From a virus, in IMG/VR virus record IMGVR_UViG_3300027763_000116, positions 1 through 38,549 of that record: 38,549 bases of DNA; one strand, written 5' to 3'. Positions 1 to 38,549 of this stretch are shown piece after piece; position 1 is the first letter of the stretch; the number at the start of each line of letters is the position of its first letter. The notes beneath the pieces are model-generated. The model was not told where the DNA came from. It was given only the letters and a program-made list of their open reading frames with translations, and searched no databases. The translations under genes were made by a program, and so were the position numbers.

Positions 1-1
1 A

Positions 2-1840
2 GTGAAAACGGGTGGTAAAGCTTCTGATACGACTAAAGTGTATACTGGTCCTGGTGCTGGTGTTGCTACTGGTATTGGTAATCCTGAAGATACGATGGGT
101 TGGATTACCTCTACTGGAAATAAGATTGCGATTCACGCGATTCCAGGATCCGAGACTATCGAAATCGTGCACCACTCGGGCGCAGCTATAATGATAGACG
201 CCGATGGTTCAATCTTTCTAATGCCGACCAGTAAAAGGGGCTTCGGCATGCATTCGAATAAAGGTGATGGTGTTGTGTCGGCTCAGGGAAGATTAGTTCT
301 CAAAGGTCATTCAGACATAACTATCGAAACCGAAGGCAACCTGACTATGAACGTTGGTCAGAATATGTTCTTGAACGTTGGCGGAGACATGGTAGTTGAC
401 GTCGGTGGTTCTTATTCTGAGTCGATTGATGGTGCTAAGACTGCAGAAATTGTTAAAGACTATTCTCAGACTATTGGTGGTACTTCGCGCGAGACTATCG
501 CTGGAGACAAGAGAACACAAGTAGTTGGTGGGATTCGTTCAGACGCTGGTAAGACTATTGAGTCTAGAGCTGATCATGACATCAAACAATACGCATCTAA
601 AAGTATACTCGTCAATAGCGTTGAAGATTCTTTCTTTGAAGTAAGTTCCGGAAAACTAACTTTTATATCAAATGATGATACTACTATCGCGTCTAAAGGT
701 TCGATGTACATAACTGGTCTTTATGATGTAGCCTTAGAAGCCGCACGGAGTCTTGCTTTAAGAAGCGCAAATACTATCATGAGTTCTTCTGATACTGTAT
801 ATGTTGACGCAACAAACTTAGTTGACATCAGATCAACTTCTACAAAATTGAGTTCAGTAAATGAAATGAACTTTGTATCGGGTTCTATGAAACAAAGCAC
901 TACAGGCGCATTTAATTTTGATGCAACCGGCGCTATTGACATCAGAGGATCTACCATTGACTTCAATAAAGCCGCGGCTTCTGCTCAGTCAGTTCGGGCC
1001 GTAGAGATAACTTCAAAAAGAAACGTTCCAACTCCAGAAACACCTCCTGTAGCCGAATGGCCTACGGCAGAAGCAATTCTCGATAACATGACTACTGAAA
1101 GAGTCGCTCCTGGATTCCCTAAGAATGCAAAGAAGATGTCTCAGAATGAAATGTCAATTTATGAGAATGAAGGTGATAGTCCAGATTCAATTGCTATGAG
1201 TTCAGCAAGTATGAATTCGACGGGTGGAACGCCATACAGCAGTGGAGACAAGGCTGGAGAGATAGGAGACAGTGGTAACTCTGGATACGATGGGTTGAAC
1301 AATAGCTCAAAGGGTAACCAGAGCTCTATACCTCTTCCAGTGTCGATATACAATGGTAGCGATAAACTCTCAAGGAATTTAAGCGTTGGTGGTTTTCCTG
1401 GACTTGGAAGTCTTCCTTTATCACAAATGGGATATAGTCGTAAAGAAATCCTTGAGAACGTTCAACACCTGGCTTACAATATCATCGACCCAGTGCTTGA
1501 GAAATTTGGTGGATCTGTAACGCTACTTCATGGCATTAGACTGGGTCAAGGTAAATCTCGACACTATGTTGGTAAAGCTATCGATATGCGAGCTTCAAGT
1601 AGAAACCACGCAGAAACTGCTGAGATTGCTAAATGGATAGTTGAGAACCTTCCTTATGACAGATGCTTCTTAGAAGCAAATTCAGCGGGAACTATTCACA
1701 TTCACGTTGAAGCTGCTCCGGCCGGCTTAAGCGGAGAAAGAACTGTATGGACTTGCGCAGATCCTAAATGTGAATCTAGAACTGATGGAATTCAGTTGTC
1801 ATATGCTCAACAAGGTCTTAGAAAGATGGGATTCGCGTAA
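2..1840 (+). CDS. 5: Baseplate central hub/spike protein gp5-like with C-terminal M15-type peptidase, 5' partial
   Basis: The reading frame is open to the left edge, so the GTG at position 2 is probably internal and the N-terminal OB-fold part lies outside the window. Residues about 95-150 contain VGG-type short repeats (MNVGQNMFLNVGGDM and following), as in the triple-stranded beta-helix needle of T4 gp5 and VgrG. A Ser/Gly/Asn-rich linker follows (about 380-460). The last 150 residues resemble zinc peptidases of the M15 (D-Ala-D-Ala carboxypeptidase/endopeptidase) type: SRHYVGKAIDMR gives candidate ligands His521 and Asp528, and IHIHVE gives His566/568. T4 gp5 instead carries a lysozyme domain in the middle of the chain. 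Inferred role: puncturing the outer membrane and cutting peptidoglycan peptides during infection. The needle repeats make the hub call strong; the peptidase subtype is less certain. The stop overlaps the next start (TAATG). Confidence 0.85.
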   Translation: MKTGGKASDTTKVYTGPGAGVATGIGNPEDTMGWITSTGNKIAIHAIPGSETIEIVHHSGAAIMIDADGSIFLMPTSKRGFGMHSNKGDGVVSAQGRLVLKGHSDITIETEGNLTMNVGQNMFLNVGGDMVVDVGGSYSESIDGAKTAEIVKDYSQTIGGTSRETIAGDKRTQVVGGIRSDAGKTIESRADHDIKQYASKSILVNSVEDSFFEVSSGKLTFISNDDTTIASKGSMYITGLYDVALEAARSLALRSANTIMSSSDTVYVDATNLVDIRSTSTKLSSVNEMNFVSGSMKQSTTGAFNFDATGAIDIRGSTIDFNKAAASAQSVRAVEITSKRNVPTPETPPVAEWPTAEAILDNMTTERVAPGFPKNAKKMSQNEMSIYENEGDSPDSIAMSSASMNSTGGTPYSSGDKAGEIGDSGNSGYDGLNNSSKGNQSSIPLPVSIYNGSDKLSRNLSVGGFPGLGSLPLSQMGYSRKEILENVQHLAYNIIDPVLEKFGGSVTLLHGIRLGQGKSRHYVGKAIDMRASSRNHAETAEIAKWIVENLPYDRCFLEANSAGTIHIHVEAAPAGLSGERTVWTCADPKCESRTDGIQLSYAQQGLRKMGFA

Positions 1841-3852
1841 TGTCAATAGATCAAAATACGATCCTGAATAACGTTGATACGCAGACTTTAAACTCAACTG
1901 TCGCGATACCTACGACTCAATCTACTACGGTGTTACCATCGACTCTAATTCGAAACTTAAATACGCTTGCTGTGACTACGGTCACGACTGTTCAAGAATT
2001 CTTGAGCACAGGTGGTCTTGAACCAACTTCACTTAGTGACACGCAAAAAGCTGACAATAACACAAAGATAGTTAATGGGTCACCTATATTACGTGAACCT
2101 CCAGTTAATTCATCTGAAAGTACTGTTGTAACAAAAGATACGGTTGCACTTAAGCAGAAGGGAGACCTTCACGAAGATGGTGCTTCTGGAGATCAAGACT
2201 TAAAGAAATCTGGTGAAGCATTCAAAGCCGCAGTCGGTACCGCCGCCGGACTTAACGCAGCTGGTTTGGCTCTTAAAGCTTTGACTCCTAATAGTAGACC
2301 ACGTGATCCGGTTAATAACTACTATTTGACAAACTCTGAGAAAACTCTATTACAGAAAAGAGCAAATGAACTTGCCGTACCTGGAATAATTCCGTATGAC
2401 GCTCTTGAAGAATTCCTTTACGTCCTGTGCACTATTAGTGAATACGAAGACTTGCGCTACATATCGACCGTAGTAGGAATTCCCGAGTTTGATGATAGAG
2501 ACATGGTCAGGAATCCTTCGAAGCTTTTAAACGTAAGGGAACTTTATAAAATAGGTTACTTAGCGAATGGCGTTTGTGCTCTGACGAAGCAATTCAGTAC
2601 AAATTATTATAATGCTTCATACGCAGCTGACTCGCAATCGTCAACTTTTGGTGCACTTCTTGGAGTAGCCTCTTTTAGTAGTTCACCTCTCGGTTCTTTA
2701 TCAAGTGTTATTGGAATTCCGGCTGCGGTTGAATCACTTGGGTTAACTGGCGCCGATGCTACGGCTGCGATTGCAACTCTGACTTCGGCTGCTTCTATAT
2801 CTCAGTTTCCAGGAATAAACATAATATCTAGTTTAGTAAATGATATAGCAAGTCAACTCGCGACTACTACTGCGATCACAAATCTACTTGGCACTCCTGC
2901 TGGATTCGGTGGAATCGCGGGTCAGATCGCACAATTGTCAACAGTCTCTTCTCAATTAGCTTCGACTGCAACACAGACTCTTAATGTAAGCACAGTTATA
3001 GCGAACCAAGGAATTGCTTCAGCAGGTCCACTCGCAGCTTCTATGATGTCTCTTGCAAAAAATATACGCAGCACTTCATTCTTTACGAATCAATTATCTT
3101 CAGTGACTACTTTAGCAGCTACTGCTGCAAAGTGTGGAGACGTAAATAGTCAACTCTCTAAAATCAGTACGATGACTGCGAGTTTAGCTACGAGTGTTGC
3201 ATCGATAACATCAGCTATTTCAGCGATCACTGGTCCTGGAAATATCTCGTCAGCTGCTGCAATTCTTCAGAGGACTGGTGGATTTTCTACCTCAAGTCTA
3301 CTCGCACAAATGACTCTTGGGCAGAGTGTTCCAACTTCTGTTCTCTTTAGAAATCCTATGATGCAACCACCATCATATGCTGGACGAGCTTTCTTTGGTG
3401 AAGGAATGACTCCAGGAATGGCGATCGATCAAATGTTCTGTAGAAGAATCGCTTCTTTTCCAACGAATCCATCGGGCTCAGGATTGATGTCGTTTCAGAT
3501 GCAGAACTTCGGATCTTATGGTGGAGGAATGAGCATAACAAATATGCTTTCTCTAGCAACTTTAGGTCTACCGATTGCTCCAACCACGGGCGCGCTTGGT
3601 ACACAGATAGCTTCGTTAGCGTCTTCAGTAGCAAGCATAATGGGTGGATCTACAACATCTATCGTCGATGCACGCAGAAGTGATAATGCGATACCGTTCA
3701 TGATCGCTGCTTCTTCGGCGATGGTCAATGATACCAAGTGTCCATTCTCAACTTCAGTATTCTCTTCAGGCTGGAGACATTCTTGCTCAGTTGGGAACGA
3801 AGTTCAAAAATACAGTCCTTTATTCCTAGCAACAGCTATATCTAGTCTATAA
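1840..3852 (+). CDS. Unrecognised 670-aa late protein, probably virion-associated
   Basis: I do not recognise a family. The start ATG overlaps the gp5 stop (TAATG), so translation is probably coupled. Residues 1-125 are Thr/Ser/Asn-rich and look disordered. Residues about 165-265 look globular and rich in aromatic and charged residues (FLYVLCTISEYEDLRYIS). Residues about 265-490 are a long Ala/Ser/Thr/Leu stretch with little charge that could form extended helices. The C-terminal part is Gly/Met/Ser-rich with several Cys. Its position between the hub gene and gp25 suggests a baseplate, hub or tail-tube accessory role, but that is inference from position only. Its stop codon is embedded in a TATAAATA late promoter. 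No signal peptide or membrane segment is evident. Confidence 0.7.
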   Translation: MSIDQNTILNNVDTQTLNSTVAIPTTQSTTVLPSTLIRNLNTLAVTTVTTVQEFLSTGGLEPTSLSDTQKADNNTKIVNGSPILREPPVNSSESTVVTKDTVALKQKGDLHEDGASGDQDLKKSGEAFKAAVGTAAGLNAAGLALKALTPNSRPRDPVNNYYLTNSEKTLLQKRANELAVPGIIPYDALEEFLYVLCTISEYEDLRYISTVVGIPEFDDRDMVRNPSKLLNVRELYKIGYLANGVCALTKQFSTNYYNASYAADSQSSTFGALLGVASFSSSPLGSLSSVIGIPAAVESLGLTGADATAAIATLTSAASISQFPGINIISSLVNDIASQLATTTAITNLLGTPAGFGGIAGQIAQLSTVSSQLASTATQTLNVSTVIANQGIASAGPLAASMMSLAKNIRSTSFFTNQLSSVTTLAATAAKCGDVNSQLSKISTMTASLATSVASITSAISAITGPGNISSAAAILQRTGGFSTSSLLAQMTLGQSVPTSVLFRNPMMQPPSYAGRAFFGEGMTPGMAIDQMFCRRIASFPTNPSGSGLMSFQMQNFGSYGGGMSITNMLSLATLGLPIAPTTGALGTQIASLASSVASIMGGSTTSIVDARRSDNAIPFMIAASSAMVNDTKCPFSTSVFSSGWRHSCSVGNEVQKYSPLFLATAISSL

Positions 3853-3855
3853 ATA
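3848..3855 (+). promoter_or_regulatory. T4-type late promoter upstream of gp25
   Basis: A perfect TATAAATA core, preceded by C, matches the T4 late -10 element recognised by the gp55-type late sigma factor. It contains the stop codon TAA of the preceding gene. With T4-like spacing the start of transcription would fall at about 3861, the A of the gp25 ATG, so this transcript would have almost no leader. Confidence 0.6.
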
Positions 3856-3860
3856 CAATT

Positions 3861-4265
3861 ATGGCAATACAAACTATCAGATCAGAGTCGAGATATACCG
3901 ACATTTATACTAACCTGGATTCTCATCCGGTTAGAAAGGATATCTTTGTTCTCAGCGACGGCGATGCCGTTAAGACTTCAATAAAAAATATATTGTTCAC
4001 CGATAGGTTTGAACGATTCTTTAATCCTCTTTTTGGATCAAACATAAAAAAATCGCTGTTTGAAAACATTACGCCCAGCACTGAGATGGACGTTAAAATG
4101 TTTGTTACGACGGCTATACGTAACTTTGAACCTAGAGTTGATTATCTTGAAGTATACGTCAATGCCATTCCTGATGAGAATGGCTATTATCTAAAAGTAA
4201 TATTTTCGATAATTAGTAATCCTCAACTAGAAACTTTAAACTTAATTCTCAATAGAGTAAGATAA
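3861..4265 (+). CDS. 25: Baseplate wedge subunit gp25
   Basis: This 134-aa protein matches the gp25/GPW family of baseplate wedge proteins, which help form the inner baseplate and start sheath assembly in contractile tails. T4 gp25 is of similar length (132 aa). The family hallmark Glu-Pro-Arg is present as FEPRV (E90-P91-R92), inside the usual context of an alpha-helical N-terminal half and a beta-rich C-terminal half ending in NLILNRVR. It follows a late promoter core by five bases and overlaps gp6 by one base (TAATG), consistent with stoichiometric expression of neighbouring wedge genes. No SD sequence is obvious. Confidence 0.93.
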   Translation: MAIQTIRSESRYTDIYTNLDSHPVRKDIFVLSDGDAVKTSIKNILFTDRFERFFNPLFGSNIKKSLFENITPSTEMDVKMFVTTAIRNFEPRVDYLEVYVNAIPDENGYYLKVIFSIISNPQLETLNLILNRVR

Positions 4266-6070
4266 TGGCAAATAACTTCCTCACTGCTACTGAGCTGGAT
4301 TTTGCCAGTCTTAAGAATAATTTAAAGACTTATTTGTCTGCGCAAACTAGATTATCAGACTACGACTTTGACGGCTCAAACATGAGCGTATTACTAGATT
4401 TGTTAACTTACAACACGTACTTAAACAATTTCTATTTGAATATGGTCGGCAGCGAAATGTTTCTCGATACCGCACAATTGCGTGAGTCGATAGTATCACA
4501 TTCAAAAGAACTCAATTATATTCCTAGGTCTAAGACTTCAGCTAAAGCAATCGTCAATATAACTATTGTTCCGTCTGGAAGTCCTTCATACATCACGATT
4601 CCTAAGTTCTATAAAACATCAACTTCGATTGACAATACGACTTTTACTTTTTCTACCGATTCAGATCATATAGTCTATCCAACTGCAAATGGATATATTG
4701 CTTCAAACGTAGAGATCTTTGAAGGATCTATCGTAACAGAATTCTTCTCTGCCGCAAACAATTCTAAATACGTTTTACAATCTGAGAATATTGACACGAA
4801 CTCAATAGACGTTACAGTCATTAACTCACAATACGATAGCGCAAATTCAATATGGCTCAAAGCTGAAAATCTTTATGGATTAACTTCAACATCAAACGTA
4901 TACTTCGTGCAGGGTCAAGCAGCTAATCAATACGAGTTAGTTTTTGGAAATGATATTACTGGAAGAGCTCTGATAGCGGGTAACATCGTTAGAGTAAGAT
5001 ATAGGGACACACTCGGAGAACTTGGAAATGGTGCTTATAGGTTCTCAAAGGGAACTTCAATTGATGGATACTCAAACATCACCATCACCACAGTAACTAC
5101 TGCTGCTGAAGGATCTGAAAGAGAGTCTAACAATTCTATTAAGTTCAATTCTACTAGGTTCTTTACGACTCAAGAGAGGGCTGTGACGGCGCTCGATTAT
5201 GCTAACTTGACTAAAGCAAAATTTCCTCAGCTTCAGTCGGTCATAGCTTATGGCGGAGAAGATATGACTCCTCCCCAATATGGTAAAGTAGCTATTTCAG
5301 TAAAACCATACGGAACATCGGGATCTATATCTGACAGTCTAAAGACTGCTATCATAAATTATTTGAATACAAAGAACATTACGACCCAGGCAGTTATAGT
5401 TGATCCTCAATACTTCTACATTAAAGTAGACACTACAATCAGTTACGATACCTCAGCTACTAATATAAGCAGTGCACAAGTTTCTTCATTAGTTAGAAGC
5501 TCAATCATAAATTTTGCGAATACAACACTATTAGACTTTGGTGATGACTTGAGATACTCGAAGCTTGTTGGAGTCATAGATGATTGTGAAGGCTCAATCA
5601 TATCCAACGACACAGAACTTAAGATCATTAAGCGCTGGAACCCAACTGCAGGATCCACGAGCACACTGACTTTTAACTTTGATAATCCACTGTACTCAGA
5701 ACTTACGCTTTATGCGCTTCCTAACGGTCACGAGCATGCGCTGTATAGTTCTAACTTTACGTACACACACACCGATGGTAATGATTACGATTGCTATGTT
5801 GGAGACAATGGTCTAGGAATACTTAACGTATATACGAATCAGGTCACCGCCACAGGCTTTATTCGCACATCTTTAGCAACTATAGGAACAGTAGATTATA
5901 CTACGGGTGAAATTGACTTAACCGTAAACATTAAGTCTTATCCAAGTAGTTACATCTCAGTTTATGGAAAATTAAAGAATAAAGACATCTATTCCGTACA
6001 AAATAAGTTTCTATTAGTTGAATCTTCAGATGTTACCGTTTCATTAACGCCATTTGTTGGTAACAATTAA
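4265..6070 (+). CDS. 6: Baseplate wedge subunit gp6
   Basis: The N-terminus is strongly like T4 gp6 and its cyanophage relatives: an opening MANNFLTATELDF, then YDFDGSNMSVLLDLL, NFYLNMVGSEMFLDTA and VVSH/IVSH-SKELNYIPRS motifs within the first 90 residues. gp6 is the conserved wedge protein (baseplate J-like core) that forms the iris ring around the hub and couples baseplate change to sheath contraction. The length of 601 aa is close to T4 gp6 (660 aa). Gene order gp25-gp6 is the T4-family arrangement. The start overlaps the gp25 stop, and the stop overlaps the next start (TAATG), implying translational coupling. Confidence 0.93.
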   Translation: MANNFLTATELDFASLKNNLKTYLSAQTRLSDYDFDGSNMSVLLDLLTYNTYLNNFYLNMVGSEMFLDTAQLRESIVSHSKELNYIPRSKTSAKAIVNITIVPSGSPSYITIPKFYKTSTSIDNTTFTFSTDSDHIVYPTANGYIASNVEIFEGSIVTEFFSAANNSKYVLQSENIDTNSIDVTVINSQYDSANSIWLKAENLYGLTSTSNVYFVQGQAANQYELVFGNDITGRALIAGNIVRVRYRDTLGELGNGAYRFSKGTSIDGYSNITITTVTTAAEGSERESNNSIKFNSTRFFTTQERAVTALDYANLTKAKFPQLQSVIAYGGEDMTPPQYGKVAISVKPYGTSGSISDSLKTAIINYLNTKNITTQAVIVDPQYFYIKVDTTISYDTSATNISSAQVSSLVRSSIINFANTTLLDFGDDLRYSKLVGVIDDCEGSIISNDTELKIIKRWNPTAGSTSTLTFNFDNPLYSELTLYALPNGHEHALYSSNFTYTHTDGNDYDCYVGDNGLGILNVYTNQVTATGFIRTSLATIGTVDYTTGEIDLTVNIKSYPSSYISVYGKLKNKDIYSVQNKFLLVESSDVTVSLTPFVGNN

Positions 6071-8031
6071 TGCTTCCTACCCTCGATAATATATCTAATC
6101 TAATTGAGAATCAGTTCCCAAGCTTCTATAAAGAAGAGGGACCGAAGTTCATTGCTTTCGTAAAAGCTTATTATGAATTCTTAGAACAAACTGGAAAAAC
6201 TAACGATTTAAGTAGGAACTTATTTACTTTAAGAGACGTTGACACTACTACATCACAGTTCTTAGATGAGTTCAGGAAGAAGTACCAATACGTAGTTCCC
6301 AAAAACATTCCTGGTGACTCGCGTTTCTTACAGAAGCACATCTTAGACTTATATAGGTCTAAGGGATCTATCGATGGATTAAAACTTCTTTTTAGACTTC
6401 TTTACAACGAAGACATCGATGTCTATATTCCATCGTATGATATCCTAAAGCCTTCTGACGGTAAATGGATTGAGAGAAAATATATCGAGGGTTCTTATAG
6501 CAGTTATAATGAACTGTTTGAGAATAAGAAAATAACTGGTGCTCAATCGGGCGCAACTGCATACGTTGAATCTTTCGTAAAGAACTTCGTTAAAGGACGC
6601 GTTATTAACTTATTCTTCTTGAGCAACATTGAGGGAACATTTGTTGTAGGTGAAAGAATAGCTTATGACGGTCTTGACTTCAACTTGGCTCCAAAGATTC
6701 AAGGCTCAGTCGATTCCATTACCGTATCTTCTACGACTCCTAATAATGATATAGGTGATACTCTTCTTGTGTCTGCGGCTAATGGAAGTGGAACTGGATT
6801 AAAAACAATAACTTCCACAGTAAGGATTGCCGGATCTTCAAATGGTTCTATCGACTTTAAAATAGTTAATGGTGGAAATGGTTATACTACGACGCCTACT
6901 ATAACTATTTCTGCTGGATCTAATAGCACTGGATCTGGAGCTACTTTTACTGGCGTGATCTTAAGTAACGTATCTTCGTTTTCATATTCGATAAGCTATA
7001 TAAACAACTTAATTGGCAGGATTGCAAATCAATCTTTCAACGCTCTTACCGCAGTTGCAAATACCACTGAATACATATCATTCGCAAACAATACATATGC
7101 AAATGGTGACTACGTTCAGTATACAACCGCGACTGGAAATACTGCTCTTTCAGGACTATCAAACGCTAGTTACTATTTTGTTCGTGGAGCTAATTCGACT
7201 GCTCTTCAACTTGCTACGGGAAATACTTTAACTTACAATACAGCCGCTATAAATGTTACGGCTGGCGTGTCACAAAACGGTCACTTCCTTTCATTAGTTC
7301 CTACCACTAATTTAGCAATAAATTCTGTCTCTTATGGATCGACTCTCAATAACGCTTCTTTAAGTACTGTGCTTAATTTGGCACTTACTAGTCAGACTAT
7401 ATCAATTGGTACAATATCGCAACTTACTGGGATAAACCTTGGTAATGGATACGATGGTTATGTAAACATTCAAATAACTGAACCCAAACTTGCGGGATAT
7501 GGAATCTCAGATGGTAATGGTGGTATTACTGGTAATAACGCCGTTATAACTGGCAATGTTGTATTGGGCGTAGGTTTGGTTTCAAACGTAGCAGTTAAAG
7601 ATTCTGGATACGGTTATCACAGTAGAAATGAATCGATTAGTTTATACAACTCAACACAATCAAATACAAATAAAGTTACTCAAGGAACCATAAACTTAGG
7701 TGCTATTGGGCGGAGTGAAGGATTCTGGGAAGGAACGCGTAGCTTCTTAGATAGTAATAAATACATTCAGGATGGCCATTATTATCAAGAATATTCATAC
7801 GAAATTAAGTTCGTTAAATCGCTCAATAAATATATCAATATACTTAAAGAATTAGTTCACCCCGCAGGAAACAAAGTATTCGGCACAACTTTACTATCGT
7901 CAGAGAATGAAAATGAAAAGATTGAAGTTGACAATGCCTTTACTTTATACAGAATTCTTGGCGGGGCTCTATCACCAACAACGAATGCATCGATCGATGT
8001 GTTTACTCTCAACGTTTCAAGGCTAATATAA
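6070..8031 (+). CDS. Baseplate wedge protein in the gp7 position, with inserted beta modules
   Basis: The first 200 residues resemble a protein widely found next to gp6 in marine T4-like phages: NQFPSFYKEEGPKFIAFV, then HILDLYRSKGSIDGLKLLFRLLY and a DILKPSDGKW motif. By position it stands where T4 has gp7, but I cannot show homology to T4 gp7 (1032 aa), so no symbol is given. The middle carries Gly-rich beta modules (GGNGYTTTPTITI at nt ~6868-6912, and nt ~7410-7650). It also carries a FNALTAV module (nt ~7030-7305) that recurs in the gp8-like protein. The last 120 residues return to a conserved-looking globular segment (EGFWEGTRSFLDSNKYIQD). The likely role is wedge assembly. Confidence 0.75.
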   Translation: MLPTLDNISNLIENQFPSFYKEEGPKFIAFVKAYYEFLEQTGKTNDLSRNLFTLRDVDTTTSQFLDEFRKKYQYVVPKNIPGDSRFLQKHILDLYRSKGSIDGLKLLFRLLYNEDIDVYIPSYDILKPSDGKWIERKYIEGSYSSYNELFENKKITGAQSGATAYVESFVKNFVKGRVINLFFLSNIEGTFVVGERIAYDGLDFNLAPKIQGSVDSITVSSTTPNNDIGDTLLVSAANGSGTGLKTITSTVRIAGSSNGSIDFKIVNGGNGYTTTPTITISAGSNSTGSGATFTGVILSNVSSFSYSISYINNLIGRIANQSFNALTAVANTTEYISFANNTYANGDYVQYTTATGNTALSGLSNASYYFVRGANSTALQLATGNTLTYNTAAINVTAGVSQNGHFLSLVPTTNLAINSVSYGSTLNNASLSTVLNLALTSQTISIGTISQLTGINLGNGYDGYVNIQITEPKLAGYGISDGNGGITGNNAVITGNVVLGVGLVSNVAVKDSGYGYHSRNESISLYNSTQSNTNKVTQGTINLGAIGRSEGFWEGTRSFLDSNKYIQDGHYYQEYSYEIKFVKSLNKYINILKELVHPAGNKVFGTTLLSSENENEKIEVDNAFTLYRILGGALSPTTNASIDVFTLNVSRLI

Positions 8032-8032
8032 T

Positions 8033-10714
8033 ATGCCATCGACTTATACATTTTCAGCAGGTCAGATTCTTACTGCTGTAGACTTAAACGCTAAGTTCGC
8101 GCAGACTGCGATCGATGCGGCTAACGTATCTACTGCAAACGCCGGAACACTTCCTGAGGCCAGGCTTCCATACAGGATGAACCAAAACGTTCGAACATCT
8201 GATAGTGTTCAGTTTGTCGATGCAATATTTACGGGTAACCTTACGGTTTCGGGTACAACTCTTTACGTTAATACTAGTGTTCTTGACATTGCAGATAAGA
8301 ACATTGTATTGGCTAAAGGATCGGCCAACGGTTCACAAGCAAATACCGGTGGTATTACTATAGAAGGCGCGAGTGTTATCTTCCAATATGATAACTCTTC
8401 GAATAACATGACGTTAACTCACCCATTAAGCATCGGAAACTCGACTGTTAATGCCATCTTTGGATTCAGTAGTACTACTCTTTCCGGTGGTAGCTTTATA
8501 GGAAACGTTAATAACTATTTCCAAGTTTACATCAATAACAGTAACACTGGTACTAATGCTTCATCAGACTTAGCACTGTATAATGATACTGGTATAAGTT
8601 CTAACACTTTCATCGACATCGGCATAGATAGTACAACTTTTTCTAACGCTTTGTTTACTATAACGGGTCCAAATGAAGGTTACCTTTATACTGGTGCTTC
8701 TAACCTAGCGATTGGTGTTGCCGGCGTAGCCGCTATTAAATTCTTTTCAAATGGCACACTTGCTAATAGCGAAGCAATGCGAATTGATGCTGGTTCTAAC
8801 GTTAACATCGGTAATACTAGAGCTGGTACTATGTCGCTTACTGTTGGTAATACGACAGTCAACACCGTAATTACGTCTATCGCAGTTCAAATAGGTAATA
8901 ACGTATCTAATACTTCTGGTTTCTATCCTGAATCGAACACAATTGGAACTGCTCTTGGATCTTCTACTCAGCGCTGGATCATAAATGCTAATACTATAAA
9001 CTCTTCGGGTTTAATTACTGGTTCGGCTGGAGCTACTATCACTGGCACCGCAAACGCATCGTCGGCCATGTATGTTGGTGCGAACGTTTATATGAATACT
9101 ACAAACTTTTTTGTAGGTAACTCAACAGTAAACACAAACATTCAAGCTGGAACAATCTCGGTTAATGGCGCAATAATAGCAAACAACTCTGGCATATATG
9201 CTACAGGAACTGTTAATGCTGCTTCATATACTGTTGGTGCAACCTTTACAGCAAACGCTACACTCGTCAATGCGGCCGCAGTAAACATTACAGGGCAAGT
9301 TAATACTGCTACACTCTATGCGGCTACCTCAGCAAACATTGGATCCTTCTTTACAGTTAATTCAACTTCTGCTGTTAAGACTGTTAACTCAAGTTTCTCT
9401 GGTGCGAACCTTTATGTTAACACCACAAATACTGCTTTTGCTTCTAACACCACTCTGGCTGGTACAAACACCTCGATAACTTCGAATTTGAATGTGACTG
9501 GAAGCATTACTGGCGTGACTGCTAACCTTTCTACTAGTGTTAATTCTGCACTTATTACGGTCGGTACAAACTTCATTGCCAATACTTCCGGTATGTACCA
9601 CACAGCTACAGCAAACGCAAACTCATTCACTACAACGGGTGTAACAGTTAATACCTCAGCCGTGGCTGCGGGCGCAAACGTATACATTAATGCTACAGCA
9701 CACTTTGTTGGTAACTCAACTCAGTATGCAAACGTATCCGCGGGTCAAATAGTCTTATCAAGCAATAGTACAAATACTTCGTCAATCAATAGCACTTCAT
9801 TTACTGGAACGGCAAACAACGCTTCGTATCTCGGAAATAGTGCGGCGGCAAACTTTGTACAGAACACTGATTCTAGAACTCTTTCTGGTAACTTATACTT
9901 TACTGGCGCGAATATATCTTTTAGTAACTCTTTATACATCGGTTCTAATGCGGTTGTTAATACTTCGACTGTGTTCATCGGTAACTCAACTGTTAACACT
10001 ACTGCTATTGCTGGTCAAATTACCTTCTCAGGCGGCGCGGTCGTAAATGGTACGATCTATACCGGAATCGCGTATACTGCTAACAATGCAACGAACCTTG
10101 GAGGTATCGCAGCCTCTTACTTCGTAGCTAATACGGGTTCAGGACTTATTGCGAATACTACCGGAACGTTTATCAATCCAAATACTGGTATAGTCGCTAA
10201 TGCTTCTGGCGTATACGTTAATTCTACTTACATTGCTACTATCTCAGCAAATAATGCTTCTTATTTGGGTGGAACTGCTGCGGCAAACTACTTACAAAAT
10301 AGTGGCGCGTATACAATTTCCGGTGTACATACTCACACAGCTAACGTAATCTTCTCTAATGGTAACGTACTTGTTGCAAATGGCGGATTTGGTACTCAAG
10401 ATCAAGTGCTTATCTCCAATGGAACTTCAATGTATTGGGGAGCCTTTGCGGCTAACAATGCTGTTAACTTAGTAGGTGTTAATGGTTACTTCTTTGTAGC
10501 AAACACAGACTCGCGCACTCTTTCAGGAAACTTGATTTTCTCTGGAGCGAACGTCACGGTTACTGGAAACATGAGGATTGCGAATGGATCCCAACTTATC
10601 GCTAATGCCGCATTTGGTACAGCGGGACAAGTTCTTACTTCAAACGGAACCAGCATGTATTGGGCAGCACCAATAACAGTTTACTATGCTAATGGATCGC
10701 AGGCTTACCCATAA
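8033..10714 (+). CDS. Large tail fibre protein (893 aa) built from Asn/Ser/Thr/Gly repeats
   Basis: The N-terminus (FSAGQILTAVDLNAKF) resembles the virion-attachment starts of phage fibres. Residues about 55-105 (SVQFVDAIFTGNLTVSGTT, then LDIADKNIVLAKG) match the recurrent fibre module of marine T4-like phages. The rest is a long run of imperfect beta repeats, such as GNSTVNTxIxAG, ANxYxNTTNxF and NNASYLGxxAAANxxQN. The segment NTDSRTLSGNL occurs twice (near residues 611 and 823), and GQVLxSNGTSMYW also occurs twice near the end. The C-terminus TVYYANGSQAYP is shared with the 204-aa protein further downstream. Inferred role: receptor-binding or connector fibre attached to the baseplate. No tip domain or chaperone cleavage motif was recognised. 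Confidence 0.8.
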   Translation: MPSTYTFSAGQILTAVDLNAKFAQTAIDAANVSTANAGTLPEARLPYRMNQNVRTSDSVQFVDAIFTGNLTVSGTTLYVNTSVLDIADKNIVLAKGSANGSQANTGGITIEGASVIFQYDNSSNNMTLTHPLSIGNSTVNAIFGFSSTTLSGGSFIGNVNNYFQVYINNSNTGTNASSDLALYNDTGISSNTFIDIGIDSTTFSNALFTITGPNEGYLYTGASNLAIGVAGVAAIKFFSNGTLANSEAMRIDAGSNVNIGNTRAGTMSLTVGNTTVNTVITSIAVQIGNNVSNTSGFYPESNTIGTALGSSTQRWIINANTINSSGLITGSAGATITGTANASSAMYVGANVYMNTTNFFVGNSTVNTNIQAGTISVNGAIIANNSGIYATGTVNAASYTVGATFTANATLVNAAAVNITGQVNTATLYAATSANIGSFFTVNSTSAVKTVNSSFSGANLYVNTTNTAFASNTTLAGTNTSITSNLNVTGSITGVTANLSTSVNSALITVGTNFIANTSGMYHTATANANSFTTTGVTVNTSAVAAGANVYINATAHFVGNSTQYANVSAGQIVLSSNSTNTSSINSTSFTGTANNASYLGNSAAANFVQNTDSRTLSGNLYFTGANISFSNSLYIGSNAVVNTSTVFIGNSTVNTTAIAGQITFSGGAVVNGTIYTGIAYTANNATNLGGIAASYFVANTGSGLIANTTGTFINPNTGIVANASGVYVNSTYIATISANNASYLGGTAAANYLQNSGAYTISGVHTHTANVIFSNGNVLVANGGFGTQDQVLISNGTSMYWGAFAANNAVNLVGVNGYFFVANTDSRTLSGNLIFSGANVTVTGNMRIANGSQLIANAAFGTAGQVLTSNGTSMYWAAPITVYYANGSQAYP

Positions 10715-12513
10715 TGTCTAATATAACTACTAAGTTTTTTACTGAAAAAATATCAGACGCTTTAAAGCAAGAGATATCTAATGGCGTCTATTACTATGTT
10801 ATTGGTAAGTTCTCTCCTTGGGCGGATGAAAACAATCCAGACACAGCTTATGATACTACTTCTGCTATCAATGAATTTAGGCGCCAAGCAGTTGGCGGAA
10901 AAAGAGTAAAAGCTGAAGACGTTATTAATTTGATTCCTAGATACTTTTGGGGATCTGGAAACACGTATGCACAGTACGATGATACTGACACCGCGCTTTT
11001 TACTAAATCTTTTTATGTAATAAATTCTTCCGAAAAAGTATACAAGTGTCTGTTTAACAAAAGCGGTTCACCATCAACTTCTGAACCAACATTAACCCAG
11101 AACAGCGTTTTTCAGACTGCTGATGGATACATTTGGAAGTATATGTATACTGTTAGTTCGAGCAATAACACTAAGTTCTCTACGGGTCTATACATACCAG
11201 TAGAATCAAATACTGCAGTAAGCACCTCAGCGGTTAATGGATCCATCGATGTTGTGGTTCTAACTAATCCGGGCGTGGGTTATACTGGATACATAACCGG
11301 ATCTGTATCTCAAGTCATATCAAACACAGTCTTCAAGATATTATCTACATCTTCTTTATCAGTCGACTCATTCTATTACAACTCTTCAGCTTTCTATATA
11401 ATCAATGGCACGGGCGAAGGTCAACTAACAAACATCTCTAATTACGTTGTGAACGCTTCCGGATATTACGTTTATACTGAAGACGCTATCACTAGTCCAG
11501 TGCTTGACGCAACTTCTGAGTTTAGAATCTCTCCACAGATTAAAATCACGGGCGATGGATCTGGCGCTAAAGCTATAGCAACTGTAAACGCCACTACATA
11601 TGCTATTAATTCTATAGACGTCATATCTGCTGGAAACAATTACTCGTATGCAAATGTTCAGATAATATCAAATCCATCTTATGGATCTAATGCAACTGCT
11701 CGAGCAATCATTCCACCTACGGGAGGACACGGCTCTGATCCAGTTTTTGAACTCGGATCTAAACTTCTTGGCTTCTCGGTATTCTTCAACAATAATGAAA
11801 GTGGATCAATATCCACCGAAGTAACCATTCGCCAAGGTGGTTTAGTAAGTACTCCTAAAAAGTACACTAAGCCAGCTTATGCAAACATAAGCTTTAACGC
11901 TTTAACTGCAGTTTCCAATACAGATGACGCCATAACTATCACCAACGCAAATACGTATTTTAGTTATGGCGATCGAGTGTTATACACTACTGATACTGGA
12001 AACAATGCTATTAGCGGTTTAGCTAACAACACGTATTACTACATATCTTCAGCGAATACTACTAAGGTAAAGTTGTCGACAACTCTGGATGGCACATCAG
12101 CAAACCTGACTGCGGGTTCAAGTGAAACCGGTCACAGGCTATATACTACGAATACGTTCTCTACTAATACTTTTAACGCACTGACTACGTTTACGATCAC
12201 GACTGGTCTAACCACTTTTACCAACAATGAAGTCATACTTGGATCTACGTCTGGAGCAAAAGCCACAGTTGCATTTGCTAATACTACTAAAGTAAAAGGC
12301 GTAGTTACACTAGGCACCTTTATAGCCAATAGTACTTTTGGTGAAACTATTGTTGGACAAACTTCTGGTGTATCAGCAACCATCAATACAAGCGGTATAA
12401 ATAATCCTGATATAGAACCATTCTCTTTCAGGGTTCTACACCTTGACAACATCGAGTATATCCAGCGTTCAGATAGTGAGAACGAACAGGGTTATCTGAT
12501 AATTACACTCTAA
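10714..12513 (+). CDS. 8: Baseplate wedge protein gp8-like, enlarged by beta modules
   Basis: The N-terminal 170 residues fit the gp8 wedge family: FFTEKISDALKQEI, YYYVIGKFSPWADENNPD, a Arg-rich KRVKAEDVINLIPRYFW region, and DGYIWKYMYTVS. T4 gp8 is 334 aa; this protein is 599 aa. The extra length is Gly/Asn-rich beta sequence: a GVGYTGYITG unit, a SIDVISAGNNYSYANVQI unit, a FNALTAV module (nt ~11880-12150) and two related SGAKATV/SGVSATI units. The C-terminus (PFSFRVLHLDNIEYIQRSDSE) looks like the conserved family end. The ATG overlaps the fibre stop. Function in the wedge is by family; the effect of the inserts is unknown. Confidence 0.8.
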   Translation: MSNITTKFFTEKISDALKQEISNGVYYYVIGKFSPWADENNPDTAYDTTSAINEFRRQAVGGKRVKAEDVINLIPRYFWGSGNTYAQYDDTDTALFTKSFYVINSSEKVYKCLFNKSGSPSTSEPTLTQNSVFQTADGYIWKYMYTVSSSNNTKFSTGLYIPVESNTAVSTSAVNGSIDVVVLTNPGVGYTGYITGSVSQVISNTVFKILSTSSLSVDSFYYNSSAFYIINGTGEGQLTNISNYVVNASGYYVYTEDAITSPVLDATSEFRISPQIKITGDGSGAKAIATVNATTYAINSIDVISAGNNYSYANVQIISNPSYGSNATARAIIPPTGGHGSDPVFELGSKLLGFSVFFNNNESGSISTEVTIRQGGLVSTPKKYTKPAYANISFNALTAVSNTDDAITITNANTYFSYGDRVLYTTDTGNNAISGLANNTYYYISSANTTKVKLSTTLDGTSANLTAGSSETGHRLYTTNTFSTNTFNALTTFTITTGLTTFTNNEVILGSTSGAKATVAFANTTKVKGVVTLGTFIANSTFGETIVGQTSGVSATINTSGINNPDIEPFSFRVLHLDNIEYIQRSDSENEQGYLIITL

Positions 12514-12516
12514 GGA
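12512..12516 (+). promoter_or_regulatory. Shine-Dalgarno site for the 1921-aa gene
   Basis: AAGGA lies six bases before the ATG at 12523, immediately after the gp8-like stop. It fixes the start of the long open frame. Confidence 0.6.
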
Positions 12517-12522
12517 ATTAAG

Positions 12523-15500
12523 ATGCCGACGCAGCTTAGCAATAACATCTCTACGACGATCAGTACGACTTATCTTGATGACTTTAGCGAGTCAAAAAGA
12601 TATTATAAGATCTTGTTTAGACCGTCTACCGCCGTACAGGCGCGAGAGTTGAACCAGATTCAATCTATTCTTCAGAATCAGATTTCGAGACTTGGCGATT
12701 ATAGTTTTAAAGATGGTTCGATCGTTGATGGGGTTGCACCCAATCCATTGACTAAGCTTCCTTTTATTAGATTAAATGATACGTTCACGACTAATACGTC
12801 TCAAGTTGTTACAGTATATGATAATGATTATCTCATAACTAATAGCGCGAATGGCACAATAGCAGTTAAAGCTTACATCTCTTATTCAAAGCGTGGATAT
12901 AAGGCAAACTATCCTGACACCAATCGCTGGTATCTGAATTATGTTCAGACTGGTAAAGACGGTTCAAATAATGACATCAATGAGTTCCAATCGGGTGACA
13001 CGCTTTACGTATACAATACAACTCAGACTAAATCAGCTGCACTGAACGCCGGTTATCTTCTTGATACAATCACAGCAATAACAACAAACGCTACCGTTAA
13101 TGCTACGGGCTATGGTTATGGTATGTCGGTTGGAAGTGGCATCATCTATCAAAAAGGTTTCTTTTTAACGGTCAATTCACAGGTCATCGTAGTTAGAGAC
13201 TATGATAGCAATGTTAATAATTACGTAGTTGGCTTTGAAACTACTGAATCTATTACGACTGAAAACCAAGATTCTTCTCTTTATGATAATGCGATCGGAT
13301 CACCAAACTATAACGCTCCCGGCGCGCACCGTCTTAAACTGACGCCTACTCTGGTTGCAAAACTGCGCACCGAGGTTTCAAATAACTTCTTTGCAATAGC
13401 CGAGTTTGAAAACGCAAATACTATAACTCAGAAAGCCGGAACAGATCCAACTGCTAAGCTTTTAGATTCTATGGCGCAAAGAACTTATGATGAGTCAGGT
13501 GACTATGTTGTTCGTCCATTCTTTGTTGACTCTGAAGCGGACACAGCTAATAGTTCAGCTTTTTATTATAGATTGTCTCCTGGTCTTGCATACGTTAAAG
13601 GTTATCCGGTCGAAAAGATCTCCGACGTCTTTGTAAACTCTCCACGTGCTGTCAATACAAACATTGAGAATAACATTGGCGTTACTTGTAACATGGGTAA
13701 CTATGTTGTAGTTGACGAAGTTGAAGGTGTTTTTAATAACGAAACTCTTTCTCAAGTTACACTCTATGATACTGCTCAAAACTCTCTTTCAGATATTGAA
13801 TTAGCTAGTACAGGTCCATCGGGATCTGTTGTTGGTTACGCCAATATTCGCGGGATGCAGCACTTCGACGGAACTAAAGGATTCTATAATACTCAATACG
13901 CTTTATACATCTTCAATATTCGCATGAGCTCTGGAAAGAGTTTTGCGACTGATGTCAAGAGTTTCTATCAAACTACGGCTGGCAGTGGTTACGCTAAAGC
14001 GGACGCCGTGCTTGAATCCAACGTTGCAATTCTTAAAGACTCGACCTTTGCAGCATCAGTGTTTCCAACTGGCTTTGGTGCCGTAAAAACTCTCGTAGTT
14101 AATGGCGCGGCTTCTACAGATTCTTCATTCACCTTCCGTCAGATTAGTTCGACGACGATGGCCTCGAATGGTTCGGCTATCTTCAGCCTCGATACTGCAG
14201 CAACTGGCGGCACCGAAAGACTGGGAATCTCCGTAGGCAACTATACTTCGTCTTCTATTCTCAACAAGTTCAATATTGTTACAGGAGCTGCCGCGTATTC
14301 ATCTAACATCGCTGGTTCCGTGTCCATCACTTCAGGTAGCGTAAACGTAACCGGAACATCTACATCTTTCACTACAGCAATCGCTAATGGCGAATTGCTT
14401 AGAGTTGCTAATTCTACTGCGACTGTGTATTATCAGGTTAACAAAACTACAAATAATACATTCATGAACTTGGTTAGTATACCAGGAGCTACTTATGCTA
14501 CTTATAACGTAGCACATTACTATCCAGAAGGTCACCATTTTAATATAACGTCAATTAACGCGATTGCCGGTGGGATCTCATTTAATATCAATACGGGTTT
14601 GACTCTTAATAGTTCGCTAACAGTTTATGGTTCTTATCCCGTTACTAAGTCAACAGCAGTCCAGGTTAAGAAAGATGTTAATGAAGGAACCTTCGTTAAG
14701 ATTGATTGCTCTAACAACGCAGCTACTTCAGTGGGGCCATGGGATCTTGGTCTAACGGATGTTTTCAATATTAAGAAAATCTACGTTGGCACGACTTACG
14801 CAAACACGAATACTGATGGTAAAGACTGGTTCTCAATTGATAATGGACAGCGTGACGATTTATACGATCACGCTCAAATTTCTCTTAAGCCTCAGTACTT
14901 GGGAAAAATCACTGGCTCATCAAAGATGCTTATCGAGCTTGATCACTTTGTTGCGAATACTTCAGCGGGCGTGGGATTCTTTACGGTCGACTCATATCCT
15001 ATTGACGATGCTAATACGTCTAATACTACCGCTATTACGACTGCACAAATTCCAACATTCCAATCAAATAAAGGATATGTTGATCTTAGGAATGCAATCG
15101 ACTTCCGCCCAGTAAAATATAACACCGCGACTGTAACCACTACTATTGGTTCGGCAACTGTTAACCCAGTTGCATCAAATACTTCTTTCAATATTACTTC
15201 GACAAACCAATACATTGCTGAACCAGATTCCACATTCACTGGAGACTTTGAGTATTATCTTCCACGCTATGACATTGTTACAATGGACGTTGCAGGTAAA
15301 ATCATCGCGAAGAATGGTCAATCAGCAGTCATTCCTAAAGTACCATACATCGAAAACGATGTTATGCCAATTGCTGAAGTCTTTGTCCCTCCTTATCCGT
15401 CATTGACTGTTAAAGAAGCCGAGACTTATAAGCGCAAAGATCTTTCAATGAGGATCTCGGTTAAAACAACAAAACGCTATACGATGAAAGATCTTACTAA

Positions 15501-18288
15501 GTTTGATGATCGCATCAAGCGTCTTGAGTATTATGTGGTTCTCAATGCTCTTGAGCAACAAGCTAAAGACATGAACATTCCTTCTGCAAGTAATCCAGCA
15601 CTGAATAGGTTTAAGAATGGAATCTTTGCTGATCCATTTAACTCATTCAATAGCGCTGACGTAACGAACATAGAGTTTAAAGCGTCAATAGACGCCGAAG
15701 CAACAGTTCTCCGTCCTTTCTATAACGCTTATCCAGTAGACTTTAAGTACGACTCTGGTAACTCAACAACAGTTGCTACCGGAAGCACCATTACTTCCCC
15801 ATTCACGCATGTTCAATATATTCGCCAGCCTTACGCTACGAAATATAGGAATTGCACAGAATCAGTCTGGCAATGGAATGGCAAAGTAGAACTGTTCCCA
15901 TCTTACGACTTCTTCCGCGATGAGAAACAAGCAAATAACATTAACGTTAACATCGATAATTCTGCGCCATGGAAAGACTTTGCGAACTCACCTTTCGGAA
16001 CCAATTACGGTGATTGGAGAACTACAGGTTCTTCATCATCTACAACGCGTGATGTTACTAGAAATGATAATTCTACTACTACTACAGCTACAACTATAAC
16101 TCAGACTACTCAGCAAAGAACTGTGCTTGCTATCAAAGTTGATACAGTAAATGAAAAAGTTGAACTTGGAAATTACGTATCTGACTTCTCGATTAACCCG
16201 TATCTTCGCAGTAGAATCGTAGCCTTTACTGCTACAAATCTTAAACCCAATACAACTATGCACGTCTTCTTTGATGGGAAGAGTGTTGACGCGTATTGCG
16301 CGCCTGGAACTTTAAACGCAGGTACAACATTTTCTCAGGGCAAAGAAAATGAAATAGTCACACAAAGCGCAGCATACGGAACTGCTCTGGTTTCATCTTC
16401 CGATGGAAAACTATATGGTCTATTCAAGATTCCTGAAGGTTTGTTTAGAACTGGAGACAGGGTCCTTAGAATCGTTAACGTAAGTGATTTGGTAACTGGT
16501 GCTGATGCTATCATCACTTCGGCTACTGGAACATATAGTGGTTCAAGTATGTCTGTGACTAAGCAGGGAACTACGCTTAATCTTACCCAACCACAGATAA
16601 GTTCTTCTTCTAATACTCAGGTACAGACTTTAACATCAGTATCGGTTCAAAGTAGTACTCGCCAAGATCGTCAAGAGAATTCTGATCCTATTGCTCAGAC
16701 GTTCAAAATCACGCGTCCAGAAGATGGTTCATCTGGCGTGTATGTAACAAAAGTTGGCGTATACTTTTACGCAAAAGACAATAACGCAAATAATGGCATT
16801 ACAGTATACATCACAGAAACTGATAATGGATATCCAAATGGTGGCGCAATTATTGGTCAGGGACGTATCCTTTCCGCAAACGTAACTACTAGCACTACTG
16901 GAACAGTGGAAACACAGGTTTCTCTTGATGAACCGATTATGCTTACTGCTGATAAAGAATATGCTTTCATTGTGAAACCAGATGGTAACTCACCTGAATG
17001 GCTCATATGGACCGCGGAAACTGGCGGAGTCGATGTTAACACCAGCGAAAACGTTTTCAGTAATCCATATTCTGGCGTGTTATTTGTTTCAGCAAATATG
17101 TCGGCATGGACTGCTATACAAAAAGAAGATATTAAGTTTAACATCTATCGCGCTTCATTCTCAGTTGGCACCTACTATGCTTACTTCGATAATGAAAATG
17201 ATGAATACATTACAACAGCCGGCTTCACAAGAGCTAATTCGTCCTTATCTATTGAAGTTGGAGACTTAGTGTATAGTGCAAATTCAACTGGTGGACCAAA
17301 CACCGCAGCAAATGCTGCTTTTGGTAGAGTTCAATATGCAGATGAAGCAAATGGTGTATTATATCTAGATGGATCAACTAATGGTAAATTCTTTGCAGCA
17401 AATAATATTAACGTGTATAGAACACCAAATCCTTCTAATACTGCCTATATTACCAACACTTACTTAATCGCTAATGCGACTATTAGTACTGTTGATAATT
17501 TGATGTATCATGCGGTGGTTCCTAAGTTTGCTACAATCCAACCTATTCTTACGGATATATCCTATGATTTCAAAGGAACTGATGGGTCTTACGCAAAAGA
17601 TACATCTTACCAAAAGCTGGTTGGTGAAACTGAGTTTGAATATCTAGACAAATCTAGATACGCGGTCAGTAAATCAAACGAAGTAGCAAGTATGTCAAGT
17701 GCAAAATCTTCTACATTTAGAATAGCTCTTAATACTTCAACTTCTTATGCTTCGCCAGCTATTGGTCTTGGTAGAAAGTCTTCTATATTCGTCAAGAATA
17801 TAATCAATAATGATGCTACGAATGAGTACACTAGATATGGAAACGCTACTACAAAGTACGTTTCAAAGAAAATTGTTTTAGCAGACGGACAAGAAGCTGA
17901 AGACTTGAAGGTTTCGATCACAGCTTATCGCCCAGTTGATACAGATTTTTATGTTTATGGAAAGTTTTGGAATCCTTCTGACCCTGAGACTTTTGATATC
18001 AAGAATTGGACTTTACTTTCGTATCTCAATGATGGTGACTTGGTATATAGCAGCCCAACCGATAGGACAAACTTCTACGAATATGAATTTGGAGTCCCGG
18101 CTGCAATTGTAAATACTAATGACGCCTATCTTGACGCTACAAATAGTAGTATCTTATCTTATGTTAACGCAGCTGGATCTAAGTTCTCAAGCTTCAAAGT
18201 CTTTTCAATGAAAATCGTGTTACTTTCTTCTAACGCAGTTAGGATCCCGATGATTAACGACATTAGGGCCATTGCGCTTCAGGTATAA
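12523..18288 (+). CDS. Giant baseplate/tail structural protein (1921 aa), DUF4815-type
   Basis: The N-terminus (YYKILFRPSTAVQARELNQI, then ILQNQISRLGDYSFKDGSIV, residues ~26-70) is the hallmark of the DUF4815 structural proteins of marine T4-like phages. These sit where T4 has gp9/gp10 and are thought to form peripheral baseplate or fibre-connecting parts. Residues about 960-1090 are more charged and contain a likely helical segment (FDDRIKRLEYYVVLNALEQQ). Residues about 1385-1550 (DPIAQTFKITRPEDGSSGVY through EYAFIVKPDGNSPEWLIW) form a beta-sandwich-like domain typical of baseplate or fibre appendages. A Thr/Ser-rich spacer lies near residues 1170-1200. No catalytic motif was seen. The single uninterrupted frame and SD support one polypeptide. 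The late promoter of the next genes overlaps its stop codon. Confidence 0.82.
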   Translation: MPTQLSNNISTTISTTYLDDFSESKRYYKILFRPSTAVQARELNQIQSILQNQISRLGDYSFKDGSIVDGVAPNPLTKLPFIRLNDTFTTNTSQVVTVYDNDYLITNSANGTIAVKAYISYSKRGYKANYPDTNRWYLNYVQTGKDGSNNDINEFQSGDTLYVYNTTQTKSAALNAGYLLDTITAITTNATVNATGYGYGMSVGSGIIYQKGFFLTVNSQVIVVRDYDSNVNNYVVGFETTESITTENQDSSLYDNAIGSPNYNAPGAHRLKLTPTLVAKLRTEVSNNFFAIAEFENANTITQKAGTDPTAKLLDSMAQRTYDESGDYVVRPFFVDSEADTANSSAFYYRLSPGLAYVKGYPVEKISDVFVNSPRAVNTNIENNIGVTCNMGNYVVVDEVEGVFNNETLSQVTLYDTAQNSLSDIELASTGPSGSVVGYANIRGMQHFDGTKGFYNTQYALYIFNIRMSSGKSFATDVKSFYQTTAGSGYAKADAVLESNVAILKDSTFAASVFPTGFGAVKTLVVNGAASTDSSFTFRQISSTTMASNGSAIFSLDTAATGGTERLGISVGNYTSSSILNKFNIVTGAAAYSSNIAGSVSITSGSVNVTGTSTSFTTAIANGELLRVANSTATVYYQVNKTTNNTFMNLVSIPGATYATYNVAHYYPEGHHFNITSINAIAGGISFNINTGLTLNSSLTVYGSYPVTKSTAVQVKKDVNEGTFVKIDCSNNAATSVGPWDLGLTDVFNIKKIYVGTTYANTNTDGKDWFSIDNGQRDDLYDHAQISLKPQYLGKITGSSKMLIELDHFVANTSAGVGFFTVDSYPIDDANTSNTTAITTAQIPTFQSNKGYVDLRNAIDFRPVKYNTATVTTTIGSATVNPVASNTSFNITSTNQYIAEPDSTFTGDFEYYLPRYDIVTMDVAGKIIAKNGQSAVIPKVPYIENDVMPIAEVFVPPYPSLTVKEAETYKRKDLSMRISVKTTKRYTMKDLTKFDDRIKRLEYYVVLNALEQQAKDMNIPSASNPALNRFKNGIFADPFNSFNSADVTNIEFKASIDAEATVLRPFYNAYPVDFKYDSGNSTTVATGSTITSPFTHVQYIRQPYATKYRNCTESVWQWNGKVELFPSYDFFRDEKQANNINVNIDNSAPWKDFANSPFGTNYGDWRTTGSSSSTTRDVTRNDNSTTTTATTITQTTQQRTVLAIKVDTVNEKVELGNYVSDFSINPYLRSRIVAFTATNLKPNTTMHVFFDGKSVDAYCAPGTLNAGTTFSQGKENEIVTQSAAYGTALVSSSDGKLYGLFKIPEGLFRTGDRVLRIVNVSDLVTGADAIITSATGTYSGSSMSVTKQGTTLNLTQPQISSSSNTQVQTLTSVSVQSSTRQDRQENSDPIAQTFKITRPEDGSSGVYVTKVGVYFYAKDNNANNGITVYITETDNGYPNGGAIIGQGRILSANVTTSTTGTVETQVSLDEPIMLTADKEYAFIVKPDGNSPEWLIWTAETGGVDVNTSENVFSNPYSGVLFVSANMSAWTAIQKEDIKFNIYRASFSVGTYYAYFDNENDEYITTAGFTRANSSLSIEVGDLVYSANSTGGPNTAANAAFGRVQYADEANGVLYLDGSTNGKFFAANNINVYRTPNPSNTAYITNTYLIANATISTVDNLMYHAVVPKFATIQPILTDISYDFKGTDGSYAKDTSYQKLVGETEFEYLDKSRYAVSKSNEVASMSSAKSSTFRIALNTSTSYASPAIGLGRKSSIFVKNIINNDATNEYTRYGNATTKYVSKKIVLADGQEAEDLKVSITAYRPVDTDFYVYGKFWNPSDPETFDIKNWTLLSYLNDGDLVYSSPTDRTNFYEYEFGVPAAIVNTNDAYLDATNSSILSYVNAAGSKFSSFKVFSMKIVLLSSNAVRIPMINDIRAIALQV

Positions 18289-18291
18289 ATA
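18284..18291 (+). promoter_or_regulatory. T4-type late promoter overlapping a stop and a start codon
   Basis: A perfect TATAAATA contains the stop TAA of the giant gene (18286-18288), and its last A is the first base of the ATG at 18291. With normal late-promoter spacing, transcription would begin at about 18297, inside the next gene. It may therefore serve the fibre genes from 18485 onward rather than the 65-aa gene. Confidence 0.5.
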
Positions 18292-18488
18292 TGAATAGCA
18301 ACGAAAACTTAAAGAGACTAGGTTCTAATCCAGGTGCGGTTGTAAACACCGACAATAATAGTCTCAGGGCTTATCGTGAGGCTAGGGAAAAACTTAGAAT
18401 ACGGGACAGAGACTTTGATCAAATGAAGAATGACGTCTTTGAACTTAAGTCAATGATGGCTCAAATACTAGAGAAGCTTAACAAATGA
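18291..18488 (+). CDS. Small coiled-coil protein (65 aa)
   Basis: A short, strongly charged protein. Residues about 25-63 (LRAYREAREKLRIRDRDF, then VFELKSMMAQILEKL) have a heptad-like hydrophobic pattern, suggesting a coiled coil and oligomerisation. I do not recognise a named family, but small proteins of this kind are often found between baseplate and fibre genes of marine T4-like phages. The ATG abuts the preceding stop by two bases and the stop overlaps the next start (ATGA), so it is in a coupled translation chain. A role as fibre assembly factor or connector is conjecture. Confidence 0.7.
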   Translation: MNSNENLKRLGSNPGAVVNTDNNSLRAYREAREKLRIRDRDFDQMKNDVFELKSMMAQILEKLNK

Positions 18489-19099
18489 CGATAGCGGTCG
18501 CAAATATAGACGTAACGACCGATTCATTCGGTCAATGGATTACGAAGACAAACGTCTTAGCAGACGCACTGTCAAATAAAGTTGTCACTACCAACTCAAA
18601 CACTGCAACTGGAAACGCTGCGGTATCATCTGCGTTCTCAGCTAATGCCTTATACGCTAATACTCTCTCGGGCGGTAATAACTCAGTAGCCGCAGCTCTT
18701 TCGATTTCAACTAATACTTCCTTTGCGGCGAACGTGGCTTTCAATGGTTATAGAACTAATCTAGGTTTAGGCGCGAACGTTATAATAAACTCTGGTAATA
18801 GCACTTTCAGGGTTCTGACAGTTAACTCAGCCGCTTCAAATACATTAGTAGCTACTAAATTAACTACCTCAGATTTATCGGACGTTAACACTTCTTCAGT
18901 TGGAAACGGGCAAGTATTAATATATAGTTCGGGTAACTCTTACTGGTACAATTCAAACGTTATCAATCTAAATGCTAATACAAGCACTGTAACTTTCTCA
19001 GGAAACATCGTTGTTGCGGGCGTCCAATATACGAACGGTCAATCGTTTAGTTCATTGGTAGTCTATTACGCTAATGGCACTCAAGCATTTCCAGCATAA
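18485..19099 (+). CDS. Short tail fibre protein (204 aa)
   Basis: The N-terminus (TTDSFGQWITKTNVLADALS, residues ~10-29) is the recurring attachment segment of fibre proteins in marine T4-like phages. It is followed by Asn/Ser/Ala/Thr-rich beta repeats. Residues about 130-155 contain NGQVLIYSSGNSYWY, resembling the GQVLTSNGTSMYW unit of the 893-aa fibre. The C-terminus VVYYANGTQAFPA closely matches that fibre's end (VYYANGSQAYP). The two proteins therefore appear to share a terminal domain or attachment peptide. The start overlaps the 65-aa gene (ATGA). Likely a minor or adaptor fibre; the receptor is unknown. Confidence 0.75.
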   Translation: MTIAVANIDVTTDSFGQWITKTNVLADALSNKVVTTNSNTATGNAAVSSAFSANALYANTLSGGNNSVAAALSISTNTSFAANVAFNGYRTNLGLGANVIINSGNSTFRVLTVNSAASNTLVATKLTTSDLSDVNTSSVGNGQVLIYSSGNSYWYNSNVINLNANTSTVTFSGNIVVAGVQYTNGQSFSSLVVYYANGTQAFPA

Positions 19100-19108
19100 G
19101 TATAAAAA

Positions 19109-20209
19109 ATGGCAGCTCTACTTAAGATCAATACTGCGACTAGTCCAAAATCACTGAAGCAAGCTTCTGGGACTGACTATGAATATGCGGTAAATTTGAT
19201 CCTTACTCAATTAATTGGTTCAACTTCAAACGCCAATATTACAGTAAATCCTGCGAGTACTACGGGATTAACACTTATTGGTACATTCACAGATACTTAC
19301 TTAAATGCTGCGGTTGGCGCTCACCCCATCGGCACGACACCAGTATCAGTCACGTATAACTTTTATCAAGATCAGCAAGTAGCTGCCGAATCTATCACAC
19401 GACCGGTTGAGTTTGTTAGCTCCACTATCAAAGAACAAGTAGATGCAAATCTTAACGCCGATTTGATCGCCACTGCGCTTTCTAACTTAGTATCTACTGG
19501 TATTGGTTTCTACGCTCTACAGACGACTACTCCAACCGGCGGGACTTGGGTATCAACGAGTACAATAACTAACACTCTTGACTCAACAACCACAAACACC
19601 ACTCAGCTTTGGAAAAAAACTGCGGCCGCGACTACGCCAACAGCATTAAGACCAGTTAAACTCAATACTGCTACGTCACCAATTTCTTTAAAAGAAATGT
19701 CAGACGCAGAGATTCAATCGCTAGCTACACGCGTAAAGAATCAGTTAGGAACTACTGGCATCGGAACTTTTAAAGTTCAAGCATCGGCTCCAACCCCAGG
19801 AACATGGACGTCATCTGGCGCAGCTTTCCTTGATACTACAAGAACAGCTTCACTTCTTCCTTATACTGGATCATATAGTGGTAGTTATTCCGGATCATAT
19901 ACCGGAAGTTTTAGTGGTACTTATACTGGAAGTTATAGTGGTGGTTATGCTGGTTCACGGTCAAAAGCTTATACAGGAACTTATCGAGCTAGCTTTGCTG
20001 GATTTTTAGGCACCGCATATTCGGGTACTTATACGGGATTTTATGCCGGTACTTACACTGGAAGTTATAGTGGTAATTATACTGGATCATATAGTAGTAA
20101 CTTTACTGGAAGTTATACGGGTAGTTACTCCGGAACTTATTCTGGAAATACGTTAAATAATGATAGCAGTACAGTATCAACAGTTTACTTATGGGTAAGG
20201 ACAGCATAA
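19109..20209 (+). CDS. Fibre/adhesin-like protein with 24 Tyr-Ser/Thr-Gly tetrapeptides
   Basis: Residues 1-250 hold two copies of one module: KINTATSPKSLKQASG (near residue 5) against KLNTATSPISLKEMSD (near 188), and TGIGFYALQTTTPTGGTW against TGIGTFKVQASAPTPGTW. Residues 252-347 are 24 consecutive four-residue units with aromatic-Ser/Thr-Gly-Ser/Thr as consensus (YTGS, YSGS, YSGT), never losing register. Only a few units deviate (RSKA, YRAS, LGTA). A short hydrophobic tail ends in STVYLWVRTA. This suggests an extended beta-solenoid or stacked-aromatic rod. Position among fibre genes supports a virion surface role. The many Ser/Thr/Tyr side chains make it a possible target for the modification enzymes that follow; that is speculation. 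Confidence 0.75.
   Translation: MAALLKINTATSPKSLKQASGTDYEYAVNLILTQLIGSTSNANITVNPASTTGLTLIGTFTDTYLNAAVGAHPIGTTPVSVTYNFYQDQQVAAESITRPVEFVSSTIKEQVDANLNADLIATALSNLVSTGIGFYALQTTTPTGGTWVSTSTITNTLDSTTTNTTQLWKKTAAATTPTALRPVKLNTATSPISLKEMSDAEIQSLATRVKNQLGTTGIGTFKVQASAPTPGTWTSSGAAFLDTTRTASLLPYTGSYSGSYSGSYTGSFSGTYTGSYSGGYAGSRSKAYTGTYRASFAGFLGTAYSGTYTGFYAGTYTGSYSGNYTGSYSSNFTGSYTGSYSGTYSGNTLNNDSSTVSTVYLWVRTA
19862..20149 (+). repeat. 24 x 12-bp in-frame tandem repeat coding for Y-[ST]-G-[ST]
   Basis: The DNA repeats with a 12-base period, for example TATAGTGGTAGT and TATACTGGATCA. Synonymous codons differ between units (GGA/GGT, TCA/AGT, TAT/TAC), so the amino-acid pattern is better conserved than the DNA. 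That points to selection on the protein rather than recent slippage. Confidence 0.9.
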
Positions 20210-20210
20210 T

Positions 20211-20669
20211 ATGGCAAGACAAATCATTAATCCTAGGTGGGGAAACGAAGACAAAACGCAGATCCTTGCTACGTTTAAATACGACGATGGTCGCGAAATG
20301 GTAGCTTCTATCAGCAATGTTGCAGATACGATGAATCCTGATTGGAAAGAGATCATGGATACGTTTGGCGTTGAACTTCTCGATCAAAACGCAGGTGATG
20401 CGCTTGAAAACCATATGAAAAGAAAAGCTGAGCGCGCAGAGAGAAAAAAAATCGACGAAGAAAGAGCACAAAAAGAAGCTCTTTTCAATCTGAAAGCTGA
20501 AGCCTTCGATATGGAAATAGTTAAGAATTCTAAAAATAGAGATGTAAAGAACAAGATTCGGCGCGCAGCAACGCCAACAGAAGTTCTTGTTTATACGGCG
20601 CTTCTCCACATGCTTGAAGATCCATTAGCTAATCCAGTTGCTATTACGCCGGTTGAACCAACAGCATAA
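20211..20669 (+). CDS. Unrecognised 152-aa protein with central charged helix
   Basis: The N-terminal 55 residues look like a small beta domain (INPRWGNEDKTQILATFKYD). Residues about 68-105 are a highly charged helix (HMKRKAERAERKKIDEERAQ) likely to form a coiled coil. The C-terminal 40 residues are hydrophobic-helical, ending in a Pro/Ala/Val tail. No named family was recognised. It is the last gene of the codirectional structural block, starting two bases after the fibre stop, before the enzyme island. A fibre-assembly or structural role is possible but unproven. A competing antisense frame across its 5' half was judged a shadow. Confidence 0.7.
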   Translation: MARQIINPRWGNEDKTQILATFKYDDGREMVASISNVADTMNPDWKEIMDTFGVELLDQNAGDALENHMKRKAERAERKKIDEERAQKEALFNLKAEAFDMEIVKNSKNRDVKNKIRRAATPTEVLVYTALLHMLEDPLANPVAITPVEPTA

Positions 20670-20671
20670 CT

Positions 20672-21415
20672 ATGAACGGTTTTTTGTATGTAGCTTCGCA
20701 GAGCAGTGCTTTCTATAAAGCTGCTGTATATTCTGCCATGTCCCTTCGTGATTATTACCCAGAAGCTAATATCACACTCTTTACGCACGCTGATTTCGTT
20801 CAGGAGTCTGATCGTAAGTTTTTCGATAAAATCGAAACTGGTATACCAATCCATAAGCGCGCTAAAATGTATGCGATGGCTAGAACACCATATGATAAGA
20901 CTTTTTACATAGACGCAGATACTGAAATTAGATCTGAGAATATTAAAAAAGTATTTGACAATCTTGGAAACAATGATATAATGTTTACTAAGATAATAGC
21001 AAAAGTTTCTAAAGATCGTTTAGTTAACTCTAAAAATAATCTAGAATATCATGGTGGTGTAGTTCTATATAATTCAAATAAGATTACTATTCAATTGATG
21101 CAAGATTGGTATGATACTTATTTGATACAAGATACGTGCCAGTGGAATAAAAGTCAATTTGCAGAATATAATCCTAAGATGAAACCATGGGATCAATTCA
21201 CTCTCTGGTATCTCTTAAATACTAAATACAAAGACATAAAGCATAATTTTTTTCCAGATGGCGGGCACGCTTTTAACTACATATACTTATTTGAGAACTA
21301 TAAAGAATTTGCTGACGTTGAACAAATAGTATATCATTATACAATATCACGTGACAGGATGGAAAATGCAATCATTATCAAACCTAAACCCGGACTTATT
21401 GAAGATTTTAACTGA
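20672..21415 (+). CDS. Putative glycosyltransferase, GT-A fold (nucleotide-diphospho-sugar transferase type)
   Basis: The protein (247 aa) begins with a beta strand and helix typical of GT-A enzymes (FLYVASQSSAFYKAAVYSAM). It has the metal/sugar-nucleotide Asp-x-Asp motif in FYIDADTEI (residues ~91-99), preceded by KMYAMARTPYDKT as in GT8-like enzymes. Further on come GGVVLYN (~131) and KPWDQFTLWYLL (~171), which fit the acceptor-side Asp-Gln motif of these transferases. No membrane segment is seen. It opens the enzyme island two bases after the preceding stop. It probably transfers a sugar to a virion or cell-surface acceptor; the donor and acceptor cannot be read from the sequence. Confidence 0.78.
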   Translation: MNGFLYVASQSSAFYKAAVYSAMSLRDYYPEANITLFTHADFVQESDRKFFDKIETGIPIHKRAKMYAMARTPYDKTFYIDADTEIRSENIKKVFDNLGNNDIMFTKIIAKVSKDRLVNSKNNLEYHGGVVLYNSNKITIQLMQDWYDTYLIQDTCQWNKSQFAEYNPKMKPWDQFTLWYLLNTKYKDIKHNFFPDGGHAFNYIYLFENYKEFADVEQIVYHYTISRDRMENAIIIKPKPGLIEDFN

Positions 21416-22025
21416 ATTCAGTAACTTCTTCTATAGCCGAGATTTTTCACACCTCGAGTCTTTAATTGGCTCAAATGAAAAGATGAAAAACGTTAGCGTT
21501 AAGTCTATGGCTTTAGAAGCGACTGGTGAAGAGTATTTAAGAAAAGCCCTTAAAGAAGATCCTATGAGATACGGATTCCCAAGACACTCTTGGGGTCTAG
21601 AGTTATCAATGGATCGTAAGTACATAGATGATAAAGAGCTTTTAGATAAATCTACGGAAGCAAATAGAAAACTAATCAATTTCTTTGGAGCTAGAAATAA
21701 CGCTCTACAAATGTTTTATCCTTCTGGTGGATATATCGGCTGGCACAGTAATTGTAACGCGCCTGGATTTAACATCGTGCTTTCTTTTAATCCTGAAGCT
21801 AGTGGATATTTTGAGCACTATGATCATGTTAACGATAAGTTTGTTAGGTTTGTCGACAAACCCGGATGGAATTGTAAAGTAGGTTATTTTGGTTCAGATA
21901 AAGAGTCCGAGAATATGTATTGGCACTGCGCCTATACAGACACGCCTAGACTGACTTTTAGCTACGTTATCGGCGATGAAAACATCTGGAAAGATATGGT
22001 AGATGATATCGGAATCCCCGATTAA
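21366..22025 (+). CDS. 2OG-Fe(II) oxygenase-like protein with His-x-Asn motif
   Basis: The C-terminal half has the double-stranded beta-helix pattern of 2-oxoglutarate/Fe(II) oxygenases: YPSGGYIGWHSNCNAPG, a GYFEHYD strand, and MYWHCAYTDTPRLTFSYVIG. In the last, the His would be the distal iron ligand and the Arg would bind 2OG. The usual His-x-Asp/Glu pair reads His-Ser-Asn here, so the facial triad is atypical. From memory, related oxygenases of cyanophages also show His-x-Asn, which would make it a family trait rather than decay. The chosen ATG at 21366 follows AGGATGG; a GTG at 21351 would lengthen the overlap with the preceding gene from 50 to 65 bases. Possible activity: hydroxylation of a protein or sugar; substrate unknown. 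Confidence 0.75.
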   Translation: MQSLSNLNPDLLKILTEFSNFFYSRDFSHLESLIGSNEKMKNVSVKSMALEATGEEYLRKALKEDPMRYGFPRHSWGLELSMDRKYIDDKELLDKSTEANRKLINFFGARNNALQMFYPSGGYIGWHSNCNAPGFNIVLSFNPEASGYFEHYDHVNDKFVRFVDKPGWNCKVGYFGSDKESENMYWHCAYTDTPRLTFSYVIGDENIWKDMVDDIGIPD

Positions 22026-22770
22026 GTTCATATGTTTAAAGTGGGGAACTAAGTATGGTCCCGAATACGTCAATAGACTCTTTCAATCAATATGTAAACA
22101 GTATCGCAATCCCTGCGAGTTTTATTGCTATACTGACAATCCTATTGGTCTTAAACCAGAAATAATAATAAGAGATATTGCTGAGCTTCGCAAAGTTGAG
22201 AACTCATGCTTTACGATGGAAAAGCTTTTTCTTTTTGATAGTCTAGATTTTGAGGGGCCTTATTGTCTTCTTGACATAGATATACTCATACAGTCAGACA
22301 TTACTTCTTACTTAGACGAATATAATTTCATTGAACCTAGATTCTCAATATGCGCCCGTCCACATACTGACATTGATTATATGAAAGCTGCGCCAATCTT
22401 TAGAGATTTTGGAACATGTTATGTAAACAGTTCATTTGTAACTTGGACTGGAGATCAACTCAAGTGGATGATTGATTTTTATATGAATAATAAAAAGATC
22501 ATTGACTATAAGTATAAAGACTTAGACACATTTCTATTTCATACTGTGCTTAAAGAAATGAAATTTCATCCAAGAAATATGATTTATTCTTTTAATCACG
22601 AAAAGACCCATTTAGATTCTCCTATAGTAATGTTTAATACATCACACGGAAGAGGTGTTGAACTTCACGAAGGTCCTACTTGGGCTAAAGAATTATGGGA
22701 ATCGTATGATAGTGAATCAGAATCCTCTCGTCTTCTAAACGAACATGTTTACGAGCAGCAGTCGTCATAA
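22003..22770 (+). CDS. Putative glycosyltransferase A1 (with C-terminal run-on)
   Basis: This 255-aa protein aligns end to end with the protein encoded at 23322-24032: KFICLKWGTKYGPEYVNRLF, GPYCLLDIDIL with the Asp-x-Asp metal motif, CYVNSSFVTWTGDQLKWM, and FNTSHGRGVELHE. These fit a GT-A sugar transferase. The paralog ends at WTRYD; this one reads WESYD and then continues for about 19 polar residues (SESESSRLLNEHVYEQQSS). The run-on passes into the 3' end of the opposing gene, giving an 86-base convergent overlap. The start is 23 bases inside the preceding gene and agrees with the paralog's N-terminus. Predicted cytoplasmic enzyme; donor unknown. Confidence 0.78.
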   Translation: MISESPIKFICLKWGTKYGPEYVNRLFQSICKQYRNPCEFYCYTDNPIGLKPEIIIRDIAELRKVENSCFTMEKLFLFDSLDFEGPYCLLDIDILIQSDITSYLDEYNFIEPRFSICARPHTDIDYMKAAPIFRDFGTCYVNSSFVTWTGDQLKWMIDFYMNNKKIIDYKYKDLDTFLFHTVLKEMKFHPRNMIYSFNHEKTHLDSPIVMFNTSHGRGVELHEGPTWAKELWESYDSESESSRLLNEHVYEQQSS

Positions 22771-23323
22771 TCTTTTTTGGAAAATACTCAACATTGCCGT
22801 ACTTATTAATGAAAGTATCATCTCCATAATGTTCGTGCGTGTGCTTAAATATATCTTCTATAAGCATCTCATACAAATAATGGTGTGAATCTCCAACCCA
22901 CCCCATGACTGAAGAGTTTCCATTACAAAAGAACTTTTCTTTATTCTTATAGTCTAACTTTTCAACTGAACTCCACCATTCATCATTCTTCCAAACTGTA
23001 TCTACTATTTTTAATACTTCTTTCTCAACTGTTTCGACTAAAAAATCTACGTTCTTTTTTATCAATATATCTAGATCAAAATACAGATTAATTCCAGGAC
23101 TGCATACGTCTTTATTGAACAAAGCTACTTTATTCCACCAAGTGTCAAGTTCAAATGGAGTTGCATCGATGAATTCAATTGGACGATTAGTCTTCCATTC
23201 ATAATCAGTAAAACAGTGCATCTTAAATTCATACGTTAAATACTTACAGAGCTGGTCGTATAAGTTTTCGACGTGCTCTATAGAATACTTTGGCTTCACT
23301 AAGACGCAGTAAACATTTATCAT
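22685..23323 (-). CDS. Putative glycosyltransferase B (diverged relative of the flanking pair)
   Basis: This 212-aa protein has the same plan as its two neighbours but is much diverged: an opening MINVYCVLVKPKYSIEHVEN, FKMHCFTDYEW where they have FYCFTD, NLYFDLDIL with the Asp-x-Asp-type motif (~77-84), and GNSSVMGWVGDSHHYLYEM in place of VNSSFVTWTGDQLKWM. It is shorter, lacking the FNTSH region, and ends in a basic/hydrophobic tail (HVRLEDERILIHYHTIPIIL). It is encoded against the direction of all structural genes. Its ATG overlaps the ATG of the next + gene (CATG), and its 3' end overlaps the preceding + gene. No convincing SD or promoter was seen. Confidence 0.72.
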   Translation of the reverse strand: MINVYCVLVKPKYSIEHVENLYDQLCKYLTYEFKMHCFTDYEWKTNRPIEFIDATPFELDTWWNKVALFNKDVCSPGINLYFDLDILIKKNVDFLVETVEKEVLKIVDTVWKNDEWWSSVEKLDYKNKEKFFCNGNSSVMGWVGDSHHYLYEMLIEDIFKHTHEHYGDDTFINKYGNVEYFPKKIMTTAARKHVRLEDERILIHYHTIPIIL

Positions 23324-24032
23324 GAATCAAACCGTTAAGTTTATAGTTTTAAAGTGGGGTACCAAATATGGGCCCGAATATGTTAATAGACTATTTAGGT
23401 CTCTGAAAGCAACCTATTCGGGTGAATTCGAGTTTTATTGCTTTACAGATAGTAGTCGTGGTGTTGAGTGTAAAACATATCCGATTGAGATGCTACCTCT
23501 ATTTAAATCGAATGTATTTACAGTATGTAAGCTCGATCTATTCAATAAGCTTCCTTTTAAGGGTCCGTATTGTCTTCTTGATCTTGATCTTCTTATTCTT
23601 AAAGATCTTAAACCATATTTCGATGAATATGGTTTTAAAGAACCGAGGATGATATACAATTATTGGACTGAAGTTCAAAGAATCTATAAATCATACTATA
23701 CTGGAGATTGCTACGTTAACAGTTCATTCGTGACTTGGGACGGAGATCAACTCAAGTGGATGCGAGATCGCTTTATAGAGAATCAGGAAGTAACAGCTTT
23801 CAGGTTCAAGACTTTAGATAAATTCATTTACTATAGCAGTCGCAAAGATATGAAGTATCATCCCCGCGGAATTGCTTATGCTTATAGTTTTGGGGCTGAA
23901 TACCCAAATGATCTAGATCCTTATAAGCAAAGAGATCAATACATATCGATTTTTAACACTTCACATAAGAAAGGTGTCGAGCTTCACGACGCCAATGGAT
24001 GGGCTAGAGATGTTTGGACCAGGTACGACTGA
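23322..24032 (+). CDS. Putative glycosyltransferase A2
   Basis: A close paralog of the 22003-22770 product: KFIVLKWGTKYGPEYVNRLF near the N-terminus, GPYCLLDLDLLIL carrying the Asp-x-Asp motif (~77-88), CYVNSSFVTWDGDQLKWM (~129), and FNTSHKKGVELHD near the C-terminus. It ends cleanly at WTRYD, which probably represents the ancestral end of this pair. The 236-aa length suits a compact GT-A transferase without membrane anchor. Its start codon overlaps the divergently read glycosyltransferase gene on the - strand. No SD is evident, so expression may depend on read-through transcription. Acceptor and donor are unknown. Confidence 0.78.
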   Translation: MNQTVKFIVLKWGTKYGPEYVNRLFRSLKATYSGEFEFYCFTDSSRGVECKTYPIEMLPLFKSNVFTVCKLDLFNKLPFKGPYCLLDLDLLILKDLKPYFDEYGFKEPRMIYNYWTEVQRIYKSYYTGDCYVNSSFVTWDGDQLKWMRDRFIENQEVTAFRFKTLDKFIYYSSRKDMKYHPRGIAYAYSFGAEYPNDLDPYKQRDQYISIFNTSHKKGVELHDANGWARDVWTRYD

Positions 24033-24642
24033 GCAAGACTACATTAAAGACTTAGACAAGATCCATGGCGAGATCTTTAAGCACCTTGATAGCAGAGGTT
24101 TAGAGTACGTTTATAGACTCTATGCAATGCACAATGATGAAAAGATGCGTAACCGTAACTTTATTGCTATGGACGTAATAAGGAAAAACTTCAAAAGTTT
24201 AAAGAATGTTGCAATAGTCAATAGTAGCAATCCTATTGCGCTAACCCACTTCTTAAAAAAAGAATATCAATCATCTGTAACTCTGGTATCTGATCATCCA
24301 TCGTTTGAGATGTCTGAAGGCTTCTTTCAAAGATTCTTTAAAGCCAATACGGTTATTAAAACCATATTCTTTGAAGACGTTGACTTTTCTTCTTATGATC
24401 TCGTGATATTGTCTGAGTTTGAGTATTTAGTTCCTCTTGATATGTTGAAGCACGTAAAATTTGGAGACTCACCAATCTTAGCACTTCAACATATCCAACA
24501 CGTTAATGATCACAATAGTCGTCACTTTGTGATGTGTATTGAAGACCTTCTTGAACTATGTAACTTTAAGAATTTATTAGATTCTAATGCTAAACTAAAT
24601 ACAGATAATAGATTAGTTTATTATGCACTTGGAGTGAGGTGA
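24010..24642 (+). CDS. Degenerate methyltransferase-like or unrecognised protein
   Basis: The middle region alternates strands and helices like a Rossmann fold: KNVAIVNSSNPIALTHFLKK, SSVTLVSDHP, then VDFSSYDLVILSEFEYLVP. This matches the strand order of class I SAM methyltransferases, but the glycine-rich SAM loop is replaced by NSSNP. It may be a diverged or inactive methyltransferase-like domain; confidence in that is low. The ATG at 24010 is preferred; a GTG at 23974 and an ATG at 23995 would extend it by 12 or 5 residues, further into the upstream glycosyltransferase gene. The 3' end overlaps the opposing sulfotransferase-like gene by 22 bases. Confidence 0.6.
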   Translation: MFGPGTTEQDYIKDLDKIHGEIFKHLDSRGLEYVYRLYAMHNDEKMRNRNFIAMDVIRKNFKSLKNVAIVNSSNPIALTHFLKKEYQSSVTLVSDHPSFEMSEGFFQRFFKANTVIKTIFFEDVDFSSYDLVILSEFEYLVPLDMLKHVKFGDSPILALQHIQHVNDHNSRHFVMCIEDLLELCNFKNLLDSNAKLNTDNRLVYYALGVR

Positions 24643-25265
24643 TTCGGCGGAGTAAGGATGATCTTTACATGTTCGTCAAGCCACCAAGGATCTGCGGCGT
24701 GAATGTATTTTTCATTCGCGTCTTGCTTTAGAATCTCGTCAATCTGCGGATCTTCCCACGCCATCGGAAAGTCAAGCCAGTGACCAAGCGATCTGATATA
24801 CTGACGTCGGTATAAGTACAAAAGTTCTTGGCTAACAAAGAATGGTGGCACCTTCATCCATTGAATAAGCTGAGGCATATTTCCCCATGTTGGTCCACCT
24901 CGAAGTCTAGTTTGTTGATGAGTTAAGATGTTCTTGTCTCTGCCTATAACTACAGGTTGAACATCGATTCCAAGACTTTCACACTTTTCAATAAATTCAA
25001 AAATTGGTGGAACTTTAGGCAGCCACTTTTCGATATAAGGATTGCTTATACTCGTCACGGCGTATTTCTTTCCGCCCATGATATTCAAATCTATTTTATC
25101 GATGTTATTCCAATAGTAGTTGAAAGGCTCTTTGTAGTGAGGGATAAAGTATCCATCGGGTTTAAGCGCGTCTTTCCACCCGTGAACTTCCGGATGCATA
25201 CTAAAGATTTTACTGAATAGATGATTGCCAGATCCTTGTGGACCAAATAATACTATGAGTTTCAT
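24621..25265 (-). CDS. Putative sulfotransferase-like P-loop protein
   Basis: The 214-aa protein starts with a strand and nucleotide-binding loop, MKLIVLFGPQGSGNHLFSKI. This fits the 5'-phosphosulfate-binding loop of PAPS-dependent sulfotransferases, and the downstream FSMHPEVHGW is a common context for it. A second strand, VQPVVIGRDKNILTHQQ (~101-117), fits the 3'-phosphate-binding Arg region. Sulfotransferase is preferred over kinase because no lid or substrate motifs of nucleotide kinases are visible. It is the second gene of a two-gene - strand operon, its ATG overlapping the stop of the methyltransferase gene (TAATG). It converges on and overlaps the + strand gene by 22 bases. Acceptor unknown. 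Confidence 0.68.
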   Translation of the reverse strand: MKLIVLFGPQGSGNHLFSKIFSMHPEVHGWKDALKPDGYFIPHYKEPFNYYWNNIDKIDLNIMGGKKYAVTSISNPYIEKWLPKVPPIFEFIEKCESLGIDVQPVVIGRDKNILTHQQTRLRGGPTWGNMPQLIQWMKVPPFFVSQELLYLYRRQYIRSLGHWLDFPMAWEDPQIDEILKQDANEKYIHAADPWWLDEHVKIILTPPNHLTPSA

Positions 25266-26014
25266 TATTTTTTAATCAACTCAAAGTAAAGTCTATTTCC
25301 ATTATCTTTCTTAAATGACTCTAGTTTACAATTATGAAGAACTGCTATGTTATACGCAGTCTCAAAGTCCCATGGATAGATATCAACCCACTGACCATTC
25401 TTATGAATTTCTCCAGGATTAGCTCTAACATAGATAGTACCACCCGGCATAGTCAAGTCTACAACTTTCTTGAACTTGTCGTTAATATCGCTAAATTCAC
25501 CAAAGTTAATACTGCCAAAAACAATAACATGATCGTATGATTCATTGGGAACGTTATAGTCTAGAATATCAACCATGAAGTCGGCTGAATTATTGAATGC
25601 ATCGATGCCTATAAGATTCTGGATTCTGGCTTTAAACTGATTAAAACCACAACCAACGTCAAGTACGGCTTTAGGATTCGAATTATTAATTCTATCTACG
25701 ATATTCCATCCAGTGTATTGATACACCTCAGTCCTTGGCTGCCATATTCCTCCCCAGAATCTAGAACTATACTTGGTGTCAATGTCAGCCACGAGCATAG
25801 AAACTGATAGATCAATGTTAATATCAACATCGAATGTATCATTCAATAAAGCTATAAACTTCTCAAGTTTCTTTGGAGTCCATGGAAGCGATAGTACCAT
25901 AGTATTCACACTAATGCTTTCACGAGCTTGCGCGTATTTTGGAAGATTAAAGCACTCTTTTAAATTTTTAAATACAAAGTTAAATATTTTACGATTCACA
26001 ATAAAAATTCCCAT
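25265..26014 (-). CDS. SAM-dependent methyltransferase
   Basis: A class I methyltransferase core is clear: motif I AVLDVGCGFNQFKARI (~115-130), an acidic residue after strand 2 in LIGIDAFNNSADFM, and motif IV as SYDHVIVFGSINFGEFSD (~160-177). Then come PGGTIYVRANPGE and a final LYFELIKK strand. The first 90 residues are a separate N-terminal region with no motif I know. The catalytic region is homologous to the + strand methyltransferase at 29641-30249, sharing LDVGCGxNxFK and SINFG. It leads the - strand pair with the sulfotransferase-like gene, read from the intergenic region 26015-26085. Substrate unknown; a sugar or small-molecule acceptor would suit its neighbours. Confidence 0.8.
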   Translation of the reverse strand: MGIFIVNRKIFNFVFKNLKECFNLPKYAQARESISVNTMVLSLPWTPKKLEKFIALLNDTFDVDINIDLSVSMLVADIDTKYSSRFWGGIWQPRTEVYQYTGWNIVDRINNSNPKAVLDVGCGFNQFKARIQNLIGIDAFNNSADFMVDILDYNVPNESYDHVIVFGSINFGEFSDINDKFKKVVDLTMPGGTIYVRANPGEIHKNGQWVDIYPWDFETAYNIAVLHNCKLESFKKDNGNRLYFELIKK

Positions 26015-26030
26015 TTAAGATATTTTTTTC

Positions 26031-26060
26031 CCTACTAGTTATATATATAGATTAGTAAGG
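26031..26060. promoter_or_regulatory. Divergent promoter/operator candidate
   Basis: This is the only intergenic space in the island between divergently read genes (26015-26085). It contains the arms TACTA (26033-26037) and TAGTA (26053-26057), symmetric about a TATATATATA core at 26040-26049, with CC and GG outside. The AT-rich core could supply -10 elements in both directions and the dyad could be a regulator site. No TATAAATA late core is present, so early or middle expression is possible. No clear -35 was identified. Confidence 0.4.
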
Positions 26061-26085
26061 AATTTTTCTTTAGAGGATGAAAAAA

Positions 26086-26829
26086 ATGACAGAATATCAA
26101 GATTGGGGCGATAGTCGCTGGGAATTTACTAAGAAGCAGAGCAGCTGGCATTTTGATCCTAGTAAACCACCAGTTCCAGGCACCGATAGTTATACGTATG
26201 TCTGTAGATTTAATTCCGACTTCACTGACGCTATTTCAAAGTGCATGCCTCGAGCAAAAGCAAGCAATTGGAGTAGTCGAAATAATTTCAATGAAAAGAT
26301 AGCTGAAGAGGGTTTGTATTCTGCGAGCGTTGAAGAGAAAGATCTAATCAAAGCTGGTGCAGATCCAAAACAAGAAGTATTTCATCGAACAGCTGCTGAA
26401 GATATTGAGATCTTTCAAAAGATTGCTGAGTATCTTGGAATTGATGAACCCATGATTAAGTTTCATAATCAGACTACAGGTCAGATGCTTCATACACATA
26501 TAGATAACTTTGCAGCTCGACCCGAGCGCGAAAACAGTTTCAAAGAAATTGACATCGATAAGAATCCAAACATTATGCGAAGGTTTGTAGTCATGTTAGC
26601 TGACTGGGAACTTGGGCAGATCTTTCAGATTGGTAATGCAAACTTTACTCAATGGAAAGCTGGCGACTGCATTACTTGGGAATGGAAAGACATGCCACAC
26701 AGCACCGCTAATATGGGATGGTGGGATAGGCCGATGCTTCAAATCACGGGTTATATAACAGATAGAACTAAAGAATTACTTAATGAAGTATACAATGTTA
26801 CCGGCAAGAATTTAGTGGTAAAAATATGA
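26086..26829 (+). CDS. 2OG-Fe(II) oxygenase-like protein (aspartyl/asparaginyl or prolyl hydroxylase type)
   Basis: The C-terminal half shows a full iron site: GQMLHTHIDNF gives His-x-Asp (HID), and WKDMPHSTANMG gives the distal His. It is followed by DRPMLQITG, whose Arg could bind 2-oxoglutarate. The strands between (MRRFVVMLADWELGQIFQIG, then WKAGDCITWEW) fit a double-stranded beta-helix. The start at 26086 is preferred because GAGG at 26073-26076 is spaced nine bases from it and touches the upstream in-frame ATG at 26077. The N-terminal 100 residues have no recognised motif. It is unrelated in detail to the other oxygenase in the island. Its stop overlaps the next start. Likely hydroxylates a protein or small molecule; substrate unknown. 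Confidence 0.75.
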   Translation: MTEYQDWGDSRWEFTKKQSSWHFDPSKPPVPGTDSYTYVCRFNSDFTDAISKCMPRAKASNWSSRNNFNEKIAEEGLYSASVEEKDLIKAGADPKQEVFHRTAAEDIEIFQKIAEYLGIDEPMIKFHNQTTGQMLHTHIDNFAARPERENSFKEIDIDKNPNIMRRFVVMLADWELGQIFQIGNANFTQWKAGDCITWEWKDMPHSTANMGWWDRPMLQITGYITDRTKELLNEVYNVTGKNLVVKI

Positions 26830-27560
26830 ATCAGGTTACTATAGTAGTATATCCACCGGGGGCTTATGGTAGTTTTATCAGCTGGATGATAGAACGGTTT
26901 AGTAAACACCGCACGGATGTAATAGACAATCCACTATTATCAGATGGTAGTAGTCACGGTTATGCTAGTTTCTGTAAAGTCAAAGGCATAGATGATTTTA
27001 TGGCGGGACTTGAAGAAGCTCGCAATAATACTAAGCCATGGCATACTAACGTATATGCTGGTTGGCCTTCTAACCCATCAGAAAACTTAGATGACAATAT
27101 CAAGACTATACTAAATTGGATGATGCCTTTCGATAGATTAATCTACATTGATGTAGATAGCGCAGAGGAACACATATTATGTTATTTGCGAAATGAAGCA
27201 ACTATGAATCGTGATCGTTGGTATGATATGCTAGGTGTAGATAACGATGATCAATTAGCTGAAAGATTACGTATTGACATCGATAGTCATGGACTATCAT
27301 CTATAATCGACTCTAGGTTAACTAGATTAATCATAGGGGATATCTTAGACGGATTTGCGTCTGACCTATGGTCCAGGATGTGTAGAATACTTGGATGGCC
27401 TATGAAAGACTATAATTTATATCTTGAAGTCATCAAAGAGATGAGACTTAAACAACAAATATTCTATCAGTTAATAGCTGAAGGATTTGGGCCGGAAGGA
27501 ACTCCGGTTCAACGCGCTGCATTTAAATATTTTAAGGAGAAAAACAATGGATCTAACTAA
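26826..27560 (+). CDS. P-loop-like protein of unknown function (possible sulfotransferase relative)
   Basis: The protein (244 aa) begins VTIVVYPPGAYGSFISWMIE, a strand-loop-helix resembling the nucleotide-binding start of sulfotransferase-like proteins, but without the Gly-Lys-Ser/Thr of a classical Walker A. A second strand FDRLIYIDVDSAEEHIL (~105-121) could be the 3'-phosphate region, though no Arg-Ser pair is obvious. The C-terminal 60 residues are helical and charged. The ATG overlaps the preceding oxygenase stop (ATGA) and the 3' end overlaps the symporter gene start by 14 bases, so it belongs to the same + strand operon. A sulfotransferase relative is the best guess; it may equally be a phage-specific family. 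Confidence 0.6.
   Translation: MNQVTIVVYPPGAYGSFISWMIERFSKHRTDVIDNPLLSDGSSHGYASFCKVKGIDDFMAGLEEARNNTKPWHTNVYAGWPSNPSENLDDNIKTILNWMMPFDRLIYIDVDSAEEHILCYLRNEATMNRDRWYDMLGVDNDDQLAERLRIDIDSHGLSSIIDSRLTRLIIGDILDGFASDLWSRMCRILGWPMKDYNLYLEVIKEMRLKQQIFYQLIAEGFGPEGTPVQRAAFKYFKEKNNGSN
27534..27539 (+). promoter_or_regulatory. Strong ribosome binding site of the symporter gene
   Basis: AAGGAG lies seven bases before the ATG at 27547. It settles the start at 27547 and rejects an in-frame start 60 bases upstream. It is the strongest SD in the island and suggests that the transporter is made in quantity. Confidence 0.75.
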
Positions 27561-29016
27561 AATTTTCCCATTATTTACTCCCGACACCGGCATTATGGTT
27601 TTAGGAATCTACGCTGCTATCGTGTTTGGATTGACATGGGTTTTTGCTAAAGGTTATGCCACTAGTAAAGAGGGTTTCTTTGTAGCCCGCAGGGAAGTAG
27701 GTGCACTTCAGGGGGCTATGAGTACTGGTGCTGCTTGGATGTGGGCGCCTGGAATGTTCATCTCTGCACAGCAAGCTTATATGAATGGACTAGTCGGATT
27801 GTTCTGGTTCTGTATTGGTAACTTCCTAAGTCTTATATTCTTCAGTTGGTTTGCTAAGAGATTAAGAGATAAGAAACCCGATGGTTTTACTATTTCAGGT
27901 TATCTTAAAGAAAAGTTTGGTAAACGTGTTCAATCATTGTTTATGGTAGAACTATTTAGTCTCGCTATTTGTAGCTTTGCTATTAACGTATTAGCGGGAT
28001 CTAAATCGGTTCAGGTTCTGACTGGATTAGATTATCACTTTGTTAGTTTGATTCTAGCAACTATTGCATTGACTTATACTTTGCGTGGTGGATTAAAAGC
28101 ATCAGTTATAACCGAAATATTCAAACTGTCTGTGTTGGTATTGGGCTTGGGCGTATTAATGCCTTGGGCAGTCAGTGCCGCGGGTGGTTGGGGTGTAGTT
28201 GATCTTGGCCTTGGTGGTATCACTGGTAATGGTCGTGATATCTTTGGCACGGACTTTGCTCTAGGCGTGTTTATGGGCTTTGGCTTTTCTACTGCTATTG
28301 GTCATATGGGCGCACCATGGGGTGATAATGCATTCTATCAACGTGCTTTTGCTGTAAAGAAAGACAGTGTTATTAAAGCATTTGTTGGCGGAGCATTCAT
28401 ATTCATTCTAACACCATTGATGACTGGTATTCTTGGCTTCCTTGCTGCTGGTATGCATTACGAAGTTCCTAAAGAATTACTTGGTTATGTTAACGTGCTT
28501 ACTGTTGGTAACCTATTGCCAGCATGGGCTGCTATCATGTATTTGTTTATGTTGTTCGCGGGCCTCGTATCTGTGCTTGACTCACAACTTAGTAGCGTCA
28601 GTAATATCTTTGGACACGACGTTAAGAACATGATTAGACCACACGGCGACGATCAAGCTAGCATCGATATCGGAAGAGTTGGTATGTTATTCTTAATCGC
28701 AGCTGGTCTGACTCTGGCTAACTGGCCAGGAATGACTCTAGTCACTATCTTTTTATTCTTTGGTATTCTTAGGGCTACTGTGTGGTTCCCATTGATGTTT
28801 AGTCTTTTGAATGAAAAGTTAGTTAATGAAGCTGGTATGTTCTGGGGCGTATTGATTGCTTACTTGGTTGGATTCTCAACTTATGTTTATGGTCAAAACT
28901 TCGGCGGTGGTCCAAACATCGCAGTACTTGGAACTTGTCTTGCTGTCTTTGGTTCAGGCGCTTTGGCTCTTGGAATCACAAAGTTGCAAAACGCAAACTT
29001 TAATGGCGATAAGTGA
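27547..29016 (+). CDS. Sodium:solute symporter family (SSS) membrane transporter
   Basis: The product of 489 aa is a typical full-length member of the SSS family (Na+-coupled uptake of proline, sugars, urea, carboxylates and others). About 13 hydrophobic segments are visible, including GIMVLGIYAAIVFGLTWVFA, GLFWFCIGNFLSLIFFSWFA, FVSLILATIALTYTLRGGLK and LPAWAAIMYLFMLFAGLVSV. The family-like substrate/Na+ region appears as EGFFVARREVGALQGAMSTG followed by AAWMWAPGMF in the first core helix. The loop ALTYTLRGGLKASVITEIFK is the well-known 'Y-T-x-x-G-G-L-x-A-x-x-x-T-D/E' SSS signature. FAGLVSVLDSQLSSVSNIFG matches the second conserved region. No truncation is seen. The substrate cannot be assigned. 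Transporters of this size are unusual cargo in a T4-like structural cluster. Confidence 0.9.
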   Translation: MDLTKIFPLFTPDTGIMVLGIYAAIVFGLTWVFAKGYATSKEGFFVARREVGALQGAMSTGAAWMWAPGMFISAQQAYMNGLVGLFWFCIGNFLSLIFFSWFAKRLRDKKPDGFTISGYLKEKFGKRVQSLFMVELFSLAICSFAINVLAGSKSVQVLTGLDYHFVSLILATIALTYTLRGGLKASVITEIFKLSVLVLGLGVLMPWAVSAAGGWGVVDLGLGGITGNGRDIFGTDFALGVFMGFGFSTAIGHMGAPWGDNAFYQRAFAVKKDSVIKAFVGGAFIFILTPLMTGILGFLAAGMHYEVPKELLGYVNVLTVGNLLPAWAAIMYLFMLFAGLVSVLDSQLSSVSNIFGHDVKNMIRPHGDDQASIDIGRVGMLFLIAAGLTLANWPGMTLVTIFLFFGILRATVWFPLMFSLLNEKLVNEAGMFWGVLIAYLVGFSTYVYGQNFGGGPNIAVLGTCLAVFGSGALALGITKLQNANFNGDK

Positions 29017-29639
29017 ATAAGTACATATTCATAACGGGGGCTCCAGGTTCTGCCTGGAGCCGAGTTGCATCAAGCATATATAAAAGTACGAGTCTAGATA
29101 ATAGCGATTACTCGAGTGATCGTACTTTTACATATGTAAATGATGAAAAACAAATAGAAAAAAGCTTTCATCATGGCGTATATTTTGGTCCAGATCAACA
29201 ATTCGGAAAAAGATTCGATAAATTATACGAGATGACTAAAGATGAGATTGAACTGGAGATGAATCTTCCTTTCAATAGTTCTGGCATAAAGGTTATTAAG
29301 TGCCATGACTTCTCATATCAATTAGATTTTTTATCAGAGACTTGGCCTGAGTGTCCAATAATAATGTGCCATAGGCCTATGGAAATAAGTTATGATTGGT
29401 GGATGCACATAGGTGGTCCAAATATAACTTATCCATCTTATAAGTCTATTGATCCTAAGAAATATATTAATCTCTGCAACGATGGAATATATGATTTTAT
29501 CAAAAAGAATAAAACTATTGAAGTTAAAAACAACATGGAATTATGTGAAGTTTTAGAGATCGATCCGGTGAATGATATATATTATTACGATAACTCTGAT
29601 GGTAAAAATGTTATTACGAATGTGAATGTGAAGGTTTAA
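29013..29639 (+). CDS. Putative sulfotransferase-like protein S1
   Basis: This 208-aa protein begins NKYIFITGAPGSAWSRVASS, a strand plus nucleotide loop with GAPGSxWS in place of the P-K-S/T-G-T-T-W loop of PAPS sulfotransferases. Residues about 109-124 (CPIIMCHRPMEISYDWW) hold an Arg followed five residues later by a Ser on a helix, as in the 3'-phosphate site. It is a clear paralog of the protein encoded at 30246-30935, sharing the loop, a GxYFxPxxxFG segment, IKxIKxHxFSYxLD and xGxxNITYPxY. The ATG overlaps the symporter stop (GATAAGTGAATAAG region). Likely transfers sulfate to a small molecule, sugar or protein; enzymatic activity is unproven. Confidence 0.7.
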   Translation: MNKYIFITGAPGSAWSRVASSIYKSTSLDNSDYSSDRTFTYVNDEKQIEKSFHHGVYFGPDQQFGKRFDKLYEMTKDEIELEMNLPFNSSGIKVIKCHDFSYQLDFLSETWPECPIIMCHRPMEISYDWWMHIGGPNITYPSYKSIDPKKYINLCNDGIYDFIKKNKTIEVKNNMELCEVLEIDPVNDIYYYDNSDGKNVITNVNVKV

Positions 29640-29640
29640 T

Positions 29641-30249
29641 ATGGAAAACGTTTTCTCTCTAATTAAAGAAGCAAATGATGAAATTCTTTGGATGTTTTCC
29701 AAAGACGTTCATGAACTCATCCTCGATAAGTACTTTAGTACATATTTTGAAGACGTGCCAGACTTAAGTAAATATTCTATTGTGCACACAGTTGAAACTA
29801 ATTGGTGTAAGAATATTCTAGATGTCGGCTGTGGGCACAATCACTTCAAATATGAATTCTTAGCTTGCCGCTTCACGAGCATTGATCCCTACATTGATGG
29901 TGCAGACTATAAGATGAATGTTATAGAATATCAGGAAAACTTCCCTGATCGTCAATACGACTGTCTAATAGCTTTAGACTCTATTAACTTTGGCCCTAAA
30001 CCTAAAATTTTAGCTGAGATTGAAGCTATAGATAAACTTACTCAATCTGGAGGCTTACAGATTTGGCGTGTTAATAATAAAAATGAACCACGAATCGATG
30101 AAACGTTTCCAATCTCCGAACTAATTCAGTATTTTAAATGGGATAGAGATTTCATACAACACGTTGTTAACATTTATGATTATGAACTTATAGAATACAC
30201 AGAAGAGTCTGATAATATCTTATTTGTAATGAAGAAAAGCTCGCAATGA
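29641..30249 (+). CDS. SAM-dependent methyltransferase, paralog of the - strand enzyme
   Basis: Class I methyltransferase motifs are present: NILDVGCGHNHFKYEF (motif I, ~58-73), the acidic post-strand-2 residue in FTSIDPYIDGADYKMNV, and QYDCLIALDSINFGPKP (motif IV). A strand GGLQIWRVNNKNEP and the final ILFVMKKS follow. It shares LDVGCGxNxFK and SINFG with the methyltransferase encoded at 25265-26014 but lacks most of that protein's N-terminal region. It lies between two sulfotransferase-like paralogs, one base after the first and overlapping the second by four bases (ATGA). The acceptor may be the same class of molecule as for its neighbours; that is inference from arrangement. Confidence 0.8.
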   Translation: MENVFSLIKEANDEILWMFSKDVHELILDKYFSTYFEDVPDLSKYSIVHTVETNWCKNILDVGCGHNHFKYEFLACRFTSIDPYIDGADYKMNVIEYQENFPDRQYDCLIALDSINFGPKPKILAEIEAIDKLTQSGGLQIWRVNNKNEPRIDETFPISELIQYFKWDRDFIQHVVNIYDYELIEYTEESDNILFVMKKSSQ

Positions 30250-30935
30250 AATATAGTCCTCTAATGAAATATATTTTTGTAACTGGCGCACCAGGATCTA
30301 AATGGAGTTCAGTGGTTCGCAATATCTATTTTAGTAGTAGCATAAATCAAAGCGATTTTTCTATGGAACGCAGATATTATCATGATGCTTCCGGAAAGCG
30401 GCAATTAATGCACCTCGGATCTTATTTTGATCCAGGAATGGAATTTGGAAGTGACTTCTATATATTAGACTCAATTGAAAAAGAAGAAGCTGAAGCTAAA
30501 TTTCATAAACCATTTACCAATGATGTTGGTATAAAGATCATAAAGAGCCACTTCTTCTCTTATCATCTTGATCACATAAAAAGAACTTGGAAAGACCCAA
30601 TCGTTTTAGTATATCGTAACTCCGATTCTTGCATAGGTTGGTGGGTTAGATGTGGCCACTTTAATATCACGTATCCAAAGTATGATTATTACAGCGATAT
30701 AGACTCTATGGTAAAATACATTGATTCTCAGAATAAAGCTATTAAGAAATTCATCGAAGAAAATGATGTATTGCAACTTCATAATAGTATTGAATTAGCT
30801 CGAGCATTAGGCATCAATCACGATAGCGTCAATAGTAAAGGCGAAATGGACGTTTATTATCAAGACTATGAAAAGAACGATATTAAAGTTTATCTTTATT
30901 GGCCTAAATATGATGGAAGCGAAGCTTTTAGTTGA
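30246..30935 (+). CDS. Putative sulfotransferase-like protein S2
   Basis: A paralog of the 29013-29639 product: KYIFVTGAPGSKWSSVVRNI, GSYFDPGMEFGSDFY, GIKIIKSHFFSYHLDHI and GHFNITYPKYDYY align directly. The likely 3'-phosphate strand reads DPIVLVYRNSDSCIGWW with Arg and Ser suitably placed. The start at 30246 overlaps the methyltransferase stop (ATGA); an ATG at 30264 would give an N-terminus matching the paralog exactly, so the first six residues are uncertain. The C-terminus (VYLYWPKYDGSEAFS) is longer than in the paralog. It is the last gene of the island, directly before a late promoter. Function is inferred from fold motifs only. Confidence 0.7.
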   Translation: MKYSPLMKYIFVTGAPGSKWSSVVRNIYFSSSINQSDFSMERRYYHDASGKRQLMHLGSYFDPGMEFGSDFYILDSIEKEEAEAKFHKPFTNDVGIKIIKSHFFSYHLDHIKRTWKDPIVLVYRNSDSCIGWWVRCGHFNITYPKYDYYSDIDSMVKYIDSQNKAIKKFIEENDVLQLHNSIELARALGINHDSVNSKGEMDVYYQDYEKNDIKVYLYWPKYDGSEAFS

Positions 30936-30938
30936 AAA

Positions 30939-30946
30939 TATAAATA
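30939..30946 (+). promoter_or_regulatory. T4-type late promoter before the BppU-like/endolysin/PAAR genes
   Basis: A perfect TATAAATA lies just after the island's last stop. The expected transcription start is near 30952, leaving a leader of about 19 bases with GAGG five bases before the ATG at 30971. This marks the return to conventional late expression. Confidence 0.7.
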
Positions 30947-30970
30947 GTTTGAAACTAAATTGAGGTTACC

Positions 30971-31297
30971 ATGTCAATAAAACTAAATCTTGTTATAGAT
31001 CAGGGTTCAACCTATTCTAATGCAATTCTCGTTAAAGATTCAAGTAATAGCGCAATTAATCTTTCAACATACACCGTAGCCGGACAAATTAGGAAGCATT
31101 ATACTTCCTCTAACAGTACGTCTTTTACGGCTACTGGAAATAGTACTGGATACGTAAATATTTCTTTAACATCGAATTCTACAACAAGTCTTTCTTCAGG
31201 AAGATACGTTTACGATATCGAGATCACCAGCAATACCGGTATCGTAACCCGTGTAGTTGAGGGTATCGCAACACTCACCCCTCAAGTTACTAGATAA
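30971..31297 (+). CDS. BppU N-terminal-like beta-sandwich phage protein (108 aa)
   Basis: A short all-beta protein whose pattern is familiar from phage baseplate/fibre proteins with a BppU N-terminal-like domain. It has an opening LNLVIDQGSTYSNAILVKDS, a central INLSTYTVAGQIRKHY, an STGYVNISLTSNSTTSL segment, and SGRYVYDIEITSNTG with EGIATLTPQVTR at the end. In other phages the domain tethers or decorates baseplate appendages. It is read from its own late promoter with a good SD (GAGG). No catalytic residues were seen. The domain resemblance is by pattern from memory and should be checked by profile search; an Ig-like decoration protein is the alternative. Confidence 0.65.
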   Translation: MSIKLNLVIDQGSTYSNAILVKDSSNSAINLSTYTVAGQIRKHYTSSNSTSFTATGNSTGYVNISLTSNSTTSLSSGRYVYDIEITSNTGIVTRVVEGIATLTPQVTR

Positions 31298-31318
31298 TTA
31301 GTCATAAGGATAAAAAAT

Positions 31319-31930
31319 ATGCTTACAGAAGAACAAATCAAGCACGATTACCCGAATTCAAAACCAGAAATTGTTAAAGCACTGGTCGAAAGCTTTAAAA
31401 CTCTTGAAAGCAAATATGATATTTCGGGTTTGCGTCTTGCTCACTTTCTTGCTCAGACTGCACATGAATCGGGCGGCTTCCGTGTGATTGAAGAAAATCT
31501 TAACTATTCAGCCGAGGGTCTTACAAAGATCTTCCCAAAGTACTTCAAAGATAAGGACCCGAACGAATATGCTAGAAAGCCTGAAAAAATTGCGAACGTT
31601 GTTTACGCCTCGAGAATGGGTAATGGTGATACTGCTTCTGGTGACGGCTATAAGTTTCGCGGTCGCGGACTTATCCAACTTACAGGAAAAAGCAATTATT
31701 CTGGGTTCGCAGCTGATTCCGGCGTGAATATTGACGAAGCTGTTGCTTATCTCTCAACTCCATCTGGAGCTATTGAATCAGCAGCCTGGTTCTGGCACAA
31801 GAATGGTCTTAATGCTCTAGCTGATAAAGATGACGTTACGGCGGTCACCAAAAAGATCAATGGTGGAACTATTGGCCTTGAAGATCGTAAGAAGCATACT
31901 AGCGAATTCAAGAAAATCCTGAAGGTCTAA
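31319..31930 (+). CDS. GH19-type endolysin (chitinase-like muramidase fold)
   Basis: The protein (203 aa) matches glycoside hydrolase family 19-type lysins. It has AHFLAQTAHESGGFRVIEEN, with Glu50 as likely catalytic acid, NYSAEGLTKIFPKYF, the conserved YKFRGRGLIQLTGKSNY (~111-127), and a C-terminal SAAWFWHKNGLNALAD with KKINGGTIGLEDRKKH. Such enzymes cut the glycan strand of peptidoglycan and are used for lysis or as virion hydrolases. No signal peptide or transmembrane segment is seen, so a separate holin would be needed; none was recognised in this window. AAGGA at 31306-31310 sets the ATG. It would complement the M15-type peptidase of the hub protein, which attacks the peptide part. Confidence 0.88.
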   Translation: MLTEEQIKHDYPNSKPEIVKALVESFKTLESKYDISGLRLAHFLAQTAHESGGFRVIEENLNYSAEGLTKIFPKYFKDKDPNEYARKPEKIANVVYASRMGNGDTASGDGYKFRGRGLIQLTGKSNYSGFAADSGVNIDEAVAYLSTPSGAIESAAWFWHKNGLNALADKDDVTAVTKKINGGTIGLEDRKKHTSEFKKILKV

Positions 31931-31931
31931 T

Positions 31932-32222
31932 TTGACAGCTGCTCATAGACATGGTGACGCTCGAGCTTGTGGTGCGACTACGATAGTATCTGGTCAAACT
32001 ACAGTTCGAATTAATAACCTTCTATGGGCAGTAGATAATGATGTAAATACTGATGGTGGGGGTGGATTAAATCCGTCTGCCTCCACTATTAAAATAAACA
32101 ATCTTGCAGTAGTAGTTGTTGGAGATCCGGCGGATCCTGACGCTCTGTGTCCGGTTCCCGGTGGCGCGCATTGCGCTCCTTCTGCTTCTGCTGGAAGTGG
32201 GAATGTAAACTGCTACGGTTGA
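31932..32222 (+). CDS. PAAR-type spike tip protein (gp5.4-like), TTG start
   Basis: This 96-aa protein has the PAAR plan: an N-terminal HRHGDARACGATTIVSGQ, paired short strands (TTVRINNLLWAVDND, then STIKINNLAVVVVGD), and a C-terminal CPVPGGAHCAPS followed by SAGSGNVNCYG. The His and Cys residues in these segments are suitable for the single metal site at the tip. PAAR proteins cap the VgrG/gp5 needle and sharpen it for membrane piercing; T4 gp5.4 is the counterpart. TTG is used as start codon because no ATG or GTG precedes HRHGD; AAGG lies upstream at about 31922. It sits roughly 30 kb from the gp5 gene with the endolysin gene between the island and the neck genes. Confidence 0.88.
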   Translation: MTAAHRHGDARACGATTIVSGQTTVRINNLLWAVDNDVNTDGGGGLNPSASTIKINNLAVVVVGDPADPDALCPVPGGAHCAPSASAGSGNVNCYG

Positions 32223-32223
32223 T

Positions 32224-32231
32224 TATAAATA
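32224..32231 (+). promoter_or_regulatory. T4-type late promoter for the neck-terminase genes
   Basis: A perfect TATAAATA starts two bases after the PAAR stop. The expected start of transcription is near 32237, followed by AAGGA at 32240-32244 and the gp13 ATG at 32252. The following five genes are closely packed and probably cotranscribed. Confidence 0.75.
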
Positions 32232-32251
32232 TCTAAAATAAGGAATTTATA

Positions 32252-33235
32252 ATGGCCACTTTAACTACACGAGACCAATTTAAAGAATATTGCTTGCGTA
32301 AACTTGGCAAGCCCGTCATCGAGATTAACGTAGATGATGATCAAGTAGAAGACCGCATTGACGAAGCTTTGAAGTATTATTACGATTATCACTTTGATGG
32401 TACAGAGAAACAATTCTATAGTTACATATTCCAAGCCAGTGACTTTCCAGACGCCGTAAAAGAAATCAAAGTTTATGATGGCGGTACAGCGTATTCAAAT
32501 AATGATACGGTCACGATTACTGCTACGACTGGTGATACTACTGGTGCATCAGCTACTGCAACGCTTAGAACTTATGCGAATGGTACAATTAGTGCAATTA
32601 CTGTAACAGCTGTTGGATCTGGGTATAGACTCGATCCAAACGTAACTATCACAACCAGCACTGGTTCTGGAGCTAGCGTTGAAGCTTTTAAAGGCGGATA
32701 CGTAACGATTCCCCAAAACATAATTGGTGTCGTGAACATATTTGATATTGGCGATTACATCGCGACAAATAACATATTCAACATTCGTTATCAGATCGCA
32801 CTTAACGATTTGTATAGTCTTACTTATCAGTCAATGGTTCCCTATTACATGGCGTTCCAGCATATTCAATTGCTTGAGCAATTACTTGTTGGTAAACAAC
32901 CAATTCGCTACAATAGAAATACGAATCGTTTATACATTGATGTTAATTGGGATAAGATTCAAGTTGGTCAATACCTATTAGTCGAAGCATATCAGATTGT
33001 TGATCCAGCTAAGTATACTGACGTATGGAACGATCGTTGGCTCCAAAGATATGCATCAGCACTAATTAAGAAGCAATGGGGAACTAACCTAACCAAGTTT
33101 AATGGTTTGCAACTTCCCGGCGGCGTTACATTTAATGGCGAAAAGATTTATAACGATTCTCACGATGAAATAGAAAAACTCGAGAATGAGATGGCTGTAT
33201 CTTATTCACTTCCGTCTTATGACATGATCGGGTAA
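32252..33235 (+). CDS. 13: Neck protein gp13 with an inserted beta module
   Basis: The N-terminus (TRDQFKEYCLRKLGKPVIEI, then VDDDQVEDRIDEALKYYYDY, residues ~6-47) is diagnostic of gp13 in marine T4-like phages. gp13 forms the neck ring that closes the filled head and receives the tail. The C-terminal part (YQIVDPAKYTDVWNDRWLQR, KKQWGTNLTKFNGLQLPGG) is also typical. Between them, residues about 67-148 carry a Gly/Thr-rich stretch (VYDGGTAYSNNDTVTITA through AVGSGYRLDPNVTITTSTG) that resembles modules in the gp7-position and gp8-like proteins. Length is 327 aa; T4 gp13 is 309 aa. It starts the neck operon under its own late promoter. Confidence 0.92.
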   Translation: MATLTTRDQFKEYCLRKLGKPVIEINVDDDQVEDRIDEALKYYYDYHFDGTEKQFYSYIFQASDFPDAVKEIKVYDGGTAYSNNDTVTITATTGDTTGASATATLRTYANGTISAITVTAVGSGYRLDPNVTITTSTGSGASVEAFKGGYVTIPQNIIGVVNIFDIGDYIATNNIFNIRYQIALNDLYSLTYQSMVPYYMAFQHIQLLEQLLVGKQPIRYNRNTNRLYIDVNWDKIQVGQYLLVEAYQIVDPAKYTDVWNDRWLQRYASALIKKQWGTNLTKFNGLQLPGGVTFNGEKIYNDSHDEIEKLENEMAVSYSLPSYDMIG

Positions 33236-33238
33236 TTT

Positions 33239-33973
33239 ATGGCAACTTCGCTCTTCTTTAATAACTTCAATTCTTCTGCCGAACAGAATCTTATTGAAGA
33301 CCTAATCATTGAAACGATTAGGATCTATGGCATTGACGTATATTACATTCCTAGGACTGTAAATAATAAAGATGCAGTTTTTAGAGAAGGTTCAACTTAT
33401 TCATATAATTCGGCTTATTTGATTGAAGCTTATATCAGAAACGTTGATGGATTTACTGGCGACGGTGAATTTCTTTCGAAGTTTGGTATACAAGTTCAAG
33501 ATCAAATGGTCTTGACTATGGCGCAAAGAACGTTCTTAGCTGAAGTTGGAAATTATAATTCAGAGATTCGTCCTAATGAAGGCGATCTTATTTGGTTCCC
33601 ACTTACTAAATCAGTATTCCAGATTAAGAAAGCTGACGTTAAACCCATATTCTATCAACTTGGTGCACTTCAGACTTATGATTTAACTGTTGAGCTTTAC
33701 GAAACAAACAGCGAAATTTTCAATACTGGCATTACTGAGATTGACAATAAGTATAACGCGCTTTCCTTGGCATCAGATGCCTATAATATTCTTGCTGAAA
33801 ATGGAAATGTTATTATCACGCAATACGGCGAGCGTATCATACTTGAAAGTTATAAAGTCGAAAATATAGATATTCAAGCCGAAAATCAGATTTTTGAAAC
33901 TGAAGGCCTAGAATTCATAGACTTTACTGAGTTTGATCCATTCAGCGAAAAGGCAGGGGGCAACAGGACGTAA
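33239..33973 (+). CDS. 14: Neck protein gp14
   Basis: The 244-aa protein fits gp14, which acts with gp13 to complete the head neck: LFFNNFNSSAEQNLIEDLII, IYGIDVYYIPRTVNNKD, FLSKFGIQVQDQMVLTMAQR, RPNEGDLIWFPLTKSVFQIK and FYQLGALQTYDLTVELYE follow in the family order. T4 gp14 is 256 aa, so the length agrees. It starts three bases after the gp13 stop and overlaps gp15 by one base (TAATG), in the standard T4 order 13-14-15. No insert or truncation was noticed. Confidence 0.93.
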   Translation: MATSLFFNNFNSSAEQNLIEDLIIETIRIYGIDVYYIPRTVNNKDAVFREGSTYSYNSAYLIEAYIRNVDGFTGDGEFLSKFGIQVQDQMVLTMAQRTFLAEVGNYNSEIRPNEGDLIWFPLTKSVFQIKKADVKPIFYQLGALQTYDLTVELYETNSEIFNTGITEIDNKYNALSLASDAYNILAENGNVIITQYGERIILESYKVENIDIQAENQIFETEGLEFIDFTEFDPFSEKAGGNRT

Positions 33974-34785
33974 TGCTTTCAGTTCCTTTTTATCACTCAT
34001 TACTTCGCAAGTACGTAGTTATATTCGGCACTCTATTTAATAACATCAGAGTTGAAAAATTAAATTCTGATGGAACAGTTGCTTTAACATTAAAAGTTCC
34101 GATAGCTTATGGACCACGCGAAAAGTTTTTAGCTCGTGTAGATGCTAATCCCACTGGTATTGTTGACGCTGCGGCAATCCTTCCTAGGATTGGTTTCGAA
34201 ATAACTGGAATACGGTATGCTAGCGAAAGAAAACTTCAGACTACTATTCCATTATATACGAATCAAAACGTTAGTGGAAATAGCGTTCTAAAGAAAGTAT
34301 ATTCACCGGTTCCATATGACATAGAATTCACTATGTCTATTATGGCTAAACAGACTGAAGACGCGACTAGGATTGTTGAACAGATTCTTCCATACTTCAC
34401 TCCAGAATGGACTATCTCAGCGCAACTTCTAGCAGACTTTCCGAAAACTACTGATATTCCAATTGTGATTGGATCAGTTAGTATAGAAGATCTTTATTCG
34501 GGTGACTTTACTCAGCGCAGAGCTTTAATTTGGACTATGACTTTCACGATGAAAGCTTATCTTTATGGTCCCGTTACAAACGCAAAACAGATTAAAATTG
34601 CTACAGTCAAGTCTTACGCTCCTATGACTGCTAACTTAGCGCTTCAAAGCATAGTAACTCAACCTGGGCTTGATGCAAATGGAAATCCTACTACTGTCAT
34701 TGGAGATTCTATAGCATATACTTCGATTGATGAAACTGATAATTTTGATTACATCATAACAACAACGGATTTCCCAAGTGGCTGA
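33973..34785 (+). CDS. 15: Tail sheath stabilizer and completion protein gp15
   Basis: The protein matches gp15, the terminator ring on top of the tail that stabilises the sheath and joins the neck. Characteristic segments are SVPFYHSLLRKYVVIFGTLF at the N-terminus, VPIAYGPREKFLARVD, ILPRIGFEITGIRYASERKL and YSPVPYDIEFTMSIMAK. Later come QILPYFTPEWTISAQLL and FTQRRALIWTMTFTMKAYLY. The length of 270 aa is close to T4 gp15 (272 aa). It overlaps gp14 by one base and gp16 by eight bases, supporting coupled translation. No unusual residues were seen. Confidence 0.94.
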   Translation: MLSVPFYHSLLRKYVVIFGTLFNNIRVEKLNSDGTVALTLKVPIAYGPREKFLARVDANPTGIVDAAAILPRIGFEITGIRYASERKLQTTIPLYTNQNVSGNSVLKKVYSPVPYDIEFTMSIMAKQTEDATRIVEQILPYFTPEWTISAQLLADFPKTTDIPIVIGSVSIEDLYSGDFTQRRALIWTMTFTMKAYLYGPVTNAKQIKIATVKSYAPMTANLALQSIVTQPGLDANGNPTTVIGDSIAYTSIDETDNFDYIITTTDFPSG

Positions 34786-35164
34786 TAGAAGAGACGTGAT
34801 CGGGCAGAGTTTAAATCTTCCTGAACTTCCAAGAATAAAAACGATGGGTTTAGCTCCAAATACGTCGTCGGACGATTATGAGTTCGCGCGGGGTAATCTC
34901 TATAGTTTAATCAATAAAGGAAACGATGCTTTAGAAGAGATCTTCGATGTTGCTAAACAATCGGAATCTCCTAGAGCTTTTGAAGTCGTTACTAATCTTT
35001 TGAAGACGATGGTTGATGCGAATAAAGATCTTCTTGACTTAGCAAAGAAGCAAAAAGAACTTCAGGCTAAAGATGATGATGGTGGCCCTAAAACAATAAA
35101 CAATAATTTGATCTTAACTTCAGCCGAACTCTTGAAGATGATAAAGAACGACAAAGACCAATGA
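34778..35164 (+). CDS. 16: Terminase small subunit gp16, GTG start
   Basis: The 128-aa protein is located between gp15 and the large terminase, as in T4. It shows the helical pattern of gp16: NLPELPRIKTMGLAPNTSSD at the N-terminus, a central helix pair (LYSLINKGNDALEEIFDVAK, then RAFEVVTNLLKTMVDANKDL) and a charged Lys-rich end. gp16 forms a ring that stimulates packaging initiation and the gp17 ATPase. T4 gp16 is 164 aa, so this is a shorter form. GTG at 34778 is used as start, inside the end of gp15; the stop overlaps the gp17 ATG (ATGA). Confidence 0.9.
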   Translation: MADRRDVIGQSLNLPELPRIKTMGLAPNTSSDDYEFARGNLYSLINKGNDALEEIFDVAKQSESPRAFEVVTNLLKTMVDANKDLLDLAKKQKELQAKDDDGGPKTINNNLILTSAELLKMIKNDKDQ

Positions 35165-36768
35165 GTGAGATTTATTTAGGTAATAAGAACTTAAAGAGAC
35201 GTGATGTGAAGATCCCCTTCACCGCGGATCAAGTTCAAGAATATCTAAAGTGTGCTAGAGATGTTGAATATTTTTGCGCCAAGTACGTTAAGATTGTTAA
35301 CGTTGATCGGGGTCTGATAGACTTTCAGCCTTATAAGTATCAAGTTAAAATGTTTGACGTGTTCGACGAAAATCGATATACGATATGCAAAATGCCTCGA
35401 CAAGTTGGTAAAACCACGGGTGTTGTAGGATATCTTTTACACAAAGCATTATTTAATGAAAACTATAACACCGCAGTCCTCGCAAACAAAGAGAGACAAG
35501 CGCGTGAGATCTTATCAAGAGTTCAATTAGCTTACGAATGGCTTCCAAAATGGATGCAGCAAGGAATCATTGAATGGAATAAAGGAAGCATTGAACTCGA
35601 AAATGGTTCTAAGATTTTTGCTTCTTCTACGTCATCAACGGCCGTTCGTGGTCAATCATACAATCTGATTTACTTAGACGAATTTGCGTTCGTTCCTCGT
35701 AACATTCAAGACCAGTTCTTTGCTTCAGTCTTTCCAACGATTTCATCGGGTGAAACTACAAAGCTCATCATCACTTCAACTCCAAATGGTATGGATCTTT
35801 TCTATAAGATATGGATGGATTCTGAACAAGATAGAAACACCTATGCCAGAGTAGACGTTCATTGGTCAGACGTTCCAGGTCGTGATGAAGTCTGGAAAGA
35901 GTTGATGATTAAGAACACTTCAATCGATCAATTCCGTCAGGAATTTGAGTGTGAGTTTCTTGGATCGTCTAATACGCTTATTCATCCATCTATTTTGTCA
36001 AAGTTAGTATTCTTTCCGCCGTCTACAATTCAACTCGGTGTTAACGTATTTACAGATCCAAAGAAAGATCACCAATACTTTATGACAGTTGACTTAGCTG
36101 AAGGGCTTGGGCAGGATAGTTCAGCATTTACAATAATAGATGTTACTACTGTTCCTTACGAAGTAGTTGCTACTTATCAGAATTCCAGTATTTCGGAACT
36201 TTTGTTCCCAACTCTTATTATGAATGTTGCTAAGTACTTTAATGAAGCTTGGGTATTAATTGAAACCAATATAGGATCTCAAGTAGTTAATATTCTTCAC
36301 CAAGATCTCGAATATGAAAACGTAGTTACTACGCAGGTTGGCGGCAGAAAAGGTGTTTCTCTTGGATCCGGCGGGTCTCAGAGTCGCTTAGGCATGAAAA
36401 CCACTAAACTTACTAAAAGAATAGGGTGTACAAACCTTAAGTCAATGGTTGAGTCTCATAAAATTAAACTCAACGACTTTAACATCATACAACAACTTTC
36501 TACTTATGTAGCTGATAGAACTTCTTATAATGCAGAAGAAGGTCACCATGACGATTTAGTCATGTGTCTAGTATTATTCTCATGGATGGTTAGCCAAGAG
36601 TACTTTAAACAGTTATCAGATACCGACGTTCGTCAAAAAATCCTTGAAGAAAATGAAAGACAGATAGAAGAGAATATGTCTCCCTTTGGTTACCAAGACG
36701 ATGGTATGCCCGTAGATGAGGCGGTTATAGTTTCTAGTAGTGAATTTGATAATTGGTTTATAAGCTAG
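35161..36768 (+). CDS. 17: Terminase large subunit gp17 (packaging ATPase and nuclease)
   Basis: The protein (535 aa; T4 gp17 is 610) carries the ATPase domain with the Walker A-like MPRQVGKTT (residues 78-86) and Walker B LIYLDEFAF (Asp173, catalytic Glu174). ITSTPNG (coupling motif) follows. The C-terminal RNase H-like nuclease has Asp311 in TVDLAEGLGQDSSAF, a second acidic position near VLIETNIG, and the terminal HHDDLVM (Asp464/465). It drives ATP-powered DNA packaging and cuts concatemers for headful packaging. All key residues appear present. The ATG overlaps gp16. The 60-base gap to gp18 contains a late promoter. Confidence 0.97.
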   Translation: MSEIYLGNKNLKRRDVKIPFTADQVQEYLKCARDVEYFCAKYVKIVNVDRGLIDFQPYKYQVKMFDVFDENRYTICKMPRQVGKTTGVVGYLLHKALFNENYNTAVLANKERQAREILSRVQLAYEWLPKWMQQGIIEWNKGSIELENGSKIFASSTSSTAVRGQSYNLIYLDEFAFVPRNIQDQFFASVFPTISSGETTKLIITSTPNGMDLFYKIWMDSEQDRNTYARVDVHWSDVPGRDEVWKELMIKNTSIDQFRQEFECEFLGSSNTLIHPSILSKLVFFPPSTIQLGVNVFTDPKKDHQYFMTVDLAEGLGQDSSAFTIIDVTTVPYEVVATYQNSSISELLFPTLIMNVAKYFNEAWVLIETNIGSQVVNILHQDLEYENVVTTQVGGRKGVSLGSGGSQSRLGMKTTKLTKRIGCTNLKSMVESHKIKLNDFNIIQQLSTYVADRTSYNAEEGHHDDLVMCLVLFSWMVSQEYFKQLSDTDVRQKILEENERQIEENMSPFGYQDDGMPVDEAVIVSSSEFDNWFIS

Positions 36769-36774
36769 CCTTTT

Positions 36775-36782
36775 TATAAATA
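36775..36782 (+). promoter_or_regulatory. T4-type late promoter of the tail sheath gene
   Basis: A perfect TATAAATA lies seven bases after the gp17 stop. The expected start of transcription is near 36788, giving a leader of about 41 bases, the longest of the late promoters here. It fits the high output needed for sheath protein. Confidence 0.78.
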
Positions 36783-36816
36783 AGAATAAGATTTATTGCT
36801 CTAGTTTTATGATATA

Positions 36817-36822
36817 AAGGAG
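36817..36822 (+). promoter_or_regulatory. Strong ribosome binding site of gp18
   Basis: AAGGAG, within AAAGGAGA, lies six bases before the ATG at 36829. It is one of the two best SD sequences in the window and sets the gp18 start. Confidence 0.8.
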
Positions 36823-36828
36823 AAAATC

Positions 36829-38549
36829 ATGCCATTTCAAGTAAGTCCTGGCGTCAACATCTCTGAAATTGACCTTACAACAGTTGTTCCTTCTGTGTCA
36901 ACTACGCAAGGTGCAATTGCAGGTGTTTTCAGATGGGGACCAATTAACGAAAGAGTTCTTATTTCGAGCGAAGATGAACTCGCCGTAACATTCGGCAAGC
37001 CTACAGCAAACAACTTTGAAACTTGGTTTACAGCTTCAAGCTTCTTAGCTTATGGTAACCAACTTTATGTTGTTCGTAGCACTGCTAGTAACACATACAA
37101 CTCAGTAGCTACTGTAAACAGTACTTCGGTTCATGCTAACGTTCTAGTCAAGAACAGTGACGATTATAGCACAATATCTAGTTTCGATGCTAACGTATAT
37201 TGGGTAGCAAAATATGGTGGTTATCTAGGTAATGGATTGAAGATCTCGACTTGCGAATCTCCAAACGCTTACTCAAATTCTATTACTGGTAATACTGACA
37301 GCATACCGGCTTTTAGTTTCGGGATTAATAGTAACACTCTTCAGATCGTAGTTACTTCATCTAGCGCTAACACTAACGCAAATACTATGGCAAACACCAT
37401 AGTTGGGAAGTTAAATGTTGGTGACTATATCGCAGCTGGTAACTCCACTATCGGTATTCAGAACATCAAGATCACTGCTATAGGTGCACCTTCAGTCACC
37501 GCTAACTCTACTGTTTTCACCGCTCAGGCAAACGTTTCTCTTGCCACTACTTATAACTTATCTCAGAACGTTAGTTCGAACTCGGTTACACGGTATTGGG
37601 AATACTTCAACTTTGTTGATACGGCTCCTGGAACTTCTGCGTTTACTTTAACGGCTGGTGGTGCCGGAGATGAGATGCATATTGCTGTCGTCGACGAAGA
37701 TGGTGTTTTCACCGGAAGTGCTGGTCAAGTTCTTGAAGTTTGGAAAGATCTTTCCCGTGCAACTGATGCAAAAACTGAAAATGGCGCTACAAACTTCTAT
37801 CAGACTGTCATCAATGATAACTCTCGGTATGTTTTTTACGCGAACGCAAGATCTGGTGTAACTTCAAACACCGCTGCTAACATGACAGCAATCACAGTTG
37901 GACCATACACTCAGTCATTCCGCGATGGATATGATGGTGTAACTGAAAGCACTCAGACTCTTGCTAACATGGCTTCTGCGTATGCAAAGTTTGCGAAAAC
38001 TGAACTAGTCGATATATCTCTAATTCTTAGTGGTAAGAATCAATACGGTACTGTTGGTGAAGGACTTGCTAATTGGATCATCGATAACATTGCGGAAGTT
38101 CGCAAAGACTGTATGGTTCTTATATCGCCAGAAAGAAGTTTAGTTGTTAACTTCGCTGGTAACAGTCCAGCAGATTCTATTATATCTTTCAGAAATGCTA
38201 TTCATAATAGTTCATACGCCGTGATGGATTCTGGTTACAAGTATATGTACGATAGATACAACGATACTTATCGTTATATTCCTCTTAATGGTGATGTTGG
38301 TGGAACTATGGTTCGTACCGATAATACTAGAGACCCATGGTTCTCTCCGGCCGGTTTCAATCGCGGTCAGATTAAGAACGTTGTTAGACTAGCTTTTAAT
38401 CCAGATAAAGCAGACAGAGACGCAATTTATAAAGCTGACATTAACCCAGTCGTTAACTTTCCTGGTGAAGGTGTTGTTTTATATGGTGATAAAACTCTTC
38501 TTGGTAAACCTTCAGCTTTTGATAGGATCAACGTACGGCGTTTGTTTAT
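36829..38549 (+). CDS. 18: Tail sheath protein gp18, 3' partial
   Basis: The frame starts at ATG 36829 and stays open to the right edge, giving 573 codons without a stop. The translated start MPFQVSPGVNISEIDLTTVV, then AGVFRWGPINERVLISSEDEL, is diagnostic of contractile tail sheath proteins. The C-terminal region present includes SPAGFNRGQIKNVVRLAFNP and VVNFPGEGVVLYGDKTLL, ending in INVRRLF, the conserved sheath core near the C-terminus. Only the last few dozen residues seem to be missing (T4 gp18 has 659 aa). The Asn/Ser/Thr-rich middle is the variable outward-facing part. Polymerises around the tube and contracts at infection. Strong SD and own late promoter. Confidence 0.96.
   Translation, partial: MPFQVSPGVNISEIDLTTVVPSVSTTQGAIAGVFRWGPINERVLISSEDELAVTFGKPTANNFETWFTASSFLAYGNQLYVVRSTASNTYNSVATVNSTSVHANVLVKNSDDYSTISSFDANVYWVAKYGGYLGNGLKISTCESPNAYSNSITGNTDSIPAFSFGINSNTLQIVVTSSSANTNANTMANTIVGKLNVGDYIAAGNSTIGIQNIKITAIGAPSVTANSTVFTAQANVSLATTYNLSQNVSSNSVTRYWEYFNFVDTAPGTSAFTLTAGGAGDEMHIAVVDEDGVFTGSAGQVLEVWKDLSRATDAKTENGATNFYQTVINDNSRYVFYANARSGVTSNTAANMTAITVGPYTQSFRDGYDGVTESTQTLANMASAYAKFAKTELVDISLILSGKNQYGTVGEGLANWIIDNIAEVRKDCMVLISPERSLVVNFAGNSPADSIISFRNAIHNSSYAVMDSGYKYMYDRYNDTYRYIPLNGDVGGTMVRTDNTRDPWFSPAGFNRGQIKNVVRLAFNPDKADRDAIYKADINPVVNFPGEGVVLYGDKTLLGKPSAFDRINVRRLF

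Follow-up and report, generated by a model that had tools for sequence, protein, structure and literature searches.

The closest described counterpart of the locus reported here is the host recognition cluster (HRC) of pelagimyophages and cyanomyophages, a non-syntenic region that has been read as modifying the LPS O-chain (PMC7029224). SUP05 phages have been credited with 2OG-Fe(II) oxygenases and tctA among their auxiliary metabolic genes (PMC4164917), and sulfotransferases have been reported in OM43 phages (PMC10580990), their functions being called unknown in the available portions of both reports. The present locus lies in the same T4-like region as the HRC, before the neck genes, and like it combines tail fibres and glycosyltransferases with variable content, but it differs in that a syntenic frame (repeat fibre, small protein, GT1, OG1 and pL) bounds the variable part, and in carrying a cassette for sulfation, methylation and oxidation with its own importer (PMC7029224). 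With the SUP05 and OM43 phages it shares single gene types, and the available portions of those reports contain no such cassette, co-occurrence or transporter exclusivity (PMC4164917, PMC10580990). No description of the cassette was found in the open-access literature searched; its combination of enzymes for sulfation, methylation and oxidation is widespread and apparently undescribed.

The window, that is, the whole stretch of DNA analysed, comprises 38,549 nucleotides of a viral record (IMG/VR record IMGVR_UViG_3300027763_000116, positions 1 to 38,549). The island occupies positions 20672-30935 within a T4-like structural region and contains 14 ORFs, each intact, with neighbours abutting or overlapping and three genes (GT3, ST1 and MT1) on the minus strand. 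It is flanked on the left by fibre genes at 18485-20209 and on the right by an endolysin gene at 31319 (phrog_181, 3e-74), in the order fibre, island, endolysin, gp13, gp14 and onward to gp17, the island and fibres preceding the neck genes. The predicted layout, a cluster of decoration-enzyme genes with overlaps and strand switches between the fibre and lysis genes of the late structural region, was borne out. The island consists of three layers, namely a fixed frame, a variable cargo slot and a portable cassette within the cargo. Promoter and terminator scans gave totals similar to those of shuffled sequence. The reading as an anti-phage defence system was rejected, 0 of 10 proteins matching PADLOC models at E 0.001. 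Profile-profile comparisons (ST1, ST3 and ST4w; OG1 and OG2; GT1 and GT4) revealed no clear relation, so the shared labels ST, OG and GT rest on motif or fold only.

The fixed frame begins with the repeat fibre (19109..20209, plus strand), a candidate substrate whose C-terminal part repeats the tetrapeptide [YF]-[TS]-G-x (residues 252-347). It is followed by a small protein (20211..20669, plus strand) that is conserved in the frame, occupies the same slot in relatives and in the Kyanoviridae phage C48C1, and perhaps has a role in fibre assembly. GT1 (20672..21415, plus strand) is a GT-A-like glycosyltransferase by its motifs only, the DXD, W-D and H motifs being invariant across 15 relatives, with no profile match in Pfam or PDB. 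OG1 (21366..22025, plus strand) resembles the 2OG-Fe(II) oxygenases in motif only and departs from their HxD/E...H...R pattern, since H132-x-N134, H192 and R200 are invariant in 16 relatives (HxN in 16/16); it has no match in Pfam or PDB. GT1 is directly upstream of OG1 in all 35 distinct OG1 loci, and a [YF][ST]G repeat fibre lies at most four genes upstream, two or three beyond GT1, in 34 of these 35. Counted from GT1, the repeat fibre is two genes upstream in 30/31 loci. Because the linkage of GT1 and OG1 to the fibre gene is near-perfect, the repeat fibre is likely the substrate of the frame enzymes. The right border is formed by pL (30971..31297, plus strand), which resembles an L-shaped-tail-fibre assembly protein (phrog_3304, 1.2e-21). 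C48C1 has the same frame order, with pL directly after OG1. Many uncultured bacterial viruses show this arrangement of a repetitive fibre gene, two constant enzyme genes and an exchangeable slot behind them.

Between OG1 and pL lies the cargo slot (22026..30970, no strand assigned), which varies among relatives in size and content, the OG1-pL gap extending from 65 bp in C48C1 to a maximum of 9.7 kb, on a single strand in every case. Its first genes here encode GT2 (22003..22770, plus strand; DID motif, 45% identity to GT4), GT3 (22685..23323, minus strand; DLD motif, phrog_1962 2.8e-7) and GT4 (23322..24032, plus strand; DLD motif, phrog_1962 4.9e-5). The claim of four GT-A-like proteins held for the DXD motif (4/4), with a PHROG profile named 'glycosyltransferase' matching GT3 and GT4 only and GT2 being assigned through GT4. 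The adjoining MTd (24010..24642, plus strand) had been labelled a degenerate methyltransferase; the protein is conserved in relatives and under purifying selection (82% identity to its counterpart in one of them, L043), and it is unassigned, with no Pfam or PHROG match.

The portable cassette consists of ST1, MT1, OG2, ST3 and a transporter, often joined in relatives by an APS kinase. ST1 (24621..25265, minus strand), a core member, is supported as a sulfotransferase by its predicted fold, the activity being likewise a prediction: its AlphaFold model has a pLDDT of 94.2, the first 13 matches in a fold search of PDB are all sulfotransferases (best E 3.2e-4, probability 1.0), and its GPQGxGNH motif is invariant. 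It has no sequence-profile match in Pfam or PDB. The fold and the PAPS-binding-type P-loop are like those of PAPS-dependent sulfotransferases such as tyrosylprotein sulfotransferase 1 and the curacin ST domain, from which ST1 differs in lacking sequence-profile similarity and in reaching TM-scores of only about 0.4-0.5. ST2 (29013..29639, plus strand) and ST3 (30246..30935, plus strand), which share 42% identity, are sulfotransferase-like P-loop proteins. ST3 has one strong structural match (E 1e-30) to a viral protein named 'Sulfotransferase family', a name and not an assay, and no convincing match in a PDB sequence-profile search; the PDB fold matches of both are mixed, ambiguous between kinase and sulfotransferase, and none reaches E 0.001. 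Of the three sulfotransferases predicted, ST1 is assigned by its fold, and ST2 and ST3 are sulfotransferase-like. A weaker fourth, ST4w (26826..27560, plus strand), stays unassigned: this cassette protein is conserved in 9 phages with a PGAxGSF motif, profile comparison links it to neither ST1 nor ST3, and a PDB profile search gave no convincing match. Sulfation chemistry is supported by the ST1 fold together with the APS kinase of relatives, which is above its Pfam cut-off and lies between symporter and ST3.

MT1 (25265..26014, minus strand), also of the core, and its paralogue MT2 (29641..30249, plus strand) are putative class I SAM methyltransferases judging from sequence; the glycine-rich SAM motif LDvGCG of MT1 is conserved in 30 relatives, and the Pfam matches (Methyltransf_25 for MT1; Methyltransf_23, 0.003, for MT2) fall below threshold, which tempers the claim of two clear methyltransferases. 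The core oxygenase OG2 (26077..26829, plus strand) has the complete HxD...H...R motif (H141-x-D143, H208, R218), invariant in 26 relatives, so that of the two 2OG oxygenases claimed OG2 conforms and OG1, with HxN, does not. OG2 has no Pfam match, and its only PDB profile match, to AtsK, is weak and partial (E 0.02). The Na+ symporter was confirmed: SSS (27547..29016, plus strand), the cassette importer, is a firm assignment covering the full domain (PF00474, 5e-25, scoring 88.6 bits where the cut-off is 22.8; phrog_20720, 5e-92), with DUR3 as its best PDB match (2.8e-26). Neither the DUR3 nor the AtsK likeness is specific or strong enough to point to a substrate. No bacterial donor of the symporter was found among 84,980 species genomes. 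Some relatives carry instead a tripartite tricarboxylate transporter, with TctC and TctA both above their cut-offs, and no cassette carries both importer types (0/38; 0/36).

Cassette partners were counted from two independent anchors with 20 control loci, none of which held any cassette family. The cassette occurs on hundreds of metagenomic phage contigs, of small and of jumbo phages (some contigs of 329-525 kb), at many genome positions and in other phages also far from fibre genes. In several phages the set lies within the OG1-pL slot together with glycosyltransferases. The neighbourhood survey found co-occurrence, the families being met across many phages with their order kept and with invariant active-site residues, where non-recurrence or decay had been the anticipated grounds for rejection. 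Nonsynonymous divergence is 0.03-0.22 (ST4w 0.38) and synonymous sites are saturated, a sequence pattern by which the island genes are under purifying selection. Because families recur in order and amino-acid change is low at saturated synonymous divergence, the gene set exceeds chance. The ST1 search, made with a single distant query, and the search with the fibre each gave 0 matches among 50,697 phage records, which goes some way to explain why the cassette has gone unnoticed. Some long genomes have the cassette without GT1 and OG1 and others the converse, which rules out one fixed pathway of all 14 genes; because carriers of each without the other are many, cassette and frame need no common product. 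The single decoration pathway originally proposed survives in its recurrence, conserved active sites and fibre-linked frame and fails in that the cassette is portable and independent of GT1/OG1.

The island may well be a locus for tail-fibre modification, built of a fixed frame, a variable cargo slot and a portable cassette in the slot, a reading given about an even chance. The observations comprise gene content and linkage, conserved motifs, purifying selection, the ST1 fold and transporter exclusivity, and from these we infer substrates, step order and destination as follows. The dense [YF][ST]G-x repeats of the fibre would be the target of OG1 and GT1, as the near-perfect linkage of the three genes suggests, and the glycan so begun would be extended or capped by exchangeable glycosyltransferases taken up in the OG1-pL slot. 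A small solute would enter through one importer, the Na+/solute symporter here or TctC/TctA in relatives, and the 2OG oxygenase, SAM methyltransferase(s) and PAPS-dependent sulfotransferase(s), joined in some relatives by the phage-encoded APS kinase, would convert solute or glycan to yield a hydroxylated, methylated and sulfated group. In the slot, the fibre glycan would most likely receive this group; in other contexts the group may be placed on the envelope or remain a free metabolite. It is doubtful, if conceivable, that both halves operate jointly, with a dedicated protein-glycosylation system for the fibre (HxN oxygenase, initiating glycosyltransferase, exchangeable elongation slot, switchable glycan coat) and a portable pathway that takes in one solute through either of two unrelated transporters and makes a sulfated, methylated and hydroxylated group from it, giving some phages sulfated fibre glycans.

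Fibre decoration is the best-supported role for GT1 and OG1, and probably for the glycosyltransferase cargo too. Several points count against fibre modification, besides the separate occurrence of cassette and frame and the tentative sulfotransferase labels of ST3 and ST4w. The HxN of OG1 is a change that would disable a typical hydroxylase, and an importer built into the cassette suggests metabolism of an imported solute, which explains it better than does virion decoration. With a chance a little short of even, the cassette would be an auxiliary metabolic pathway: it would take up an organic acid or a comparable solute and produce a small metabolite bearing sulfate and methyl groups, which might serve as an osmolyte, a signal, a storage compound or a form of nutrient, and the location of the cassette in the fibre slot would be incidental. 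Each cassette has exactly one of two unrelated importers, as this reading would have it, and among its partners in relatives are a di-iron-like protein, a cupin, a glutamine amidotransferase and proteins resembling amidinotransferases (an assignment by eye; no Pfam match). The many genome positions of the cassette point the same way, as do relatives of ST1. In the search for bacterial donors these turned up only in Janthinobacterium and Massilia and on three MAG contigs, two or more of which resemble phage; in the two named genera similar genes lie alongside, with a sulfatase in one case. The occurrence of the set among glycosyltransferases within the OG1-pL slot of several phages argues otherwise.

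The original prediction left the choice between fibre and envelope; decoration of the fibre is the better supported for the frame. Remodelling of the envelope (LPS or another surface glycan) that excludes competing phages, with fibre proximity arising because receptor binding and receptor change evolve together, is unlikely. It is the published reading of glycosyltransferases in the same pelagimyophage genome region (PMC7029224), and cassettes far from fibre genes would suit it, but GT1 and OG1 stay with one particular repeat fibre and the small protein beside it across deep divergence, with OG1 identity as low as about 32%, a constancy for which an envelope modifier has no need, and the genes sit among late structural genes. 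That the slot is passive or decaying stuffer DNA gathered at a recombination hot spot is highly improbable. 'Stuffer DNA' has been raised for the LPS gene clusters of large cyanophages (PMC3037559), and the slot does vary in size and content; the selection pattern already contradicts it, however, as do invariant active-site residues and conserved co-occurrence.

In giant viruses, collagen-type repeat proteins are hydroxylated and glycosylated. The likeness, drawn by description, is of an oxygenase and a glycosyltransferase acting on a low-complexity repeat protein, whereas the repeat here is [YF][ST]G-x and not Gly-X-Y, and OG1 has HxN. Sulfazecin-type tailoring combines a sulfotransferase, a 2OG oxygenase and an O-methyltransferase, the same chemistries as the cassette, with no NRPS here; the likeness is a lead only. 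If the fibre-modification reading is true, T4-like phages have a modular fibre-decoration locus with a logic like that of bacterial O-antigen loci, in which the start is constant and the elongation genes are exchangeable, and a directly testable explanation is offered for many HRC glycosyltransferases, to which LPS modification is now commonly ascribed. The cassette would give the virus a sulfation pathway encoded in its genome, complete with a dedicated importer and, in relatives, a dedicated PAPS supply.

Among the individual records, L014 is without OG1 and MT1, and L009 is a 37.6 kb fragment whose MT1 match has a stop close to its end. The 10 kb upstream of gp17 seemed empty in L005 and L011, and this absence was considered as a point against the island and rejected; both genomes carry it further upstream.

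The island of 14 open reading frames at positions 20672 to 30935 resolves, in anchor scans with ST1 (at least 582 relatives), MT1 (at least 519), GT2/GT4 (116) and OG1 (496), into three layers: a fixed frame, a cargo slot and a portable cassette. It lies in the structural region of a T4-like phage, represented by a 38.5 kb metagenomic virus record in which fibre genes are followed by the island, an endolysin gene (phrog_181) and gp13, gp14, gp15, gp16, gp17 and gp18, where the names gp13 to gp16 and gp18 are given by T4 gene order. The gp17 shares approximately 54 % identity with its counterparts in cyanophages and marine SAG viruses, and 53 % with that of Pelagibacter phage Mosig. The original prediction of overlapping, strand-switching genes between fibre and lysis genes was borne out: all 14 reading frames are intact and neighbours share between a few and some tens of bases, three genes (GT3, ST1 and MT1) run on the minus strand, and fibre genes and the endolysin gene flank the two sides. 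The predicted families also co-occur elsewhere, and a 157.6 kb relative (L043; gp17 90 % identical) carries the entire island in unchanged order. Nonsynonymous divergence from this relative is 0.03 to 0.22 (0.38 for ST4w, the weaker fourth sulfotransferase-like candidate) and synonymous sites are saturated, which argues that the island genes are maintained rather than decaying.

Among the island proteins, the sodium/solute symporter (SSS) alone passed the Pfam cut-off (PF00474); the glycosyltransferase-like GT3 and GT4 matched a PHROG glycosyltransferase family, and GT2/GT4, ST2/ST3 and MT1/MT2 are paralogous pairs. A structural model of ST1 built from 40 sequences (pLDDT 94.2) retrieved PAPS sulfotransferases as its first 13 PDB matches, the best being human TPST1 (E 3.2e-4, probability 1.0), with modest TM-scores of about 0.4 to 0.5, so that the model identifies a sulfotransferase fold clearly without fixing the substrate class. 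The ST3 model (pLDDT 88.7) gave mixed kinase and sulfotransferase matches in the PDB and one close viral match, a sulfotransferase by name only, and its P-loop lacks the kinase lysine. The HxD...H...R motif of the 2OG-Fe(II)-oxygenase-like OG2 is kept in 26 relatives, and MT1 and MT2 are probably methyltransferases. ST4w and MTd, the degenerate methyltransferase-like protein, received no family assignment.

The fixed frame consists of a repeat fibre, a small protein, GT1 and OG1. In its C-terminal part, the fibre-like protein consists of consecutive [YF]-[TS]-G-x tetrapeptides (residues 252-347 in the window; relatives have about 10 to 82 such repeats). This fibre and, following it, the small protein lie upstream of GT1 in 30 of 31 GT1-anchored loci, the sole exception being truncated at a contig end. 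With OG1 as an independent anchor, GT1 is directly upstream in all 35 distinct loci with enough room and the repeat fibre is at most four genes away in 34, at OG1 identities down to about 32 %; a comparable repeat protein occurred in only three loci without GT1. The motif residues of GT1 are invariant. OG1 (21366-22025) retains the H...H...R residues, but Asn replaces the Asp/Glu found in hydroxylases, which makes its chemistry uncertain. This HxN, invariant across 16 relatives, may point to an unusual iron site formed by two histidines, or to a binding protein without activity.

The cargo slot extends from OG1 to a homologue of the L-shaped-tail-fibre-assembly-like protein (pL; phrog_3304) at 30971, beyond the far end of the island. 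The OG1-pL distance varies between 65 bp and 9.7 kb across loci (8.9 kb in the window, 22026-30970), and the slot holds variable glycosyltransferases, methyltransferases, sulfotransferase-like proteins and transporters. Among 50,697 phage records, a diverged and bare frame was found in the Kyanoviridae phage C48C1, where a giant fibre (at least 125 YxG), the small protein, GT1 and OG1, all annotated as hypothetical, are followed by pL after 65 bp. C48C1 (OQ984149.1) has three OG1-like genes, at 18384, 40130 and 152349, only one of which adjoins GT1 and the repeat fibre. In a near relative (gp17 89 %), the place of the island upstream of the endolysin is taken by a DUF401/CitMHS-type permease, by sequence a further predicted importer in this region, and an 'IPEWxK' protein (L036:2-1655).

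The portable cassette comprises ST1, MT1, OG2, ST3 and a transporter. In an IMG/VR scan, symporter genes 53-94 % identical were found in other phages, nearly all with ST1 and MT1 and the majority also with OG2, ST4w and ST3, and this set is kept whether it lies near replication, topoisomerase, ligase or structural genes. After removal of near-identical anchors and short-flank loci, the 38 ST1 loci contained MT1 (35), ST3 (30), OG2 (26) and a transporter (32), and the 36 MT1 loci contained OG2 (32), ST3 (32), ST1 (20) and a transporter (34); the cassette families were absent from 20 control gp17 loci. The transporter is either the symporter (20 ST1 loci, 12 MT1 loci) or a tripartite tricarboxylate component, TctC or TctA (12 and 22; PF03401 2e-19 and PF01970 1e-85 in relatives), and never both. 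Zero overlap under random placement has a chance of about 7e-6 (ST1 set) and 7e-8 (MT1 set), which are not strict probabilities as the loci are related. OG1 is missing from 30 of 32 records examined, the majority of them cassette carriers, and MT1 is missing from several frame carriers; the layers are thus separable. Several phages encode an APS kinase (PF01583, 1e-14 to 1e-15) and a CTP_transf_like nucleotidyltransferase between symporter and ST3, additional genes in other relatives encode a di-iron-like protein, a cupin and a glutamine amidotransferase, and the contigs with the cassette include some of 329 to 525 kb.

GT1 and OG1 would modify the fibre repeats, the simplest model being a conserved initiating step followed by variable elongation or capping by the cargo enzymes, with cargo glycosyltransferases extending a fibre glycan. 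That GT1-OG1 and YxG fibres occur together almost without exception is the best argument for the fibre being the substrate. The single, exchangeable importer argues most strongly for the cassette as a small-molecule pathway, which would import a solute and add hydroxyl, methyl and sulfate groups to it or to the glycan; both readings are compatible if the cassette makes a modified unit that is built into the fibre glycan. The cassette's product could also stay free as a metabolite or decorate the envelope. In position and glycosyltransferases, the island corresponds to the 'host recognition cluster' described in pelagimyophages, whose glycosyltransferases are read as modifying the LPS O-chain (PMC7029224). 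A 2OG oxygenase and tctA are listed as auxiliary metabolic genes of SUP05 phages (PMC4164917), and phage sulfotransferases have been called functionally unclear (PMC10580990). No description of a fixed frame, slot and cassette with exclusive transporters was found in the searchable literature; a search of the 50,697 phage records gave no match to the window fibre or to ST1, for which a single distant relative served as query, and gave relatives of MT1 and ST3 in one marine SAG virus only. The cassette may be a new kind of system.

ST4w and SSS (26826-29016) are nearer to their counterparts in L040 (80 % and 94 %), whose cassette occupies another genomic context, than to those in the syntenic L043 (45 % and 84 %), but MT1 and OG2 are nearer to L043, which suggests mosaic ancestry with exchange of the ST4w-SSS segment. 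In Janthinobacterium and Massilia genomes (L142, L146), a relative of ST1 has a di-iron-like protein and a cupin as neighbours; L142 further contains a relative of MT1 and a sulfatase. These loci may represent a bacterial form of the pathway. Contigs labelled as Rhodobacteraceae and Rhodospirillaceae MAG (L143, L145) carry replication or structural genes of phages and seem to be phage DNA that was binned into MAGs. In L227:2-2437, a Hint/intein-like stretch (CFDPDANVLMSDRTWKRIADIVAGD...) seems to lie within the large baseplate-type protein encoded upstream of the fibres. The gp17 of L032, L034 and L035 (around 10001-12579) is split into two matches approximately 1 kb apart, which suggests that this terminase is interrupted by an intein or intron.

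Follow-up and report, generated by a model that had tools for sequence, protein, structure and literature searches.

The window, meaning the whole stretch of DNA analysed, is a 38,549-base virus contig of IMG/VR. It belongs to a virus of lake bacteria with a working-looking nutrient-importer gene. The importer gene (SSS, family F0) lies in a gene island at 20,672-30,935. Baseplate/tail genes (baseplate wedge) flank the SSS region on the 5' side; neck proteins, the small and large terminase subunits and the tail sheath flank it on the 3' side. These genes, with a terminase of T4 type, bear out the initial annotation of a T4-like phage. The cyanophage-host markers psbA and psbD have no match in 18 viral records, many of them fragments, and cyanobacteria are not excluded thereby. 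Nothing in the data points to a particular host, marine alphaproteobacteria included. The features are as follows.

24621-25265, minus strand: F1, P-loop-like protein (GPQGSGNH... and IGRDxNILxxQxxR, motif invariant), sulfotransferase-like by motif only
25265-26014, minus strand: F2, class I SAM methyltransferase with an invariant DxGCG motif
26077-26829, plus strand: F3, 2OG-Fe(II)-oxygenase-like protein with weak AtsK and Asp/Asn-hydroxylase matches
26826-27560, plus strand: F7, P-loop-like protein (YPPGAYGSF), 3' end overlapping the SSS start by 14 nt
27534-27539, plus strand: Shine-Dalgarno sequence AAGGAG, 7 nt 5' of the SSS ATG
27547-29016, plus strand: SSF/SSS-fold transporter of 489 aa, frame open and complete
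27736-27744, plus strand: codons of W64-M65-W66 in the WxWA motif (first core helix), with W64 in place of PutP D55
28570-28575, plus strand: codons of S342-V343, aligned with the PutP Na2 ligands S340-T341, second hydroxyl lost
29013-29639, plus strand: F4a, sulfotransferase-like protein (GAPGSAWS), GTG start overlapping the SSS stop by 4 nt
29641-30249, plus strand: second F2-type methyltransferase, clustering with F2
30246-30935, plus strand: F4b, sulfotransferase-like protein (GAPGSKWSS) of the F4 family
35161-36768, plus strand: T4-type terminase large subunit, ~53-55% to cyanophage/pelagiphage gp17 (phrog_2)

The SSS protein matches PF00474 (SSF) over profile positions 1-405 of 406 (E 4.8e-25, 88.7 bits, cut-off 22.8) and the PHROG profile phrog_20720 at 5e-92. 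The match to the NCBIfam superfamily model TIGR00813 is full-length (E 6.4e-37) and stays below the cut-off (127.6 vs 184 bits). A TTG at 27487 is a possible longer start, without support comparable to that of the ATG. About 12 hydrophobic regions are found at the chosen hydropathy threshold, and the WMWAP helix (residues ~54-73) falls under it, which would fit a protein of 13 helices. An alignment-based scan gives homologues at 67 viral loci (33-100% identity). Pairwise dN/dS is ~0.04-0.14 in the computable pairs, where dS is close to 1 or higher; many pairs are synonymously saturated. Low dN/dS and the 67 homologous loci exclude chance as the origin of the frame. The core helices show next to no variation. 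The gene has long been resident in phages and is kept by strong purifying selection. The intact SSS-family frame first annotated here is upheld by the full-length PF00474 match, the complete ORF and the Shine-Dalgarno sequence. The gene almost certainly encodes an intact, selected SSS-fold protein, and a functional importer is very probably its predicted role.

Six TATAAATA late-promoter-like sites occur in the window, all on the plus strand and all outside the island. Six is no more than chance expects in the window, so the sites weigh only weakly against the expression late in infection that had been suggested; at most they hint that the island differs from a classical late operon. A consensus sigma-70-type promoter with a perfect 12-of-12 match (TTGACA, 16 nt, TATAAT) and a TG before the second hexamer is present at 20955-20982, inside the ORF at 20672-21415. 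The tail-gene block ends with a protein bearing Ser/Gly/Tyr-rich repeats (SYSGSYTGSY..., 19109-20209). Three related glycosyltransferase-like ORFs overlap or abut at 22003-22770 (plus), 22685-23323 (minus) and 23322-24032 (plus). In the neck (head-tail adaptor) protein at 32252-33235, residues ~63-149 match tail-fibre/baseplate families, as if a domain had been inserted there.

Relatives of the transporter and its ion site

A complete secondary symporter in a phage had been called unusual. This view is not supported: homologues occur in at least 67 viral loci, and a different SSF gene is published for T4-like Aeromonas phages (PMC6163359). SSF genes are also reported in estuarine viral contigs (PMC13288924). 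Among cells, a peptide scan of 84,980 prokaryote genomes gives one relative, in a Moraniibacteriota MAG (L013, 42% identity). By profile search the family occurs in 8 of 379 sampled Patescibacteria genomes, with near-full-length copies 30-42% identical; this profile search is centred on Patescibacteria, and the two cellular surveys cover other phyla poorly. Relatives in plasmid records are only ~24-26% identical.

When the Na2 columns are masked, the tree unites 37 phage sequences, that of the window among them, in a single clade (support 100/100). CPR and other phage SSS groups stand outside it; DUR3 and the Pararhizobium, Sulfitobacter and E. coli proteins stand further out, and many branches are long. 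Comparison with four of the SSS subfamilies named earlier gives no assignment. PutP (TIGR02121, 51 vs 515.5 bits; W64 at the D55 position), PanF (TIGR02119, 40.9 vs 328 bits) and ActP (NF006903, 8.8 vs 750 bits) are rejected by their cut-offs, and DUR3 lies on a long branch outside the phage/CPR clade.

Other arrangements are found for more distant phage SSS genes. In one group (L061, L062, L055, L054) the gene is inserted between gp16- and gp17-like (terminase) genes and has on its 3' side a PP-loop (SGGIDS) gene resembling asparagine synthetase. The Moraniibacteriota MAG also has a homologue of this PP-loop gene, two genes 5' of its SSS. In another (L015, L053, L063, L064, L066, L067, L068) SSS adjoins ParB-like and PAPS-reductase-domain genes (IbrA/IbrB-like pair); this group includes the human faecal phage record MT836198.

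In prokaryotic SSS proteins the Na2 site is built from three oxygens of the main chain and two hydroxyls of Ser/Thr residues in core helix 8, and substitutions in it are highly deleterious (PMC7918813). Mapping of these residues, proposed together with the Na+ symporter label, recovers the first hydroxyl at S342 and not the second, which is replaced by V343. All 37 clade members have Val or Ile at position 343 (PutP T341). Among 36 of them, the window and the cassette-bearing loci, the pair is AI in 17, SV in 11, SI in 5 and AV in 3, Ala thus occupying position 342 in 20 of the 36 tabulated members; Ser342 is kept in the window. The remaining clade member, from the truncated contig L029, has SV. 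Phage homologues outside the clade carry S-T in 11 of 12 cases. W64 and W66 are invariant in 49 sequences, and by alignment the WxWA motif is common to the window SSS, DUR3 and some other bacterial SSF proteins.

With the Na2 hydroxyl pair degraded across the whole clade, sodium coupling cannot be assumed. The label of Na+ symporter becomes doubtful, the second hydroxyl being Val or Ile in every one of the 37 members, and the alignment tips the balance somewhat towards a transporter that is not classically Na+-coupled. That SSS is the classical Na+-coupled symporter of the initial annotation is unlikely, Val or Ile at 343 being clade-wide and Ala present at 342 in more than half of the tabulated members, even if its SSF membership and the Ser342 kept in the window and part of the clade speak for it. 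E. coli ActP, in which both hydroxyls are replaced (A-V by alignment), is still described as a cation or sodium/acetate symporter (PMC7918813), and for this reason the case against sodium is moderate, not strong. It is strengthened by the deleterious effect of Na2 substitutions, by CbrA, which is proton-driven without the Na2 residues (PMC7918813), and by the closest solved relative, named urea-proton symporter DUR3. The consistent loss of one Na2 ligand makes the clade a natural sequence set for studying ion coupling in the SSS fold.

Cassette genes and the importer slot

The neighbours F1, F2, F3, F7 and F4 recur beside SSS across divergent phages and in different genome positions. F1 is the most frequent by ORF clustering, adjacent to SSS in 43 of 69 loci, and F2 occurs in 38, F3 in 17, F4 in 15 and F7 in 14 of them. 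Neither F1 nor F7 has a significant Pfam, PHROG or PDB match; F7, like F1, is sulfotransferase-like by motif only, and the P-loop-like motifs of both are without the usual lysine. The best PDB profile match of F2 is cyclopropane-fatty-acid synthase (3.7e-5). In F3, H141, D143, H208 and R218, corresponding to the HxD...H...R set of 2OG-Fe(II) oxygenases, are invariant in 15 members. Sulfotransfer_3 is matched weakly by 12 of 16 F4 members (best 9e-5). Sulfotransferase-like genes are present beside SSS in the window, by a weak Pfam match for F4 and by motif only for F1 and F7. SSS is probably co-translated with the co-linear sulfotransferase-like genes.

Scans with F1 and F2 give more than 570 viral matches each, of which the best 155 loci were analysed; no match to either is found among 50,697 sequenced phage records. 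The F1/F2 set is also present, mostly with a TctC gene, on a contig of 524,565 bases (L164) and on others above 300 kb (L152, L157, L171, L176). Amidinotransferase/arginine-deiminase-like genes occur in or near the cassette in L138 (7381-8457; PF02274, 6.9e-5, just under the cut-off) and in L002 (14638-15717; no Pfam match), and radical-SAM/SPASM genes in other cassette loci.

An APS kinase gene lies directly 3' of SSS in the window's close relative L005 (PF01583, 1.5e-15, above cut-off), in L138 (PF01583, 1.4e-14, above cut-off), where the kinase start overlaps the SSS stop, and in L006 and L008. In L138 and L005 it is followed by a small nucleotidyltransferase gene, and the two are fused in some Tct-bearing phages. 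Among the best 155 cassette loci, 26 of the 59 with SSS and 10 of the 60 with Tct genes carry the kinase/nucleotidyltransferase pair. No APS kinase is nearby in 33 of the 59 SSS loci, and none is present in the 38.5-kb window, where F4 occupies that place after SSS. The product of APS kinase is PAPS, from which sulfotransferases take the sulfate group. The chances that the cassette chemistry is of sulfation type are about even.

The best 155 F1/F2 loci comprise 59 with SSS, 60 with TctC-like and/or TctA genes, 36 with neither and none with both. After deduplication at 95% F1/F2 identity the counts are 29 SSS, 46 Tct, 17 neither and 0 both (Fisher p 5e-12); at 80% they are 10, 25, 9 and 0 (p 4e-5); under a harsher grouping by shared 40-residue words they are 14, 30, 11 and 0 (p 1e-6). 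Clustering at 60% leaves 9 clusters, one of them with both kinds in different members, and the exclusivity statistic is then without power. Pfam matches confirm TctA (1.8e-86) and one type of TctC (1e-17). Of the protein families in the best 155 loci, SSS and TctA alone are predicted to have at least five membrane segments.

The exchange is seen on a common backbone. L142 shares with L138, L131 and L129 a gene set of 55-88% identity gene by gene. In L138 and L129 SSS is flanked by the oxygenase gene and the kinase gene; L142 is without SSS at that point and carries TctA-N12-TctA just after the kinase pair (TctA confirmed, 2e-78). N12, which always adjoins TctA, looks like a TctC-type binding protein and has no match to Pfam TctC. 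Exclusivity and swapping with TctA/TctC are the strongest argument for SSS as a functional, cassette-linked importer, and a functional link between SSS and the cassette is likely. Phage lineage or habitat could account for part of the SSS/Tct exclusivity. The 36 loci of 155 without either transporter, some of them short contigs, mean that an importer is not strictly needed.

Proposed function and alternative readings

The best reading, with a probability of about 0.5, is that SSS is the exchangeable importer of a phage tailoring cassette, probably of sulfation type, with non-canonical coupling and with an organic anion or organosulfur compound as leading substrate candidate. SSS would be placed in the inner membrane of the infected cell. 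The cassette would need a solute whose supply across the host membrane is too slow, and SSS or TctA/TctC would import it. Coupling would be by protons or in another non-canonical mode, not by classical Na2-site sodium. Since two unrelated importers occupy a single slot next to a common enzyme set, their solutes are probably identical or equivalent. The substrates of tripartite tricarboxylate transporters are tri- and dicarboxylates, and sulfolactate has been proposed as another. By analogy with these substrates an organic anion or organosulfur compound is named as lead candidate, tentatively; it might serve the cassette chemistry as acceptor, sulfur source or carbon supply. In the relatives with APS kinase, that enzyme would provide PAPS as the sulfate donor.

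Extended to a whole import-and-modify pathway spread through uncultivated phages, the proposal becomes doubtful. A swappable importer, SSS or a tripartite tricarboxylate transporter, would bring in the organic acceptor or sulfur source, a phage APS kinase would make PAPS, and sulfotransferase-like, 2OG-oxygenase-like and methyltransferase enzymes of the phage might produce a sulfated molecule, or one tailored in another way, in the course of infection, SSS having moved away from canonical Na2 sodium coupling. What stands of the initial interpretation is an intact, selected SSS-fold transporter, most simply an auxiliary importer; the Na+ label and the picture of a lone curiosity give way to a recurring cassette.

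Generic nutrient import (amino acid, urea/polyamine, carboxylate or osmolyte) from a hypervariable island, with no link to a pathway, is improbable. Phages carry many unrelated transporters (PMC6163359), distant phage SSS genes adjoin other genes (the PP-loop gene between terminase genes, the ParB/PAPS-reductase pairs) and some cassette loci are without a transporter, all as generic import would have it; it does not account for the same neighbours recurring across divergent phages in different positions, for the gene overlaps, or for TctA/TctC filling the same role exclusively.

Still less probable is an importer that provides the phage 2OG-oxygenases with 2-oxoglutarate or with one of its precursors, for example citrate, TctA/TctC acting likewise. 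F3 is present in most cassettes with either transporter, and one report places TctA, as a protein-domain hit only and with role unknown, and a 2OG-oxygenase on SUP05 viral contigs (PMC4164917). The proposal is indirect and leaves the sulfotransferase-like and APS-kinase genes unexplained.

A membrane protein that has ceased to be a transporter and acts as a sensor, receptor mask or superinfection-exclusion factor is very improbable: strong purifying selection covers the whole transporter length, the core helices hardly vary and in other phages a genuine transporter system takes the place of SSS, against which can be set the degraded Na2 site and the ability of SSS domains to act as sensors (CbrA, PMC7918813). 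Host DNA misassembled into the contig, raised as a possible chimera at the outset, can be dismissed, the SSS region being 100% identical in two other IMG/VR contigs (L001, L010), the gene order being the same on both sides in a 157,623-base phage contig (L005, SSS 84% identical to the window), viral homologues being many and the sole cellular relative from the peptide scan being just 42% identical.

Comparison with known systems

The preferred reading, an exchangeable importer of a tailoring cassette, is compared here with described transporters. The urea-proton symporter DUR3 (9j7c) is the closest solved relative of SSS by profile (5e-40). It shares with the window protein the WxWA motif and the absence of the second Na2 hydroxyl (DUR3 pair S-A); it differs in its longer chain of 704 residues and in its position, which is not within the phage/CPR clade. 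Urea is not implied as the substrate of SSS, since WxWA also occurs in other bacterial SSF proteins. The Patescibacteria SSF proteins (L013 of the Moraniibacteriota MAG, L083-L088) are the closest cellular relatives found (30-42%), but stand outside the cassette clade and have mostly Ser-Thr or Ser-Ala as the Na2 pair. The PHROG family phrog_20720 is the same family as SSS; its catalogued function is unknown, and no cassette is described for it in PHROG.

The SSF gene of the T4-like Aeromonas phages 44RR2, 31 and Riv-10 is annotated as a putative sodium/glucose cotransporter (NP_932589; PMC6163359). Like the window gene, it encodes a complete SSF transporter in a T4-like phage. Unlike it, the Aeromonas protein groups with E. 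coli YidK in the tree, keeps the Ser-Thr Na2 pair, and is encoded in the motA/52 region without the cassette. Tricarboxylate transport genes are reported in oxygen-minimum-zone viral contigs (PMC8115048). As in the present loci, viral tctA is phage-borne and is accompanied by other auxiliary genes, either directly or elsewhere in the set of viruses (PMC4164917, PMC8115048); exchange with SSS and a shared cassette are not described in the accessible text of either report. In the open-licence literature no description of a phage SSS or TctA with a sulfotransferase cassette is found. SSS in T4-like phages is thus already known, and the cassette and its importer slot appear undescribed. Phage auxiliary transporters are usually reported singly, with a guessed nutrient role; the multi-locus comparison places a functional constraint on viral tctA and on viral symporters.
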